Source: a virus. From it: a stretch of DNA of 53,633 nt. Location of the stretch: IMG/VR virus record IMGVR_UViG_3300034039_000013, positions 1 through 53,633 of that record. One strand, given 5' to 3'. The translations under genes were made by a program, and so were the position numbers. Every line of letters begins with the position of its first letter. Position 1 is the stretch's first letter. The notes under the pieces were generated by a model. The model did not search any database, was not told where the DNA came from, and saw only the letters and a program-made list of their open reading frames with translations. This document shows, one piece after another, positions 1 through 53,633 of this stretch.

Positions 1-1065
1 ATAAGCAAGAAATACAAAGTTAGGGTTAAGACGGTTGCCAGCTTCTTTTATGACAGGGTTCAAGATGCGCTAACCGCCATGGAAAGTGTAGAGGAGCCGG
101 TAAGGCTTACTATGCTGGAACGCGGGGTTGTGCGACGCAAAGTCGAAGCCGATTTGACTAAATTTAAAGAGAAGGTAGAGAAGACAAAAGAGGAACGGAG
201 CGGCAGCCCTGCAAGGATTAAGGACATCTTAGCTAAGGCGGCTGTAGAGGATGTAGAAAAGGCTAGAGTGGTAACCAGCAGCGAGGTTAAACAGATCTCG
301 CCTAGACCGTTGCACGTCCCAGAAATGGACGAGAAGGCAAAGCTCGAGCTTGAATTTATTGAAAAGGCTCGTAAAGAGGCGGAAAAAATACGTCAACAGC
401 TTGCTGAGGAAAAGGAGCTTCAAGAGGAGGAGGATTCCTTAGTATTTGAAGAAGTGGATGTAGATAAAGCTGTAGAATATCTGGCTAATTCAGGGCCTCT
501 GACTAGAGCCAATCTGGCTAGGGTCATTTGGTCAAGCTCACCAATGAACAGCCATATAGACGGGACGGCCAGTATTCCTGTGACGGGCGCTCAGATTCAA
601 ACTATCGAGAGAATCTACGAGTTCCTTTACGAGTTTACTGAAGCCGTAAACAAAGGCTATCAAGAGTGTTGCATGAGAAAGGCTGACTTGCTTGCGCTGG
701 CTGAGCGGGCTAAGTCTATTAAGAAGCCGATGTCGCAGGTTAAACGAGATAAGAAATTTCAGGAGGTGTACAAAGAAATTCTGAAAAGGCCATTTGTGTT
801 TGATTTTTTACCTTCGTGGCATAATAATGTAGATCCAATTTTCTGGCAGGTCGAGGCTTTAGACAAATCTTGCCGAGACTGGGTAGCTAGGCATGTAAAC
901 GACGATGACGACAGTGCTGTTAGCAATCTTACTCCAGAGTTGATCGAGTCGCTGTTTAATACTACTTGGGACAAGCTGGATAAGAAGCAAGCCTTAGACA
1001 CAATAGACAAGCACTTGACGCAGCATTTGAATATGTTGGAGAAAAATATAGCCGTGGAGGAATAA
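1..1065 (+). CDS. Hypothetical protein, 5' end outside window
   Basis: I do not recognise this protein. The reading frame is open from base 1, and the ATG at 79 has no visible ribosome binding site, so the true start is probably upstream of the window and residues encoded at 1-78 belong to the protein. The visible part is about 355 residues. It is highly charged, with a Glu/Lys-rich segment near codons 85-140 that is probably coiled coil, followed by a more globular C-terminal half. It ends one base before the next gene, so the two are translationally linked. Its position at the head of a replication operon suggests an early DNA-metabolism role, but this is inference only. Confidence 0.8.
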   Translation: MSKKYKVRVKTVASFFYDRVQDALTAMESVEEPVRLTMLERGVVRRKVEADLTKFKEKVEKTKEERSGSPARIKDILAKAAVEDVEKARVVTSSEVKQISPRPLHVPEMDEKAKLELEFIEKARKEAEKIRQQLAEEKELQEEEDSLVFEEVDVDKAVEYLANSGPLTRANLARVIWSSSPMNSHIDGTASIPVTGAQIQTIERIYEFLYEFTEAVNKGYQECCMRKADLLALAERAKSIKKPMSQVKRDKKFQEVYKEILKRPFVFDFLPSWHNNVDPIFWQVEALDKSCRDWVARHVNDDDDSAVSNLTPELIESLFNTTWDKLDKKQALDTIDKHLTQHLNMLEKNIAVEE

Positions 1066-1485
1066 ATGGCCACCTTGAAAAAGGGTAAGACACTTAGTTT
1101 GCCGAAAGGCGCATTTCAGATAAGAGAGGGAGATAACGGCGAACCAAAATTAGAAAAGAAGAAAAAAGTCTGTCTTGCTGTACACCCTGGCGGTAGACCT
1201 GTCTATATCTACCGCAATAGGCGGGGTAGCAAACCTAGACTTATTTCGTTAATCACATTGACTGATTTCGAAATAAAAAATAGCAGAGTCTCGTGGAGGG
1301 CTAGAACCCAGAGAGGCGAAATTTTTGAGGGAGGCGCTAGGATGGTACAAGTACCTGGAACTTACATTCGAATGACGCCCAAAATACCTATAACACTGCA
1401 CAAGCGTACGGCAGGATGGGCACCGGAATTTGTTTTAGAAGTAGACCATAGAGATTCAGTCACTATCTGGAAACCGAGGGGCTGA
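1066..1485 (+). CDS. Hypothetical basic protein, 139 aa
   Basis: This small basic protein has no family I recognise. It starts at an ATG directly after the preceding stop and ends 2 bases before the primase-helicase gene. The N-terminus (ATLKKGKT) resembles that of the protein starting at 6070 (ALKKGKT), but the rest does not obviously align. The body looks like a beta-rich domain with many Arg and Lys residues. A nucleic-acid-binding accessory to the adjacent primase is possible but unproven. Confidence 0.75.
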   Translation: MATLKKGKTLSLPKGAFQIREGDNGEPKLEKKKKVCLAVHPGGRPVYIYRNRRGSKPRLISLITLTDFEIKNSRVSWRARTQRGEIFEGGARMVQVPGTYIRMTPKIPITLHKRTAGWAPEFVLEVDHRDSVTIWKPRG

Positions 1486-1487
1486 GA

Positions 1488-4364
1488 ATGAGTTATTACT
1501 ATTACATCACAGAATTAAAAGAGCCTTGGAAGGCAATACCAGAATCAGAAGACATCGAGGAACGATTGAAAGAGCTCAAGGCTAAGCATTGTACGATATT
1601 GTCGGTGTCTGAAATTGTTAAGGAAGATACCAATTTAGAAGAGCTGAAGTACAAGGGGCCTTTGTATTTTGATATTGATTTAGAGGGAGAGGTTGAAAAG
1701 GCGATAGAGTCTTGCCGTAATTTGGTAGACAAGCTGATAAATGTTTATGAGGTTCCAGAGAATCAAATAAAAATTTATTGCAGCGGGTCTAAAGGATTTC
1801 ATGTGATCGTTCACGAGAAGACGTTTTCTTCTGGCAGGCCGACTAAACTGCTGCCCAGAGTGTACGCGCACATGGCATCAGAAATGGACGTTGAGGGGTT
1901 AGACTTCGCTGTGTACTCAGCCAAGCGAGGACGCATGTGGCGTCTGCCTAATATACAGAGGGATAACGGCAAGTATAAAGTAGAGATTACCCTGCAAGAG
2001 CTTCAGGAGATGGATAAGGCCATGTATGAGGCAGTGTGCAGTTCGCCTAGACCACTGTCGTCTTGGCCCGCCACTGTCAAGAAATCCGAACCCCTGAAGA
2101 AATTGTTTGATCGTTGTAAATCTAGGGCACATAACGAAGCCAAAAAGGTTAGCCAAGAGAATGGGTTTGTAGACGAAGACTTAGAGGTCTTTGGCGATGA
2201 TCATCCGAACTGCGTTAAGAAGGTTTTGGCTTATGAAGGTTTAAAACCGGACACTCATTTTAACAACGCGGTGGTGCAGTTCTCTAGCTACCTAGCTAAC
2301 CGAGGTCTGTCCGAGGATGTGAAAGAACAGCTTATTCGGGAGTTTGCATCAAACTCTAAGTCGTCTAGGCATCCTACGGATCAGGCAAGATATATTGAGG
2401 TTAAAAGTAAGGTTCATTACACAAGGGCGTCCGGATATAAGTTTTTGTGTTCAGGGATGATTTCCATTTTAGAGGAGAACCCCTGTGAAGGTTGCCCGTT
2501 ACGCGGTAAAGGAGTCGCCGCAGCTTGTAGCGAGTTCTCTGAGCCAGAAGTTTTAGGGATATTGGCCGCAGAAAACGGCTATTATAAAGACGAAGTGCAA
2601 CTGTCTACGTTCACAATGGTACCCAGAAACCTTATTATGTTTGAAATGGATGAAGATGAAGGAGGTGGAGAGCGGGTAAAGGCTATAGAGGTCGATATTT
2701 ACTCTGACGGTGAGCCTATTCAGACGATTAAGCTCACAGACGAAGCATTTACCAGCAAACAGAAGTTTTTGAGTGAGATTCAGGGCATCAGTAAGGCGGT
2801 ATTCATGGGCAGTGAACAAGACTTACAGAAGATAAAGTACCATCTTCACCAGAATAAAGAGAAAGGTGATGTTGGTAGGATTATTGAAACGTACACTGCT
2901 GGTATAAATACCACCAGACGTGACAGTACTAAGCTGGTATACGTGGAGCCTAACTACAGCGTGGACTATAACTTTGTTACAGGTACGCACAAGTACGTAG
3001 GCAATCCACAGAATGCTCCGTGTATGCACACGATAGGGATGCCGCCTGAAACAGATGACCCAGAATTTAAGGAATTTTACAAAACAATCGAATGCTTGTT
3101 AGATATAAACAATCCTGCCGAGCTTGGCCTTATGCTTGGGTGGTTCTCTATTTGCCACTTGAGAAAGCATCTTGAATTAGCTAAGAGCGGCAGTAAAGAG
3201 TTCCCGATTTTATTTATCTACGGTAACGCAGGTAGCGGTAAGACTCAGACCGCGTCGCTTCTGTCTTACCTGCATAACGTAGATTACATGGCTACTGCCC
3301 CTACGAGTGTAGCCTCGATTACTGAGTGGGCGCTCATCGAGACTATCTCAAGTACGACAACGGTTCCAGTCATCCTGGACGAGTTTAACAAGCACAAGCT
3401 GTCGCAAAAGGCGTATAACAGCATAAGCGAAAAGTTGAAAATGGCTTGGGGGTCTCAGGTAATTTCCAGAGGTACGATCAAGCATATACCTGGATCAACT
3501 CAAGGAAGAACAGGGGCTAGGACGGTGAACATTCCTATCTCCAGCCCTTTGGTTGTTATCTCGGAACAGGCACCTCAAGAGTCTGCGTTGATCCAGCGGG
3601 GTTGTTTGGTACATCTTACCCGTCGTGGACGGTCTACCGGTAACAGGGAGCAGAATTTTATCCGCTGTCGTGAGAACAGAGACCATATAAGGATGCTGGG
3701 TCGGGCAATGGTATTTAAAGCTCTTATGAGCAAGGTGACCTATGCTGAAGAGTTGAAAGTAAGGTATAAGGATGTAGTTGATAATAGGATGCAGCCGCGG
3801 CCCAGATTGACTCTGCAACTGATATTGGGCGGTCTGGACTTCTTGAAAGAGACGCTAAAGGACTTGGATATAGACTTATCCGAAAGGATTGAGGAGATCA
3901 AGGGAGAGACCATCAAGTACATTAAAGACAAATACGAGGAGTTGCTTGTCATTCAGAACAAGTCTGAGGTCGATAGGTTCCTAGCTACGTTGTCGATAAT
4001 GGCGACGATGAAGAAGCTGGGGCAGAATACCTTGGTAGAAAAAGGTAGAACTTATCTGAGGGCAGATAAACTTCTTTACCTAGACTTGGAGTTGGCAGTA
4101 GCTGCTTATATCCAATACTGTAGTGCGACTAGGCAGAACCCTGTTATGGAGAACGTACATCAGTTAGCCGAGTTGATTAAGCAGGAAGATTACTGTCTAG
4201 GCTTGAAAGACGTGTGCGATCTTGATCCTACTTTTGGATCTGGCGGGCTGATAGCGGTTCTAGACGTCCAAGAAATGCAGAAAAAGAAGCTATCGGTTAA
4301 GTATTTCGAGGAGGGTAGGAGTGCCGACTCTATAATTGATGAGTCCTTGGGAGGCTTCCTATGA
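1488..4364 (+). CDS. Primase-helicase (AEP-type primase plus P-loop helicase)
   Basis: This is a bifunctional replication protein of 958 residues expected to synthesise primers and unwind the fork. The N-terminal part carries the signatures of the archaeo-eukaryotic primase superfamily: a DxD metal site (YFDIDLEG, about residues 62-69), the sxH nucleotide-binding motif in SGSKGFHV (about residue 103), and a third acidic motif (GLDFAVYS). A four-cysteine cluster near residues 322-347 (CEGCPLRG context) may bind zinc or another metal. The C-terminal half has a Walker A motif (GNAGSGKT, about 577-584) and a Walker B motif (VILDEF, about 628-633) of a ring-type helicase. The stop overlaps the next start as ATGA, so translation is probably coupled to the SNF2 gene. 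Domain assignment is firm. The exact family is less certain. Confidence 0.88.
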   Translation: MSYYYYITELKEPWKAIPESEDIEERLKELKAKHCTILSVSEIVKEDTNLEELKYKGPLYFDIDLEGEVEKAIESCRNLVDKLINVYEVPENQIKIYCSGSKGFHVIVHEKTFSSGRPTKLLPRVYAHMASEMDVEGLDFAVYSAKRGRMWRLPNIQRDNGKYKVEITLQELQEMDKAMYEAVCSSPRPLSSWPATVKKSEPLKKLFDRCKSRAHNEAKKVSQENGFVDEDLEVFGDDHPNCVKKVLAYEGLKPDTHFNNAVVQFSSYLANRGLSEDVKEQLIREFASNSKSSRHPTDQARYIEVKSKVHYTRASGYKFLCSGMISILEENPCEGCPLRGKGVAAACSEFSEPEVLGILAAENGYYKDEVQLSTFTMVPRNLIMFEMDEDEGGGERVKAIEVDIYSDGEPIQTIKLTDEAFTSKQKFLSEIQGISKAVFMGSEQDLQKIKYHLHQNKEKGDVGRIIETYTAGINTTRRDSTKLVYVEPNYSVDYNFVTGTHKYVGNPQNAPCMHTIGMPPETDDPEFKEFYKTIECLLDINNPAELGLMLGWFSICHLRKHLELAKSGSKEFPILFIYGNAGSGKTQTASLLSYLHNVDYMATAPTSVASITEWALIETISSTTTVPVILDEFNKHKLSQKAYNSISEKLKMAWGSQVISRGTIKHIPGSTQGRTGARTVNIPISSPLVVISEQAPQESALIQRGCLVHLTRRGRSTGNREQNFIRCRENRDHIRMLGRAMVFKALMSKVTYAEELKVRYKDVVDNRMQPRPRLTLQLILGGLDFLKETLKDLDIDLSERIEEIKGETIKYIKDKYEELLVIQNKSEVDRFLATLSIMATMKKLGQNTLVEKGRTYLRADKLLYLDLELAVAAYIQYCSATRQNPVMENVHQLAELIKQEDYCLGLKDVCDLDPTFGSGGLIAVLDVQEMQKKKLSVKYFEEGRSADSIIDESLGGFL

Positions 4365-5977
4365 AGTTATCAGAGTACTTTGACGAGTCAGGTATTTTAG
4401 AGTATGCCGACTGGTCTAAAAATGTAGAGTTAAAGTTTACGCCTAAGTGGCATCAAATAACTGGGCTGTCACAGGCAGCCCACTTCAACCGGTTCGGGTT
4501 GTTTGATGAGCAAGGTTGCGGTAAAACTGTGGTGTGTCAGGCGTGGTTATCTTGGCTTGCTGGCTTTGGTAACAAGGCCATTGCGCTTATACCGCCGACG
4601 CTTATTACTCAGTTTTACAACGACTTTTTCTCAACGTTTATAGGGATAGATCAGTACCTCAAAATTGAGATGTTCAGAGGTACTGTCCCACAACGGAGAA
4701 GGATGGTCGAACGATGGGAAAAGGAAGGGTATCCTGACATCGTGTTGATGAGCTACCAGCTATTTCAAAAGTCGTTCTATACGAACAAAGAAATAGCTAA
4801 CGGAGCATCTAAAATTAGAACGTGGGCGTACTTCAAGAAGAAAGGTTACAACGTACTGGCTTGCGACGAAGCCACAATTTTGAAAAACGTTAACCTTACG
4901 CATAAAGCAGTAAGGCATTTTCTCGGAGACGAAAACGAATCGGCCTTGTTGCTGATGACTGGAACGCCTGCTGAGAATGCGTTAGTGGATTTATACGGGA
5001 TTATCAAATTGATAAACCCTAAAGCTTATGCAAATTATAGGTCTTTTGAGAGGTTGCATGTAATCAAAAACCCGTATAGCCCTTTCGATAACGACATTAT
5101 TGGTTACAAGAACAAAGATTTGCTCCACTCTAATTTGTACGCAAGAGGTAGGCGGGTTGAAAAGAAAGATGTGGTAAAGGATTTGCCACCAAAACTCTTT
5201 TCTGAAATTCTGGTGGAATTGGAACCTGCACACCTTTCGTTGTACAAGAAAGTGGCTAACGAGAGGTTGTTGGAAAAGGATGGGGAGTTGCATGATTTTA
5301 CTGAGCAGCAAAAACTTAGGCAAGCTCTTGGGCAGATTGTAAACAACCCTCATCTGTATGTGGATTCTGGAACCAAGCCGCCTAAGAACAATATGGAAGA
5401 GACGCTGTTTCAGCTCTTAGACTCTATTGGGTTGCAGAGTCATAAGGTATGTATCTTTATTTACTATAAAGCTACGGCAGATCGGCTGATGGATGTACTT
5501 AGGAAGTACAACCCAGCGCTGCTTAACAGTACGACTGCGAGCAGACGGGACAAAGAGATAAAGAAGTTCCTTGAGGACGATTCCTGTAGAGTTCTGATTA
5601 CTCAATACAGGTCTGGCGGCTACGGGCTAAACTTACAATCGGTATGTTCTCATATCATTTTTTATGAGCCAATCAGCGTTCCTGGACTGTTTGCTCAAGC
5701 CTGTGACCGTGTTCATCGGACAGGGCAGACGGAGGTTTGCAATATGTATGTATTGACGCCTCTGAAAACCGTGATGACCAAGATAAGGAACATGATGATT
5801 TCTAAGCACGAGGAGAACAAAGAAGTCACTATGGATACTTCCGACTTTAAAGCGGAAGTGCTCAATGGTGTTGACTTGGTTGGCGAAGTTACTGACGAAG
5901 GTCTTACATCTTCTGACGTGGTTTCTGTTGTTGATTCTGATGTGATAGAGGGAGGTGGCCATGTTTACTTGACATAA
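4361..5977 (+). CDS. SNF2/DEAD-type superfamily 2 helicase
   Basis: This is a 538-residue SF2 helicase or translocase of the SNF2 type. Motif I is DEQGCGKT (about residues 48-55), motif II is the Walker B variant DEAT (about 171-174), motif III is LMTGTPAEN (about 201-209), and motifs V-VI lie in RSGGYGLNLQ and QACDRVHRTGQ near residues 418-455. All parts needed for ATP-driven DNA translocation appear present. The last 60 residues are acidic and low in complexity. It overlaps the primase-helicase stop by 4 bases. In phages such proteins are usually linked to replication-fork or recombination remodelling. The specific role here is inferred from context. Confidence 0.9.
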   Translation: MKLSEYFDESGILEYADWSKNVELKFTPKWHQITGLSQAAHFNRFGLFDEQGCGKTVVCQAWLSWLAGFGNKAIALIPPTLITQFYNDFFSTFIGIDQYLKIEMFRGTVPQRRRMVERWEKEGYPDIVLMSYQLFQKSFYTNKEIANGASKIRTWAYFKKKGYNVLACDEATILKNVNLTHKAVRHFLGDENESALLLMTGTPAENALVDLYGIIKLINPKAYANYRSFERLHVIKNPYSPFDNDIIGYKNKDLLHSNLYARGRRVEKKDVVKDLPPKLFSEILVELEPAHLSLYKKVANERLLEKDGELHDFTEQQKLRQALGQIVNNPHLYVDSGTKPPKNNMEETLFQLLDSIGLQSHKVCIFIYYKATADRLMDVLRKYNPALLNSTTASRRDKEIKKFLEDDSCRVLITQYRSGGYGLNLQSVCSHIIFYEPISVPGLFAQACDRVHRTGQTEVCNMYVLTPLKTVMTKIRNMMISKHEENKEVTMDTSDFKAEVLNGVDLVGEVTDEGLTSSDVVSVVDSDVIEGGGHVYLT

Positions 5978-6003
5978 AAGATCGGTTGTCCTAAAGTAGA
6001 ACC

Positions 6004-6021
6004 GTCTGGTTAATACCAGAC
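6004..6021. other. Inverted repeat in the intergenic leader
   Basis: A perfect 7-base inverted repeat (GTCTGGT, loop TAAT, ACCAGAC) lies in the 92-base gap before the gene at 6070. No T-run follows it, so it is not an obvious terminator. The same gap contains a 10-base direct repeat (ccaatgctaa at 6021 and 6039). It could be an operator or an mRNA leader structure. Confidence 0.4.
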
Positions 6022-6069
6022 CAATGCTAACGTAACTGCCAATGCTAAACTAACAGAGGAGCATTCATT

Positions 6070-6792
6070 ATGGCACTTAAAAAAGGTAAGACTGCGCCTG
6101 TAGTCGAAGAAGCAATTGTTGAAGACGTAGAGGTCGATGCTACTGCCGATGAGAAAGTCAATCCACCGCAAGAGGCTGTCCAAAAAGCACCAAAAGCTTC
6201 GGTACCTGCTACGCAGACGCAAAGTTCAGTACCAGCAGAGCACAACCCTCAAGGTAGTGTCCTAGCCAGCGCAGAGCAAGCTGGATTTGAAGGCTTGGGA
6301 ATCAGCTTCGGTTCATTCCCTGTCTTGAAGCTGGACAAAGGTACCTTTGTACTGGACGACCAAGAGCTTGAGGAAAAATCTATCGAGGTAGTTCTTCTGC
6401 AAAGTCGTCCTAAGTATATTTACAAAGAGTCTGGTGCAGAAAGCACAGACGTATTTGTATACTCGTACGACCAGCGCACTACAACCAACGGGGCCGACCT
6501 TAACGCTTGGTTGCAAGAGCAAGCAGCCAACGGAATCAAGGTTGAAGTTAAGGAATACCTTGAAGTCTTGGCCGAGGTCGTAACTCCAGAGGACTACGAA
6601 GGAGAATTGATTATCATGTCAATTCCGCCGACAAGTCGGGCTCGTTTCTCTGGTTACGTCGTCAAACTCCTGCACAAAACCGGCTTACAGCCTAACAAAG
6701 TGGTCACGCAGGTTAGCGTAGGTCCACGGCTTCGTAAGGGTACTATCTCTTGGAACCCTTGGAAGTTCAGCTACGTTCGTCCGGTAGAGTAA
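6070..6792 (+). CDS. Hypothetical protein, possible ssDNA-binding protein
   Basis: This 240-residue protein has a low-complexity acidic N-terminal tail of about 75 residues (many Val, Glu, Ala, Pro) followed by a beta-rich domain of about 165 residues. A strong GAGGAG ribosome binding site lies 8 bases before the ATG. It stands alone between two gaps that carry hairpins, just before the DNA polymerase, where many phages encode a single-stranded DNA-binding protein, and its likely high expression fits that. However, phage SSBs usually have the acidic tail at the C-terminus, so the assignment is tentative. I see no catalytic motif. Confidence 0.75.
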   Translation: MALKKGKTAPVVEEAIVEDVEVDATADEKVNPPQEAVQKAPKASVPATQTQSSVPAEHNPQGSVLASAEQAGFEGLGISFGSFPVLKLDKGTFVLDDQELEEKSIEVVLLQSRPKYIYKESGAESTDVFVYSYDQRTTTNGADLNAWLQEQAANGIKVEVKEYLEVLAEVVTPEDYEGELIIMSIPPTSRARFSGYVVKLLHKTGLQPNKVVTQVSVGPRLRKGTISWNPWKFSYVRPVE

Positions 6793-6802
6793 CAAGCACT
6801 TC

Positions 6803-6829
6803 GGCGGGCTTACCGCCCGCCGTATTTCT
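6803..6829 (+). terminator. GC-rich hairpin, terminator-like
   Basis: A perfect 7-bp stem of only G and C (GGCGGGC, loop TTACC, GCCCGCC) is followed by GTATTTCT, a weak T-tract. It sits 11 bases after the stop of the preceding gene and 28 bases before the polymerase start. It may be a leaky terminator, or a stabilising 3' structure that lowers polymerase expression relative to the upstream gene. Confidence 0.5.
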
Positions 6830-6849
6830 GTAGAGATTGGGAGATCATT

Positions 6850-9800
6850 ATGCAAGTGATAGACGCCACCGATGCTTTGAAAAGCTTAAAGGAGATCTGT
6901 CAGAACCCTGATAAAGATTTGCTGCTTATAGACGCTAGAGGGCAAGCTTTGCGTTGCCTGTTGGGAGGCAAAGACCCAGACGGTCTGACTGACGAGAATG
7001 GTAACAACTGCAATAGCGCCGAGTTCGGAGTAAGAAACTTTTTGCAATATGTGCTTCTGCCAGCAATCGACGAGTATGGAGTACACAACATAATCATGGT
7101 ATGGGAAGGCGGCAACGATCGGCGTCGAGCCATCTTCCCTGAGTATAAGGCTAATCGAAAAGAACCTACAGAGTTAGTAAGTCAAGAAATTGAGCGTTGT
7201 CTCAAATACATAAAATCGCTGGCGGCTGGACTTGGAATTTTACAATGCGCTGCGCCTACCTGCGAGGCGGACGACCTTATTGCATTGTTCTGTGAGTCAG
7301 TTGATCGCAATATCGACATCATGACTAACGATGCTGACCTTGCTCAGCTTGTTAGAGATTACGACAACAAGGTTGTCACTGTCATTGTCGGGGAAAATGT
7401 AATCACTGATGAATACAAAGGCATCCCGACGCACTTGATAGCTTTGTATAAGTCGCTCGTGGGGGACTCGTCTGACGGCTACCCTGGGATCAAAGGCTTC
7501 GGCCAGAAAGCCTGGGACTCCCTCGTAGAGGAGTATGGCTGGGACGGACTTGAGGAGTTGGATCGCATCGTTGCCAGCCAAGACTTCAAGGCGCTAGACG
7601 AAGTTGAGATGAACGCGGCTTTGAAAAAGATTCATGCCAACGTTCAGCAGTGGTGGAAGTCTTACCTTCTGGCCAAGCTGCATCCTGAATGGGTTGGCAA
7701 GCCGTTCATGGGCAAAACCCGCCCTATTCAATGGTTCCAGAGGGTTCCAAATAAAGCCAGAGTGCAAACTGTACTGGAGGCCGTAGGCGTACCAGAGATA
7801 TTGGAAGATTTGGAAGTCGTACTTCCAAACTATCTGCTTGTTGACTCTGAAGTCTACGATTCAGAATTTGAAAAGGAGCTTTATAAAGAGATTAAAAATT
7901 CTCCGTTTATCGCACTGGACTTTGAGACGTATGACCCAGAAGACCCGTATGGAAACGAAAAGCGGCAATCAGTAGATGTGTTGTCTCATGTGGCTACTGG
8001 TGCATCGCTGACCTTCGGGGCGAATCTGGAAAACACAGTGTACCTGACGTTCCGTCATAAGGATTCGTACAACTTGGATCGCAGTGTGCTGACGAAAATC
8101 ATAGAGAAGGCAAACGAGTACGAGGTACCTGTAGTTGCACACAGCAGTCAGTTCGAGCTTGAAATCTTGCATCATGATTTCAACGTTCAGCCGAAGGTGC
8201 ACTACGATACTCAGCATATGGCCAGATTTGCTGAGGAGAATAAGCCGAACGATTTGAAATCTCTATCGTTCGAGTGGCTTAAGTACAAACAGAAAACTTA
8301 TAGCGAAACCGTAGGCGATAAAGGCCATATGGCCAATTTGACGGCTGAGGAAGCAGCATTCCCGTATGGCTGCGACGACGCTATTGTGACGGCTATGTTG
8401 TACAAGCTGTTCACAATTATCTTGCAGGTGGAAGGTACGCTTAAGTTCTACCAAGAGAACATTCCGGCGGCTCAAGAAGTCATGCTGAACTCTCGTCGCC
8501 AAGGTGTGTATGTCTCCATACCACACCTTAAAGAGTACGAACAGGACGATAACAAGGAGTTTGAAGAATGCATGGGAAAGCTTAAACCGCTGCTCGCAAA
8601 ACACTGTGCTCAAGGGCCTAAGCGGGCAGCGGTTCATCGGTTCCTGAATGCGGACTTTGTTCCATACATGCAGGCAACCATAACCGATCCTAAGGCTCTT
8701 GAAGAAAAGATCGAGAAAGAAGCGGAAGCCATTATAAGCTACTGTACTTACACTGATTACGAGGTTCATGAGGAAGAGCCTAATTGGGTTCCGACTCCTA
8801 CTAAATTCTCTGCGGCATGTGCCAAGCTTGGCCTGCCACCGGTAGAGAAAATAAACGTAACCTATATCAGTGAGTACATAGAAGGGTTAACGCAGGATGA
8901 GACGATAGAGCTGACAGCAGACCAGCGTAAATTCTTGCGCTTGTTGGGAGAAGCCGCGGCCTCTTTAAGAAGTAGAAAGGGTCGGGAGTACGAGGCGTTA
9001 AAGAAGTTCTGTATCAAAGTAACTGGCATGAAGGGTAAGCTAATTGAGACCGGAACTAAGATCGATCTCGGCTCTCCGAAGAAAATGCAGTGGCTTCTAT
9101 ACGTTATGTTGGATCTACCTGTTAGAGTACGTTCAGACGTAGCTTATGGAAGCAAGCGTCACAAACTCGGACTGGAAGGCTCTCCGGCTACGGACGCTAA
9201 AGCTATTTCCGCAGCCTTGGCGTTTGACGTAAAAGATGGCGATTGGAGAAAAGAGGCCCTAGAGTTGATTAAGAAGATGAAGGACATCAACACTCGTCGC
9301 AGCTTCTACTTCAAGAGCTATCCAGAGCTGGTGAGTAAGAAGGACGGTCGGATGCACCCAAGTTTTAGCTTGGTGTCTACCGTGACACGTCGTCCTACTT
9401 GTACTGCTCCGAACATTTTGCAGGTAAGTTCCGGCAAAGACGACTTCAGGCTGCGTAAGTGCTTCTCTGGCGCGTATACAGAGAAGGTGACAGGCTACGA
9501 TGATACTTACTTGGTTGTATGTATTGACTTCTCTCAACAGGAGCTTCGTATTTTGGCTTCTGAATGTAAAGACGAGAAGCTGATTCGATGCTACGTAGGC
9601 GATCCTGACCAAAGGCTGGACGTGCATACTTTATCAACGGTGAGTATCTACAACAAAACTCACAGCAAGCCCATAACTTATGAGCAGGCTGTGAAAGAGA
9701 TGAAAGAGGAAACCGAACTTGGTAAAGAGCTCTCTCTCATTCGTAAGAAGAAAGCAAAGCCTGTAAACTTTGCTATTGTTTACGGAGGCACAGAGCACAC

Positions 9801-10389
9801 TATCGCGCTCAACCAAGCTTTGCCGATTGAAGAGGCGGAGCAAATGTATAACGCCGTAGTTGACGAGTATGCAGGTATTACAGCTTGGCAAGAGCGTATA
9901 GCGACAATTGCCAAGCGAGAGGGGATGGTTAAAACCGCGTACGGCAACATTCGCCACGTAACCGACGACATCTTCTCAGAAGATCAATCTCGGTACTCTA
10001 GAATGTTGCGCCAAGCTGCGAACTCCACAATTCAAGGATGTGCAGCAGACATTCTGGCCGTTGTGTTGAGAGAGATGCGTGATCGTAAATTGCTGGAGCG
10101 CACTCATTCTGTACTTATGGCCCCTGTGTACGACGAAATTGCATCCCTGGTGCCTGTGTCGAAAGTATGGGAATACGTATCAGAGATGGTAGACATTATG
10201 GAAGTCACACCACCTGGACACGTAGTACCCATGGAGGCGGACGTATCTTTGGGGCATACTTGGGGAGACCAAATCGAGCTTGGTGTACGTCCGAGCAAAG
10301 AAGAGGTCGAAGAAGCTGCTAAAAAGGCGGCAGAAGAAATGAAAGAGTATCTTAACGAGATAGAAGCCTTCTATAAGGAGCAACAATGA
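6850..10389 (+). CDS. polA: Family A DNA polymerase with 5'-3' and 3'-5' exonuclease domains
   Basis: This is a complete Pol I architecture in 1179 residues. The N-terminal 5' nuclease (about 1-300) has LLIDARG, EYKANR, CEADD, TNDADLAQLV and the helix-3-turn-helix GDSSDGYPGIKGFG, with the expected acidic residues. The proofreading exonuclease (about 350-530) has DFETYD, the AHSSQFELEIL motif and YGCDD. The polymerase domain (about 650-1160) has motif A (CIDFSQQELR, Asp893), motif B (KPVNFAIVYGG) and motif C (VYDEI, Asp1095). In motif C, Tyr replaces the His usual in bacterial Pol I. Motif B keeps the Phe that in family A governs dideoxynucleotide discrimination. Most phage family A polymerases lack the fused 5' nuclease. 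Its stop overlaps the next start as ATGA. Confidence 0.95.
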   Translation: MQVIDATDALKSLKEICQNPDKDLLLIDARGQALRCLLGGKDPDGLTDENGNNCNSAEFGVRNFLQYVLLPAIDEYGVHNIIMVWEGGNDRRRAIFPEYKANRKEPTELVSQEIERCLKYIKSLAAGLGILQCAAPTCEADDLIALFCESVDRNIDIMTNDADLAQLVRDYDNKVVTVIVGENVITDEYKGIPTHLIALYKSLVGDSSDGYPGIKGFGQKAWDSLVEEYGWDGLEELDRIVASQDFKALDEVEMNAALKKIHANVQQWWKSYLLAKLHPEWVGKPFMGKTRPIQWFQRVPNKARVQTVLEAVGVPEILEDLEVVLPNYLLVDSEVYDSEFEKELYKEIKNSPFIALDFETYDPEDPYGNEKRQSVDVLSHVATGASLTFGANLENTVYLTFRHKDSYNLDRSVLTKIIEKANEYEVPVVAHSSQFELEILHHDFNVQPKVHYDTQHMARFAEENKPNDLKSLSFEWLKYKQKTYSETVGDKGHMANLTAEEAAFPYGCDDAIVTAMLYKLFTIILQVEGTLKFYQENIPAAQEVMLNSRRQGVYVSIPHLKEYEQDDNKEFEECMGKLKPLLAKHCAQGPKRAAVHRFLNADFVPYMQATITDPKALEEKIEKEAEAIISYCTYTDYEVHEEEPNWVPTPTKFSAACAKLGLPPVEKINVTYISEYIEGLTQDETIELTADQRKFLRLLGEAAASLRSRKGREYEALKKFCIKVTGMKGKLIETGTKIDLGSPKKMQWLLYVMLDLPVRVRSDVAYGSKRHKLGLEGSPATDAKAISAALAFDVKDGDWRKEALELIKKMKDINTRRSFYFKSYPELVSKKDGRMHPSFSLVSTVTRRPTCTAPNILQVSSGKDDFRLRKCFSGAYTEKVTGYDDTYLVVCIDFSQQELRILASECKDEKLIRCYVGDPDQRLDVHTLSTVSIYNKTHSKPITYEQAVKEMKEETELGKELSLIRKKKAKPVNFAIVYGGTEHTIALNQALPIEEAEQMYNAVVDEYAGITAWQERIATIAKREGMVKTAYGNIRHVTDDIFSEDQSRYSRMLRQAANSTIQGCAADILAVVLREMRDRKLLERTHSVLMAPVYDEIASLVPVSKVWEYVSEMVDIMEVTPPGHVVPMEADVSLGHTWGDQIELGVRPSKEEVEEAAKKAAEEMKEYLNEIEAFYKEQQ

Positions 10390-11129
10390 GAGAGTACGTC
10401 ATAATTTACGACCTTGAAACCACTGGACGCGACCAACAAACGGCTGCCCCTGTACAGGTGGCAGCCCTATTAAAGTATGGTCGTCGAAAAGTACAACCAG
10501 TGATGAACACCTACGTGAACCCGAATCAGGAGATTTCCAAGGAAGCGTCGGAAGTTCACGGGATCACGCAAAGTGTGGTGCAAAGCTACCCGCCTGCTGA
10601 GGTAGCCATGTTCATGCTTGAATCTTATATAGAATGCCTTAACGCCGAGGTTATTATCGCGGGGCACAACCACATTAGCTACGATAATGTTGTAGCCGTA
10701 AGGTCAGGCTGGGAAGAGGTTCTTAAATACGGGCAGATAGATACATTACGTATAGCTAGGCGTCTTATGCCTGATAGTGCCACTCATCAGTTGTCTGATT
10801 TGTACGAGATTATCACTGGAGATAAACTCACTGACGCGCACGATGCTATGGCCGATATTAAAGCTGTATCCGTGCTGATTGATGAGTTTATGGATAAATT
10901 AGGATTCGGCACATATTCAGAGCTTGCCAAGTATTGCGAAACACCGCAGCCTTGGCAAATTATGCCTATAAGCAAGAAGCATAAAGGAAAGCACGTATCC
11001 CAAGTGCCTATGAATTTCTGGCTCTGGATGTGTAAGAACACAGATATGTTCTATCAAGACTGCGACTTCCGAGCCACGATCGAGTTAGTAGCGCCTGAGC
11101 TTTACGAGGAGATGGTAGAGCGTGAGTAA
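10386..11129 (+). CDS. DEDD-family 3'-5' exonuclease (DnaQ/ExoI-like)
   Basis: This 247-residue protein has the exonuclease fold of the DnaQ/ExoI group. Motif ExoI is YDLETTG (about residues 9-15), the middle motif is GHNHISYDN (about 97-105), and the C-terminal DEDDh motif is DAHDAMADIKA (about 154-164), so all four acidic residues and the general-base His are present. The extra C-terminal 70 residues recall exonuclease I-like proteins that degrade single-stranded DNA. Its start overlaps the polymerase stop (ATGA), and it precedes a resolvase and SbcCD genes, so a recombination or end-processing role is likely in addition to or instead of proofreading. Confidence 0.87.
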   Translation: MREYVIIYDLETTGRDQQTAAPVQVAALLKYGRRKVQPVMNTYVNPNQEISKEASEVHGITQSVVQSYPPAEVAMFMLESYIECLNAEVIIAGHNHISYDNVVAVRSGWEEVLKYGQIDTLRIARRLMPDSATHQLSDLYEIITGDKLTDAHDAMADIKAVSVLIDEFMDKLGFGTYSELAKYCETPQPWQIMPISKKHKGKHVSQVPMNFWLWMCKNTDMFYQDCDFRATIELVAPELYEEMVERE

Positions 11130-11595
11130 TTACGGTAAAGTCGGTTACGATTTCGAAGACGCTATAAAGCGACTATCAAAAGAATTGCAAAAGAAATACA
11201 AGGCCGACTTCTACAGGTATCCAGATTTCAAGTCTACCGGCTTGAAAGGGTACGCAAAAAAGGCTCCGGCAGACTTTTATGTACTTATAGAGGGCGTATT
11301 CTCAAAGATTGAGTGTAAAGCCTCTAACAAGTACAAGAGCTTAAGAGAGTGCTTGAAGTCTATGTTGGAGCCTCACCAAGTAGCAGAGCTAAGGAAGGCT
11401 AAAATGGCTGGAGGTAAGGGCTTTGTATTCTTTTACTCTAAGGTAGCAGGGGTAGTAGAAGTATGGGATATCTCTACCATTTCAGAAGTCTACTATAAGG
11501 AGAGAGGGAGGTTGACTAAAGAACATGAACCAGTGATGACGACCACATTGAAAGATTTAGTTGAGGATGTTGTACCGATTCTGATTAACGAGTAA
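11122..11595 (+). CDS. RecU-like Holliday junction resolvase / PD-(D/E)xK nuclease
   Basis: This 157-residue protein begins at GTG and overlaps the upstream gene by 8 bases. The central block KKAPADFYVLIEG...KIECKAS has the PD-(D/E)xK nuclease pattern (acidic residue in ADFY, then ExK), and the flanking YPDFKSTG and LEPHQVAEL segments look like the RecU family of Holliday junction resolvases. It would cut branched recombination intermediates before packaging. The fold call is fairly strong. The claim that it acts on four-way junctions rests on family resemblance and on the adjacent recombination genes. Confidence 0.78.
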   Translation: MSNYGKVGYDFEDAIKRLSKELQKKYKADFYRYPDFKSTGLKGYAKKAPADFYVLIEGVFSKIECKASNKYKSLRECLKSMLEPHQVAELRKAKMAGGKGFVFFYSKVAGVVEVWDISTISEVYYKERGRLTKEHEPVMTTTLKDLVEDVVPILINE

Positions 11596-11608
11596 TGGGA
11601 GGCACACC

Positions 11609-12667
11609 ATGATTGTACTTGCAAGTGATTACCACATCGGGAAAATTCTCAAATCTCACAGTTCTGAAAAGTCTAGACAAGCTTTGCAAGCCAGACTTGT
11701 CGAACAGGTGAGAAAAGTTGTTGAGCACGCCAAAAGGGAGGACGCCTTTCTGATTTGTGGAGGCGATCTGTTTGATCGTTTCCAAAACTCAGAAAAAATT
11801 GTTCTCGAAGGGTTTGAACTGGCTAAACACCACGATTTGGTGCTGACAGGCAACCATGACATGAGAAATAACTCGGAGCTAGTAAGCAGTGCAGACTTGA
11901 TTAAAGCTGTACTTGGCAAAAAGGTTTGTAAAGCTCCTGAGTTCGATAGGCCGTATTACGAGGTGTACACCACAAAAGCCGGTACAGATGTGGTCGCCGT
12001 ACCTCACCACTTAACACAAGAACTGTTCGAGCACGCTTTGCTTGATGCGGCTGAGTACGCCAAAGAATCTGACGCTAAGCTCAAAATTATAGTCTTGCAC
12101 TGCAACTATGAGCTATCTTTCGAAGCGTCAGATTCGACCTTGAACCTAACAAGGGACTTGGCCCGCCAACTGCTCGACAGTGGTTTTGACTACATATTTA
12201 TGGGTCACGAGCACGCTCCGGCTAAACATTTAGGCGGACGGTTGGTAGTCATGGGTAATACCCACCCGACTTCGTTTGCAGACATAAGCGATAAGTACTT
12301 CTATACGCTGGATGAGGAAACGGGAGAGTTGGAAAAACACGTACTATGGAAAGAGAGTAAAAACTTCAAGAAGTTGGACGTGCTTGACCTTGACGATTAC
12401 ATAGCATCCGATGAGATTCATGAGTTCGTCCAAATCGAAGGACATATTAAAGCCGAACAACTGCCTTCAGTTAATAAGCAGTTGCTAGGGCTGTGGCGGG
12501 CCAAGCCAGATATGTTTGCGGCCAAGCCTTCCTATGAGGTAGAGGGTCGAAACGTAGACAAGAAGGTGAACCTCAAAAGTATGGACGCCCTTCCAGACGT
12601 TATTATGAACGAGCTTTCGGGAGATATGAAAGAGTTGTTCGCTGAAATTTTGGGAGAAGTGAAATGA
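11609..12667 (+). CDS. sbcD: SbcD/Mre11-like metallophosphoesterase nuclease
   Basis: This is the nuclease subunit (352 aa) of an SbcCD/gp46-47 type complex. The phosphoesterase signatures appear in order: SDYHIGK (residues 6-12), GGDLFDR (about 49-55), TGNHD (about 75-79), VLHCNYE (about 167-173) and GHEHAP (about 197-202), which supply the two-metal site. The start follows a good GGGAGG ribosome binding site. The stop overlaps the SbcC start as ATGA, which fits stoichiometric synthesis of the complex. Such complexes open hairpins and process double-strand ends during phage recombination-dependent replication. Confidence 0.92.
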   Translation: MIVLASDYHIGKILKSHSSEKSRQALQARLVEQVRKVVEHAKREDAFLICGGDLFDRFQNSEKIVLEGFELAKHHDLVLTGNHDMRNNSELVSSADLIKAVLGKKVCKAPEFDRPYYEVYTTKAGTDVVAVPHHLTQELFEHALLDAAEYAKESDAKLKIIVLHCNYELSFEASDSTLNLTRDLARQLLDSGFDYIFMGHEHAPAKHLGGRLVVMGNTHPTSFADISDKYFYTLDEETGELEKHVLWKESKNFKKLDVLDLDDYIASDEIHEFVQIEGHIKAEQLPSVNKQLLGLWRAKPDMFAAKPSYEVEGRNVDKKVNLKSMDALPDVIMNELSGDMKELFAEILGEVK

Positions 12668-14862
12668 TTAAGAGCGTAACGTTAAAAAATTTCAAACGGC
12701 ATAAGTCTTTGACTTTGGACTTCACCGGCGGTTTCAACGTTATTATGGGGCAGAACAGCGCGGGCAAGTCTACTGTTCTTAACGCTATTGCGTTTGCTTT
12801 GTACGGGAGTTCGGCCATTCCTGGAACCACAGACACTCTAGTCACGAAAGGTGAAAAGAGTATGTCTGTCTCTGTGACGTTGCAAATTGGCGGTGACGAG
12901 TTCGAGATTACAAGGACTGCTAAATCCGCTGCGGTAAAGAAAAACGGTGAGATGATTGCCAGCGGGGCGGCCCCCGTATCTGAGTGGGTGCATAAGACAT
13001 TTAACGCAAACGTAGAGGAGTTCTTGACGTTTACATATTCACGTCAGGGTGAAACCGCTGCACTTCTTACTTTAGGGGCAACGAAGTTCCAAAAGAAGAT
13101 AGAGCAGATGGCTAAGGTTGACCTGATTGAAAAGGTCATTTCTAAGTTGTCTGATAAGACTAAGCACTGGAACGGAATGCTGGAAGGGCTACAGGTAGAA
13201 GATATTGAAGCGCTTGAATCAGAGCTTGAAGAGGTAAAGTCTGCATATAAGAGGGACTTTGAACTTCATAAAACTCACCAAGATGCTCTGAAAGTTTTGA
13301 CTGACAACCGAAGCGAGAAGGAGATTGTTTATAACAAATACAAAGAGTTAGAAGAAGAACTTGAAGTACTGTCTGAGAAAAAAGCAGACATAGTTCGTAC
13401 TATAAAGACTGTCGACGAGGTTATCGAGGACTGCCTTATCGACCTGCAAGAGATTCCTGAAGATTGTGAAGGTCGGTTGAAGGTGGTGAATGAGACCATA
13501 ACCACCTCCAAGAAGCAGCTAAGAGATGCCGAACTGTTCAAAGAGAAAGTAGACAGGATAGAGGCTAAGATTGAGGAAGTTGAAAATTGGCTTAATGAGG
13601 AAGGCTACCCATCTATGGAGCGATATGAGGAAGTTAAGCCAGATTTGGACGAGGCTCACCGACTCGTTGAACAATATACTAACGAGCTACAGGAGTTTAA
13701 AAACGAAGTCTCAGCAAAGAGAAAGGAGTTACAAGACAAAGAAAACGAGTTAAAAAGCGGAGTGTGCCAAGCCTGCGGTCGTCCTTTTGAAACCTTCGAC
13801 CCAAATAAGGTGGAGAGCGAAATCGACCAAATCAAGCAGGAGTTAGCCCACCTTGAAGTTAAAATTGAGGCCGCTGAGGCCAGCTTGTCGGCTAGCAAAA
13901 AGACAATAAAAGACCTAGAAGAATACGTCAATGACGTATACAAACTTGGAGTCGTGGAAGTCGTGGAATCGCAGCGTGAAGCACACATCAGGCTTAAGAC
14001 ACAACTGTCTAACCTGTACAGTGGAGATGTTCCGGCTGCAAATGTAGAGGACTTGAGAAAGTCTATAGAGCTTCTAGAAGCGCAGAGAACTGAACTTCAG
14101 GCGTTGGCCAACAAGAAAGAAATGCTTACAGACACTATTGAAAGCAACCGTCGCAAAAAGGCTAAGCTTCAAGCAAACCTGAAGTCTATAGTACTCGACA
14201 TTGAGGCTGTTATGTCAGAGCTACCAGAAAAGGTAGACAAAGCACATCTTGAAAATGAAATCGCAGAGCTAACTAAGAAGATAAACGTACACGAGAAAGC
14301 GTTGTGGGAGCTTGCACCCAAGATTCAAATGCAAGTGGACAAGATAAAAGCGCTCAAAGCCAGCTTGGAGAAGGCCAAAACCGCTGACAAAAAGCGCAGA
14401 GATGTTGAAAAGCGTATATCCTTGGCTAAGGAGCTTTCAACGTTCCTGAAGAAGCGTCGGATGTCGTACATGGAGAACATCTGGGATGTTATCCTTAGCA
14501 CGGCGTCAGAGATAGTAGCTAACGCTACATCCGAGATGGAGAACCCGATTGATCGAGTGTTGATCGACGACAAAGGCAAGTTCATGTTTGAGTCTGGAGG
14601 TAACGTGTTCTACGTTCAGGGTGGAGCAGGCGGGTGTCAGCTAGAAATGTTAGGAGTTGCTATGAGATTAGCGCTTTCTAATGTATTCTATGAAGATGAC
14701 GTAGGGTTTATGATGCTTGACGAGGCTAGCAGTCAGATGAGCGACGACAACGCTATCAACTTAGCATCTATGTTGGCTTCTACAGGCAAGCAAATCCTGT
14801 ACGTAACTCACAGAAAAACAGAACAGTTGTCAGCTGGAAATGTTATAACTTTAGGAGCTTGA
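12664..14862 (+). CDS. sbcC: SbcC/Rad50-like SMC-type ATPase
   Basis: This is the ATPase subunit (732 aa) of the SbcCD pair. It has Walker A GQNSAGKS near residues 29-36, a long two-arm coiled coil (about 165-620), a central zinc hook CQACGRP with Cys368 and Cys371, a signature region in QGGAGGCQLEML, and Walker B MLDEASSQMSD near the C-terminus. It is shorter than cellular SbcC (over 1000 residues) because the coiled coils are short, as is usual in phages. The signature motif is degenerate compared with the classical LSGGE. It is coupled by ATGA overlap to the upstream nuclease gene. Confidence 0.93.
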   Translation: MIKSVTLKNFKRHKSLTLDFTGGFNVIMGQNSAGKSTVLNAIAFALYGSSAIPGTTDTLVTKGEKSMSVSVTLQIGGDEFEITRTAKSAAVKKNGEMIASGAAPVSEWVHKTFNANVEEFLTFTYSRQGETAALLTLGATKFQKKIEQMAKVDLIEKVISKLSDKTKHWNGMLEGLQVEDIEALESELEEVKSAYKRDFELHKTHQDALKVLTDNRSEKEIVYNKYKELEEELEVLSEKKADIVRTIKTVDEVIEDCLIDLQEIPEDCEGRLKVVNETITTSKKQLRDAELFKEKVDRIEAKIEEVENWLNEEGYPSMERYEEVKPDLDEAHRLVEQYTNELQEFKNEVSAKRKELQDKENELKSGVCQACGRPFETFDPNKVESEIDQIKQELAHLEVKIEAAEASLSASKKTIKDLEEYVNDVYKLGVVEVVESQREAHIRLKTQLSNLYSGDVPAANVEDLRKSIELLEAQRTELQALANKKEMLTDTIESNRRKKAKLQANLKSIVLDIEAVMSELPEKVDKAHLENEIAELTKKINVHEKALWELAPKIQMQVDKIKALKASLEKAKTADKKRRDVEKRISLAKELSTFLKKRRMSYMENIWDVILSTASEIVANATSEMENPIDRVLIDDKGKFMFESGGNVFYVQGGAGGCQLEMLGVAMRLALSNVFYEDDVGFMMLDEASSQMSDDNAINLASMLASTGKQILYVTHRKTEQLSAGNVITLGA

Positions 14863-14863
14863 C

Positions 14864-15346
14864 ATGGATTTTAACAGTTATCAGAAGATTTGCGAAGAAG
14901 TACATAAACGAGAAGATGCACAACTGTTAGATAACAAACAGGCGGCAGTCCTACTTGGACTGTCCGCCACCGCCGTTGAGGTAGGATATACTTTGAATGT
15001 GTTAAAGAAACAACTATACCAATATGACAAAAGTCTTAACATAGATTGGGACCACTTGGAAGAAGTTGCTGAGGACGTATCCCCGATGATTCTCACTGAA
15101 TCTCAATCGGCAAAAATACATGCTGTCCTAGGGGCGTTAGGAGAAATCACCAGCCTATTGAAGATGACTATAATCGAAGCGAAGATAAATAAAGACCCGG
15201 ATCCAGCTACTATAAAGAACGAAATAGGAGACTGCCTGTACTATCTAGCCAGGCTAGCCTCGTCATACGATCTCAGCTTGGAAGATTGCGCTAAGCACAA
15301 TAAAAATAAGGTTACACAATTCGCAGAACGCGAACCCCAGCGCTAG
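14864..15346 (+). CDS. MazG-like nucleotide pyrophosphohydrolase
   Basis: This 160-residue protein has the all-alpha NTP pyrophosphohydrolase pattern: LGALGEITSLLKM (metal-binding Glu) followed after about 25 residues by KNEIGDCLYYLARLA (ExxD), which is the MazG-type tetra-acidic site. It would hydrolyse (d)NTPs to monophosphates and so alter nucleotide or alarmone pools. The first 70 residues are less conserved. It is the last gene of the + strand operon and starts 1 base after the SbcC stop. Its 3' end overlaps the convergent gene by 35 bases. Confidence 0.82.
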   Translation: MDFNSYQKICEEVHKREDAQLLDNKQAAVLLGLSATAVEVGYTLNVLKKQLYQYDKSLNIDWDHLEEVAEDVSPMILTESQSAKIHAVLGALGEITSLLKMTIIEAKINKDPDPATIKNEIGDCLYYLARLASSYDLSLEDCAKHNKNKVTQFAEREPQR

Positions 15347-16040
15347 AAACTTCTTTCACCAGTCCGTCAGGTTTAAAGGGTACCGAAAGGTACTCTTTTA
15401 TTATTACTTCGTCTATGTCAAATTGCTGCTTATATAACACCAGCCGCTCTTTAAAAGAAGAATAACAGGAGCTTACGGCGTGCAAGTATGCTTTATCCTC
15501 CACTGAAATAAACGCAGGGTTCTTCTTCAAGTCCTTTTCCTTTATCAAATGATCACACTCTTGCAAGGTAAACAAGGCTTCTTGCAAGAAGCTGTTTATA
15601 TTGCATATACAAGCCGCGAAAGCAGGTGTAGGCGTTGTGTTGTACAGGTCTAGAGAGACCCCTTGAACTAACCTCTCTAAGTTCTTGCATGTTGCAGCGT
15701 AGAATAGGTTAATAAGGTCATAATCCAAGTCTGCTGGGCTTTCTTTAATAAGAAGGAGAAGATCGTCTTGGCTATCCTTGCACATCTTAATAATGTTATC
15801 CAAATCTTTTCCAGAAAGAATTGATCCTGTTGGCATCTCTAACAAATAGCGTTCTATGCTTTCGGCACAGTCCGACCAAAGGTCATAAGTTACAGCCATA
15901 CAAGTCTGAGCAGTCTCTGAGAATCTATAAGCCGAGGAGTATGCTACATCCATAAGTATTTGAGCCTGACGCAAACGAAAATCAGCCAGAGCTTTACTGG
16001 CGACAATCCTATACTTCAGATGATTGGTCACTATCTTCAT
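15312..16040 (-). CDS. Hypothetical alpha-helical protein, end of late operon
   Basis: This protein of about 242 residues is not one I recognise. An upstream in-frame start exists at 16082, but I chose the ATG at 16040 because it overlaps the preceding stop as ATGA and has GAGGTG as a ribosome binding site. It is predicted almost wholly helical, with scattered Cys residues and no membrane segment. As the last gene of the late operon, just after the lysis genes, its function is open. It overlaps the convergent MazG-like gene at the 3' end. Confidence 0.75.
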   Translation of the reverse strand: MKIVTNHLKYRIVASKALADFRLRQAQILMDVAYSSAYRFSETAQTCMAVTYDLWSDCAESIERYLLEMPTGSILSGKDLDNIIKMCKDSQDDLLLLIKESPADLDYDLINLFYAATCKNLERLVQGVSLDLYNTTPTPAFAACICNINSFLQEALFTLQECDHLIKEKDLKKNPAFISVEDKAYLHAVSSCYSSFKERLVLYKQQFDIDEVIIKEYLSVPFKPDGLVKEVSSAGVRVLRIV

Positions 16041-16462
16041 TTCACACCTCGGACTGAACCGGACACAGCTACGTGTATACAACCCTTTAACTCAGCTAAC
16101 ACCGCTTTCAACTCCTGAAGCTCGTACAGGGTTCGGTTGAGAGCGACAACCAATTCTTTTTGATGGTCTCGCATCAAACCTTCCGACCGCTCTTTTGCTT
16201 TATTCATAACTTTCTGTTGTTCTTGTAGTTTAGCATTGATAGCTTTATATTGGTCAGCCAAATCTTGTATATGTTTGTCTATCTTGTGCTCCAAGTTTGC
16301 GATCTCTTGAGAAACTTGCTGGATAGTCTTCTTATGTCTATACGGGTGCCGCTTTTCCAGCAGCCAGAAGAAGAAGACAGAGATAGCGCCTGGAAGAACG
16401 ACCAACATGAGGATCGGGTACTTATCTACAAGCGAAAAGATGAGCTTAGTAAGAACATCCAT
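16037..16462 (-). CDS. Membrane-anchored coiled-coil protein
   Basis: This 141-residue protein has one N-terminal membrane segment (about residues 13-35, rich in Leu, Val and Phe), then a basic stretch (KRHPYRHKK) and a long predicted coiled coil (about 45-125). The layout resembles inner-membrane spanins or accessory lysis proteins, but a clear spanin pair is encoded just upstream, so it may be a lysis accessory or exclusion protein. It is linked to its neighbours by overlaps at both ends. Confidence 0.7.
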   Translation of the reverse strand: MDVLTKLIFSLVDKYPILMLVVLPGAISVFFFWLLEKRHPYRHKKTIQQVSQEIANLEHKIDKHIQDLADQYKAINAKLQEQQKVMNKAKERSEGLMRDHQKELVVALNRTLYELQELKAVLAELKGCIHVAVSGSVRGVK

Positions 16463-16830
16463 TATCTGGCCTCGGAATCTGAGCGGTTAAAATCGTTTAT
16501 GCAGGTTTTATAGTATTCTGCCACCTCATAATAGTATTTTAACAGATTCCGTATCCTGGCCAAGTTCTTAGACAGTGTTTCGTAGTCCTTTGGGGTCAGA
16601 GAAATCCAATAAGCTCCGTGCCCGTCTCTAGTTACAGTGGGGTTAATCTCTCCAAGCAAAACGTTAGGAGGTGAAGGCGGTGGTGGGCATTCAATCTTTA
16701 CTTTTATCGGAACTTCGACTGGACTCTTTACTGGCGAATTCTTGAAAAGAGTCGAACACCCGCTTAGTAGCAGAGCGGATGCGACGAGTGATGAGACCAG
16801 GTTTCTTTTTGACAAGCTCAGCAAAATCAT
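16462..16830 (-). CDS. Outer-membrane spanin lipoprotein (Rz1-like)
   Basis: This 122-residue protein has a signal peptide with lipobox LLSGC (Cys about residue 25), followed by a proline-rich stretch (CPPPPSPP), as in o-spanins. The start lies inside the i-spanin gene, overlapping it by 140 bases in another frame, the classical Rz/Rz1 arrangement. It is longer than lambda Rz1 (60 aa), with a C-terminal helical extension. It should pair with the i-spanin across the periplasm and fuse the two membranes in the last step of lysis, which indicates a Gram-negative host. Confidence 0.85.
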   Translation of the reverse strand: MILLSLSKRNLVSSLVASALLLSGCSTLFKNSPVKSPVEVPIKVKIECPPPPSPPNVLLGEINPTVTRDGHGAYWISLTPKDYETLSKNLARIRNLLKYYYEVAEYYKTCINDFNRSDSEAR

Positions 16831-17125
16831 GATCCTCGAACAGTTTTGATAGCCTATCTACCTCAGCATGAGCAGAGTATAGCCTTTTGTTCAATTCTAT
16901 CACCCTTCTCTCTGCTTTTGCAGCGCGTTGTTTGGCCTCTCTAGCCTCTTTTTCCAGCTTTTTTAAAATCTCGGATTGCTTCTGATTTTCCTTTACAGCT
17001 TCCTCGTACTTGGCCCGCCACTGCCCTATCTCCTTCTCTAGCTTACTGACTTGGTAGGCTTTATACCCTAGGAACCCTACTACTGTTAGTACTACTGCCA
17101 GTATGCCGTAAAGCTTTAAATTCAT
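16691..17125 (-). CDS. Inner-membrane spanin (Rz-like)
   Basis: This 144-residue protein has an N-terminal membrane anchor (about residues 5-23), then a long charged coiled coil (KLEKEIGQW through about residue 95) and a short basic C-terminal part, as expected of a type II i-spanin. The o-spanin reading frame begins within its last third. It lies directly after the holin candidate, with a 3-base gap. The combination of topology, coiled coil and embedded lipoprotein gene makes the call firm despite the low sequence conservation of spanins. Confidence 0.86.
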   Translation of the reverse strand: MNLKLYGILAVVLTVVGFLGYKAYQVSKLEKEIGQWRAKYEEAVKENQKQSEILKKLEKEAREAKQRAAKAERRVIELNKRLYSAHAEVDRLSKLFEDHDFAELVKKKPGLITRRIRSATKRVFDSFQEFASKESSRSSDKSKD

Positions 17126-17128
17126 CCT

Positions 17129-17446
17129 TTACTTGCCCACCTTAGAAGATACAGACTTAGCGGCCATAGCCCCTACGCTGTTAGCTATGTAACCAAGACC
17201 AAATGCGTTGAGCGATGTCAACTCGCCCATTTGGTACAAGATAACGAAACCGACTACTGCTCCGATTGTTGTAACGATGATTGAGTACCGGTTGTCCAGA
17301 AGGTATGCCTTAAAAGAGTTGTATTTATGCTTTCTTTCGTCTTTCTGAAAGGCTATGAAGTCCTGTATCGTGTACGATAGCAGGCCAAGTGCCATAAGTA
17401 CTAACGGGTGGGAGAAGAATGTTACAAACAGGTCAGTCAGGTTCAT
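17129..17446 (-). CDS. Putative holin
   Basis: This 105-residue protein has at least two hydrophobic segments (about 10-30 and 55-75, a third possible at 78-97) separated by a charged loop (FQKDERKHK) and ending in a basic tail. Size, topology and location between the DUF5675-like gene and the spanins fit a holin. The start overlaps the upstream stop as ATGA. No sequence family is assigned, so the call rests on topology and context. Confidence 0.7.
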   Translation of the reverse strand: MNLTDLFVTFFSHPLVLMALGLLSYTIQDFIAFQKDERKHKYNSFKAYLLDNRYSIIVTTIGAVVGFVILYQMGELTSLNAFGLGYIANSVGAMAAKSVSSKVGK

Positions 17447-17958
17447 CTCAGCTTGGCACCTTTTGTTGTGACGATATTCAGGTATTTTATATCTTCTTGT
17501 CGTATATAAGAAAGGATTTTACCTACAGCTTTCCTAGAGTCTGCGACACCTAGGTCTAATTGCCCACCCTTAGATTTGTTAGCCAAAAGTTTCCTGCTCA
17601 TTCCGAATGCTATACACCCCTGCAACTGGTTAACAAAGTTGGCAGGGTGAATTAAACAGGCAAACCTGTCTAAACCTGCCTTTCGATCCTGGCTATTCTT
17701 GTATACATTTAGAGCGGGGTTTACCAGAGCAAAGGTGTCACCAAATTTATCAGACTGGAAAGGTTCTAGGGAATACAGCCCGTCTGGTATGCAAGATTTA
17801 TAAGGGCGATTGTGGTTCCAAGGCTGTTCTAAAGAGTAAAAGGCTTGGTTGTTAATGATAACAACCCCTTCTGTACGGTCAGGGGCGTAAGAGAATCGAG
17901 TAAGGGTAAGAATCTTACCCTTATTCAACAACTTCCTCAGTAATTCCGTCATCGTCAT
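17443..17958 (-). CDS. DUF5675 family protein in lysis cassette
   Basis: This protein of about 171 residues matches the DUF5675 pattern: an N-terminal strand (TLTRFSYAPDRTEG), then EQPW, CIPDGLY, and the hallmark IHPAN followed by LQGCIAFG. These proteins occur in phages, often close to lysis genes. The conserved HPAN...GC block makes it a candidate cell-wall enzyme, but I do not know a proven activity. No classical endolysin is recognisable elsewhere in the phage's own late operon. The start overlaps the previous gene by 38 bases. A downstream TTG near codon 12 with a GAGGAAG ribosome binding site is an alternative. Confidence 0.78.
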   Translation of the reverse strand: MTMTELLRKLLNKGKILTLTRFSYAPDRTEGVVIINNQAFYSLEQPWNHNRPYKSCIPDGLYSLEPFQSDKFGDTFALVNPALNVYKNSQDRKAGLDRFACLIHPANFVNQLQGCIAFGMSRKLLANKSKGGQLDLGVADSRKAVGKILSYIRQEDIKYLNIVTTKGAKLR

Positions 17959-18202
17959 CTTTCTTTGCTTCCGCAGCTACGCTGGCTTCAGCCATCTTAG
18001 CCAACTGCCCAGGTACGCAGGCTGTTTCTCCGGTAAGTAGCGACATAGCAAACGAGCAGCACTCTTGCCATGCTTGATAGTCCGCCATCGTAGCAGGCTT
18101 AAACGGGGGCGCTACTCCAGGTTTATTTAGGAACTCTAGGAGGTTGTGGCCGATGCGTTTGGTGGCCTCTAGAGCCGATTCGTTCTTGCTTTTTTCTGTC
18201 AT
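17921..18202 (-). CDS. Hypothetical protein, 93 aa
   Basis: This small protein has no recognised domain. It has a helical N-terminal two-thirds and an acidic C-terminal tail (DDDDGITEEVVE). A strong AGGAG ribosome binding site lies 8 bases before the ATG. It overlaps the next gene by 38 bases and the preceding small membrane protein in a different frame. Its position at the start of the lysis block suggests a lysis or tail accessory, but this is only context. Confidence 0.7.
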   Translation of the reverse strand: MTEKSKNESALEATKRIGHNLLEFLNKPGVAPPFKPATMADYQAWQECCSFAMSLLTGETACVPGQLAKMAEASVAAEAKKDDDDGITEEVVE

Positions 18203-18296
18203 TCTTGTTTCTCCTGTAAATATAAATAGTGAATGCTAAATGCACCAAGGAAATTGCTATTAGTATAGCAACTGCTGTGAGTAGCATACTACGCAT
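18123..18296 (-). CDS. Short single-pass membrane protein, 57 aa
   Basis: This short reading frame begins at an ATG that overlaps the end of the upstream tail gene and has GAGG 4 bases before it. It encodes a hydrophobic segment of about 20 residues (MLLTAVAILIAISLVHLAF), followed by a basic tail (YRRNKNDRKK), so the C-terminus would be cytoplasmic. The 3' third overlaps the next gene in another frame. It fills an otherwise unexplained 86-base gap at the start of the lysis block. It could be a pinholin, antiholin or lysis regulator. It is too short for certainty. Confidence 0.5.
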   Translation of the reverse strand: MRSMLLTAVAILIAISLVHLAFTIYIYRRNKNDRKKQERIGSRGHQTHRPQPPRVPK

Positions 18297-18822
18297 TTGC
18301 CTCAGCGTTCAAGCTATAAGTGGCAGAATCCAATACTGCTCCGCCGTTTGGTCTAACTTCAATAAGGAGGTCGCAGTTTTTAGCTGTACCTGATGTGGCT
18401 GTAAGTGACCATGTAGGGTTAGTGGAGATGGACAGCCAAGTACCAAGCGTGCCAGACGGGGTTGTGCCTGACTGTAAGGTAGCTCTCACCTCATAGCTAG
18501 ATCCAAGACCGCTTTGTGTAGGGGCTGCCCAGTTTTCAAGTACGGAGGTATTACCGTTTTTGTCTTGTACGACGGTACCGTCGTCCCTAAAGGTAACGCC
18601 AGCCGTAGCTGTGGTTAAAGAGAAGGCGATGATGCTGCCGCCGTTAAACGACACAACGGTACTTTGTCCTCCGCCTGCACCTGGAGGCCAATATGTCACC
18701 CAAATGCCGGACTCTCTTCTCTTTATTTCACCTATGTCTAGCTGCCAAGCAGCAGACTGTCGGTGTTTAGGAGTATAAAGGTAAGTCCAAGCTCCCCCAG
18801 ACCTTACTTTAAGTATAGCCAT
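18289..18822 (-). CDS. Tail-associated protein, beta-rich
   Basis: This is a protein of about 177 residues. I chose the ATG at 18822 because AGAGGG lies just before it, overlapping the previous stop. The N-terminus (VRSGGAWTYLYTPKH) and the beta-rich, Ser/Thr/Gly-rich remainder (WAAPTQSGLGSSYEVRATL) resemble small tail-tip or fibre-associated proteins, often found after the fibre genes of siphoviruses. No catalytic motif is visible. It could decorate the tail tip or act in host binding. Confidence 0.68.
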   Translation of the reverse strand: MAILKVRSGGAWTYLYTPKHRQSAAWQLDIGEIKRRESGIWVTYWPPGAGGGQSTVVSFNGGSIIAFSLTTATAGVTFRDDGTVVQDKNGNTSVLENWAAPTQSGLGSSYEVRATLQSGTTPSGTLGTWLSISTNPTWSLTATSGTAKNCDLLIEVRPNGGAVLDSATYSLNAEANA

Positions 18823-18830
18823 AATGCCCT

Positions 18831-19196
18831 CTAATCGTGATAGTTTCCCCACATACAGTGCAACAACTCGTGCCCCAAGGTCAAAGTGGCGTCATCATCC
18901 ACCTTTTTAACAGGTGTTATGAAGATTACACATCTTCCATCTTCGCCTCTTCCCGCGAAACCTTTTAGGTTTCCGTTGGTAGGTACTTTCTTTCCGTACT
19001 TTTCATAGAGGCTGTAAAGAGTCTTCTGGTCAACCATTTTGACCTCGACAACCCCTTTATAGAAATAGGGGTTTTCTAGGCCGTCTATACGTACCTTATT
19101 GGTTAACCTTGAACTGTAGAAGTACAGAATAGCTGCCGCTAAAACTATTAACGACAGCGTATATGCAGTTTTAGTATGTCGGGACTGTGATGACAT
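18831..19196 (-). CDS. Membrane-anchored HExxH zincin-like protein
   Basis: This 121-residue protein is taken from the ATG at 19196, which has AAGG 8 bases upstream. A GTG at 19205 is an alternative. It has one N-terminal membrane segment (about residues 11-30) and an outer domain that ends in a zinc-metallopeptidase motif, HELLH followed by CMWGNYHD (His109, Glu110, His113, His120), with the motif only 8 residues from the C-terminus. A third His 7 residues after the second resembles, with one residue difference in spacing, the metzincin HExxHxxGxxH pattern. The substrate is unknown. It could act on cell wall or virion proteins in the periplasm. Confidence 0.7.
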   Translation of the reverse strand: MSSQSRHTKTAYTLSLIVLAAAILYFYSSRLTNKVRIDGLENPYFYKGVVEVKMVDQKTLYSLYEKYGKKVPTNGNLKGFAGRGEDGRCVIFITPVKKVDDDATLTLGHELLHCMWGNYHD

Positions 19197-19392
19197 ACTG
19201 CACACCTTCTGCTTCGTCTTTAGTTACAGCAGAAACCCTAACCTTCCACACTGGTGAGCCTTCCTGAGGTTCTTGATAAAGCTGCACGCTTTGCAAAGAA
19301 ATCTCTGGATGTAGGCTCAAGAACGAATCCAATTCTTGCTCTATAGTAGAGCACAAAGTCTTTAGATTCGTGGTTAATTCTGTGATATTCAT
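19171..19392 (-). CDS. Small protein following tail fibre (copy C, intact)
   Basis: This 73-residue protein has a strong AGGAGGG ribosome binding site 10 bases before the ATG. Its N-terminal half (LKTLCSTIEQELDSFL) aligns with the small proteins starting at 25160 (LKDLKSTIEEAVAGF) and 19561 (IKTLNAAVVASL), so three paralogues exist, each directly after a copy or fragment of the same tail protein. This one is complete and leads into the zincin-like gene, so it probably marks the original gene order. A fibre chaperone or assembly factor is a reasonable but unproven guess. Confidence 0.7.
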   Translation of the reverse strand: MNITELTTNLKTLCSTIEQELDSFLSLHPEISLQSVQLYQEPQEGSPVWKVRVSAVTKDEAEGVQYVITVPTY

Positions 19393-19427
19393 ATTACCAT
19401 TACCCTCCTATATATAGGTTGATTACA

Positions 19428-19500
19428 TTATATGCCGGATCCACTCTTTGTCCAAGCAAAGGTTACGGTATCCGTATCAGTGACGGTGACGGTGACGTCA
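19428..19500 (-). pseudogene. C-terminal relic of a third tail-protein copy (copy C)
   Basis: Read on the - strand, the last 23 codons before the TAA at 19430-19428 encode VTVTVTD then TVTFAWTKSG, nearly the same as the end of the tail protein at 25208-26215 (VTVTVTD...TVTFTWTKSG). No start or upstream domain is attached. A TAG interrupts the frame at about 19507. It is therefore the 3' remnant of a tail-protein gene whose body is missing at this place. It is followed by the intact small gene at 19392. Confidence 0.75.
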
Positions 19501-19561
19501 GGCTAGCAACTACAGCCGCGTTAAGTGTTTTAATTGCTTCGGTTGCAGTTTGTATCGACAT
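19463..19561 (-). pseudogene. Truncated small fibre-associated protein (copy B)
   Basis: The ATG at 19561 has a good GGAGGA ribosome binding site. The first 21 residues (SIQTATEAIKTLNAAVVASL) align with the two paralogous small proteins. The last 11 residues are the out-of-frame reading of the copy C tail-protein relic. The gene is therefore cut short by a recombination junction near 19495-19507. A 32-residue peptide may still be made. Confidence 0.6.
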
Positions 19562-19577
19562 TGGTGTGTCCTCCAAG

Positions 19578-20483
19578 TTAAATGAGCGGGTCTTCGCCCA
19601 ACCAGTCAAAATGCACATCGCCAGAGTCCGTCGCGCTAAGCGCAGGGTTGACAGCATCGGTCACTGTCACAGTTACGGTAGCCCATGCTGACGAGCTAGC
19701 GCCTGATGGCGTACTTGCATCCGCAGAACAAGTTGGTGTAGCAGACGTTGTGTTGTAAATCGCAATATCTGAAGGCGTTGGAGTTCCGTTCTTAGTCGTA
19801 GGTCCGATGCTCCACTGATAATTGACAGGATGCGGAGTAGCGCCCTTAACAAAATACAACGTCACACTTTGCGGACGAGAGATATTTCCGCCGCCAGTTC
19901 TAGTACCATTCGTCGGGACATATCGTATGGCATAAAGCTCCCCGGGTTGTGTAGCGCCAGTGTACACAGGGGATGGCGGTGTGTACGTCGCCCCAGACGT
20001 TGACGAGCTACCGGGTTCTAGCCCCTCATCCCATGCAAATGAGGCCGTACAAGTTTTCGTTATAACAATCCCAGTCTGGATATCAGTCAATTGCAACTGC
20101 ACCTGATACGTGCGAATGTTAAATGGACCTAACGCTGGTGTGGCAATACTACAATACTCGCTCGTTGCACCGGTCAATGTGCCATCGGTATCACCGCCGA
20201 CAATCGACCAATTCCACGTCAATGGGGGTTTATACCCATTCTCCAAAACGTAATCGGGCATAATAGCAATAGACAAAACCTCTGTCGTATTTGTCCACTT
20301 AGCGTGATTTTTCAGGCTCACACTTTTAAGCGTCGTAGCTTTGCCAGCGTGAGCAAATAGGCCGCCTAAATCCGTTCCAGAAGAATTACGAAAGCCGGTG
20401 ACAGGGTAGATAACATTCCAGGTGTAAAAGGCATTGGCGAAGGGAAAGCGACGGCGCTTCTGAAAGATAAGAATACGGAGCAT
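19578..20483 (-). CDS. Tail receptor-type protein, copy B, 5'-truncated
   Basis: This is a paralogue of the tail protein at 25208-26215. The two share SGTDLG / AGADLG, LFAHAGKATTLKS, ENGYKPPL-WNWSI, TGATQPGELYAIR and VNYQWSIG in the same order, with beta-rich Ig-like repeats. The similarity begins at about 20390. The first 30 codons of the open frame (20483-20391) are instead the antisense of an exonuclease fragment, and about 50 N-terminal residues seen in copy A are missing. No convincing ribosome binding site precedes the nominal start. It is probably a silent or chimeric copy. The C-terminus also differs from copy A (ends EDPLI rather than TKSGD). Confidence 0.65.
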   Translation of the reverse strand: MLRILIFQKRRRFPFANAFYTWNVIYPVTGFRNSSGTDLGGLFAHAGKATTLKSVSLKNHAKWTNTTEVLSIAIMPDYVLENGYKPPLTWNWSIVGGDTDGTLTGATSEYCSIATPALGPFNIRTYQVQLQLTDIQTGIVITKTCTASFAWDEGLEPGSSSTSGATYTPPSPVYTGATQPGELYAIRYVPTNGTRTGGGNISRPQSVTLYFVKGATPHPVNYQWSIGPTTKNGTPTPSDIAIYNTTSATPTCSADASTPSGASSSAWATVTVTVTDAVNPALSATDSGDVHFDWLGEDPLI

Positions 20484-20720
20484 GAAATGTACACCGCTGT
20501 CCTTGATGCTTACATCGAGGACGCCTTTGTCAACTGGCCTTGTGAGGTTGATGAGGGTGTTATAGACTCTGAAGATGACCTGAATACCAATTTGACGATG
20601 TTGTATCTTTTAAGGAGTGAAGACGATGAATGGGAAAGCCCATTCAACAGACAAGCAAGCCCCTGGCAAAGCGACGTTGGTTTTTATTTCCAGCAAAAAA
20701 GATGCCAGGATCGCGGTTGA
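20391..20720 (+). pseudogene. C-terminal fragment of a 5'-3' exonuclease (FEN/T7 gp6-like)
   Basis: In the + frame, starting at about 20394, the sequence reads GDRVDNIPGVKGIGEGKAT, the helix-3-turn-helix DNA-binding signature of FEN-type phage exonucleases. It is followed by the helical region MYTAVLDAYI and the end-of-family pattern LTMLYLLRSEDDEWE. There is a stop in frame at 20367 and no start codon before 20487, so the catalytic N-terminal two-thirds are missing. It is overlapped on the other strand by the aberrant 5' end of tail copy B. This marks the left edge of the foreign block. Confidence 0.8.
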
Positions 20721-20976
20721 TGTGTGCAAGCAATTGGTGCGGCAGCATGACGCCTATTTTCTTAGCTTCAAGCCGCAAGTGTACAGCATCATCGAGGTTA
20801 TGGCCTATGCAGCAGACAGGGAAAGCCCGCTTGTGTGCATACCCTCGACGCCTCCAGAGGGGGCAGACAAGGTGCTGGAGTATGAACATATCAACCTTGA
20901 CCTGTTTTGCTACGACGATGTTGTCCACCTTTTCCAACAAGTTGAAACAAAACTGGGGCTAACCCATGGACAGTAA
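20626..20976 (+). CDS. Hypothetical protein, 116 aa
   Basis: The start at 20626 is supported by AAGGAG 8 bases upstream. A GTG at 20617 would be too close to it. The gene overlaps the exonuclease fragment by 95 bases and the sigma-like gene by 11. I do not recognise a family. The alternating beta/alpha pattern (ATLVFISSKKDARIAVDVCKQL, then SPLVCIPSTPP) suggests a small Rossmann-like or toprim-like fold. It is the first intact gene of the foreign block. Confidence 0.68.
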   Translation: MNGKAHSTDKQAPGKATLVFISSKKDARIAVDVCKQLVRQHDAYFLSFKPQVYSIIEVMAYAADRESPLVCIPSTPPEGADKVLEYEHINLDLFCYDDVVHLFQQVETKLGLTHGQ

Positions 20977-21508
20977 GTTTGCTGAGATTGACGACCTCCT
21001 GAAGCACTTTGCCAGCCGCTATTGCGACGGCGATGAAGAATTGTTTGATAAACTTTACCAGCAGGCCGCCCTGCTCTACCTTGACAAGAGAAGGTCTTTC
21101 GATGAATCTAAGGGGAAAACATCCACCTGGCTTTACGCTTGGTTGCCCCACGCCCTTGTGTCATACAAGAAACAGATGCGGCGGCTTGTTACAGTGTCAG
21201 ATTATAAGGCAAGAGCTATGAGCGATGAAGAACAAGACTTGGCCAAGCATATCAGCATAACCCATGACAACGCCGACACGCTGCCAGGCAAAGAGGACGA
21301 AGGAAGGGACGACCAGATATGCGCCAACGAAATGATGGCCATAGCGAAGCAGGTTCTCTCGCCAAGGGAATACAGGTGCCTTGTGCTGCACTACCTGTAC
21401 GACATGCCGAAGACCGTTATTGGCGAAGTTGAGAATGTGTCCGGCGAGAGGGTGCGGCAGATTATCGAAAACGCGCTGAAGAAAATTAGAAAACAGGCGG
21501 GGGTGTAG
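20966..21508 (+). CDS. Sigma-70-like RNA polymerase sigma factor
   Basis: This 180-residue protein has region 2 near residues 36-58 (YLDKRRSFDESKG and STWLYAWL, matching the FD..KG.F.TYLY pattern) and region 4 near 132-178 (LSPREYRCLVLHYLYDMP, then the helix-turn-helix GEVENVSGERVRQIIENALKKIRK). The linker between is short and charged. It should redirect host RNA polymerase to specific promoters, probably the late genes of the phage from which this block came. No such factor is seen in the rest of the window. Whether its promoters exist in this genome is unknown. Confidence 0.82.
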   Translation: MDSKFAEIDDLLKHFASRYCDGDEELFDKLYQQAALLYLDKRRSFDESKGKTSTWLYAWLPHALVSYKKQMRRLVTVSDYKARAMSDEEQDLAKHISITHDNADTLPGKEDEGRDDQICANEMMAIAKQVLSPREYRCLVLHYLYDMPKTVIGEVENVSGERVRQIIENALKKIRKQAGV

Positions 21509-21510
21509 CG

Positions 21511-22248
21511 GTGAGGCTCTACTACGAAACCAAGCAAGGCCGCCTTTACCAAGGCGACTGCCTGGAAGTTATGCAGAAACTTGCTGACGATGGTGTTAAA
21601 GTGGATATGGTATTGACCGATCCGCCGTATGGGACGACCGCTTGTAAATGGGATTCTGTTATCCCATTGGAGCCAATGTGGGAATGTATAAAGAGATTGA
21701 CAAAGGAGCAGTCGGCCATTGTTATGACCGCAAGCCAACCCTTCACAAGCCTTTTAGGATCTTCAAATATCAAATTGTTACGTTATTCGTGGGTGTGGCA
21801 GAAATCTGCAGCTACAGGACATTTGAACGCAAAACGGATGCCCATGAAAAACCATGAGGATGTGTTGGTCTTTTATGCAAAGCAGCCAACGTATAACCCG
21901 CAAGGATTAACCGATTTCAAGAAAACAGTTAGACGTGGCGGTAACGGCGGCTGCTATGGTGACAGCGGCAAAGAGAACTTCCAAGAAAAAACTGGATACC
22001 CGAGGACGGTATTAAAAATAAACAGCGAGGGCAAAACCGTTCACCCTACACAAAAACCGGTCGCATTGATGGAATATTTAATCAAAACATACACCAACGA
22101 AGGTGATTTGATTCTGGACTTTACGATCGGCTCAGGAACAACAGCTATAGCCGCTGAAAGAACAGGGCGCAAATGGATAGGCATAGAGTTGTCGGAAGAA
22201 TACTGTGAGGTTGCCAAGCAAAGACTTGAGAAGGAGGCGCAACAATGA
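21511..22248 (+). CDS. DNA methyltransferase, adenine-type (beta class)
   Basis: This 245-residue site-specific methyltransferase starts at GTG, with GGGGG shortly upstream. The catalytic motif IV TDPPYG (Asp37-Tyr40) comes before the SAM-binding motif I LDFTIGSGTT (about 202-211), the order of the beta class. DPPY indicates N6-adenine rather than N4-cytosine as target. HPTQKP before motif I is also typical. No cognate restriction nuclease is adjacent, although an HNH gene lies two genes on. Likely roles are protection from host restriction or regulation. The recognition site cannot be read from the sequence. Confidence 0.9.
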   Translation: MRLYYETKQGRLYQGDCLEVMQKLADDGVKVDMVLTDPPYGTTACKWDSVIPLEPMWECIKRLTKEQSAIVMTASQPFTSLLGSSNIKLLRYSWVWQKSAATGHLNAKRMPMKNHEDVLVFYAKQPTYNPQGLTDFKKTVRRGGNGGCYGDSGKENFQEKTGYPRTVLKINSEGKTVHPTQKPVALMEYLIKTYTNEGDLILDFTIGSGTTAIAAERTGRKWIGIELSEEYCEVAKQRLEKEAQQ

Positions 22249-22439
22249 AGGTGTTAGAAAAGGCAAGGCTACACGCTGAAGACCTAGCATATTACATCCA
22301 GCACAGGGAAAGGCTTGTGCGTAGTGGGCATTCAAAGCTGGACAACATTGACCAGCAAATTGCCGAGGAGCTTACCATCCTTAAAGAAATAGCCGAGGTT
22401 GTTTGCAGGGACTTGGTGAATGAGCAAGACAAGGAATAA
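22245..22439 (+). CDS. Hypothetical protein, 64 aa
   Basis: This short helical, charged protein overlaps the methyltransferase stop as ATGA and the HNH gene by 20 bases. I recognise no domain. It contains a possible helical hairpin (LHAEDLAYYIQHRERLV, then IDQQIAEELTILKEIAEVV). Tight packing and the overlapping junctions suggest a real gene within one transcript. Confidence 0.62.
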   Translation: MKVLEKARLHAEDLAYYIQHRERLVRSGHSKLDNIDQQIAEELTILKEIAEVVCRDLVNEQDKE

Positions 22440-22797
22440 CGGCAGGTGGACAGAAGCAAGGTTTCGGAGTTTCATCATCAGCGCCCTGCGCAAGGCCACC
22501 TACCGCTGGCCACCCAAGGGGGAGGTGGTTAAACAAGCATCCACAGGGAGGGGCAGGTTCCGCTGTGCCATGTGCAAGAAGGACTGCCCCACCTCCCTAC
22601 CAGCAGAGGACGGAGGGAAGCGGATAAGGAACAGGTTTGTGGATCACATAGTGCCAATTGTTGACCCACAAAAAGGCTTTACTACCTATGACGACTGGAT
22701 AGATAGATGCTTTGTGGACAGCGACGGGTTGCAGGTGCTATGCAAATCCTGTCATGATGCGAAAACCCAACAAGAGAGGGAGAGGAGAAAGAAATGA
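22420..22797 (+). CDS. HNH endonuclease
   Basis: This 125-residue protein has a zinc-binding HNH core: FRCAMCKKDC near residue 47, then VDHIVPI (first catalytic His with Asp), then VLCKSCHDAKTQQE (CxxC plus the final His) near 108-121. It is a small free-standing nuclease of the kind found near phage packaging or replication genes. It could be a homing enzyme or a genome-processing nuclease. Its start overlaps the gene before, and its stop overlaps the kinase start as ATGA. Confidence 0.83.
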   Translation: MSKTRNNGRWTEARFRSFIISALRKATYRWPPKGEVVKQASTGRGRFRCAMCKKDCPTSLPAEDGGKRIRNRFVDHIVPIVDPQKGFTTYDDWIDRCFVDSDGLQVLCKSCHDAKTQQERERRKK

Positions 22798-23348
22798 TTG
22801 TTATTCTGAACGGACCGCCGGGGTCAGGCAAGGACACAATAGCAAATGGGCTTCTGAAAGCTGGGGTTGCTCACGCTCCTTTATGCTTCAAAGATGAGTT
22901 GTATATCCAGACGGCCTCTCGCTTCAAGCTAAGCCTTTCTTACTTCATCGCCCTTGCTTCAGACAGAGAGACAAAAGAGGAGCCTTGCCACCTGCTTGGT
23001 GGTATGTCGCCAAGGGAGGCGCTGATAGACACGTCTGAGAGAATCATCAAGCCCAAGAAAGGCAAGGACTACTTTGGGCGAAAGGTGGCCGAGGTTGCTG
23101 CGCAGCGACCACCAGAGGACGTTATCATCATCTCTGACGGTGGCTTCAAGGAGGAAATTGAGCCTCTACTTGAGACGCATCACAGAGTTGTCATCATCCA
23201 CCTGCACCGACCTGGCTGCACTTTTGACGGGGATAGCCGGTCTTACATCAATGTTGGCGGGGCGCATTACGACTGCATAGTAAACGACGGCACCATTGAT
23301 GAGGCAGTTGAGGCAGCTGAAAGAATCATCAGGAGGCATCACGCATGA
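22794..23348 (+). CDS. Deoxynucleoside monophosphate kinase-like P-loop protein
   Basis: This 184-residue protein has Walker A GPPGSGKD at residues 6-13 and the block KPKKGKDYFGRKVAE (about 83-97), followed by VIISDGGF, which together are typical of phage dNMP kinases. These phosphorylate deoxynucleoside monophosphates from degraded host DNA to feed replication. Its start and stop both overlap the neighbouring genes as ATGA. A short sequence at about 24996-25072 encodes a similar GKDFLGR block. Confidence 0.83.
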   Translation: MIVILNGPPGSGKDTIANGLLKAGVAHAPLCFKDELYIQTASRFKLSLSYFIALASDRETKEEPCHLLGGMSPREALIDTSERIIKPKKGKDYFGRKVAEVAAQRPPEDVIIISDGGFKEEIEPLLETHHRVVIIHLHRPGCTFDGDSRSYINVGGAHYDCIVNDGTIDEAVEAAERIIRRHHA

Positions 23349-23683
23349 GAATGAAAGACGACGTTTTGTTTGACAGAGATGGTGTGAATGCACAGCCAGA
23401 ACTTTTTTACGGTTTGTGGATTGTAGCGGAGACATATAGGGATCTTGGCATTACCGGCAAGAGGGCTTGTGTAACGTCTGTTATGGACGGTAAGCACAGC
23501 CCCAACAGCCTGCATTACAAAGGGTTTGCTTTTGATATAAGGACATGGGCGGATGAACATGGCACACAGATGAGCGACAAGACGAAGTGGGCTTTCCGCA
23601 ACCTTCTTGCTGAACGCTTAGGCGATGATTGGGATGTTGTGGTGGAGAGAAGCCACATACATGTGGAGTATGACCCGCAGTGA
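23345..23683 (+). CDS. M15-family peptidase, endolysin-like
   Basis: This 112-residue zinc peptidase has the M15 signature SLHYKGFAFDIR (ligands His57 and Asp64) and ERSHIHVEYD (Glu101 as likely catalytic residue, His106 as third ligand). Such single-domain proteins cut D-Ala-D-Ala or L-Ala-D-Glu type links in peptidoglycan and often serve as phage endolysins. It is followed immediately by a small membrane protein, as in a lysis pair. It has no signal peptide, so export would need a holin. All metal ligands are present, so it looks active. Confidence 0.87.
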   Translation: MRMKDDVLFDRDGVNAQPELFYGLWIVAETYRDLGITGKRACVTSVMDGKHSPNSLHYKGFAFDIRTWADEHGTQMSDKTKWAFRNLLAERLGDDWDVVVERSHIHVEYDPQ

Positions 23684-23925
23684 TGTTAACAATCTTCGCA
23701 GTTACATTCATCTATGTTGCGCTGAAAGCCATGCAACAGCTTCAGGTGGTCAACTATGAATTCGCGAGGGTGCTCCCTGTTTCTTTCGGCATGGCGCTGT
23801 GCGAGGTAACAATTATGCTCTCTGTTGTCAATGACGTTGGTTTCTGGGGCTTTATCCCCATGGGCCTTGGTGGTGGCCTTGGTGCCATGCTAAGCATGTA
23901 CCTACATAAACGGATGAACGGATGA
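23683..23925 (+). CDS. Small membrane protein, holin candidate
   Basis: This protein of about 80 residues has two to three hydrophobic segments (about 1-20, 28-48 and 52-72) and a short basic C-terminus (HKRMNG). It starts at the ATG at 23683, or at the GTG at 23680 that overlaps the peptidase stop. Immediate coupling to an M15 peptidase suggests a holin, but some phages keep related membrane proteins of unknown role here. Sequence alone does not decide. Confidence 0.65.
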   Translation: MLTIFAVTFIYVALKAMQQLQVVNYEFARVLPVSFGMALCEVTIMLSVVNDVGFWGFIPMGLGGGLGAMLSMYLHKRMNG

Positions 23926-23938
23926 GCAGGGGGGAGCA

Positions 23939-24487
23939 ATGAAAATATTGCACATTGACATTGAGACAGCACCTAATGTCAGCTACACATGGGGCCTTTT
24001 CAACCAGAACGTAGCTATTGACCAGATAGTTGAGCCTGGCTACACTTTGTGCTTCGCCGCAAAATGGCACAAGAGCCGCAAGAAAGATGTCATGTTTCAT
24101 TCCATCTGGCATGACGGCAAGAGAGGGATGATTGAGGCCGCCGCAGATTTACTGTGCGAGGCGGATGCTGTTGTCCACTACAACGGAAAGAGCTTTGATA
24201 TACCCACATTATGCAAGGACTTCCTGCTGGAGCTTGGCAAACCACCCGCTCCCTTCCACCAGATTGACCTGCTACACGTTGTGAGGAAGCGTTTTAGGTT
24301 TGCGAGTAACAAGCTGGACTTTGTTGCCCGTCAACTTGGCATTGGTAAGAAACTGCCGCATAAGGGCATGGACCTTTGGCGAGGCTGTATGCATGGCAAC
24401 CAGAAAGACCAGAGGGTTATGGAGAGGTATAACATTCAGGACGTGTTGTTGCTTGAAAACTATACGAAAGATTGTTGCCGTGGATAA
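23939..24487 (+). CDS. DnaQ-like exonuclease, N-terminal part (frameshifted gene)
   Basis: This 182-residue reading frame has RNase H-like DEDD exonuclease motifs: HIDIETAPN (Asp7, Glu9), VVHYNGKSFDIP near residue 80, and RYNIQDVLLLE near 161-171. A GGGGGAG ribosome binding site precedes the ATG. At about 24470 the frame leaves the expected path and ends with four unrelated residues, while the -1 frame continues with LPWINKHPN and a zinc ribbon (next feature). Adding one T restores a single protein of about 255 residues. The exonuclease motifs are all upstream of the break, so some activity could remain. Confidence 0.8.
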   Translation: MKILHIDIETAPNVSYTWGLFNQNVAIDQIVEPGYTLCFAAKWHKSRKKDVMFHSIWHDGKRGMIEAAADLLCEADAVVHYNGKSFDIPTLCKDFLLELGKPPAPFHQIDLLHVVRKRFRFASNKLDFVARQLGIGKKLPHKGMDLWRGCMHGNQKDQRVMERYNIQDVLLLENYTKDCCRG

Positions 24488-24702
24488 ATAAGCACCCCAA
24501 CCACGGACTGTACACCGACGAAGATAGACCAGTATGCACAAATTGTGGCAGCAGGCATGTTGTTAAGAATGGTGTGGAGAGGCTGGCAACACAAGCATAC
24601 CAGCGATACCGTTGCCAGAAGTGCGGAACGCCTTTGAGAGGCCGAACCACTATACTCACCAAAGAGAAGCGTGCTACCATCTTAACCCAGAGTAAACTGT
24701 GA
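24472..24702 (+). CDS. Zinc-ribbon C-terminal part of the frameshifted exonuclease
   Basis: This frame has no proper start (TTG at 24472) or ribosome binding site. It encodes LPWINKHPNHGLY, then a zinc ribbon with CTNCG and CQKCG separated by about 29 residues. Related phage exonucleases carry this same ribbon directly after their last catalytic motif, so this is the displaced C-terminal domain of the gene at 23939 and not an independent gene. A loss of one base around 24471-24476 explains the split. No typical slippery heptamer is present there. Confidence 0.72.
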   Translation: MLPWINKHPNHGLYTDEDRPVCTNCGSRHVVKNGVERLATQAYQRYRCQKCGTPLRGRTTILTKEKRATILTQSKL

Positions 24703-24709
24703 GGGCATT

Positions 24710-24904
24710 ATGAAGAAACAGCAGGAAGTGAACAAGGTTGTGCTAAGACTACTTGTGGATGCGCTGGGACAGCCTGTGGTGACAGTTGACGTGGACAATG
24801 ATATAGCCCTTGATGTCATAGCGGCCTCACTGGCTAAGGCCGCAGCCGCCTTGCTTGGTGAAATTGAAGACAGCGAAGGCATACAGCCTACCGTAAGTCA
24901 TTAG
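24710..24904 (+). CDS. Hypothetical protein, 64 aa
   Basis: This small protein has GAGGG shortly before the ATG and starts 7 bases after the zinc-ribbon frame. No family is recognised. It is mildly acidic and helical, with an alanine-rich stretch (SLAKAAAALLGEI). It is the last protein gene of the foreign block, just before the tRNA. Confidence 0.58.
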   Translation: MKKQQEVNKVVLRLLVDALGQPVVTVDVDNDIALDVIAASLAKAAAALLGEIEDSEGIQPTVSH

Positions 24905-24914
24905 ACTAGGTTTT

Positions 24915-24990
24915 GCCGCAGTAGCACAATTGGCAGTGCAGCTGATTTGTACTCAGAAGGTTGCAGGTTCGACTCCTGCCTGCGGCACCA
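24915..24990 (+). tRNA. tRNA-Thr (anticodon TGT)
   Basis: A full cloverleaf of 76 bases can be folded. The acceptor stem GCCGCAG pairs with CTGCGGC, the D stem GCAC pairs with GTGC, and the T stem GCAGG pairs with CCTGC around TTCGACT. The anticodon loop TTTGTAC gives anticodon TGT (reads ACA). CCA is encoded. The anticodon stem has one G-A mismatch at its outer pair (27-43). It lies near the right edge of the foreign block. Phage tRNAs usually supply codons rare in the host. Confidence 0.85.
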
Positions 24991-24995
24991 TATCC

Positions 24996-25072
24996 CGCAA
25001 AGGGAAAGACTTTCTTGGGCGTAGCCTTGCTGACTATGTAAACAAGCATGGGGAAGGCAAGACATTCATTAT
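24996..25072 (+). other. Coding-like fragment between tRNA and the block edge
   Basis: In one + frame this stretch reads KGKDFLGRSLADYV and then GEGKTFII, which resembles the GKDYFGR...VIIISD block of the kinase at 22794. It has no start and ends where the antisense of the small protein copy A begins (about 25070-25078). It may be a broken fragment of a second kinase gene. The match is short and could be chance. Confidence 0.3.
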
Positions 25073-25207
25073 CTGGGTTATCCGCGATAAAGCCCGCAAC
25101 GGCTTCCTCGATAGTGGATTTAAGGTCTTTCAATACGTCTGTTACTATTTGAATAGACATTTTTGTTTCTCCTCTGTTGGTTGACTTTTTAGCTCCACCC
25201 TCCACTC

Positions 25208-26215
25208 TTAGTCTCCACTCTTAGTCCAGGTGAAAGTTACGGTTTCCGTTGCTGTTGCAGACAGGCTCGTATTAACCGCATCTGTGACCGTCACAGTCAC
25301 AGGCGCAGATACAGTTGTCGATGCCAAATCTGGTGTGCCGCTGGTGGCGACGCATTGTGCGCTGCTAGACGTTGCATAGTTCAGCGTCATATCGCTCGGT
25401 GTCGGGGAGCCGGTTTTACTCGATGCGCCAATTGACCACTGATAATTAACGGCGTGCGGTGTGGCTCCGCTGACAAAATACAATTCAACGGTTTGATAGC
25501 GAGAGATCGTGCCGCCATCAACCATAGAGCCGTTTGTCGGCACAAACCGAATGGCGTACAGCTCGCCGGGCTGAGTCGCGCCGGTATAGCGCGTGCTGGG
25601 GGGTGGTGTGGTGCCGGTGCTGCCGCTGCTGGACGTAGCGCCGCCGGGGGACAGCTCAGAATCCCAGACAAACGACACGCTGCATGTGTCTGTCAGCACG
25701 ATGCCGGTGTTAGAATCTGTGAGCTGCAACTGTAGCGTGCATCGCTTAATGGCAAACGGCGCTGTGGCGGGCGCTATCACAGAACAGGTCTCGCTAGTCG
25801 CACCGGACAGCGACAAGTCTGCATCACCGTCAATAATGCTCCAGTTCCACGAAAGCGGCGGTTTATATCCATTCTCCAGTACATATTGCGGCGTTACAGA
25901 TTGGCTCATGCCTACATTCTGGTTCGTCCACTGCGCGTAGTTGAGAAGGTCAACACTCTTTAGCGTCGTCGCCTTGCCCGCATGGGCAAACAGGTTGCCC
26001 AAGTCCGCGCCGGCCGAGTTCAAAAACCCCGTCATAGTATCCGCTTGCGACCCGTAGGTCTGCTCCCACAGGTACATCTGACTACGCGGCGCGTATTTCA
26101 CACCGAGATCCGTCCCTGCGCTGTCATAGTAGTAAGTCGTCTGCGTCAAGCCGCCTTGCCTCACGGCCCAGCGCGTAGTTATATCAACGCCACTGCTGTC
26201 GTAAAACGTACTCAC
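25208..26215 (-). CDS. Tail receptor-type protein, copy A (complete)
   Basis: This 335-residue structural protein has three N-terminal repeats of the form Y/F-x-x-S-x-G-x-D-L (about residues 5, 30 and 65), then Ig-like beta domains rich in Thr, Val and Ser, ending VTVTVTD...TFTWTKSGD. It starts with GTG overlapping the stop of the S74 fibre gene (GTGA). It is the only complete one of three related copies (the others are at 19578 and 19428). Base composition is clearly more GC-rich than the rest of the tail operon. It is probably a receptor-binding or tip protein attached to the fibre. No enzyme motif is visible. Confidence 0.78.
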   Translation of the reverse strand: MSTFYDSSGVDITTRWAVRQGGLTQTTYYYDSAGTDLGVKYAPRSQMYLWEQTYGSQADTMTGFLNSAGADLGNLFAHAGKATTLKSVDLLNYAQWTNQNVGMSQSVTPQYVLENGYKPPLSWNWSIIDGDADLSLSGATSETCSVIAPATAPFAIKRCTLQLQLTDSNTGIVLTDTCSVSFVWDSELSPGGATSSSGSTGTTPPPSTRYTGATQPGELYAIRFVPTNGSMVDGGTISRYQTVELYFVSGATPHAVNYQWSIGASSKTGSPTPSDMTLNYATSSSAQCVATSGTPDLASTTVSAPVTVTVTDAVNTSLSATATETVTFTWTKSGD

Positions 26216-27975
26216 GCCTTCAACTCCTCAATCAGCGCCTCAAGCTCTCTAACTTTTGCCTCAAGTGCCTCAACCTTTGCCGCCAGAACCGCATCAATGT
26301 CCACGGACAGCATCCCATCGACGCCCTCACTTACAGCTTCGGGCAAGACCTCTTGCACTTCTTGCGCGATATAGCCAATTTGGTCTTTTTCGCGCCCAGG
26401 GTCTTTCCAATCGAAAATAGACAGCCGTAAGTTTGCAACTTCAGGCCGAGCAAAACTCCTGACATTGGTTTTCATCCGAAGGTCGGAATAAACCTTGAAG
26501 CCGCCATCAGCCTGCACGCGCTTATTGAAATAGAACTCTGGCCGGTCTGTTAAGAAATGGCAATAGGTGCTATCGCCCGCGCCAATATCGACATAGCCAC
26601 TTGCGGTATTTACGCGGAGATAAGACCGCAGACTTACTCCAACCCCGTTGCTGTCTCTATTCCAGAGCGGCACGCCACTGCCATCTGTCCCGATATAACA
26701 ATCCCTTACGCCATCGCGGCCAAAAAAACTAATATAATTCCAGTCGTTCGGGTCGCCATCCGGCACGCGAAGATTAATTACGCTATCGCCGCCGGCTTGG
26801 ACTGTTATAGCTCCAGTAAAAGTGGCACCGGACAATTTTGCAAACGCAGACGCGTGATAACCATCTAGCAAATCCGCGTCAAGTCCTGAACCAGCGCCGT
26901 CATTGCCAGAGTGCCAGACTTTTTCCCATGGCTGCCAAGTGCCGTTATTTTGACAGCGAATCCACATAGAGTTATTGCGGGGGTCAAAAAACCCCTGCCC
27001 AGCCCACAAAGAAGAATCATAGTTCAGGGTAAAAACGTACCCATCTACAACACCGGAAGGTTTTACAGCACTGGAATAATCTAGGTGGTTTACTTGGAAT
27101 CCTGCAGCCTTAAAATCATTATTGGTGTATGCCCTATGGTTGGTCAAATAATCGTCCGCCAAGGTGTCATGACCATGGCTTGAAAGAGCGAAGCTAGATG
27201 CATGGAAGCCATCCAATGTATCAGCATCAAGACCTGAACCAGGGCCATCATTGCCAGCGTGCCAAACCTGATTTCCGTTTACGGTCAAGCTGCCGGTAAA
27301 ATTAGCTCCAGATAGCTGGGCAAACGCAGTCGAATCCAAACCATCCAAGGTGTCAGCATCAATTGTCGGATTGCTTGCAGTATCGAACCACAAAGAGCCG
27401 TCAGGTACGGCACCTGGGTCTGTAGAAGAGATATAGAACGGGTGAGCAGACTTCAGAGTCTTCCCAGAAATTACAAAATCATTGGAATCGTAATCTAACC
27501 AATCAGTAGCTCCATAAGACTGATCCCAAAACAGAATCCTGTCTGCTCCTGGGGATATGAGATTCTCTATACCAATGTTGCTTACGGTAGTTCCAGACAA
27601 GTCATTAGACGGCCGGATGTACGGGGCTACTTTAGTCCCTCGGTTCAAGACCGGCTTACGAGAGGCTATCACCGTACCGGCGTTAGCAGAATCGTAAGCA
27701 TAACCAAGGTTTAGAGATACTGCCCCAGCAGGGATTACTACTCCCTCAATCTTAGACTTAAACCAAGGCCCTGAGACGTCTGGGCTGACCTGGTAATCGT
27801 CAAAATCGTCGATATTGTTTCCGTCAAACGTAGCTATAGGCGTATCTGTGCCATCAAAGAACACCAACTGCGCCCGAAGGCCAGTAGCAGTGTCTACCCT
27901 AGTCTGCAGCTCCAAAGATGCAGAAACTACTTCTCCGACAGATAAATTTAGATTTGATAATAGTTTATTAGCCAT
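26212..27975 (-). CDS. Tail fibre with C-terminal S74 intramolecular chaperone
   Basis: This is a 587-residue fibre. The N-terminal about 125 residues form a jelly-roll-like domain also found at the C-terminus of the J-like protein encoded next to it. The middle holds repeats of the type HAGNDGPGSGLDADTLDG. The last 90 residues are an S74 autoprocessing chaperone: SDLRMKTNV (Ser497, expected self-cleavage site), DWKDPG, IGYIAQEVQEVLPEAV and a final coiled coil. The chaperone trimerises the fibre and then cuts itself off. The 3' part is GC-richer than the 5' part, which suggests mosaic origin. Confidence 0.88.
   Translation of the reverse strand: MANKLLSNLNLSVGEVVSASLELQTRVDTATGLRAQLVFFDGTDTPIATFDGNNIDDFDDYQVSPDVSGPWFKSKIEGVVIPAGAVSLNLGYAYDSANAGTVIASRKPVLNRGTKVAPYIRPSNDLSGTTVSNIGIENLISPGADRILFWDQSYGATDWLDYDSNDFVISGKTLKSAHPFYISSTDPGAVPDGSLWFDTASNPTIDADTLDGLDSTAFAQLSGANFTGSLTVNGNQVWHAGNDGPGSGLDADTLDGFHASSFALSSHGHDTLADDYLTNHRAYTNNDFKAAGFQVNHLDYSSAVKPSGVVDGYVFTLNYDSSLWAGQGFFDPRNNSMWIRCQNNGTWQPWEKVWHSGNDGAGSGLDADLLDGYHASAFAKLSGATFTGAITVQAGGDSVINLRVPDGDPNDWNYISFFGRDGVRDCYIGTDGSGVPLWNRDSNGVGVSLRSYLRVNTASGYVDIGAGDSTYCHFLTDRPEFYFNKRVQADGGFKVYSDLRMKTNVRSFARPEVANLRLSIFDWKDPGREKDQIGYIAQEVQEVLPEAVSEGVDGMLSVDIDAVLAAKVEALEAKVRELEALIEELKA
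26821..27360 (-). repeat. Degenerate repeats within the fibre gene
   Basis: Three imperfect repeats encode AGNDGPGSGLDADTLDG-FHASSFA-like segments (about 27187-27266 and 26821-26920, with a shorter copy at 27301-27360). At the DNA level the copies at 27215-27265 and 26870-26920 are alike enough to serve as recombination sites. They lie close to where base composition changes along the gene. Confidence 0.6.
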
Positions 27976-27982
27976 CTGTCAC

Positions 27983-30649
27983 CTAAGGTAATTGATAATA
28001 TCCGCCACCACTAGAAGGAGGAGCATACGGCCCCCCTCCGCCTGTAGTATTAGCACTTTCCTCTACAGGGGCTTCTACAGAACCGTCTAATAAGTTCTGG
28101 AAGTCGCCCCACTCTAAGTTAGTATCATCGTCTGGGTCTAAGAATCTGTCACCCCATCCTCCAACCGAGTGCAACACAGTCATCCCTCTATTAAATACTG
28201 GGTACCGCCCATAAAACGTCCCAGACGACACATAAGTTTTGAAAGAAAACCTAACGGCTCCTACAGGTATAAGTATGCCCTCTAATTTCACAGTAGAAAA
28301 CGACCCAGGGGGAGTCTGTGGTGTCGTAGTGGCTGGTGTACCAACAGGGTTACCTACATCATCATAAAACGCAACTTCCAAGTAGGCCCCTGTAGCATTT
28401 ATATTTTGCCAAACCAACGAGCAAGAAACATAATCTCCAGGTATTAACTCGTAAGAAGATAGCCTAAGACCTTTGAAAGACTTGTTAGCCCCGATGATTA
28501 TAGTGTTAGAGTAGACCCGTTGAGATCTCCTAGAAGGTGACACCAAATTATAAGGGCTTTGTCGTTCTCCGTATTCTTCTGCGGTCAACCCTGCTTCTAT
28601 CAATGTACCATTAGTGTCCAGAGTATTCCAAGCTCCCACCTGCCCAGAAGTGTTGATAAGCCTTGCCCACACATAAAGTATCCCTGAGATAGATACTGTA
28701 TAAGATACCTCAGACAATGAAGTGAAATCAGCAGGTACAGGGAACACCTTACTTAACGTGGCGGTATTCCTGTCATTAGAAGTTGAAAAGGTAAACTCTA
28801 CGCTAGCTATGTCTTTATCGTTAACAGAACTTACATCCAAAGTTAACTCTACGCCACCAGACAGCTTTGAATAGGTGATAGGCCCAGGTTGGTCAGGCCC
28901 AGTAGTCTTGGCTGTAACTATCCTATTCACAAGGGTGGCCTTAGCGCCTACCTTCTCCATAGCATTTATCGCAAATACTTCAAAGTCATAAGCTACACCT
29001 TCCTCAAGGACTAAGTACTGAGTTGTTGTGTTCTTGTCAACATCTGTATAGTTCCAAGCCGTGTCTGAAGATCTTTTCCAACGGAGTCTATACCTATCTA
29101 AGTATTGATCGTTTACTGGATCCCACACCAACTTAGCTCTAGGAAGGACTACGCCGTTGGGTGCAGGTAGTATGGCGTCATCCCCAGTATAAAATTGGAA
29201 ATTAGCAGGGGCTGGCATAGCCAAAGGATCGTAATCAATAGATACAGGAACACTAACGTCAGTAGTATACTCAGACAAAGCAACATCCCAAGCAGTCGTC
29301 AACTCTTCGACCAGTGTCAACTCTACGGAGAAGTCTGGGTTTATCGACATCTCTACGACTCTAAATAAAACGTCTGGAAGAGTAGGAGAGGCCAAATTTA
29401 CATTAACCAAAGACTGCACAGATGCCCTGAGTACAGTAGGTTTGCAGACCATTCTCAAAAGTTTCTGCTGTCTAGATTGCTTGAGAAGTATTATTGCTAT
29501 TCGTTGTGCTTGATAGACATCTGTAACACCTTCAAGCTTTATTTCCCTCTGAAATCTGCGCCCATCCTCAGTCTCGTAAGTTGTACTCTTTGCCGGAGGA
29601 AACGTCACACTGTCGTAGCCATCAGACGGCTCAGTATAGGTACCTGAAACATAGTTGTAATAGCTATCTCCTGTTAGGTTGGAACTATATACGAGGTTAC
29701 CTATAATGTCGTCCTCAGTAATAGTAAACTCGGCCACCCCGCCGACTCCTGCCAAAATTCTCCACTTTCCTCCGACATAAACAACCTTACCTAGCATAGT
29801 TTGCAGGATTTTCTCTAGGTTGTTTTTCCTCGAATCTGCTGTAGATAGAGCAATGTTACATTCGTACCGCTTCTGATAAGTCGATCCAGGTGGGATCTCC
29901 TCAAGCTGATCGCAAGCGTTGGCGGCTGCCATCACTGAAGGAAGGTCTATCCTATTGATATCCTCATTGAACCCTACTTCGCTGGTTAAGTAGTGTAAAG
30001 CTATTAGCGCAGGGTTTGTTGTATACTCCCAGGTACTTTGATCTGAAAATCTATGTGTGCCTGAACCGCCTTGTACTGTGCTATCCTTTCTTGGGTCGTA
30101 CACCTTAGCACCGCGCATTATTACAGATACGGACGGCAAAGTTTCCCATTCCTCGTATGTACCGAACCGGATAGCTATATAAGCTACGCCAGTACCCTTG
30201 TGGTTGGAAGTCCACTCAGATGGGTTTGCCCCAGAAATCAAAGGACTGGCAGTTTGAGACTGCGTTCCTGTGTACAATTCATATGTAATATCACGGCCAG
30301 CGTACTTTGGATCAGAAATTGATTTACCGTCTATAATAACGTCATCTATAGCCTCAACTTCGTGCTCACAGAACGCAACTACGTAGTACAGTGCAGATCC
30401 CTTCGTTGTCCAATAAACAAGAGGGCCAGATACTCTGACTTTTCCATATACAACAGACAGCGGGGCGTCAGAATCCCTGACCATCCCTTTCTTAGGAGGA
30501 GTGGTCAAGTCGGTTTTAGGCTGCATACCTTCTATGATGGCATTAAAAGTCACCATCAATATGATTTGGCCTATGACAGCGGCAATAGAAGCATAACCTA
30601 TTGCCGCTGAGGCCGCTGCAAACGCTACTGCTACCGCTGCTTGTGGCAT
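27983..30649 (-). CDS. Tail tip attachment protein (J-like)
   Basis: This 888-residue protein resembles the central tail-tip hub of lambda-like siphoviruses. It has an Ala-rich hydrophobic N-terminus (residues 1-40) and a conserved body (PLSVVYGKVRVSGP, then a region ending in MLGKVVYVGGKWRI). Fibronectin type III-like segments (about 475-700) follow, and then a C-terminal jelly-roll domain. It follows the DUF2163-like and NlpC/P60-like genes, as in many siphoviruses. It should close the tail tube and carry fibres that contact the receptor. Confidence 0.85.
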   Translation of the reverse strand: MPQAAVAVAFAAASAAIGYASIAAVIGQIILMVTFNAIIEGMQPKTDLTTPPKKGMVRDSDAPLSVVYGKVRVSGPLVYWTTKGSALYYVVAFCEHEVEAIDDVIIDGKSISDPKYAGRDITYELYTGTQSQTASPLISGANPSEWTSNHKGTGVAYIAIRFGTYEEWETLPSVSVIMRGAKVYDPRKDSTVQGGSGTHRFSDQSTWEYTTNPALIALHYLTSEVGFNEDINRIDLPSVMAAANACDQLEEIPPGSTYQKRYECNIALSTADSRKNNLEKILQTMLGKVVYVGGKWRILAGVGGVAEFTITEDDIIGNLVYSSNLTGDSYYNYVSGTYTEPSDGYDSVTFPPAKSTTYETEDGRRFQREIKLEGVTDVYQAQRIAIILLKQSRQQKLLRMVCKPTVLRASVQSLVNVNLASPTLPDVLFRVVEMSINPDFSVELTLVEELTTAWDVALSEYTTDVSVPVSIDYDPLAMPAPANFQFYTGDDAILPAPNGVVLPRAKLVWDPVNDQYLDRYRLRWKRSSDTAWNYTDVDKNTTTQYLVLEEGVAYDFEVFAINAMEKVGAKATLVNRIVTAKTTGPDQPGPITYSKLSGGVELTLDVSSVNDKDIASVEFTFSTSNDRNTATLSKVFPVPADFTSLSEVSYTVSISGILYVWARLINTSGQVGAWNTLDTNGTLIEAGLTAEEYGERQSPYNLVSPSRRSQRVYSNTIIIGANKSFKGLRLSSYELIPGDYVSCSLVWQNINATGAYLEVAFYDDVGNPVGTPATTTPQTPPGSFSTVKLEGILIPVGAVRFSFKTYVSSGTFYGRYPVFNRGMTVLHSVGGWGDRFLDPDDDTNLEWGDFQNLLDGSVEAPVEESANTTGGGGPYAPPSSGGGYYQLP

Positions 30650-30672
30650 CGCTGTTCCTTAAATTAACAAAA

Positions 30673-31062
30673 TCAAACGTCCCAACAACCTAACATATCT
30701 ACAGTCAATACTCTGACCAAACCTTTAGCTCCGACAAAGAACGAAACTTCTCCTGCACATAGACCCAGGCCGATACCATTCCCTGTCTCACCAATTACAA
30801 CGTCCCCAAGCTTCGCGAAACCAGATGGACGCATTTGGCCAAACGCTCTAACCGCCATTGCTTCCAGCCCTCCTGATTCGGACAGGATCTTATTGGCCGA
30901 TTCCTCATCATCATACATCCCTCTAAACTCTTCCATGAAGTCTTTACCAAGATACTCCTTTAACCAACCGCACGTAAACGTACAACAATCGTGCTCACCC
31001 CATTTAAAGGGTTTATCCCTGCATTTATCTATATACTCTCTAAACTTTTCGTACCTACCCAT
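30673..31062 (-). CDS. Tail-tip DUF6950 / NlpC-P60-like protein
   Basis: This 129-residue protein has the motif FKWGEHDCCTF near the N-terminus and GGLEAMAVRAFG plus LGDVVIGE further on, matching the small Cys-containing family often found between DUF2163 and J-like genes. The Cys in HDCC lies at the position of the NlpC/P60 active-site Cys, so it might cut peptidoglycan during DNA entry. The catalytic His is not certain. Its start overlaps the preceding stop as TAATG. Confidence 0.75.
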   Translation of the reverse strand: MGRYEKFREYIDKCRDKPFKWGEHDCCTFTCGWLKEYLGKDFMEEFRGMYDDEESANKILSESGGLEAMAVRAFGQMRPSGFAKLGDVVIGETGNGIGLGLCAGEVSFFVGAKGLVRVLTVDMLGCWDV

Positions 31063-31673
31063 TAGAATGGATCCTGTGGCGGTCGTCTATCTTCATACGG
31101 CCCTGGGGGTCTTGCTTCAGGCCCCCAAATGAGAGTTGTGTTGGCAACCCTACGAACATACTCAAAAAACTTGTCCCCTGGATACCGTTCTTGATGGTCT
31201 TCATTAGTTGCCCTACGAACAGAAGGTAAATCGAACTGAGTCATAATCGACTCTACTGCTAAAGACATAGCCCCCTCTGTCTCGCTCCTTACATATTGTA
31301 CAGAATCCATGTACCCAGAGAAAATCTCAACGTAATCGTTACAAACTGCTGTCTCAGGATCTACCGTACCTAGGTATAACGTAGCATTTCTACCCCTGAT
31401 AGACTCATTGATAGATAGGTCTACCTTAGTGGTATCCACACCGGAAAGTTGTATTTTTATCCCCTTCATAGACAACCTAGAGTCCTCCCTGACTGCTTCA
31501 ATAGCGCCGAGCTCACCAACTCCGATATAAGATTCAGAGTTCAGAGTAACAGACCCTATACCGCTATGGTATCTCTGAGTCCCAGAGGTAAACTCTAACT
31601 TTACAAACAAGCAGAGGGTTACTGAAGGAGACGCAAGCGCAGCCTCTAAGCCTCCTAAAATGCCTCTACTCAT
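31062..31673 (-). CDS. Tail hub protein, DUF2163-like
   Basis: This 203-residue protein resembles the baseplate/hub family DUF2163: VKLEFTSGTQRYHSGIGSV at the N-terminus, IKIQLSGVDTTKVDLSI in the middle and a C-terminal YPGDKFFEYV motif. It is placed between distal tail genes and the small NlpC-like gene, as in gene transfer agents and many siphoviruses. It overlaps the upstream gene by 4 bases and the next by 3. Structural role at the tail tip is likely. Confidence 0.78.
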   Translation of the reverse strand: MSRGILGGLEAALASPSVTLCLFVKLEFTSGTQRYHSGIGSVTLNSESYIGVGELGAIEAVREDSRLSMKGIKIQLSGVDTTKVDLSINESIRGRNATLYLGTVDPETAVCNDYVEIFSGYMDSVQYVRSETEGAMSLAVESIMTQFDLPSVRRATNEDHQERYPGDKFFEYVRRVANTTLIWGPEARPPGPYEDRRPPQDPF

Positions 31674-32671
31674 AGGACATCCTCTATCAGATCAAAACTT
31701 ATAGTTCTGAAATTCGGGGGAGTTATAGACTCCGAAATAGTGTCAGTATCAAGTATAAACTTGCCAAAAGGCTTATTCAACAGTACTGGTGCTGCACCTG
31801 GCATTGTTTTCCGCAACGGGTAATCTAATTGCAGTTTTACCCACCCGAAAGAATCTGCGTGCGCTGGAGCAACAATCTGACGAAGTTCCCCATTGATATG
31901 AACCATATCTCCAGGTAAAAGAACACTGTTTTGTCTTTGGCTTACACTTCTTGATTGTACCAAAATAGTGCTTCCAGATTGAGGTGAAGGATCTCCGTAT
32001 AAACATTTAGTCAGGCTAACTTCTTGTATATTTACATACTCGTCATCTTGGACTGACGCTCCAGGTTTTATAGTTAAATAAGTGTTACTTGATGCGTTAA
32101 CCAGAAAAACGTGTCTACCATACCCCGATACAGTTTTGCTGAAGTAGCTAGTACCACCCCAATTAGGGCTGGTGGTTAGCTTTATATCCAAATCGGCTTT
32201 GGGGCCTGGGCCTATATCAACAACGAGCGCCCTATCAGTACTCGGTGTCGTGACCGCCTGCTCTATGTAAGGAAGAGTGGCCCCTTTCTTGTACAAGCTG
32301 ACTGAATATCCGTCAAAAATGACGCGCCCACCTCCATCATTAACAGTCCAACCTGTTAAACCAAGGCTGAAATCAGGGTTTTGCAACGCTTCGTCAGGAA
32401 CAAAAGTACCTTTAGGCACAGGTCTAGAAAAATCATGACAATAAATCCTTCCCGCAGCACCCCCAACGGCTTGCAAAGTTCTCAGAAGGTAAAGTGCCCG
32501 TTCTTCATCCATATCCTCATATGTAAGGCTGAACTTCCACAACCTGCCTAATGTAGATACAGTCTGCTTAGACCCTGTGTATATGCTGGTGAACGTAACC
32601 GTTTTATTTATATTACTCTTCACCATGCTAGACGGTGCTAGCTTCGTCGGAAGTCCTAACTCATACGCCAT
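31670..32671 (-). CDS. Distal tail protein with inserted carbohydrate-binding-like domain
   Basis: In this 333-residue protein the first 105 and last 90 residues look like a tail-tube-end protein (WKFSLTYEDMDEERALYLLRTL and IHGELRQ-type segments, ending ITPPNFRTISFDLIEDVL). Between them (about 110-245) is a beta-sandwich-like insert beginning NPDFSLGLTGWTVNDGG, which is typical of carbohydrate-binding modules. The insert could help bind the cell surface. The gene directly follows the tape measure, with a one-base overlap. Confidence 0.75.
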   Translation of the reverse strand: MAYELGLPTKLAPSSMVKSNINKTVTFTSIYTGSKQTVSTLGRLWKFSLTYEDMDEERALYLLRTLQAVGGAAGRIYCHDFSRPVPKGTFVPDEALQNPDFSLGLTGWTVNDGGGRVIFDGYSVSLYKKGATLPYIEQAVTTPSTDRALVVDIGPGPKADLDIKLTTSPNWGGTSYFSKTVSGYGRHVFLVNASSNTYLTIKPGASVQDDEYVNIQEVSLTKCLYGDPSPQSGSTILVQSRSVSQRQNSVLLPGDMVHINGELRQIVAPAHADSFGWVKLQLDYPLRKTMPGAAPVLLNKPFGKFILDTDTISESITPPNFRTISFDLIEDVL

Positions 32672-35600
32672 TATCTGACCCCTATAGGCTTCTTATAACG
32701 GTTCTGCTCAGTAGCAACCTTAGCAACAGATTGGTTTATACTTCTAGAAATTTCCCTACGTACAAACTCCTTATCAGCTACGTCGCCCACAGTAATAGTG
32801 AAGTTGTTTACAATGGTTGTTCCAGACCCAGTAGCTACTGGAGTTACCACAGGATTAACTATAACAGGAGGTAACATTGGAGAACCATGAGGTTTAGAAG
32901 AGCCAGGTACTCCTGTTATTTTTCCTGAAGTAGGAGAACTTTTACCAGAAGAACCAGAGCCATTGCCTAAACCTCCATTAGCAAACAAGTTGGTCAAAAG
33001 ATCACTAAGACCGTAACCTCCACTGTCCTTAGATCTGAACAGTTTATCTACTAACCGTTCGGCCAGTATCCTCTGAATAACTCTAACAAAGGTTTGCTCA
33101 AGCTGTTGCAGACCTTCTATAGTCGGGTTGATGAAGAACTCTGTAAACGCTTGTCCCATCTCCTTAGCCGCTTTGTTAGCCTGTTGGACAGTATCTAACT
33201 TCTGCCAACGTAGCTGCTCCTCGCGCAAACGGACAAAGGCATCCTTAGCGTTCTCGATAGAAGATACATAAGCTTTCAGGGCTTTTATAAGTTCCTTGCT
33301 CGCTCCTGCTTTTGCCGCCTGCTCTAAGACCCTACGAGCTTCATCAAGCTTCGCGTTTAAATCAGCCAATTTGACTTCATAACCACCGAGAGCATTGATT
33401 TGATCTCTCAGGCGCTCGGCTTCTTGGCGATATTCTGAAGTAAGGCTGTTCAGCACTGCCAGCTTAGTATTCTCGCTCAAAGCCTTTTGGCGCTGAAGTA
33501 GCCTATCTAACTCTCCGTTCAAGTCTATGAGTGCTTTTTCTTGCGCTTTCAATGCAGAAGCTAGCTGAGAGGAAGCTTCGCTGTTCCCTCGCTCTACTTC
33601 TAACTTTCTCTTAAGCAGAGAAATGTTGTTTTCTATCTGCGTACGAGTAGCATCATACGCGGCTATAATTTTATCTGAGGATTCTTGCTCTACTCTAGCC
33701 GACTCTGCTAGCAGGCTCCCTAGAGACCTACTACCTGACTTAAATTCTATGGTTAAGACCTTCCTAGTGGCCGAAGCTTCCTTCTTAATCTGATCTACAA
33801 TAGTCTTAACATTCTCGGTCTGAGCCTTTAGAAGCATGTTAAGGTTGTCCACCAACTCGTTGGTGGCTACTTCACGCAAAGCTTCAGTCAGCTTTCTATT
33901 AAGAATTGCCTGCTGTTCATCTAAATCTTCTACAGATTTAGTGAGGTCTTTCAGATAGCTAGCAAACTCATCAAAATTCTTGAAGTCGAGAGGCCGTAAA
34001 TCGAAGGCTTCATTTATCCTATCAAGGATATGCGCTTTGAACTCTTTAATGTTAGCGAATCCTCCTTCCGCAGCTTTTGTAGCTTCTTGCAGAATTTCAG
34101 AAGGTGTCGCACCTCTTGCAAAAGCTGCTTCAGCGGCCTTTACAGCTTCGTCAGACAGCTTAGAATTCTTGCTTATCTCGGAAAGTAAGAAGCCTCTAAC
34201 CTTATCTCTCTCCGCCCTCAAGGAAGCGATAGATTCTTTAATGGCGTTGAGCGTTTGAATAGCCCCTTCCTTTCCTACCTGTAAGGCTAGCTTTGACCCA
34301 GAAGTAATTAACTTCAGAGCCTCGTTAAACTCTTTAGTTTGATTCTTTACTGAAGTTTTCACCCTAGAAATAAAATCTACTCCGCCTTCATCAACAAAGC
34401 TCCTAAATTCGGACAATTCTTTCTGGAACTCCGCATTATTGGCACGAATAGACTCAAGAGTTTGTTTACGCTCTGCCTTCAAACGCTCTTGCTCTTTACG
34501 GATCCTTCTCTCTCTTTCTATTTGAGAGGTGGTCATATTTAATAACCGATCACCAACTTTAGCTGTGAACTCATCAAGCTCAGCTATAGCTTCGTTAAGA
34601 GTTGCTAACCTATCCCTTAATGCTTGCGACTCTTTTAAAAGTTCATCTCTCTCCGCACCTCTAGCAAAAGGTAGTTGAGCTTTTTGTAAGGACTCTAATC
34701 GCCCTCTTGTAATAGCTCTCAACCGTTCAATCTTTTCTCGCAGTTTATTTATTTTCTCGGCAGGGGTCTCACTCTCCTCTAATAGCTTCTCAACAGACGG
34801 CAGTGGGGCGTCAAACAATTTTTGCAAAGATTCTAAAGAAGAAGGGGCTGATACGCCTGCTGTCTCAGATAGTTTATCTATAACAGGTAATACATCTTGG
34901 ATAGTGCTTTTAAATCGCTTGGCCTTCTTTTCTGCTTCAGATAAGGAAGTAGCAAATTCATAAATCGATAAGATAATAGCAGCAGGTAAAAAAGTCCTAG
35001 CCACAGCCTTAACCGCGGTCAGCCCTCTGGCCAAAAGCGTTGAAGAAGCAGCGGCTTTAGTCACACCTTCTGCTGAAACTGCCGCGCTAACCCCTAAAGC
35101 ACGCATGGCTGATTCACCGACCTTGGTAGATGCAACCAAAGCGACAAGGTTAGCCTTAAGATTTTTAGACCCAATTGCTAAGGAAAGTAAACCTGCCCCT
35201 AGTTTATAAACCCCAACAGCTAAAAGAAGCTTAAACGCTCCTGTCAGAATTCCTATGTTATTGGCTAACGCCTGAACACCTCTAGTAACGGTGTCTAGAA
35301 TTACAGATAAATCATCCTTCATAGCCTCGTACAACTTCAAGGCTACGTCGGTCACAGCAGACACCAGCAGCTTAAACTTAGACCACACATTGTCTTGCAA
35401 CTTGTCTTGCAAATCTTGTGCAGCCCCGCTGCTGTTATGCATCAGGCTTAAAAGCTCTTCTAACTCTTGACGACCGCTGAGGATTGCGCCAGCAAAAGTA
35501 GGGCCTGCCCTAGCCCCAAAGATGGTGAAGATGTCGCTAACGGTTGCGCCAGCCTCACTCAATTCAATAACAATGTCTTTCAGCGACCGCATTCGGCCAT

Positions 35601-37611
35601 CGACACCTGTTACTTGGATACCAAGCTCGGCCAGTCGCTTACGGATCTTATCTGTCGGATTTGACAGGTTAGCTATACCACGACGGAGTGCTGTACCAGC
35701 ACGAGAGGCTTTAACACCTCGGTTAGCGAACACCCCTATCAAAGCAGACACGTCTTCGATAGAAGTGGCTGTCTCAGCCGCGGCTGGGCCTACATAAGAA
35801 ATAGCCTGAGCCAACTGGCTCATCGAGGTGTTGGAGTTGGTAACAACGACAGCCAGCTTATCAACAACACTCGAAATCCCTTCGGCAGTTATACCAAAAG
35901 CGGCCATAATGTTCGTAACTTGGTCAGCCGCCTCGGCCACCCCAATCATACCAATTTGGGCTAGCTTCAAGGTTGGATCCAAAGCTTGCAAGGCTTCGTT
36001 AGTATTGAAGCCCGCCATACCCAAGAACACTAACCCTTCCGCTGCTTCTTTAGCGGTAAAAATAGTAGTCTTGGCCAGACGTTTAACTTCTTGATCAAGC
36101 AAAGCAGCTTGAGATGCAGTTGCATTCATAACCGCTTTGGCTCTGTCCATAGATAGCTCAAACTCAGATCCAGTAGAAACTATGTTCCTAAACGCACGTA
36201 CCACACCATAAATAGCGGTCGCAGCTAAGATTGTGCTTCCGGTAAAAATACCGAACCCAAGGCCAAGCGCGTTAAGCGCTGCACGGAATTCCGCGGCAAA
36301 CAAAGCGGCACGCCTGTTGGCTTCTACCCAAAGCTCTGTAGATTGAACAGACTTGTGAACAGTACTATTCATCTTTCTGTGGGTGGCCAACTCAGCTTCC
36401 AAGGCTCGAATCTTCTTAGCTACCGCCTGAGCCTCTGCATCTTTTTGTAGAGCAGACTGAGCCTCCAATTTGGCCAACTTCTGCAACTGCTGCTCCTTCA
36501 GCTTCATGAACTCAAGTTCCCTAAGCTTAGATGCGGACAAGCCAGCACTTGCTGCTCGCTCTTTAGCTACAGCTAATTGTGCTTCAAGCTGGATCTCTTT
36601 CTCTTTAAGTTGTGCCGACAACCTGGCGATTTCCAGCTTCTTACGTTCAGCCAGAGTCGCTTTATCGGTAGTCCTTATCTGAAGCTTGGCGGTTTCTTGC
36701 AGAGTTTTAGCCTGCTCGGCAGCCCTAATCTGCTTACGAATTAAAGATTCAGTACCCTTGGCTAAATCTTCCTGTATAAACTTAAGCTGCCCGCTAGCTT
36801 TGGCCAAATCTTTGTATGCGTTAAGAGATTGGTTAGCTACTTCAAGCTCTCTCAAGCGGGCTTGGGCTAGCCTGCTAGATGAAGCGGCTAACTGCCCCTG
36901 AACTTTCTGAAGCTTACTTACCTGACGCTCTAACTCTTTAGCTTTTTCTACATCGACGGCTAGCTTACTCTCCTGCTGTCTAGCCTGACGGACGCCTTTA
37001 GACTTAGACAGGTCCTTCTCTAGCTTCTCTATCTCTCTAAGCGCACTAACCCTGCGTAAGTCTGCTTGAGTCTGACGCAAAGTCAGTACAGCATCAGCTT
37101 CTTTACGCGCGTTAAGCTCACCGAGGATGGCAGCACGCTCTGCTACCAACTTCTTGAGAATTCTAGCAGTCTCAATCTGCTGTATATCGGCGGCAATTTG
37201 TTTCTTATCTTCGGCGTATACTTGACGTACAGCACTAGCCAACGCCGCCTGCTGCTCTATACGCTTGCGTACTACCTCATTAAGGTCTTGCTCTACAGAA
37301 GCCTGCTTCTTCTGTTGTTCCTGAAGTTTCTTAGCAGTCTCGGAAAGTTTAAGAAGGGTGGAAATCTCTTGCTGCTGTTTGGCCAGTACGTTTTTAATTA
37401 CCTCGGTCTGGCGCTCAAGAACCTTGGTAAAGTCTAAGGCAGCTCCAGTTCTTTTCTGAGCGTCAGCAATAGCCCCAGGAGAGCCCCTGAAAGCTTCATC
37501 AAGAACGGCTTTTGTTTTTACCGCCTCAGTACCTACGTCTTTAAGGCTGGCTTTTACTTCATTTAGGCTCTTAATAGCCCCAGAAGTATCAATGGTTAAT
37601 CTTATAGCCAT
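32671..37611 (-). CDS. Tail tape measure protein
   Basis: This 1646-residue protein is the longest gene in the window. An N-terminal coiled-coil region (about 30-430) is followed by the TP901-type tape-measure core (FELSMDRAKAVMNATASQ, LAKTTIFTAKEAAEGL, IMAAFGITAEG, about 480-750). Hydrophobic segments follow (about 785-905), and then more coiled coil and a Gly/Ser-rich linker near 1570-1600. At about 1.5 angstrom per residue, a relation established for other siphoviruses, the tail would be near 245 nm. It lies downstream of the tail-tube and chaperone genes, though separated from them by seven structural genes. Confidence 0.94.
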   Translation of the reverse strand: MAIRLTIDTSGAIKSLNEVKASLKDVGTEAVKTKAVLDEAFRGSPGAIADAQKRTGAALDFTKVLERQTEVIKNVLAKQQQEISTLLKLSETAKKLQEQQKKQASVEQDLNEVVRKRIEQQAALASAVRQVYAEDKKQIAADIQQIETARILKKLVAERAAILGELNARKEADAVLTLRQTQADLRRVSALREIEKLEKDLSKSKGVRQARQQESKLAVDVEKAKELERQVSKLQKVQGQLAASSSRLAQARLRELEVANQSLNAYKDLAKASGQLKFIQEDLAKGTESLIRKQIRAAEQAKTLQETAKLQIRTTDKATLAERKKLEIARLSAQLKEKEIQLEAQLAVAKERAASAGLSASKLRELEFMKLKEQQLQKLAKLEAQSALQKDAEAQAVAKKIRALEAELATHRKMNSTVHKSVQSTELWVEANRRAALFAAEFRAALNALGLGFGIFTGSTILAATAIYGVVRAFRNIVSTGSEFELSMDRAKAVMNATASQAALLDQEVKRLAKTTIFTAKEAAEGLVFLGMAGFNTNEALQALDPTLKLAQIGMIGVAEAADQVTNIMAAFGITAEGISSVVDKLAVVVTNSNTSMSQLAQAISYVGPAAAETATSIEDVSALIGVFANRGVKASRAGTALRRGIANLSNPTDKIRKRLAELGIQVTGVDGRMRSLKDIVIELSEAGATVSDIFTIFGARAGPTFAGAILSGRQELEELLSLMHNSSGAAQDLQDKLQDNVWSKFKLLVSAVTDVALKLYEAMKDDLSVILDTVTRGVQALANNIGILTGAFKLLLAVGVYKLGAGLLSLAIGSKNLKANLVALVASTKVGESAMRALGVSAAVSAEGVTKAAASSTLLARGLTAVKAVARTFLPAAIILSIYEFATSLSEAEKKAKRFKSTIQDVLPVIDKLSETAGVSAPSSLESLQKLFDAPLPSVEKLLEESETPAEKINKLREKIERLRAITRGRLESLQKAQLPFARGAERDELLKESQALRDRLATLNEAIAELDEFTAKVGDRLLNMTTSQIERERRIRKEQERLKAERKQTLESIRANNAEFQKELSEFRSFVDEGGVDFISRVKTSVKNQTKEFNEALKLITSGSKLALQVGKEGAIQTLNAIKESIASLRAERDKVRGFLLSEISKNSKLSDEAVKAAEAAFARGATPSEILQEATKAAEGGFANIKEFKAHILDRINEAFDLRPLDFKNFDEFASYLKDLTKSVEDLDEQQAILNRKLTEALREVATNELVDNLNMLLKAQTENVKTIVDQIKKEASATRKVLTIEFKSGSRSLGSLLAESARVEQESSDKIIAAYDATRTQIENNISLLKRKLEVERGNSEASSQLASALKAQEKALIDLNGELDRLLQRQKALSENTKLAVLNSLTSEYRQEAERLRDQINALGGYEVKLADLNAKLDEARRVLEQAAKAGASKELIKALKAYVSSIENAKDAFVRLREEQLRWQKLDTVQQANKAAKEMGQAFTEFFINPTIEGLQQLEQTFVRVIQRILAERLVDKLFRSKDSGGYGLSDLLTNLFANGGLGNGSGSSGKSSPTSGKITGVPGSSKPHGSPMLPPVIVNPVVTPVATGSGTTIVNNFTITVGDVADKEFVRREISRSINQSVAKVATEQNRYKKPIGVR

Positions 37612-37619
37612 TCGTCAAC

Positions 37620-37958
37620 CTATTTAGTTATACTTTCCTCGAAAATGAGGATGCCCCTCAAAATAGTAGTACGCTCAGAACCAGTATCCATCACAACGTC
37701 AAAATAATAAGTGCCAACCCTGTCAGCGTCCTGCGTAGTGATTGGAAACGATACTTTACCGTTTACAGCGTCAGTAATTGTGCCTGTTGACTGAAACACA
37801 TACGAAGCGGTAGAAGGCGCAGGGTCGGAAGCTACAGACATAGTGAAAGTATTGCCAGTGATATTTAAGGGCTGGCCGGTTTCTTTATCCTTCACAACAA
37901 CTTTGAAAGGGTATGTATCTTTCCTGTATCGCCTAACCTCTACTTGGTTAACGCTCAT
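37620..37958 (-). CDS. Putative baseplate/tail protein, BppU-N-like Ig fold
   Basis: This 112-residue protein has YRKDTYPFKVVVKDKETGQPLNITG, then a beta-sandwich pattern ending TTILRGILIFEE. It recalls the Ig-like N-terminal domain of phage upper baseplate proteins, which anchors an appendage to the tail. It overlaps the next upstream gene by 11 bases. The fold call is tentative. Confidence 0.62.
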   Translation of the reverse strand: MSVNQVEVRRYRKDTYPFKVVVKDKETGQPLNITGNTFTMSVASDPAPSTASYVFQSTGTITDAVNGKVSFPITTQDADRVGTYYFDVVMDTGSERTTILRGILIFEESITK

Positions 37959-38208
37959 ACGCGACCTCTGCTTTTGGCTCTAAATACGCTACACGCTCTC
38001 CAGAGTCCACTTCTGCGTAACACTCTACAGGACTAACAAAAGTGGAAACCTCTTTAAATTCTACAACAGCAGCTATGTCATAGCCAGCTAAAGATACATC
38101 AAATCCTTTAATTTCATTAACATAAACAAGACTCTGGGCTAACTCCCAAGCATCGCCCGAATCTACTCTACTTGCTTGTTGTAGGAGATCCCAAGCTGTC
38201 TGACTCAT
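37948..38208 (-). CDS. Hypothetical small structural protein, 86 aa
   Basis: I do not recognise a family. The N-terminus is helical (AWDLLQQASRVDSGDAWELAQSLVYV), and the C-terminal half is beta-like. It overlaps both neighbours by 4-11 bases within the tail operon, so a structural role is likely by context only. Confidence 0.65.
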   Translation of the reverse strand: MSQTAWDLLQQASRVDSGDAWELAQSLVYVNEIKGFDVSLAGYDIAAVVEFKEVSTFVSPVECYAEVDSGERVAYLEPKAEVAYER

Positions 38209-38657
38209 GGCCTAGTATAGCTCCAAACTTTGTCTGCTATGTCTAGTTTATCTTGCTCAGTGACCGTAGCGTTAACAGATCCTTGTGTTATCAAACCTGC
38301 CGAGTTTGCAGAACGAACCGACACACTATTAACAACAGAGACATCGGCTATATTGTTATTAGACCCTTGCAACACTACAGCGTACTGTCCATCCTCAAAT
38401 TCTACCTGATAGCCATTTATTACTGAAATAACTTTAGCCAAAGACGTACCAGAAATAGTCACTTCTGGGTTGTGCTGGATAATGTCGGGAAAAGATACTC
38501 CATCTTCAGAAGCTTGCGCTGCCTGAACCTCGGATTTAAATTTTAGCGTATCGTAAGAATAGACCTCCCTGCCCGTAGCAGGATCTACCCCAGACAAGGT
38601 TAGATCCGACTTTGGTATGTGAACTATCTTCGCCACCCAATCTACGGTTAAGGGCAT
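38205..38657 (-). CDS. Hypothetical tail protein, 150 aa
   Basis: The protein is beta-rich, with a C-terminal LDIADKVWSYTRP, a segment seen at the ends of several phage tail proteins that carry a DIADAVW-type motif. It lies in the tail operon between unknown genes, with stop/start overlaps at both ends. I assign no specific role. It may form part of a tail-tip appendage together with the neighbouring proteins. Confidence 0.65.
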   Translation of the reverse strand: MPLTVDWVAKIVHIPKSDLTLSGVDPATGREVYSYDTLKFKSEVQAAQASEDGVSFPDIIQHNPEVTISGTSLAKVISVINGYQVEFEDGQYAVVLQGSNNNIADVSVVNSVSVRSANSAGLITQGSVNATVTEQDKLDIADKVWSYTRP

Positions 38658-38953
38658 TATTCATCCTCTACAGTAGATCCCGAACTTGATCTAGCACTAA
38701 GAAACGCTATGACACTATGAAGCTTTTGATTTTCTGCATAGAGAACAGCACGCTGCTTTCTCTCAAACTCTAAATCAGAAAGCAATGCGTTATATAACTC
38801 TGAAATCCGTTTCAACTCGTTTTGAGTCAAATCTAAGCGCTTCCAAATAGAGTCAAATCCCTTCTTCAAAACCCCAAGGGTATACAACATCTCCTGCTCT
38901 GTGGCACGAGGACTTTTCTTTATCATTTCTTCTAATTCTTGAAACTCTTTCAT
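38657..38953 (-). CDS. Hypothetical coiled-coil protein, 98 aa
   Basis: This charged helical protein (KEFQELEEMIKKSP, then a long helix to SAFLSARSS) is probably coiled coil. It overlaps both neighbours by 1-4 bases. Its function is unknown. Its place between two beta-rich structural proteins suggests a small assembly factor or linker. Confidence 0.62.
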   Translation of the reverse strand: MKEFQELEEMIKKSPRATEQEMLYTLGVLKKGFDSIWKRLDLTQNELKRISELYNALLSDLEFERKQRAVLYAENQKLHSVIAFLSARSSSGSTVEDE

Positions 38954-40578
38954 TGGTCTATCACCATAAGAATGGTTAAGTTAAGTCCGCCAGAGTTAAT
39001 GGTAGCAGAAAATTCAGACGGTTTATAGAAAGGAGGGTTAGACGCCTTTCTTACTCGTCCAATGACTGGCTGATCTGATATAAGGTTGTATGAAAAAGAT
39101 ATTTCGCCATTGACATCAGTCAAGTTATTGAATAACTGAGTTCCTGGAGGCTCTACCCCTCCAGAATCTGCCTCTATATAGACTCTAGCACCTTGAATAG
39201 GGGTCTTAGTTCCTATATCTAAGACTTTTACGGTAACAGTAACCGCGTTATTTACTGTAGTACTGGCTCCTACACCATTAGTCACTGTAGGAGTGTCTCC
39301 AGAACCCGTGATATTCAGTGTGACAGAACCTCCAGAATCGTTGAAAATAGCAGAAGTGTTACTTCCGTCTGATCCATAACCAAGAAAAGATACACCATCC
39401 AAAGTGTAAACGCCTGGAGAAGTGATCTTGATAGCATGTGTATCAGCGCTCTCCTGAACGAACTCCACATTAGCCAACTTAGAAAAATCTGGATCTACAA
39501 GAGTAGCAGAATCATCGGGGTTAGAGATGGTTACGATCTCTGCCCCGCTCAGATTTGCTCCGTTTTGTATTATCTTCTTAGCGCGTATGCTAGATAAACT
39601 CAGGTCGCATACAGAGGTTAAGACGACTTCTCTAAAGTTGTCTATAACTCCGTCGAAAGTAAGGGTTCCCGTAGTACCTTGTACTACAAAATCGGCTCTC
39701 GTATCACTGCCAGAAGTTACAGTTCCTAAAGATTTAAGGGTTGCACTAAAATTAGATACCGTAGTTGGGCCGCTCAAATCAAACAGAAGTTTAGACCAAC
39801 CATCGGCAAAGTAACCGTCATAAAAAAGTACCGTCTCGTCAACGGATTCAAACACAGTAGGTGTAGAGCCGTCACCTATTTTTATGGTACCAAAAGCTCG
39901 GTATAGACCGCTAGCCAGTTTAGTAAAGAAGCCATACCTGTTGGCTTTATTCCCCTCATCAAAATTAAAAAAGTCTTGAAAAGTTGCAACAGGGCCTGCT
40001 CCATCCCCTCCTACCAAATACAACCCCTCTCCTACATCAAGAGCGTCCAAGCCGACGTTTTCAGACTTAGCTGTAGACTGAGTAAACGCAGCTACCATGC
40101 CAAAGTAGTTTACAGAGGTTGCATTTAAACTTCCGCTCTCGTAGTTCCAAGTCAGGTTAGGATCGATGGGTATAATTAAAAACCCGCCTCGTTCAGGGTA
40201 AGCAGAATATGACGCCTTCTTAGCTAGAGATCCAGCGATCACAAATTCTTTATAGGCGCTAGATGAGCTACCTATTCTAATTCTTACTCCGTTAGTGCTT
40301 CTTAGACCACCAAAGTCTGTAACAGCGCACTTAACCATAAGGGTGTTATACGGAGGGGTTGACATATCTACTGGAGATCCGCCATCTAAAGTTGGAGTGT
40401 AGTAGAACCCTGCTCCTGTAGAAGAAGAGACTTTACGGTTGAAGAGGTTTGTGCCTTGATAGGCAAAAGAAGGCTCAGCGGAGCCGCCTTGACCGCCTCC
40501 GATAGACGACCACCCTGTTACGCTCTCACCATCTTCAACTCTGAAGACATTTAGCGTGAATACAGTAGGGGAGGCCAT
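38950..40578 (-). CDS. Large beta-rich structural protein, appendage candidate
   Basis: This 542-residue protein is rich in Ser, Thr, Gly and Val. It has an N-terminal lectin-like segment (about 1-250), a right-handed beta-helix-like middle (TLTFDGVIDNFREVVLTSVCDLSLSS region, about 290-420), and a C-terminal Ig/carboxypeptidase-regulatory-like domain (VLDIGTKTPIQGARVYIE, about 450-540). This layout fits a virion appendage that contacts the cell surface. I do not recognise a closer family. Confidence 0.7.
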   Translation of the reverse strand: MASPTVFTLNVFRVEDGESVTGWSSIGGGQGGSAEPSFAYQGTNLFNRKVSSSTGAGFYYTPTLDGGSPVDMSTPPYNTLMVKCAVTDFGGLRSTNGVRIRIGSSSSAYKEFVIAGSLAKKASYSAYPERGGFLIIPIDPNLTWNYESGSLNATSVNYFGMVAAFTQSTAKSENVGLDALDVGEGLYLVGGDGAGPVATFQDFFNFDEGNKANRYGFFTKLASGLYRAFGTIKIGDGSTPTVFESVDETVLFYDGYFADGWSKLLFDLSGPTTVSNFSATLKSLGTVTSGSDTRADFVVQGTTGTLTFDGVIDNFREVVLTSVCDLSLSSIRAKKIIQNGANLSGAEIVTISNPDDSATLVDPDFSKLANVEFVQESADTHAIKITSPGVYTLDGVSFLGYGSDGSNTSAIFNDSGGSVTLNITGSGDTPTVTNGVGASTTVNNAVTVTVKVLDIGTKTPIQGARVYIEADSGGVEPPGTQLFNNLTDVNGEISFSYNLISDQPVIGRVRKASNPPFYKPSEFSATINSGGLNLTILMVIDQ

Positions 40579-40591
40579 CCCTGCCCCCTAA

Positions 40592-41089
40592 TCAGTAAAT
40601 TCTATAACTACAAGAAACTGGAATTGACTGGAAAGCTCCTGCTGTACCAAAACCGTTTTCTATTACAGCAATAACTACTCTGAAGTTGTCAGGAGTCTTT
40701 CCACCTTTGCGGCTCTCCCTAACAGCTACTTCTTGTCCATTCCAAATATCCACAATAACCCCAGGATCCAAAATAACCAAGTTCTCCTCCATAACCAGAC
40801 GGTGGGTAGCCCCTTGAATGGGAGATAAATAGGGCTCGAATTGGTTATGAAAGACGTAGGATTGATCGCTGCTGTCTACAGTCTCGACCCAAGAGGTCAG
40901 CATAAAACTTGTACCACCTTGTAAAGGATCAGGGTTGGCGGTTCCATACCTAACAATAACCTCTAAAGAGTTACGGTTCTGGTTCGCAATAATGGGTGAT
41001 TCGTACAAACGGAAAATACCATTTCCGTTTACACCTTCACCTGAGGATGTATCCAATACAACATTGTTTAAAAGATTTGTTAACGCCAT
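40592..41089 (-). CDS. Hypothetical structural protein, 165 aa
   Basis: This beta-rich protein has no recognised family. It contains conserved-looking blocks LEVIVRYGTANPDPLQGG and THRLVMEENLVILDPG. It lies between the two large structural genes and probably forms part of the same appendage. Good spacing after the preceding stop and a plausible ribosome binding site support it. Confidence 0.68.
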   Translation of the reverse strand: MALTNLLNNVVLDTSSGEGVNGNGIFRLYESPIIANQNRNSLEVIVRYGTANPDPLQGGTSFMLTSWVETVDSSDQSYVFHNQFEPYLSPIQGATHRLVMEENLVILDPGVIVDIWNGQEVAVRESRKGGKTPDNFRVVIAVIENGFGTAGAFQSIPVSCSYRIY

Positions 41090-41099
41090 ATATCCTCCA

Positions 41100-42767
41100 T
41101 TACAGGTCAGAAGTACGAATAACCGTGGTAGAGCCTCCAGAGGAACCTAGTGTACCAGTAGTCTGGAAGGTCTTAATAGGCGTAGCCCCACCATCACGAA
41201 CCCTGATAAACAAGGTTCTTGGGCTGTTATAAACAACGGTAAACGACTCAGAAGTTGATGTAGCAAGCTTATCAATATAAGAGATAAACACGTTTGCACC
41301 TGCACTAGCCGCAGGAGTGTTTGAACACCCTGTGAAGGTAGAACCGTTGTATCCAGTATAAGTTACACGGACATAAGTAGTCCCGTCAAAGACTCGGATA
41401 GTTCCGCTAGTCGGTGTGTCAGTCGGGATGACCTCATTAACCGTGATAGATGTCTCACCTCCTGACAGGGTAGAGGTCAAAGTCAACTGTCCAAAATCGA
41501 TATCCCCTGCATTTTCATTCGTAACAAGAACTCTGTCCTCACCTGGTACCAAGTTGTTCACCGTAAATGTAACATTGTTAGGAGGAACAACAAGGTTGTT
41601 ATCCAAGTCGAACAACTGGTCAGACGCAGTTAGGTCTGCCGGATCGATACCCACACCATAAGCACCAATAATGGCTGAACCGGTAGAAGTACCAAGCGCC
41701 ACAGGAGCAACTGTCCGAGTAATTGGACTACCGTTTACAAGTGCAGTGGCACCAGAGGTTCCGCCTGTAATTGTGTCGTTATCAGAAGGGGCTACCCCAG
41801 TCAACAACTGTACATACAGCTTTCCAGTAGTGCCGCCGTCAACGCCGGCCTCTGTATCAGCTAGAACTGCGGCTGTAGCTCCATTGCCAAAGGTGACAAT
41901 TTCATTCTGAGCAAAAACTTGTCCTGCGCCTTGCGTGTCATAGGGTATTTCATGGGTAACGCCGCGGAACAATTCTCCATTCATACCAAAAATGGTAGTA
42001 GCAGATCCTCGGCGCTGAATCCACTTAACCCGCTCATACAGGTCATTGATAGATCTAGTTCCTTTAGACCACTTAACGTAGTAGAACTCGTCAGATCCGT
42101 CACCGTTTACATCTAACCCTTGATATCCTTCAGTAAATGTAATATCAGACCAGGATGCGATAGTAGCCTCGCTTGTCTGGTTGTTCAAGTCTACCGAAGT
42201 GAACACAGCCGCGGTAGAGTTACCCAAACCGGCGGTGAGAGAGAACTCAGCGTAAGAACTTCCAAGCTCACGAGCCTGTACACGCAGACGCTTACCGTCG
42301 ATATCAGCACCGCCAGTACGAGTCTTAACCAAAATCCGCAATAGAATATTGTTAGCTGGGTCTGCGTTAAGCCCTGTACCCCAGAAATTTGTAATGATTG
42401 TGTTGTTCTGAATGATTTGAAGCTGCGTTCCTGGCGTGGTCGAACCTACCACAACCAGACCAGAGTAAACAGTATCACCGTTATCCTGAGTAATAGAGCC
42501 GTCATACAGGTGCTCTGCGGCTGTATCATCAATACGGAAAGGAGGGAGTAACGTGATAATGTTATCAGTCGAACGCTCAGAAGGGGTCGATTTTACAATG
42601 TCAACCAAATCATCACCGGTAGCTGACTCGTCGTCAGCCAAATCTTGCAACCATCGGTGAAGCTCTAATACAGTGGCATATGAAGGACTAGCACCACCAT
42701 GTGGGTCTCCCACATATGTGATCAATCCGGTAGCATCAATTGACCAATCTGAAGGGACTAGGGCCAT
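41100..42767 (-). CDS. Minor tail / appendage protein, 555 aa
   Basis: This large beta-rich protein starts MALVPSDWSIDATGLITYVGD, a pattern found in structural proteins of other large-tailed phages. Two segments near the middle (FAQNEIVTFGNG and PSDNDTITGGTSGATA) look like short repeats, and the C-terminal third looks like Ig-type domains. No enzyme motif is visible. The 93-base gap before it is the largest one within the tail genes apart from the gap after the tube gene, so it may have its own promoter. Confidence 0.72.
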   Translation of the reverse strand: MALVPSDWSIDATGLITYVGDPHGGASPSYATVLELHRWLQDLADDESATGDDLVDIVKSTPSERSTDNIITLLPPFRIDDTAAEHLYDGSITQDNGDTVYSGLVVVGSTTPGTQLQIIQNNTIITNFWGTGLNADPANNILLRILVKTRTGGADIDGKRLRVQARELGSSYAEFSLTAGLGNSTAAVFTSVDLNNQTSEATIASWSDITFTEGYQGLDVNGDGSDEFYYVKWSKGTRSINDLYERVKWIQRRGSATTIFGMNGELFRGVTHEIPYDTQGAGQVFAQNEIVTFGNGATAAVLADTEAGVDGGTTGKLYVQLLTGVAPSDNDTITGGTSGATALVNGSPITRTVAPVALGTSTGSAIIGAYGVGIDPADLTASDQLFDLDNNLVVPPNNVTFTVNNLVPGEDRVLVTNENAGDIDFGQLTLTSTLSGGETSITVNEVIPTDTPTSGTIRVFDGTTYVRVTYTGYNGSTFTGCSNTPAASAGANVFISYIDKLATSTSESFTVVYNSPRTLFIRVRDGGATPIKTFQTTGTLGSSGGSTTVIRTSDL

Positions 42768-42810
42768 TTTGTACCTCTCAGAGTCTAAGATTTACGTCTA
42801 AACAATGGTT

Positions 42811-42839
42811 ATGATAAACCAATAATGAAAAACCAACAA
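42811..42839 (-). promoter_or_regulatory. Weak sigma-70-like promoter candidate
   Basis: On the - strand, TTGTTG and TATCAT are separated by 17 bases, about 45 bases before the start of the gene at 42767. The -10 box is 5/6 and the -35 box 3/6 of consensus, in an AT-rich gap. This is a suggestion only. Confidence 0.2.
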
Positions 42840-42860
42840 CAGGTTTACCCTAGAATATCA

Positions 42861-43624
42861 TCATCTCTTTTCTTTAACAGCTTTTTGTCGCTGCTTTGAC
42901 CACCAATCGGCATAAACAAGGTCAAGCGCTTTGACCTTTTCAAACAAGTCTACCCTGTAGTCTCCTTCGATGTAATACATCTCGCAGTAATCTAGCACAT
43001 CTCTGAGGTCTATAAGGTATAAAGTATCTCCTACAGGTTTGCAGCTTCTAAGCGTCTGGTACGCCTCCATGTACCAGACTGCTTGAGGTAACAACTGAGG
43101 GGCGTCGTCAAGCATAGGAACAGACTTCCCTGCCTGTTCTTTCAGCTTGAGCAGCTTATCCAGTTTATCTCCCAGGTTAAGCTGCCACTGTAGGACTTCA
43201 GTTAGTTTTTTAAGACTTCCTCATCTGAGGCTTCTTTAAACAAACTGAAGTCCTGACTGAGGTCTACAACGAGTTTTTTGAAGTCTGGCCACTCCAACAG
43301 CTTTTGTGCAACCTCTGGGCTGTACTCCAGCACTTCATCGTCCATATAAATATCTTCCCAACCAAGAAGAATCGTATGGGCGATGACTTCATTCTCTAGC
43401 TGCTCAAACAACTCTAGCGCTTTATCATCGTTACGAGATAAAGCACGCTCATGACGCTTCAACAACGAGCGTAGATATGATTTGTAACGAGGGTTCCCAT
43501 CGCGGGCAATCAACAGCTTAAGGGTTTGACCATCAATGTTAGTCTCAACCCAAGTACCCTCTACTTCCTTTTTACGATCAGTGACAAAGCTTTTCTTAAA
43601 GTCAAAACCTTTTTTATCCGCCAT
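42861..43624 (-). CDS. Tail assembly chaperone, frameshifted GT-type fusion
   Basis: The extended form is made by a -1 shift at the A AAA AAC heptamer (43211-43205). After the 140 residues of the shorter protein, the -1 frame stays open without a stop for 114 more codons (LTEVLQWQLNLGDKLDKLL..., then MLDDAPQLLPQAVWYMEAYQ) to the stop at 42861, giving about 254 residues. The gap between the two separate frames is thus fully coding. This is the standard arrangement for siphovirus tail chaperones, where the minor fusion product recruits the tape measure and tube subunits. Confidence 0.88.
43202..43624 (-). CDS. Tail assembly chaperone, short form (G-like)
   Basis: This is the 140-residue unshifted product. 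It has a charged N-terminus (KKGFDFKKSFVTDRKKEVEGTW) and a helical domain with DIYMDDEVLEYSPEVAQKLLEWPDF. The stop directly follows the slippery heptamer. It sits between the tail-tube gene and the remaining tail genes. It should coat or guide the tape measure in tail assembly and is not expected in the virion. Confidence 0.86.
   Translation of the reverse strand: MADKKGFDFKKSFVTDRKKEVEGTWVETNIDGQTLKLLIARDGNPRYKSYLRSLLKRHERALSRNDDKALELFEQLENEVIAHTILLGWEDIYMDDEVLEYSPEVAQKLLEWPDFKKLVVDLSQDFSLFKEASDEEVLKN
43205..43211 (-). promoter_or_regulatory. Programmed -1 ribosomal frameshift site
   Basis: The - strand reads GTC TTA AAA AAC TAA, giving the ideal X XXY YYZ heptamer A AAA AAC one codon before the stop. 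Slippage moves ribosomes into the -1 frame, which is open for 114 codons. It is in the expected place for siphovirus tail chaperone genes. Confidence 0.9.
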
Positions 43625-43673
43625 AACTAGCTCCGTTAAGTTAACCTAATTTAAATGCGCTCCGTTTTAAGGA

Positions 43674-43726
43674 AAGGCTGGAGTCACGACGGAGCAAGCG
43701 TGAACGGCGTTAGCCTCTCCAGCCTT
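43674..43726 (-). terminator. Long hairpin after the tail-tube gene
   Basis: A perfect 10-base inverted repeat (AAGGCTGGAG / CTCCAGCCTT) encloses 33 bases with an inner 5-base pairing (TCACG/CGTGA). On the - strand it follows the tube gene stop by 12 bases and is followed by TTTCCTT. It could be a partial terminator or a 3'-stabilising structure that keeps tube mRNA far more abundant than chaperone mRNA. Confidence 0.55.
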
Positions 43727-43738
43727 AATCTATACCAC

Positions 43739-44926
43739 CTATGCTACAAACTTGTCAATCTGCACCATAGTGTTGGTATTAGGATCCAACAACGCACGCC
43801 ACTGACCTTCAGCGATCAAGTCACTATTCTGTCCTGATGCTGCTACAGTCAGAGACTCGTACTTGACACGAGGGAAGGTAAAGATGTAAGCGTTACCTGC
43901 TGAGTCTTGCAGACGGAAGCTCAAAGAGAACGCCGCACCTGAGGAGAACAGGTCGAACTCAGCCTTATCTTGGAAATACAAGCTGATAGGGCCGCTTACA
44001 TCTAGCTTGCCTGCGCCTACACCGACGTTGGCCAACGAGCCAATAGCTTTCTGCTCCCGCAGGTTGTTGGTAATTTCCATACCCAGTGACAGGAAGCTCT
44101 TGGTACTGGCCGCACCATTGACCCGAATATCTTGCAGGTTGCTAACAGAGTTCATGACATCGTTAGACGGTGCAGCAACGTCAGTCAAACCTGCCAGAGC
44201 TGTTTCAGTCATAACCCCGTCTTTAGCTAGGATGTCGAATGAACCAGTCAAAATCGAACCGACTTCATAATTGAGAGTCAGTCCGGCGACCATAGCTCCT
44301 GGGAAGTTCTGGTAGGTAACAGGGCTTGCATCCAAAAACCGCTTCTGGATGGTCATTGATTGAGGCGTTACGCCGTTCCGCAGCATTTGACCATGAATTT
44401 CAGCAGCGCTTCCAGCAGGCGTTTCATCGGACGCCGGAGCAGGGCTTACTGTAATCTCGCCAGAGCCAGGGGTAGCGGCAGTTACGCGATAATACCCGTT
44501 ATTCTCACCGCCGTTAGCAGTAAAACCACGAACTTCAATCCACTGCCCTACTTGGATTGAATCAAACTTATTAGGGTTGGTAGAAGTAAATTTAGACTGT
44601 GCAGAGTTAGAGGAAATGTCACCAGCGTTACCAACAATGTTGAGATCAGCAGTAAATGTGTTGAACAGCGCACACTCTAAGAAATCGTCATAAGCACCAA
44701 AGCTAAGTTCGACCTCAATAGCCCCACCGGCTGACTGCCCAACTGGAGTAAGGTCTGCCGTAGCTCGGTCAGAGCGAATCTCTTGAGAAACAGTTGTCTC
44801 AATGTTTGCATTAAGGCTCTCACCCGTGTAACGGATGGCAGCCAAATTACCAGTGGTGGGCGTTACCCCCCAGGTAGTTTCCTTAATGTACCGAAGTTCG
44901 GTTCTATCAGCGGTTGCAAAAGCCAT
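43739..44926 (-). CDS. Major tail tube protein
   Basis: This 395-residue protein resembles the phage tail-tube family in which a tube domain with TELRYIKETTWGVTP at the N-terminus (conserved EttwGvtP) leads the protein. A middle insert is Gly/Ala-rich (SPAPASDETPAGSA), and the C-terminus contains a beta domain (SFRLQDSAGNAYIFTFPRVKYESL) with the usual F-P-R pattern. It lies just before the tail chaperone gene, as expected. It polymerises around the tape measure to build the tube. Confidence 0.87.
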   Translation of the reverse strand: MAFATADRTELRYIKETTWGVTPTTGNLAAIRYTGESLNANIETTVSQEIRSDRATADLTPVGQSAGGAIEVELSFGAYDDFLECALFNTFTADLNIVGNAGDISSNSAQSKFTSTNPNKFDSIQVGQWIEVRGFTANGGENNGYYRVTAATPGSGEITVSPAPASDETPAGSAAEIHGQMLRNGVTPQSMTIQKRFLDASPVTYQNFPGAMVAGLTLNYEVGSILTGSFDILAKDGVMTETALAGLTDVAAPSNDVMNSVSNLQDIRVNGAASTKSFLSLGMEITNNLREQKAIGSLANVGVGAGKLDVSGPISLYFQDKAEFDLFSSGAAFSLSFRLQDSAGNAYIFTFPRVKYESLTVAASGQNSDLIAEGQWRALLDPNTNTMVQIDKFVA

Positions 44927-44928
44927 AT

Positions 44929-45345
44929 CTATACGCCCTCTTTGTCAAAGTAAACGGGAAACTCAATTGTGTATACATCCCATCCGCCAACGCTACCAGA
45001 CATAGCTACGTCGGCTGACCTAGTATACACTCCTGAGATATTCCGGCCAGAGAATATCTCAAGGATGTTATCAATGATCTGATACGCAGATCTACTACCT
45101 TGATTTTGCAGTATATGCAAGCGAAAAACAAGTCTTGCCTCTGTTCTATATACTCTGTTTCCTACCCCACCCAAAGAGGCGATCCTGTGCGCTATAGGGA
45201 GTAACTCAACAGATACAAACGGTTGATCACCTCTGGCAGACAACTCGTCAGCCACAGACGGAGAGAATAGATATTGTATCCCATAGGTAGGGAATTTATC
45301 TATCACCTCTTGAAACAGTACTTTTTCAGCCGTTTGAAAGTCCAT
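44929..45345 (-). CDS. Tail terminator-like protein
   Basis: This 138-residue protein is directly upstream of the tail tube gene. The pattern FVSVELLPIAHRIASLG, then RLVFRLHILQNQGSRSAYQIIDNI and a C-terminal VYTIEFPVYFD fits proteins that cap the tail tube at the head-proximal end. Sequence families here are highly diverged, so the call rests mostly on size and position. The start overlaps the preceding stop as TAATG. Confidence 0.7.
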   Translation of the reverse strand: MDFQTAEKVLFQEVIDKFPTYGIQYLFSPSVADELSARGDQPFVSVELLPIAHRIASLGGVGNRVYRTEARLVFRLHILQNQGSRSAYQIIDNILEIFSGRNISGVYTRSADVAMSGSVGGWDVYTIEFPVYFDKEGV

Positions 45346-45935
45346 TAGTCTTTCTTAACAACCTCATATTCATCATTGAACCACATGATAGCATCTTGTT
45401 CTATGGCAGGTAAGTAGGAAGACTCAGTAACACCTCTAGTCATGAACACATATAAGGCATTTTCAGCATACTCTTTATCTTGAAAGTCACTGGCGTACAA
45501 CTCTACCGTACCAGATAGTATCTTACTACCCATGGAGATAGCTAATGACATAGGCTCTCTACCTCCAGCAGATACAGCCTCCATCTGCTTACCACTTGTT
45601 AAATCCTCTAAGGATAAAGAAGGGTTAAGCGCTTCAGATGCTATATACTTAGTCCACCGCTTTTCCTTTGGCGAGCCGAGATAGTTCAACATCTGTAAAA
45701 GGTCTTTATCCTCATACGGAGGGGTAAAGCCAGAGGGGCCTACATCAATAGAGCCGCCCTCAAACTTGAAAGTTATCTTATGGTTTGCCGCAGCAAGGCC
45801 GGTATCTTGAACAACAGTCAACAATACACGCGTAATAAAAGACCCTACAGCCCTCTTGGTGCCAGCGTCAAAACTGACATCCAACATATCAGAAATTTTT
45901 TCTATCTCGTCAAAGACCTCTGAAGCGAAACTCAT
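45345..45935 (-). CDS. Head-tail joining / neck protein
   Basis: This is a protein of about 196 residues. I chose the ATG at 45935 because it forms an ATGA overlap with the upstream gene. Another start lies at 45953. It has a helical N-terminus (SEVFDEIEKISDMLD) and a C-terminal domain without known motifs. Its position between a head-closure-like and a tail-terminator-like gene suggests an HK97 gp10-type or neck role. This is context-based. Confidence 0.65.
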   Translation of the reverse strand: MSFASEVFDEIEKISDMLDVSFDAGTKRAVGSFITRVLLTVVQDTGLAAANHKITFKFEGGSIDVGPSGFTPPYEDKDLLQMLNYLGSPKEKRWTKYIASEALNPSLSLEDLTSGKQMEAVSAGGREPMSLAISMGSKILSGTVELYASDFQDKEYAENALYVFMTRGVTESSYLPAIEQDAIMWFNDEYEVVKKD

Positions 45936-46828
45936 ACGCAAACGACATCCCAAGCGTGGTTAAGACGATCTCTTGTAACAGAAATTATATTTCTATCTTG
46001 CCCGTCAAGGGTGATCTTATCGCCCACATTAGGCATGAAGCCTATATTGTCCATAGGTATAAGCAACTTGTATTTAGGTTTAGAGGCAACGGATAACGTC
46101 TTGTCAGTAGAAGTTATATCAATAATCTCGCCAGCAACAGTATAAGTGCTTACACTCTCAATATATCTCCCCAAATTATTATCAAACGTCCCAGACCCAT
46201 CTACCCTCTTGTAAGTGAAGTCCTGCCTTAAATCAGCAGCAGTAGTGGCTCTGGCTGCCAATAACCCAGAATCCTCGTAAATCTCAACAACCCTATAATA
46301 CTCTGTAGGGCTGACCTCTAGAGTGTCCCCTTCCTCTAAGTTCGTCCCATAAGGCAAATAAAGGAAATATTTGCCTACAGCAAAAGTCAAGTCATCGCCA
46401 GACTTCTCTACCGTGCGAAGCTCTACATCAAAATAAGACGTGCCTATCACAGTCTCAACGAGGGGGCCTGGGTCATTGGCAGGCCCAGCAGGCTTTCTTC
46501 TTTTTATGGTACCGAACTTAGAAGCATAGTTACACGGTATTGTGTAACGATAAACCTCACCGAAAGCGGCGTCCTCTTGAGGGTGTCCAAGAATCAGCGG
46601 CTCACCGCCTCCAGAAACTCTGATAACGCTACCTTGCCCTATCCCAACAAACTGGTCAGGTGAAACAAATAACATCCGACGCCTAGTGGCCCTGTTAAAC
46701 AAAGATACGAAATCGTCAGCAGCTTTAAGCTGACCATAAAACGCAGCTATGCGCCAGTTCCCACTAGCACTGTCATATACATCAAAAGGCTGGGTATCGA
46801 AGTAGGAAGCAACGCGCTTCAGATCCAT
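45932..46828 (-). CDS. Putative head-closure / head-tail joining protein
   Basis: This 298-residue beta-rich protein (DVYDSASGNWRIAAFYG, YFLYLPYGTNLEEGDTLEVSP, LLIPMDNIGFMPNVGDKITLDGQ) has two barrel-like modules, as do head-closure proteins, but is about twice the usual length. No catalytic residues are visible. It follows the connector-like gene by one base. The role is inferred from order and fold impression. Confidence 0.65.
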   Translation of the reverse strand: MDLKRVASYFDTQPFDVYDSASGNWRIAAFYGQLKAADDFVSLFNRATRRRMLFVSPDQFVGIGQGSVIRVSGGGEPLILGHPQEDAAFGEVYRYTIPCNYASKFGTIKRRKPAGPANDPGPLVETVIGTSYFDVELRTVEKSGDDLTFAVGKYFLYLPYGTNLEEGDTLEVSPTEYYRVVEIYEDSGLLAARATTAADLRQDFTYKRVDGSGTFDNNLGRYIESVSTYTVAGEIIDITSTDKTLSVASKPKYKLLIPMDNIGFMPNVGDKITLDGQDRNIISVTRDRLNHAWDVVCV

Positions 46829-46829
46829 G

Positions 46830-47300
46830 TTACTCTCCTGTTACTGGATCATAACCAGGAGCTACAGAGGAGAACACATTTACAGGGCCATCAGGGGCAG
46901 TGCCAAGTACTTCTTGCAGCCTTGTTTTAAGCTGATTGGCCTTAGACCGCATTAGCTCTGAAATGCTGTCTAAATCTATACCTTCAAACCTAGCAGCAGT
47001 GAATTTAGAGTCCGAAATCTTTTGCAACGCCATCATAGATAGACCGCTGCTTATAATGTAAGCGGTCTGATACGTTGCGTAAGATTCCAACAAATCTATC
47101 TTCTCTTGATTAGCAGAGGCATTGGCTGTCCAAGAAGAATACTCTGAAGCGTAATTTGGAAACCACTCAAATAACGCAAGTCTCAACTCTCGATCAGCTT
47201 TACGATCAATAAAAAATTGATCGTCAACATCACGCGAGGACAGTCCTAGGACTGCCCTCACTTGATCCGAATCTGTTAGAGAAAGAATCGGTATAGCCAC
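46830..47300 (-). CDS. Head-tail connector adaptor-like protein
   Basis: This 156-residue helical protein begins IPILSLTDSDQVRAVLGLSSRDVDDQFF and has a helix-rich pattern like the gp6/gp15-type adaptor that attaches under the portal. Size, helical content and location after the capsid gene agree. Sequence identity to known families is not visible to me. Confidence 0.68.
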   Translation of the reverse strand: MAIPILSLTDSDQVRAVLGLSSRDVDDQFFIDRKADRELRLALFEWFPNYASEYSSWTANASANQEKIDLLESYATYQTAYIISSGLSMMALQKISDSKFTAARFEGIDLDSISELMRSKANQLKTRLQEVLGTAPDGPVNVFSSVAPGYDPVTGE

Positions 47301-47301
47301 G

Positions 47302-47580
47302 TTAATCAGCCTTAACTAGTACACCAGCTTTAACTTGAGATTCAATAAACGGAGTAACCTTTTCCACCTCTACAGGAACACCTGGAGGGAACTTCACTCC
47401 GGACTTCATACAAGTGATGGTAAATCTTTTTACATTTATGAACTGCCCCAAAACTTCTGCTTTTGCTTTAGCCTCAGTTTTAGGTGCTCCTTCCTCTTGG
47501 ACTTCGGCCGCCTTCTTCTCTTGCTGGTTAAGAGCTTCGCCTACGCGCTTCTCTTGTTGAGCCGCTTTTCTTTTAGCCAT
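47302..47580 (-). CDS. Hypothetical protein, 92 aa
   Basis: The ATG at 47580 has a perfect AGGAGG ribosome binding site. An in-frame start at 47604 would lie within the terminator region. The N-terminal 45 residues are Lys/Glu/Ala-rich and likely disordered or coiled coil. The C-terminal 45 form a small beta domain (VKFPPGVPVEVEKV) resembling small head-associated proteins that occur after capsid genes. The function is unknown. Confidence 0.7.
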   Translation of the reverse strand: MAKRKAAQQEKRVGEALNQQEKKAAEVQEEGAPKTEAKAKAEVLGQFINVKRFTITCMKSGVKFPPGVPVEVEKVTPFIESQVKAGVLVKAD

Positions 47581-47600
47581 ATCTCCTCCTAAATACCAAA

Positions 47601-47632
47601 ACAAAACTAAGGAGGGGCTTAAGCCCCTCCAA
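47601..47632 (-). terminator. Rho-independent terminator after the capsid gene
   Basis: A perfect palindrome of two 10-base halves (GGAGGGGCTT / AAGCCCCTCC, 47611-47630) lies 5 bases after the major capsid stop on the - strand and is followed by TTAGTTTTGTTTTGG. It has a strong GC stem and a T-rich tail. It likely reduces transcription beyond the capsid gene, so that capsid mRNA is most abundant. Confidence 0.8.
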
Positions 47633-47635
47633 GGA

Positions 47636-48844
47636 TTACGAGAAGTCTAACAATTCAAACGCATCGTCGAAGCCTAACCGCTCATGACGCTCAGACCAGT
47701 CAAAGCGGAACGCGGTAGTCTTACGCAGTACAAATTCTTCAGTCGCCTGATAATCTGCACCAACATAGACAACCTTACGAATCGCTTTACGGCTATCCAA
47801 GCCGAGCAGACGATTGGTACCGCCGATGATGCTCGGATCGTCAACCAAGAAGAAGTTGACGCGATCTTCGATGCCAGGGTTAGCAGCCGTCGGGAGTGAA
47901 TTCAAGCGGCCGTCTTTAGCTGCATCGTCTTGAGTAGTAGGACGTCCAGTACGACCCTCAATCTTGAGGTAAGTGTCGAGGTCAGTGATAACCCAGTCGA
48001 TAGAGCGTTGACGCCACTTAGAGCGCAGAAACTTAACCCAAGCTGCGTGAGTCATCGTGCCACCAGTAGCGGCTGCATCGTAAGTAGTCGCTGCGACTAC
48101 GCTCAAAGGCCCGTATGCACTAGAAGCGTCGACATCGCCAGCAACAATAGCGGCCAAATCTTCATCAATACGGTCAGCCCGCTCGCGCAACGCCTGCTCA
48201 CGAACCACCATGGAAACCAGATCCAAAGTAGAAGCCTCTTGTGCTTCCTTAGTGATTTCCAGACCGATTGAGTAGGTCGGCATACGGAACGAACGATCTG
48301 CCAGCTTGATAGTTACCATCGTATGCGGCATAGCGCCCTGAGCGATAGGAGCAGATTTAGAACCTTGAGGGCCGCTCAGATCAACAACTGGCTGTTCATA
48401 ACGAGGAGAGTTAATGTTAACAGTCGTGGCAACCATGCGGTTAAATACTGCCGCATAAGTAGAATCGTCACGACGAAGCGCACTCTCAACCATTTCCAAA
48501 ACCAAAGCAGGGAACAGCAGACGGCCTGAAGCAGTCAAAGCATCTTGACCATCAGGGCGAGAGATAGGCCCCATGCTAACCGGAACCGTGCCGTCTAGAA
48601 CCTCTTTCATCGTCGGAGGACGAATGCCGAGGTCACGATCAGCGCGAGTAAACAAGCCCGCTGCCGCCAAGAATTGCATAAACGGCTGTCCATACCGGCT
48701 AGGATCGGTCTTGAACTTGCTATTGATGTACTGAGGGAGCGACATTTTGCGGCGCTCTGCCTCACGATAATCGTCCAACGACAGCTTGACTTCTTGACGC
48801 TGCCCCATGCTGTCGATCAGAGAAGTTTTAAACTCTACAGTCAT
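47636..48844 (-). CDS. Major capsid protein
   Basis: This protein is about 402 residues, taken from the ATG at 48844, which has AGGGG 8 bases upstream. A GTG at 48853 is an alternative. It has an N-terminal helical part (RQEVKLSLDDYREAERRKM), a middle with SRPDGQDALTASGR, and a body with IGLEITKEAQEASTLDLV and DWVITDLDTYLKIEGRTGRP, typical of HK97-fold capsids. A downstream strong terminator and the position between decoration and connector genes support the call. Confidence 0.88.
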   Translation of the reverse strand: MTVEFKTSLIDSMGQRQEVKLSLDDYREAERRKMSLPQYINSKFKTDPSRYGQPFMQFLAAAGLFTRADRDLGIRPPTMKEVLDGTVPVSMGPISRPDGQDALTASGRLLFPALVLEMVESALRRDDSTYAAVFNRMVATTVNINSPRYEQPVVDLSGPQGSKSAPIAQGAMPHTMVTIKLADRSFRMPTYSIGLEITKEAQEASTLDLVSMVVREQALRERADRIDEDLAAIVAGDVDASSAYGPLSVVAATTYDAAATGGTMTHAAWVKFLRSKWRQRSIDWVITDLDTYLKIEGRTGRPTTQDDAAKDGRLNSLPTAANPGIEDRVNFFLVDDPSIIGGTNRLLGLDSRKAIRKVVYVGADYQATEEFVLRKTTAFRFDWSERHERLGFDDAFELLDFS

Positions 48845-48856
48845 TTCTATCACCCC

Positions 48857-49369
48857 TTACACACGTTCAATAATAATTTTATCGCCCTGAGTAGCACCAG
48901 TACCAGAAACGACCTGGATGCAACGCCAGAAATGCTTTCCAGCATAAGCATTCAAACGGCCTGCTACGTCAGCAGCAAGAGCGGCTGTCGTTGAAGAATC
49001 CAAAGTGTCGTCAGGACGTTTAATAACTTGAGGAACACCTGCCGTACCAGCAGCAGCTTGGCTGTCAAGAACAACCAAATCACCAACAGCAACAGCAGAA
49101 GCACCTACCTCAACCTCGACTCGTCCCTTAATCTGAACGCCGCCGAACGAGTACCCGTTGTTTACCGTATGAGGCTCGACAGAAGTAACGAAACCGTCAA
49201 TGTCGTCGCCAGCCGTACACAGTACAGCAACCATAGTGCCGTTAAGGTCTTGAAACTTAACAGCTTTACCTACATCCGCTTGAGCAAACGCGTTCTGCGT
49301 AGCCCCAAGAGGGATAGAAATGATGTCGCCATCGCGAAGGATAGATACACCGTGTTTAAATGTAGCCAT
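48857..49369 (-). CDS. Head decoration protein
   Basis: This 170-residue protein is Gly/Ala/Val-rich and of beta type (DVGKAVKFQDLNGTMVAV, GVQIKGRVEVEVG, ending GDKIIIERV). It lies between the protease/scaffold and major capsid genes, where lambda gpD-like decoration proteins lie. It has a good ribosome binding site (GGGGTG) before the ATG. It probably binds the capsid surface after expansion. Confidence 0.78.
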   Translation of the reverse strand: MATFKHGVSILRDGDIISIPLGATQNAFAQADVGKAVKFQDLNGTMVAVLCTAGDDIDGFVTSVEPHTVNNGYSFGGVQIKGRVEVEVGASAVAVGDLVVLDSQAAAGTAGVPQVIKRPDDTLDSSTTAALAADVAGRLNAYAGKHFWRCIQVVSGTGATQGDKIIIERV

Positions 49370-49381
49370 GTTTTACACCCC

Positions 49382-49996
49382 TTAAAGTGAGATAGCACCC
49401 AAACGTGCAGTTACAGAATTTTCGTCAACAAAGTCTTCGCCAGCGGATTTGGCTTCCAATTTGGCGACACCGCCAACAGGGAACCGCTCCTCAAAGCGAG
49501 CGTTGACTTTGTGGTACTGAGCAACAAGCGCAGCCCCAGACAGGTGGTCATAAGAGGCTTGACCGTTACCCATGCCAATCTCCATACGAACCATAGCCGC
49601 ACGAACAATGTCTTCCATGCCAGGAACAACACTGTTCATCTCCTCAAGCTTAGCGTTAGCACGCTCAAGCTCTACAGAGAGCTTAGTAAGTTTCTCATTT
49701 GCGGCTTGCAGTTCATTACGCAAGAACGAAACCAAAGCATCGTCGGTCTGAGGTTTCTCGACCTTCTCTGCTTTTTCTTCTGCGCTAGCCTTCACTTCAG
49801 GGGTAGATTCTTCCGCACCCAGAGAAGGCTTACCCTCTTGTTCAGAGGTGGCTTTGACTTCTACGCCATCGCCCTCTACCTCAGCATTCGCATCTACAGA
49901 AGTATCTTCTGCATCTGGAAGCGCGGAAATCGGAACTCCCGAAGCAATCTGGGCCTGAAGCTCAGGCGTCAGTTTTGCCGACTTTTTACGGGACAT
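49382..49996 (-). CDS. Scaffold protein from internal start (nested)
   Basis: An in-frame ATG at codon 307 of the protease gene (MSRKKSAKLTPELQ) is preceded by AGGAG with 8-base spacing. The 204-residue product would be the scaffold alone: an acidic disordered part, a coiled coil and a globular C-terminus that could bind the capsid protein. This matches the lambda C/Nu3 pattern. Independent expression is inferred from the strong ribosome binding site and has not been shown. Confidence 0.72.
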   Translation of the reverse strand: MSRKKSAKLTPELQAQIASGVPISALPDAEDTSVDANAEVEGDGVEVKATSEQEGKPSLGAEESTPEVKASAEEKAEKVEKPQTDDALVSFLRNELQAANEKLTKLSVELERANAKLEEMNSVVPGMEDIVRAAMVRMEIGMGNGQASYDHLSGAALVAQYHKVNARFEERFPVGGVAKLEAKSAGEDFVDENSVTARLGAISL

Positions 49997-50914
49997 ACTT
50001 TCATCTCCTGTTTCATTGTTACCGACAGAGGTACACATGCCGTACTCTCTAGGTGCTTGCCGACTTGCTTCTAATGTAGCATATTTAGAAACAAGCTCTG
50101 CAATTAGGTTATCAATATAACCAATTTTGTCAACAAGTCCAATGGTTTGTGCCTTTCTTCCTAGAAATTCTCTACCATCGGCCATGCGTTCTTGTACTTC
50201 TGCTACAGAACGCCCTCGATAACGAGCAACGTCAGACAAAAATTCCATATAAAAAGCGTCGCTGTGCTCCTGAAGAACACTCTTAGCTTCGTCAGTCAAT
50301 TCTTCATACGGATTACCAAGCGCTTTATACTTCCCGCTGCGGATGACAGTAACCTTAATGCCGTCCTCCTCCAGCGCTTTAGTGTAATCTTGATGGATAG
50401 AAATTACACCAATGCTACCAACTACAGAGGTGGGAGACGCAACAATCTCAGAAGCGGCACTGCCAAGCAAATAAGCAGCACTGGCCATAGTTCCGCCAGT
50501 AACCGCCTTGATAGGCTTCACGTTATCAGAAATATCTCGGATAAACTTGGCCAGTTCAAACGCACCGTTAGCCGTCCCGCCAGGTGAATCAATGTTCAAC
50601 ACAATCTCCTTAACGCTATTATCGTTGGTCGCCTCAATAATAGCGTCCTTGATAGCAGGATAAGAAGTCAGACCAAACAAATAATTCAACGGGCTTTCAG
50701 TATTAACCAATGGCCCAGTGATATCCACTATAGCCACCGGCCCGAAGACTGAAAGGTAAGGGTTCCCAACCTCATCATCCTCTTCGTCCTGAAAAACCGC
50801 CAGCTTTGTATCGCTGTTCATCTTCTCAGAAATAAGCTGCTGTTTCTCCAGAACCTCATAAAGGCTCTCTACAGTGCCAGCCCAAAACCCCTTTTTCACA
50901 AACGTAATACTCAT
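49382..50914 (-). CDS. Prohead protease (S49/SppA-like) fused to scaffold
   Basis: This protein is about 510 residues. The N-terminal S49 (ClpP-fold) protease spans about 55-275, with the LNIDSPGGTANGA motif, the nucleophile in TMASAAYLL (Ser145), and the general base in SGKYKALGNPYEELT (Lys197). After a linker (about 290-305), the acidic, Lys/Glu-rich C-terminal half (about 307-510) is scaffold-like, with coiled coil (LRNELQAANEKLTKLSVELERANAKLEEM). The arrangement is like lambda C with nested Nu3. The ATG at 50914 fits AGGGG 5 bases upstream. It should cut itself and the scaffold out of the prohead. Confidence 0.9.
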   Translation of the reverse strand: MSITFVKKGFWAGTVESLYEVLEKQQLISEKMNSDTKLAVFQDEEDDEVGNPYLSVFGPVAIVDITGPLVNTESPLNYLFGLTSYPAIKDAIIEATNDNSVKEIVLNIDSPGGTANGAFELAKFIRDISDNVKPIKAVTGGTMASAAYLLGSAASEIVASPTSVVGSIGVISIHQDYTKALEEDGIKVTVIRSGKYKALGNPYEELTDEAKSVLQEHSDAFYMEFLSDVARYRGRSVAEVQERMADGREFLGRKAQTIGLVDKIGYIDNLIAELVSKYATLEASRQAPREYGMCTSVGNNETGDESMSRKKSAKLTPELQAQIASGVPISALPDAEDTSVDANAEVEGDGVEVKATSEQEGKPSLGAEESTPEVKASAEEKAEKVEKPQTDDALVSFLRNELQAANEKLTKLSVELERANAKLEEMNSVVPGMEDIVRAAMVRMEIGMGNGQASYDHLSGAALVAQYHKVNARFEERFPVGGVAKLEAKSAGEDFVDENSVTARLGAISL

Positions 50915-50922
50915 AAGCACCC

Positions 50923-52359
50923 CTACCTAGATTCGTTGTCAGGCCCGCCAGCCGATGTAGGCTGATCCGATTGTATCGCTCTACCCATAGGATCTGAATT
51001 TGGCGTCGGGTTGTCAACTTTATTGCTCTCCATAAACATTGTACCAGACAAATTCAACGCCGTCGGAGGACGTGGGAACCGATCTAACAACCAAGCAGCC
51101 TCGTCGTCTGAAATCAAACCTAAAGACAACTGGTGCAGAACCCTGTTCTGCCTCATCGTCCTAAACGCCTCTAACTCAGACTCCGGTCGCAAGTCAATCG
51201 GTCTAAACTCAAATTGTGCATACCCATCATAACCAATCAGACGCATAGCTAGCGTCAGAGCGCGTCGAATTACCGTCGCCACCGGCTCCTGCAATGCCTT
51301 GGCAGTCTTCAAAAAGATAAGGGATTCAGTGTTGGACAAAGATTGACTGCCTTCCAGTCGCAGGCCAAGCACAGAAGGCGGCGTCTTCAATGCCGTACTC
51401 ATCAAACCGTTGATAGTCTTCATCAACGGTACATAATCAACCTTGGATCCAAGGCCAGATTGTAGAATCTCTGGTTTGGCAGAGTCATAAAATACTAGCG
51501 CATCTTCAGGAGACAGGTTAGACAACACGTCCTCAACAGACGCTCTGACCGACTCCATATACTTCTTCAACTCTGCCGGATCGGCTTTAACTTCAGGTGG
51601 AGCGGTCTCAGCAATCTTTTCAGAGTTCAATTCCACCGTGAGACGGCTATGTCCGCTTTCACGAACCGACCTGCGAACATCCTCAACAAACTCATCAAAA
51701 TAAAAAGTTTGCGTCAGCGCTGCCTCAAACAACGAGCTAGGATAGATGTCACTTGAGTCTAAGTGACTGAATTCAAACCAAATTGTAGGGTAATCAAGGG
51801 AGATTTCTTCCCCGCTAACCGTCTGCACAGGGTAAAAAGTCCCATCGCCACGAGAAACAAACTCAACGGAGTTGATTGGAATAGTCTCAAGCCTGTCCGG
51901 CCACCGCTGCTTATTCAAAACCAACTCAATACCAACACCACCAGATAACGCTACATCTCTAAGCATAGTCTCCAACAACACGGAAAGGCCGCGCCGAGTA
52001 CTATAACCAGTGGTGTAATCGTAAACAGTGTCAATCCTACCAATGAGATTAAGCAGAGCCTTCGTAGCCTCTGAGTTAAACGTCCCATCTTCATTGCGAA
52101 AACAAGCCCGCCACCCAGAGTTGGCCACCTGAACCATGTTATGAGCTGCCGCCGAGAACGCCCCGTCAATCTTGGCCAGCCGTCGGATAGCCCCTACCGT
52201 ATCCCCTCTACGTCGAAGGTCAGATACAGATTCAAGAAAAGCGCGACGATCGACCTTATCAATCTTCTCACCCTTCTCATAGGCAGAAGCAGGCGTCGCA
52301 CTTACTTGTTTGGTTCTAATTTTCTTCAAAGGTTTAACTTTTGGGGGTTTCAACGCCAT
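50923..52359 (-). CDS. Portal protein
   Basis: This 478-residue protein is between terminase and the prohead protease. Recognisable portal features are DTVYDYTTGYSTRRGLSVLLE and VELVLN-type strands in the first half, and the long central helix region VPLMKTINGLMSTALKTPPSVLGL, followed by TESLIFLKTAKALQEPVATVIRR. A C-terminal tail is Pro/Ser-rich and probably disordered. The family resembles the DUF935/gp29-type group. It forms the 12-fold ring for DNA packaging. Confidence 0.86.
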   Translation of the reverse strand: MALKPPKVKPLKKIRTKQVSATPASAYEKGEKIDKVDRRAFLESVSDLRRRGDTVGAIRRLAKIDGAFSAAAHNMVQVANSGWRACFRNEDGTFNSEATKALLNLIGRIDTVYDYTTGYSTRRGLSVLLETMLRDVALSGGVGIELVLNKQRWPDRLETIPINSVEFVSRGDGTFYPVQTVSGEEISLDYPTIWFEFSHLDSSDIYPSSLFEAALTQTFYFDEFVEDVRRSVRESGHSRLTVELNSEKIAETAPPEVKADPAELKKYMESVRASVEDVLSNLSPEDALVFYDSAKPEILQSGLGSKVDYVPLMKTINGLMSTALKTPPSVLGLRLEGSQSLSNTESLIFLKTAKALQEPVATVIRRALTLAMRLIGYDGYAQFEFRPIDLRPESELEAFRTMRQNRVLHQLSLGLISDDEAAWLLDRFPRPPTALNLSGTMFMESNKVDNPTPNSDPMGRAIQSDQPTSAGGPDNESR

Positions 52360-52370
52360 TTTAAGCCCCT

Positions 52371-53633
52371 TTATAAGAACAATTCACGTCGTTTCCGCTC
52401 AGCATAAAGCTCTTTTTTAGCAGGTTTTTCGTCAGTTTTCATCCTAACTCCGCCAACAGACGCCCCTCCAACAGAAGGAAGCACCGGTATCGGCCCAGCT
52501 CTAATGCCATCCCTGATAGTTCTAGCCGCAATCATCGCATAATTCAATGCGTGTGCATAGTGGTCTGGCCCTGTTTTTACCCAAAATTCCTTGTCATCAC
52601 CACCATAACTCGACACTCTACGCACCTTTTTCATGTTCGTCAGGTGGTCTTTCATCAACCTCATCTCATCATGACGAGGAAATCTAACAAATCCGTTGTT
52701 TATCGCCTGAACCAAAGCAGAAATCGTCTTAGTCCGGTTACTATGAAGGATCCTATCGTCCTTCACACTCACCATCGACATCTTCTTGGGGTCAACCTCA
52801 GTATAATAGTTCGCATACGCAACACCAGTAGGCAACCCCTCAACCACACTCAACGCCGTAGTAAAGTCCGGCATCGCATCCACAACACCACGTATACACC
52901 CAAACTTCTTGGCCAGCCAGATAATCCTGTCCGCCACATTCCTTCCATCACCCTCAGAAACAATACGCTCCATGTATATCACATCCAACCAACCATCCTT
53001 GTTAGACGTCGGCTTGCCAATCACAATGTTCGACACCTTACCAACGTCACACCCAAATACACAACCAGACCCACCAACATCAGGATTCACCCACTCAAGC
53101 ACAGTGTTCTTCACCACAGTGTCCAAAGAAACACTGTTCTCAGTGTCCTCATGCTCCTCACCAAGCACAAAATTCTTCCAGTCAGCATGAGATTCATACA
53201 ACTCCGCCTGCGACAAAATGCCATAAGCAGTATTGTACTTGGGCGCATCCCAAGGCCGAACCCAATAACCAGTATGATCGGACACCTCTGTCCGAGTCGC
53301 TACCCACCTGCGCCTCTCAGGGTCTTCAAGCGGCCAAGGCTCCCCACACTTCGGACAACACATCACCGCCGCCTGCCAAGGTATCGACTTATCCTGAAGC
53401 ATGTCCTTGTGGAACTTGGAAAAATCAATGTCATGCCCAGGTACACGCATGTCCCTATCAAAATCAGGCACATCTTCATAACCACAGCGACACTTACACA
53501 TATAAACACGCTGGTCAGACAACTCAAACGCCGCCGAAATCCCATATCCCTTCACCGTCGGCGTCGAGAACTTCCACAAAAACCCACCTTCCTCAGCGTG
53601 CCGCAAACGTGAAGCGTACGTCGTCAAGACATT
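52371..53633 (-). CDS. Large terminase subunit, C-terminal part (gene cut by window)
   Basis: At least 420 residues are present. The frame is still open at the window end, so the ATPase domain lies outside. The visible part has a zinc-finger-like region (CKCRCGYED, then MCCPKCGEPWP) and the nuclease domain of the terminase: FGCDVGKVSN, RGVVDAMPDFTTA, and DHYAHALNYAMIAART near the end, giving three acidic metal ligands. It resembles the gpA-type large terminase. The + strand open frame facing it is its shadow. Confidence 0.88.
   Translation of the reverse strand, partial: NVLTTYASRLRHAEEGGFLWKFSTPTVKGYGISAAFELSDQRVYMCKCRCGYEDVPDFDRDMRVPGHDIDFSKFHKDMLQDKSIPWQAAVMCCPKCGEPWPLEDPERRRWVATRTEVSDHTGYWVRPWDAPKYNTAYGILSQAELYESHADWKNFVLGEEHEDTENSVSLDTVVKNTVLEWVNPDVGGSGCVFGCDVGKVSNIVIGKPTSNKDGWLDVIYMERIVSEGDGRNVADRIIWLAKKFGCIRGVVDAMPDFTTALSVVEGLPTGVAYANYYTEVDPKKMSMVSVKDDRILHSNRTKTISALVQAINNGFVRFPRHDEMRLMKDHLTNMKKVRRVSSYGGDDKEFWVKTGPDHYAHALNYAMIAARTIRDGIRAGPIPVLPSVGGASVGGVRMKTDEKPAKKELYAERKRRELFL

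Follow-up and report, generated by a model that had tools for sequence, protein, structure and literature searches.

A segment of about 4.7 kb at positions 20391 to 25075 of the viral contig analysed here was probably, though by no means certainly, acquired through illegitimate recombination, which would have brought part of the early operon of a Zobellviridae-like phage into a tandem array of adhesin genes. The gene order, the truncation of a FEN-type nuclease gene and of an adhesin gene (A′) which meet at one point, the foreign composition of the segment (the block) and the common lineage of its flanks are observed directly in the contig. This contig, called the window below, is the whole of an IMG/VR record of 53,633 bases which is classed as linear and is a metagenomic fragment; since the record ends within a terminase open reading frame (52371-53627), which is cut by the contig end, the window represents a partial genome.

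The early genes of the window (79-15346) lie on the plus strand, and they are followed on the minus strand by lysis and fibre genes (15312-30649) and from there onward by tail and head genes. The portal, protease, capsid, tape measure and terminase proteins match those of SHOU24 and K478 (Vibrio) and of Lana (Pseudomonas) at approximately 25-40% identity, and the primase, helicase, polymerase and SbcC/D proteins have matches in the same three phages over the same range of identities. The homologous terminase, portal, capsid, tape measure, primase, helicase and polymerase, together with the same convergent arrangement, indicate that the backbone flanking the block is a single distant lineage, that of the SHOU24/Lanavirus-like siphophages. 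In SHOU24, K478 and Lana the early genes run toward a late operon which has the tail fibre gene last, and the window follows the same plan. Complete SHOU24/Lanavirus genomes measure 78-88 kb, while the window is a fragment of 53.6 kb, and the tail region in SHOU24, K478 and Lana lacks any such block, whereas the window carries additional fibre, adhesin and lysis genes at 15.3-30 kb. Both flanks match in the K478b, SHOU24 and Lana records, in which the sole relative of the block genes is a weak methyltransferase match (27%). The possibility that the block is a native early segment of the SHOU24 lineage which moved within the genome was discarded, as a tblastn search gave no relative in SHOU24 for its exonuclease, HNH endonuclease or sigma factor. 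The tail fibre of the window (26212-27975), which contains the internal repeats D1 and D6, ends in a Peptidase_S74 chaperone domain and overlaps the neighbouring adhesin-like gene A by four bases.

All convincing genes in the late-region flanks (15312-20401 and 25100-53627) are on the minus strand, and all block genes from 20487 to 24904 are on the plus strand. The initial annotation, which located the block accurately, had described it as lying on the opposite strand to all surrounding genes; this is the case for the late region, but not for the early genes at 79-15346, which are also on the plus strand. The gene list given there, including the FEN fragment, agrees with the profile matches. 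The block opens with the C-terminal fragment of a FEN-type 5′ nuclease (20390-20652, in a frame which extends to 20720) and a small ORF that belongs to no family (20617-20976), followed by a sigma-70 family factor with regions 2 and 4 (20966-21508; Pfam 8e-7 and 1.6e-10, TIGR02937 above the cut-off), an N6/N4 DNA methyltransferase (21511-22248; N6_N4 methylase 8.5e-32) with 69% amino acid identity to that of Aeromonas phage 4_L372X, a small ORF with no assigned function (22245-22439), an HNH endonuclease (22420-22797; phrog_3106 4e-17, 48% to PA11 gp19) and a deoxynucleoside monophosphate kinase (22794-23348; phrog_139 2e-41, relatives L039-L044). There follow an M15/hedgehog-fold peptidase (23345-23683; Pfam HH_signal 5e-6), a holin-like membrane protein (23680-23925; phrog_7045 6e-9), a DnaQ/RNase-H-like exonuclease with a zinc ribbon (23939-24702; phrog_403 1e-59, in two frames), a further small ORF with no assigned function (24710-24904) and a tRNA-Thr (TGT) gene (24915-24990; Rfam 69 bits), all of these features being on the plus strand.

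When the M15-like protein is aligned to chains with the hedgehog/M15 fold, the motifs SxHxxGxAxDI and HxH are kept and the metal ligands are retained, and the protein is likely to be an endolysin. The phage relatives of this 112-residue peptidase that were found by tblastn are restricted to Microviridae and Salinibacter phages. The backbone has a 5′-nuclease domain in its polymerase, a further exonuclease gene at 10386-11129 and spanins, which bears out the proposal that the block duplicates functions already present in the genome. The block exonuclease is broken by a frameshift at approximately 24467-24487, in an A-run near 24467. A programmed frameshift was rejected because the relatives checked encode the protein in one ORF, and mutation or decay, or else a homopolymer error, is the preferred reading of the break. 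The one exception among those relatives is L006 (1880-2599), which has an in-frame TAA at exonuclease residue 152, where the near-identical L004, L005, L007 and L008 have a glutamate codon. An integrated mobile element or satellite was also considered as the identity of the block and rejected, as the block contains no integrase or transposase and there are no direct repeats or att sites at its edges.

The left edge of the block is fixed within approximately 10 bp. The match of the FEN frame (KAGDRVDNIPGVKGIGEGKATALL...) is confined to positions 294-372 of the 542 in phrog_107 (E 3e-15); the fragment is the C-terminal third of the protein, the N-terminal portion, where the catalytic acidic residues lie, is missing, and, to judge from what is left, it cannot be a working nuclease. 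Its best phage matches are Lentibacter ICBM2, CRP-5 and MEP401, which include Cobavirinae. On the opposite strand, A′ (19578-20401, with an ORF to 20483) is a paralogue of the adhesin-like tail gene A (25208-26215, minus strand), and its N-terminal residues, approximately 60 in number, are gone at the edge. The alignment of A′ to A (alignment A1), which has 59% identity overall, starts only at TGFRNSSGTDLGG; followed backward, the similarity reaches TGF and then stops, and the residues of the A′ ORF that lie ahead of this point are encoded antisense to the FEN frame. The homology of A′ ends and that of FEN starts within approximately 10 bp, at 20390-20401, and the left edge is a sharp fusion in the assembled DNA by which both genes are cut. 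The junction disregards gene boundaries and presumably involved little or no homology, as is characteristic of illegitimate recombination.

The right edge, which probably lies at approximately 24991-25075, is softer and less certain than the left. The small gene S1 (MSIQIVTDVLKDLKSTIEEAVAGFIADNPDN), of which the N-terminal part is present (25060-25163, minus strand), starts at 25163 and resembles S3, an intact member of the small S family (19392-19171, minus strand), over approximately 33 residues; beyond these its frame passes antisense through the tRNA to a stop at 24906. Because a natural gene is unlikely to run antisense through a tRNA, S1 was probably truncated, with the cut falling between 24991 and 25075. 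The claim that both edges cut through coding sequence is thus borne out at the left, where FEN and A′ are truncated at 20390-20401, and is only probable at the right. The fuzziness of the right edge would suit a history with a single junction at 20391, in which the block and the right arm (20391-53633) form one genome and the left arm (1-20391) comes from another phage related to it and was attached either by recombination or during assembly; the resulting order of plus-strand early genes and a tRNA facing oppositely directed tail genes is a convergent layout of the normal kind, of which CW02, T5S1 and L003 are examples. Such a history is unlikely, however, given that S1 runs into the tRNA and that both arms match the same distant phages, and the compositional data given below also weigh against it.

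Adhesin genes are found on both sides of the block, A′ to the left and A to the right, in agreement with the duplication of tail genes proposed earlier; no homologue of A was found among the phages, viral contigs and genome contigs searched. An older scar at approximately 19.5 kb (19431-19561, minus strand, repeat D3) fuses a second S gene, S2, by its N-terminus to what is left of the C-terminus of a further, third A copy: 20 residues from the beginning of the S copy (MSIQTATEAIKTL...) are followed by a change of frame and then by the last residues of the A copy (VTVTVTDTDTVTFAWTKSG). It follows that a tandem A-S array stood here and had already undergone rearrangement. The number of promoter-like matches in the region is not above chance. 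The best match (TGGACA-16-TATAAT, 11/12, at 19454-19427 on the minus strand) lies within the third adhesin remnant, immediately ahead of S3 and the lysis genes, and might serve as a promoter for the lysis genes, which the block cuts off from the late operon. A more ambitious view, to which we assign a low probability, is that the A-S array is a recurrent landing site for the modules of unrelated phages, and that the block is working cargo which is transcribed against the late operon and is equipped with a sigma factor, a methyltransferase, a lysis pair and a tRNA of its own.

The block has a GC content of 0.493 (GC3 0.57), compared to 0.455-0.461 (GC3 0.42-0.50) for the early and the tail and head genes, and it had been singled out as visibly GC-richer. 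This sign does not discriminate, as adhesin A, at 0.53-0.56, is richer still than the block, and GC alone was for this reason rejected as evidence of foreignness. Dinucleotide relative-abundance distances (x1000) range from 25 to 90 among the early, lysis, fibre, tail and head segments, and from 116 to 142 between the block and each of these segments. Among 47 comparable gene runs, 45 have a codon usage less extreme than that of the block. Equally strong deviations in composition or codon usage are seen in part of the tape-measure gene and at the terminase/portal end, and the compositional signals of a foreign block are moderate. The same measures count against a single junction at 20391, because the two arms are near-identical in dinucleotide signature (early-head 34, lysis-tail 25) while the block differs from both, and because the tail and head genes, with which the block would belong, are the genes most distant from it in codon usage.

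Gene order is a stronger sign of foreign origin than composition. The order FEN, HNH endonuclease (phrog_3106) and exonuclease (phrog_403) is found in PA11, CW02, T5S1, MW202697, G002 and L003, which are mostly Zobellviridae or PA11-like; it is also found in StenR_269, and is thus not exclusive to the Zobellviridae. In L003, CW02 and T5S1 this module runs, like the block, toward convergence with late genes on the minus strand. The block shares with the early module of the Zobellviridae (PA11, CW02 and T5S1) and of MW202697 a FEN nuclease, an HNH endonuclease and a zinc-ribbon DnaQ-like exonuclease on one strand, upstream of the convergence. It differs from that module in its extra intervening genes (sigma factor, methyltransferase, deoxynucleoside monophosphate kinase, M15 peptidase and holin), in the absence of primase and polymerase, in the truncation of FEN and in identities of just 37-52% for the exonuclease and 45-48% for the HNH endonuclease. 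Among the neighbours typical of the Zobellviridae (primase/helicase, family-A polymerase and a homologous sigma factor), the block has no primase or polymerase, and no Zobellviridae counterpart of its sigma factor, M15 peptidase or kinase was found by tblastn, so the block does not simply reproduce an early operon that is already known. The sigma factor gave zero matches in a tblastn search of the phage records, and it was rejected as a tracer of the donor because it has no relatives.

In the exonuclease tree the block copy is nearest to L002/L003, at 60% identity, and falls in no well-supported group; this is the best exonuclease relative, and no close, donor-grade relative of the block was found. 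The DNA-level donor search yielded nothing near identity, and its distant mode gave mainly methyltransferase matches. The donor can be described from these comparisons only as Zobellviridae-like. The foreign origin put forward in the initial annotation is upheld by composition, by gene order and by the lack of a counterpart in the SHOU24, K478 and Lana relatives, whereas its suggestion that the capture could be recent is not, the best relatives of the block being just 40-70% identical. If the capture only looked recent, the block might be an early-type module long resident in the late region, as part of an old and stable architecture of the genus, with which the intactness of the majority of its ORFs and the occurrence of an exonuclease of the same family downstream of the tail genes in the siphophage G003 would be compatible. 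This is very improbable, as the composition of the block has not been ameliorated, both boundary genes remain fragments, and the G003 exonuclease shares its strand with the tail genes. G003 (L023/L051-L053), a siphophage contig in which a J-like tail fibre homologue is followed downstream on the same strand by the phrog_403 exonuclease and an endolysin, provides an independent example of this exonuclease in the vicinity of tail genes.

Neither the same junction nor an empty site was found in the viral and genome contigs searched with adhesin A, alignment A1, tail protein J, SbcC and primase as queries, in collections which may omit near-identical records and in which only close relatives of A or J are detectable. 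A portal search gave one contig, L027/G001, which ends at gene 31062-31673, short of the block region. The failure to find an independent copy in the contigs searched, the origin of the window as an IMG/VR contig, the position of the junctions inside genes and the frameshift in the exonuclease would all be compatible with a chimera of metagenomic assembly or amplification, in which a block from another phage in the sample was misjoined at both ends. Such a chimera would require two independent errors, leading back into the same phage in almost the same position and orientation. The flanks share no repeat longer than 12 bp; their longest exact match, of that length, lies inside the A/A′ similarity, and it is too short to cause a misjoin by an assembler. 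Real recombination is favoured over a chimera because of the two-junction geometry, the shared backbone signature and the absence of repeats on the scale relevant to assemblers, and we consider the chimera to be about as doubtful as the single junction at 20391.

It is accepted that phage genomes can become mosaic through illegitimate recombination over a few bases. In the insertion that we propose, a Zobellviridae-like podophage would have been the source of approximately 4.7 kb, from the 3′ half of its early operon, which a SHOU24/Lanavirus-like siphophage acquired by non-homologous recombination, possibly during co-infection of a cell by the two phages. The captured piece, which would span from inside the FEN gene to just beyond the tRNA, would have been inserted in reverse into the tandem A-S array at the distal end of the siphophage late operon, with the loss of the S1 C-terminus and the A′ N-terminus. 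The insertion may have been tolerated because its site lies between non-essential adhesin copies and the lysis genes, with a low fitness cost if the A copies are redundant, and some of the cargo (methyltransferase, kinase, lysis pair and tRNA) may have been kept as morons with their own promoter. The failure to find a second genome with the junction, or an empty site, in the contigs searched, the fuzzy right edge, the metagenomic and fragmentary nature of the record, the presence of other atypical segments and the three block genes for which tblastn gave no Zobellviridae counterpart count against this insertion. Illegitimate and homeologous recombination made contributions of similar size to phage mosaicism in one analysis (PMC2327257), and the whole Pseudomonas aeruginosa phage Ab31 is a mosaic made by illegitimate recombination (PMC3974807). 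In mosaics of the Ab31 type (PMC3974807), as in the block, modules of unrelated phages are joined without long homology; unlike those mosaics, the present case has a short early-gene piece inverted inside a late operon, with at least one junction within genes.

The type of event is already well known as ordinary mosaicism of phage genomes, while this instance of it is a sharp one between phages of different morphotypes. By the time an illegitimate joint is seen in a phage, selection has in most cases already trimmed it to gene boundaries. If the joint were a chimera, it would serve as a warning for studies of mosaicism that use metagenomic contigs. If it is real, a joint which lies inside two genes and which connects a siphophage backbone to early genes of a podophage type would offer a rare chance to see the raw product of such recombination directly, and it would imply that tandem adhesin copies can tolerate insertions of kilobase size.

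Follow-up and report, generated by a model that had tools for sequence, protein, structure and literature searches.

Mosaic joints made by illegitimate recombination are a known kind of event in tailed phages, and the joints that survive lie mostly near gene borders. Here, we analyze a virus contig from IMG/VR (linear, 53,633 bases; the window) in which an about 4.6-kb block with other gene content and composition interrupts a siphovirus backbone. The contig is a case of this known kind, either phage mosaicism or an artefactual imitation of it, and one of its joints is located to a single triplet. As in described mosaics, the joints between unrelated sequences are sharp and genes are truncated there. 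In contrast to those mosaics, both joints lie inside genes, suggesting that the event is recent or an artefact.

The closest described relatives of the backbone are Pseudomonas phage Lana (Lanavirus lana) and Vibrio phage SHOU24, which have the same gene order from terminase to tail and in the replication region, with convergent late and early modules. In the window, the left flank encodes a primase, a helicase, a polymerase with its own FEN domain, a resolvase, SbcD and SbcC on the + strand, and genes including those for lysis-type proteins on the - strand; the right flank encodes the terminase to tail fibre genes on the - strand. SHOU24 and Lana match both flanks in order, mostly at 25-40% protein identity, and terminase, portal, capsid, tape measure and replication genes are collinear. 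Moreover, the IMG/VR relatives retrieved with SbcD (15 loci) keep this gene order on the replication side. Thus, the two flanks come from the same type of phage, and what surrounds the block is part of a Lana/SHOU24-like siphovirus genome. Because these relatives are mostly 78-88 kb, the record is incomplete. The gene for the terminase large subunit (52371-53633) has its start cut by the contig end, and its alignment with Lana opens at about residue 169. The tail-tip protein (27983-30649) used as a query returned nothing from IMG/VR. Lana and SHOU24 differ from the window in having neither the tail copies A and B described below nor the tRNA-Thr. Lana has no relative of any block gene, and SHOU24 lacks the block apart from a 27% relative of its methylase.

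The left joint

The block opens with a remnant of a FEN-type 5'-3' exonuclease gene (20397-20720, + strand). The + frame from 20397 reads GDRVDNIPGVKGIGEGKATALL..., runs for 107 codons to a stop at 20718-20720, has no start codon and opens abruptly at a Gly codon (20397-20399). The PHROG 107 exonuclease family matches this frame (E 5.9e-15), while the match to Pfam 5_3_exonuc (E 1.6e-7, 32.1 bits) is below the curated cut-off of 40. In alignments with three full-length exonucleases of 230-258 aa, the first residue of the remnant corresponds to residue 164 of 230 in Lentibacter phage ICBM2, 161 of 232 in Methylophilales phage MEP401 and 173 of 258 in Vibrio phage 177E37-1, and the remnant aligns only to the last third of these relatives. 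It contains the C-terminal helix-hairpin-helix/SAM-fold segment but lacks the N-terminal catalytic part, as the first-pass annotation had recognized. Upstream of 20397, the same frame contains stops and has no likeness to the relatives. A search for the N-terminal part across the window gave matches solely at 7108-7362, and these fall within the FEN domain that belongs to the polymerase of the phage itself.

On the - strand, the exonuclease remnant faces a tail gene, copy B. The ORF listed for copy B (19578-20483, 301 aa) starts inside the antisense exonuclease, and its genuine part (19578-20399) is homologous to tail copy A from Thr62 (58% identity over 284 aa). The continuous match between the copies opens at Thr62-Gly63-Phe64 of copy A, for which the counterpart Thr codon in copy B is 20399-20397. 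Because the exonuclease frame opens and the homology between the tail copies ends at 20397-20399, the two homologies meet at one triplet, read as Gly in the exonuclease and as Thr in the tail protein.

These findings bear out the head-on fusion of two broken genes proposed in the first-pass annotation and narrow its breakpoint from about 10 bases to within about 3 bases of 20397. The antisense origin of the first codons of copy B was also correctly seen; their number was given as 30, but because the open frame starts at 20483 the antisense stretch amounts to 27-28 codons. Altogether, the alignments support a truncated FEN exonuclease that meets a shortened tail copy head-on near 20397. For copy B, the comparison with copy A supports a truncation at its N terminus; copy A is its single homologue in the collections searched (IMG/VR, genome contigs, phage records and 15 backbone-type contigs). 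Regarding micro-homology at the joint, a single shared triplet is arguable. The longest word common to the two junction neighborhoods is 6 bases, and 968 of 987 random pairs do as well; this comparison concerns the present-day neighborhoods of the joints rather than the ancestral sequences.

The right joint and the row of tail units

The flagged breakpoint proved to be merely the left end of a larger block, whose partner joint lies close to tail copy A. The last recognizable feature of the block is a tRNA-Thr (TGT) gene (24915-24990, + strand). Beyond it, on the - strand, the small gene downstream of copy A has its start at 25160; its first 30 codons (25071-25160) align with a related small gene at 19392-19171, and its frame then continues antisense through the tRNA. 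The right break is therefore placed in the about 80 bases between the end of the tRNA gene and the end of the small-gene homology at residue 30, i.e., between 24991 and 25070. If the + strand at 24990-25073 encoded a second dNMP-kinase fragment, the right joint would fall near 25070, which is why we weighed this candidate. None of 300 shuffles aligned as well to the kinase of the block itself, but 10, 2 and 37 of 300 did so for three other kinases, the phage records held no matching kinase at E up to 10, and PHROGs gave no kinase family; this candidate was dropped.

Tail copy A (25208-26215, - strand) is intact. The tail fibre gene ends with a stop codon that overlaps the start of copy A (26212-26215), suggesting that copy A is in its native place. 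Copy A also has the most unusual composition among the stretches tested (GC 0.562, z 6.9, 0 of 424 core windows). An AlphaFold2 model of copy A has a mean pLDDT of 59, with residues 1-102 below 50; the PDB entries that it matched, generic beta-sandwich proteins, had query TM-scores of about 0.12-0.23 and were set aside. Searches for relatives of the two copies gave little. Copy A as a query returned one unconfirmed stretch from IMG/VR and no relatives from the phage records, and copy B found no relatives in IMG/VR. An alignment (A1) used as a query returned 40 stretches from IMG/VR and 109 from the genome contigs, none of which was confirmed, and none of the 15 whole backbone-type contigs contained a relative of either copy.

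A second scar lies beyond copy B. At 19420-19561 (- strand), the start of the small gene that follows copy B (MSIQTATEAIKTL...) runs out of frame into the C-terminal end of a third tail copy (...VTVTVTDTDTVTFAWTKSGSGI), which was recognized by a blastn match to the end of copy A. The remnant of the third tail copy is followed by a third small gene (19171-19392, - strand), which pairwise comparison relates to those after copies A and B; for each pair of the three small genes, 0 of 500 shuffles scored as well. The related small genes together with the tail copies imply that the region was a row of units, each comprising a tail gene and a small gene. The third unit, placed after copy B, is mostly deleted. 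Thus, the block separates unit A from unit B, and units B and C are separated by a deletion scar. Before the event, unit A would have been followed directly by unit B.

Gene content and affinities of the block

The block (20397-24990) is on the + strand, opposite to the late genes. After the exonuclease remnant and a hypothetical gene, it encodes in order a sigma-70-type sigma factor with regions 2 and 4 (20966-21508), an N6/N4 DNA methylase (21511-22248), an HNH protein (22420-22797), a dNMP kinase (22794-23348), a small peptidase-like protein (23345-23683), a holin (23680-23925; PHROG 7045) and a PolB-type exonuclease with a broken frame (23939-24702; PHROG 403), all on the + strand, and ends with the tRNA-Thr. 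The sigma factor had no tblastn match in 50,697 phage records and no confirmed match in IMG/VR. For the peptidase-like protein, the sole Pfam match above the cut-off is a Hedgehog signalling domain, and its peptidase assignment is putative. The PolB-type exonuclease is split over two frames at about 24467-24472, where six translated IMG/VR relatives and Podoviridae sp. ctXG6705 read through; this one-base frame break is either decay or a sequence error. Against the genome contigs, the same protein gave one weak locus, which was left out of the analysis. A mobile element integrated at the tRNA was also considered and rejected: there is no integrase among the scanned block proteins, and the ends have no repeats (shared words of at most 6 bases).

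The nearest relatives of the block genes are in Zobellviridae and similar podoviruses (ICBM2, MEP401, 177E37-1 and ctXG6705), at 34-40% for the exonuclease, 55% for the HNH protein and 54% for the PolB-type exonuclease. Like the block, these phages have an exonuclease followed by an endonuclease, and a lysozyme adjoins their PolB-type exonuclease. However, no single record among those examined has the whole block in its order. Four block-type contigs (L008, L010, L011 and L028) contain the exonuclease, the HNH protein and the PolB-type exonuclease in the order of the block. Among whole backbone-type contigs, the PolB-type exonuclease, HNH protein and dNMP kinase of the block were each found in 0 of 15. 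Conversely, a portal profile made from the window, SHOU24 and Lana matched 13 of the 15 backbone-type contigs and 0 of 15 block-type contigs, the latter being 15 of 38 block-type loci and including several short ones. One further contig (L037) holds relatives of the tail-tip proteins of this phage together with a PolB-type exonuclease, on the same strand and not head-on.

The tetranucleotide composition of the two flanks is alike (pairwise JS 0.005-0.007), while the block is set apart (z 4.5, 0 of 96 core windows; z 4.7, 0 of 284 in another run). Taken singly, the quarters of the block are mildly unusual (z 1.2-2.7), copy A is more extreme than the block, and one tape-measure stretch in an earlier scan was as unusual as the block. 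Piece by piece, composition provides weak evidence.

Origin of the block

Altogether, we consider it on balance probable that the block is foreign to the Lana/SHOU24-like siphovirus and was brought in by illegitimate recombination at the border of units A and B. In the proposed sequence of events, the ancestral late region would have carried a row of tail-gene and small-gene units, flanked by the tail fibre gene on one side and by the lysis genes on the other. Recombination with unrelated phage DNA, joining ends without long homology, would then have put a foreign piece in place of the last part of small gene A and the first part of tail gene B; this piece extends from inside a donor exonuclease gene to the tRNA-Thr and is oriented opposite to the late genes. 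Because the block lies between neighboring units of one row, a single insertion would explain both joints. The exonuclease lost its catalytic part and start, and copy B lost its start, so neither gene should make its full product; both would be expected to be silent or functionless, and copy A could serve in place of copy B. Counted against a foreign block are the 27% relative of the methylase in SHOU24, the mild composition of the block quarters, the extreme composition of copy A and contig L037. In IMG/VR and the 15 backbone-type contigs, we found neither a second genome with either joint nor a relative with an empty site and the A-B row.

Several other explanations were weighed. The most serious, less likely than the main reading but of substantial probability, is a technical chimera in which the block was joined during amplification, library making or assembly, and in which the joints were never in a virion. 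Chimeric virus assemblies are documented (PMC7417191). Several features fit a chimera: the record is metagenome-derived and incomplete, each joint falls inside genes of which neither was rescued, the joints have no long homology in common, and the one-base frame break in the PolB-type exonuclease points to decay or imperfect sequence. However, two artefactual joints would have to return to the neighboring unit of the same row, and the joints share no word on which an assembler could slip. We regard as improbable that sequences of two phages were joined only once, at 20397, with 1-20396 from one phage and 20397-53633 from the other. In the latter, early and late genes would converge near 25000, and the corresponding tail genes of the two phages would be copies A and B. 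Copy B would then be short merely because the sequence of its phage ends at 20397, and L037 does unite tail-tip relatives with a PolB-type exonuclease. Nevertheless, the two genes in L037 are not arranged head-on, the antisense course of small gene A through the tRNA makes the right end look broken as well, the flanks share one composition from which the block departs, and the tested block genes are missing from all 15 backbone-type contigs.

The last explanation, that copy B genuinely starts with its listed first residues and that the exonuclease-like frame is due to chance or to an overlapping gene, is hardly credible. In its favor, the antisense frame has no stop and the ORF list gives copy B 301 aa, but the - frame remains open further upstream by chance, and the ATG at 20483 has no Shine-Dalgarno-like ribosome-binding site at a normal distance. 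Likewise, the exonuclease frame matches PHROG 107 at E 5.9e-15, and its alignment is confined to the last third of the relatives.

Under the favored reading of a captured foreign block, we tentatively suggest a broader interpretation, which we hold to be possible rather than probable: the row of tail units would be prone to recombination, with at least two scars, at the A/B and B/C borders, left by repeated illegitimate exchanges, one of which may have taken up several genes of an unrelated phage lineage as a block. The siphovirus would thereby have gained an additional sigma factor, DNA methylase, holin and peptidase-like gene and lost one tail copy. If the contig is instead a chimera, the sigma factor, the methylase and the second set of lysis genes should not be ascribed to one phage. 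If the joints are real, they would document DNA transfer between phage lineages without a common portal gene, with the fusion points inside genes and caught before selection has tidied them.
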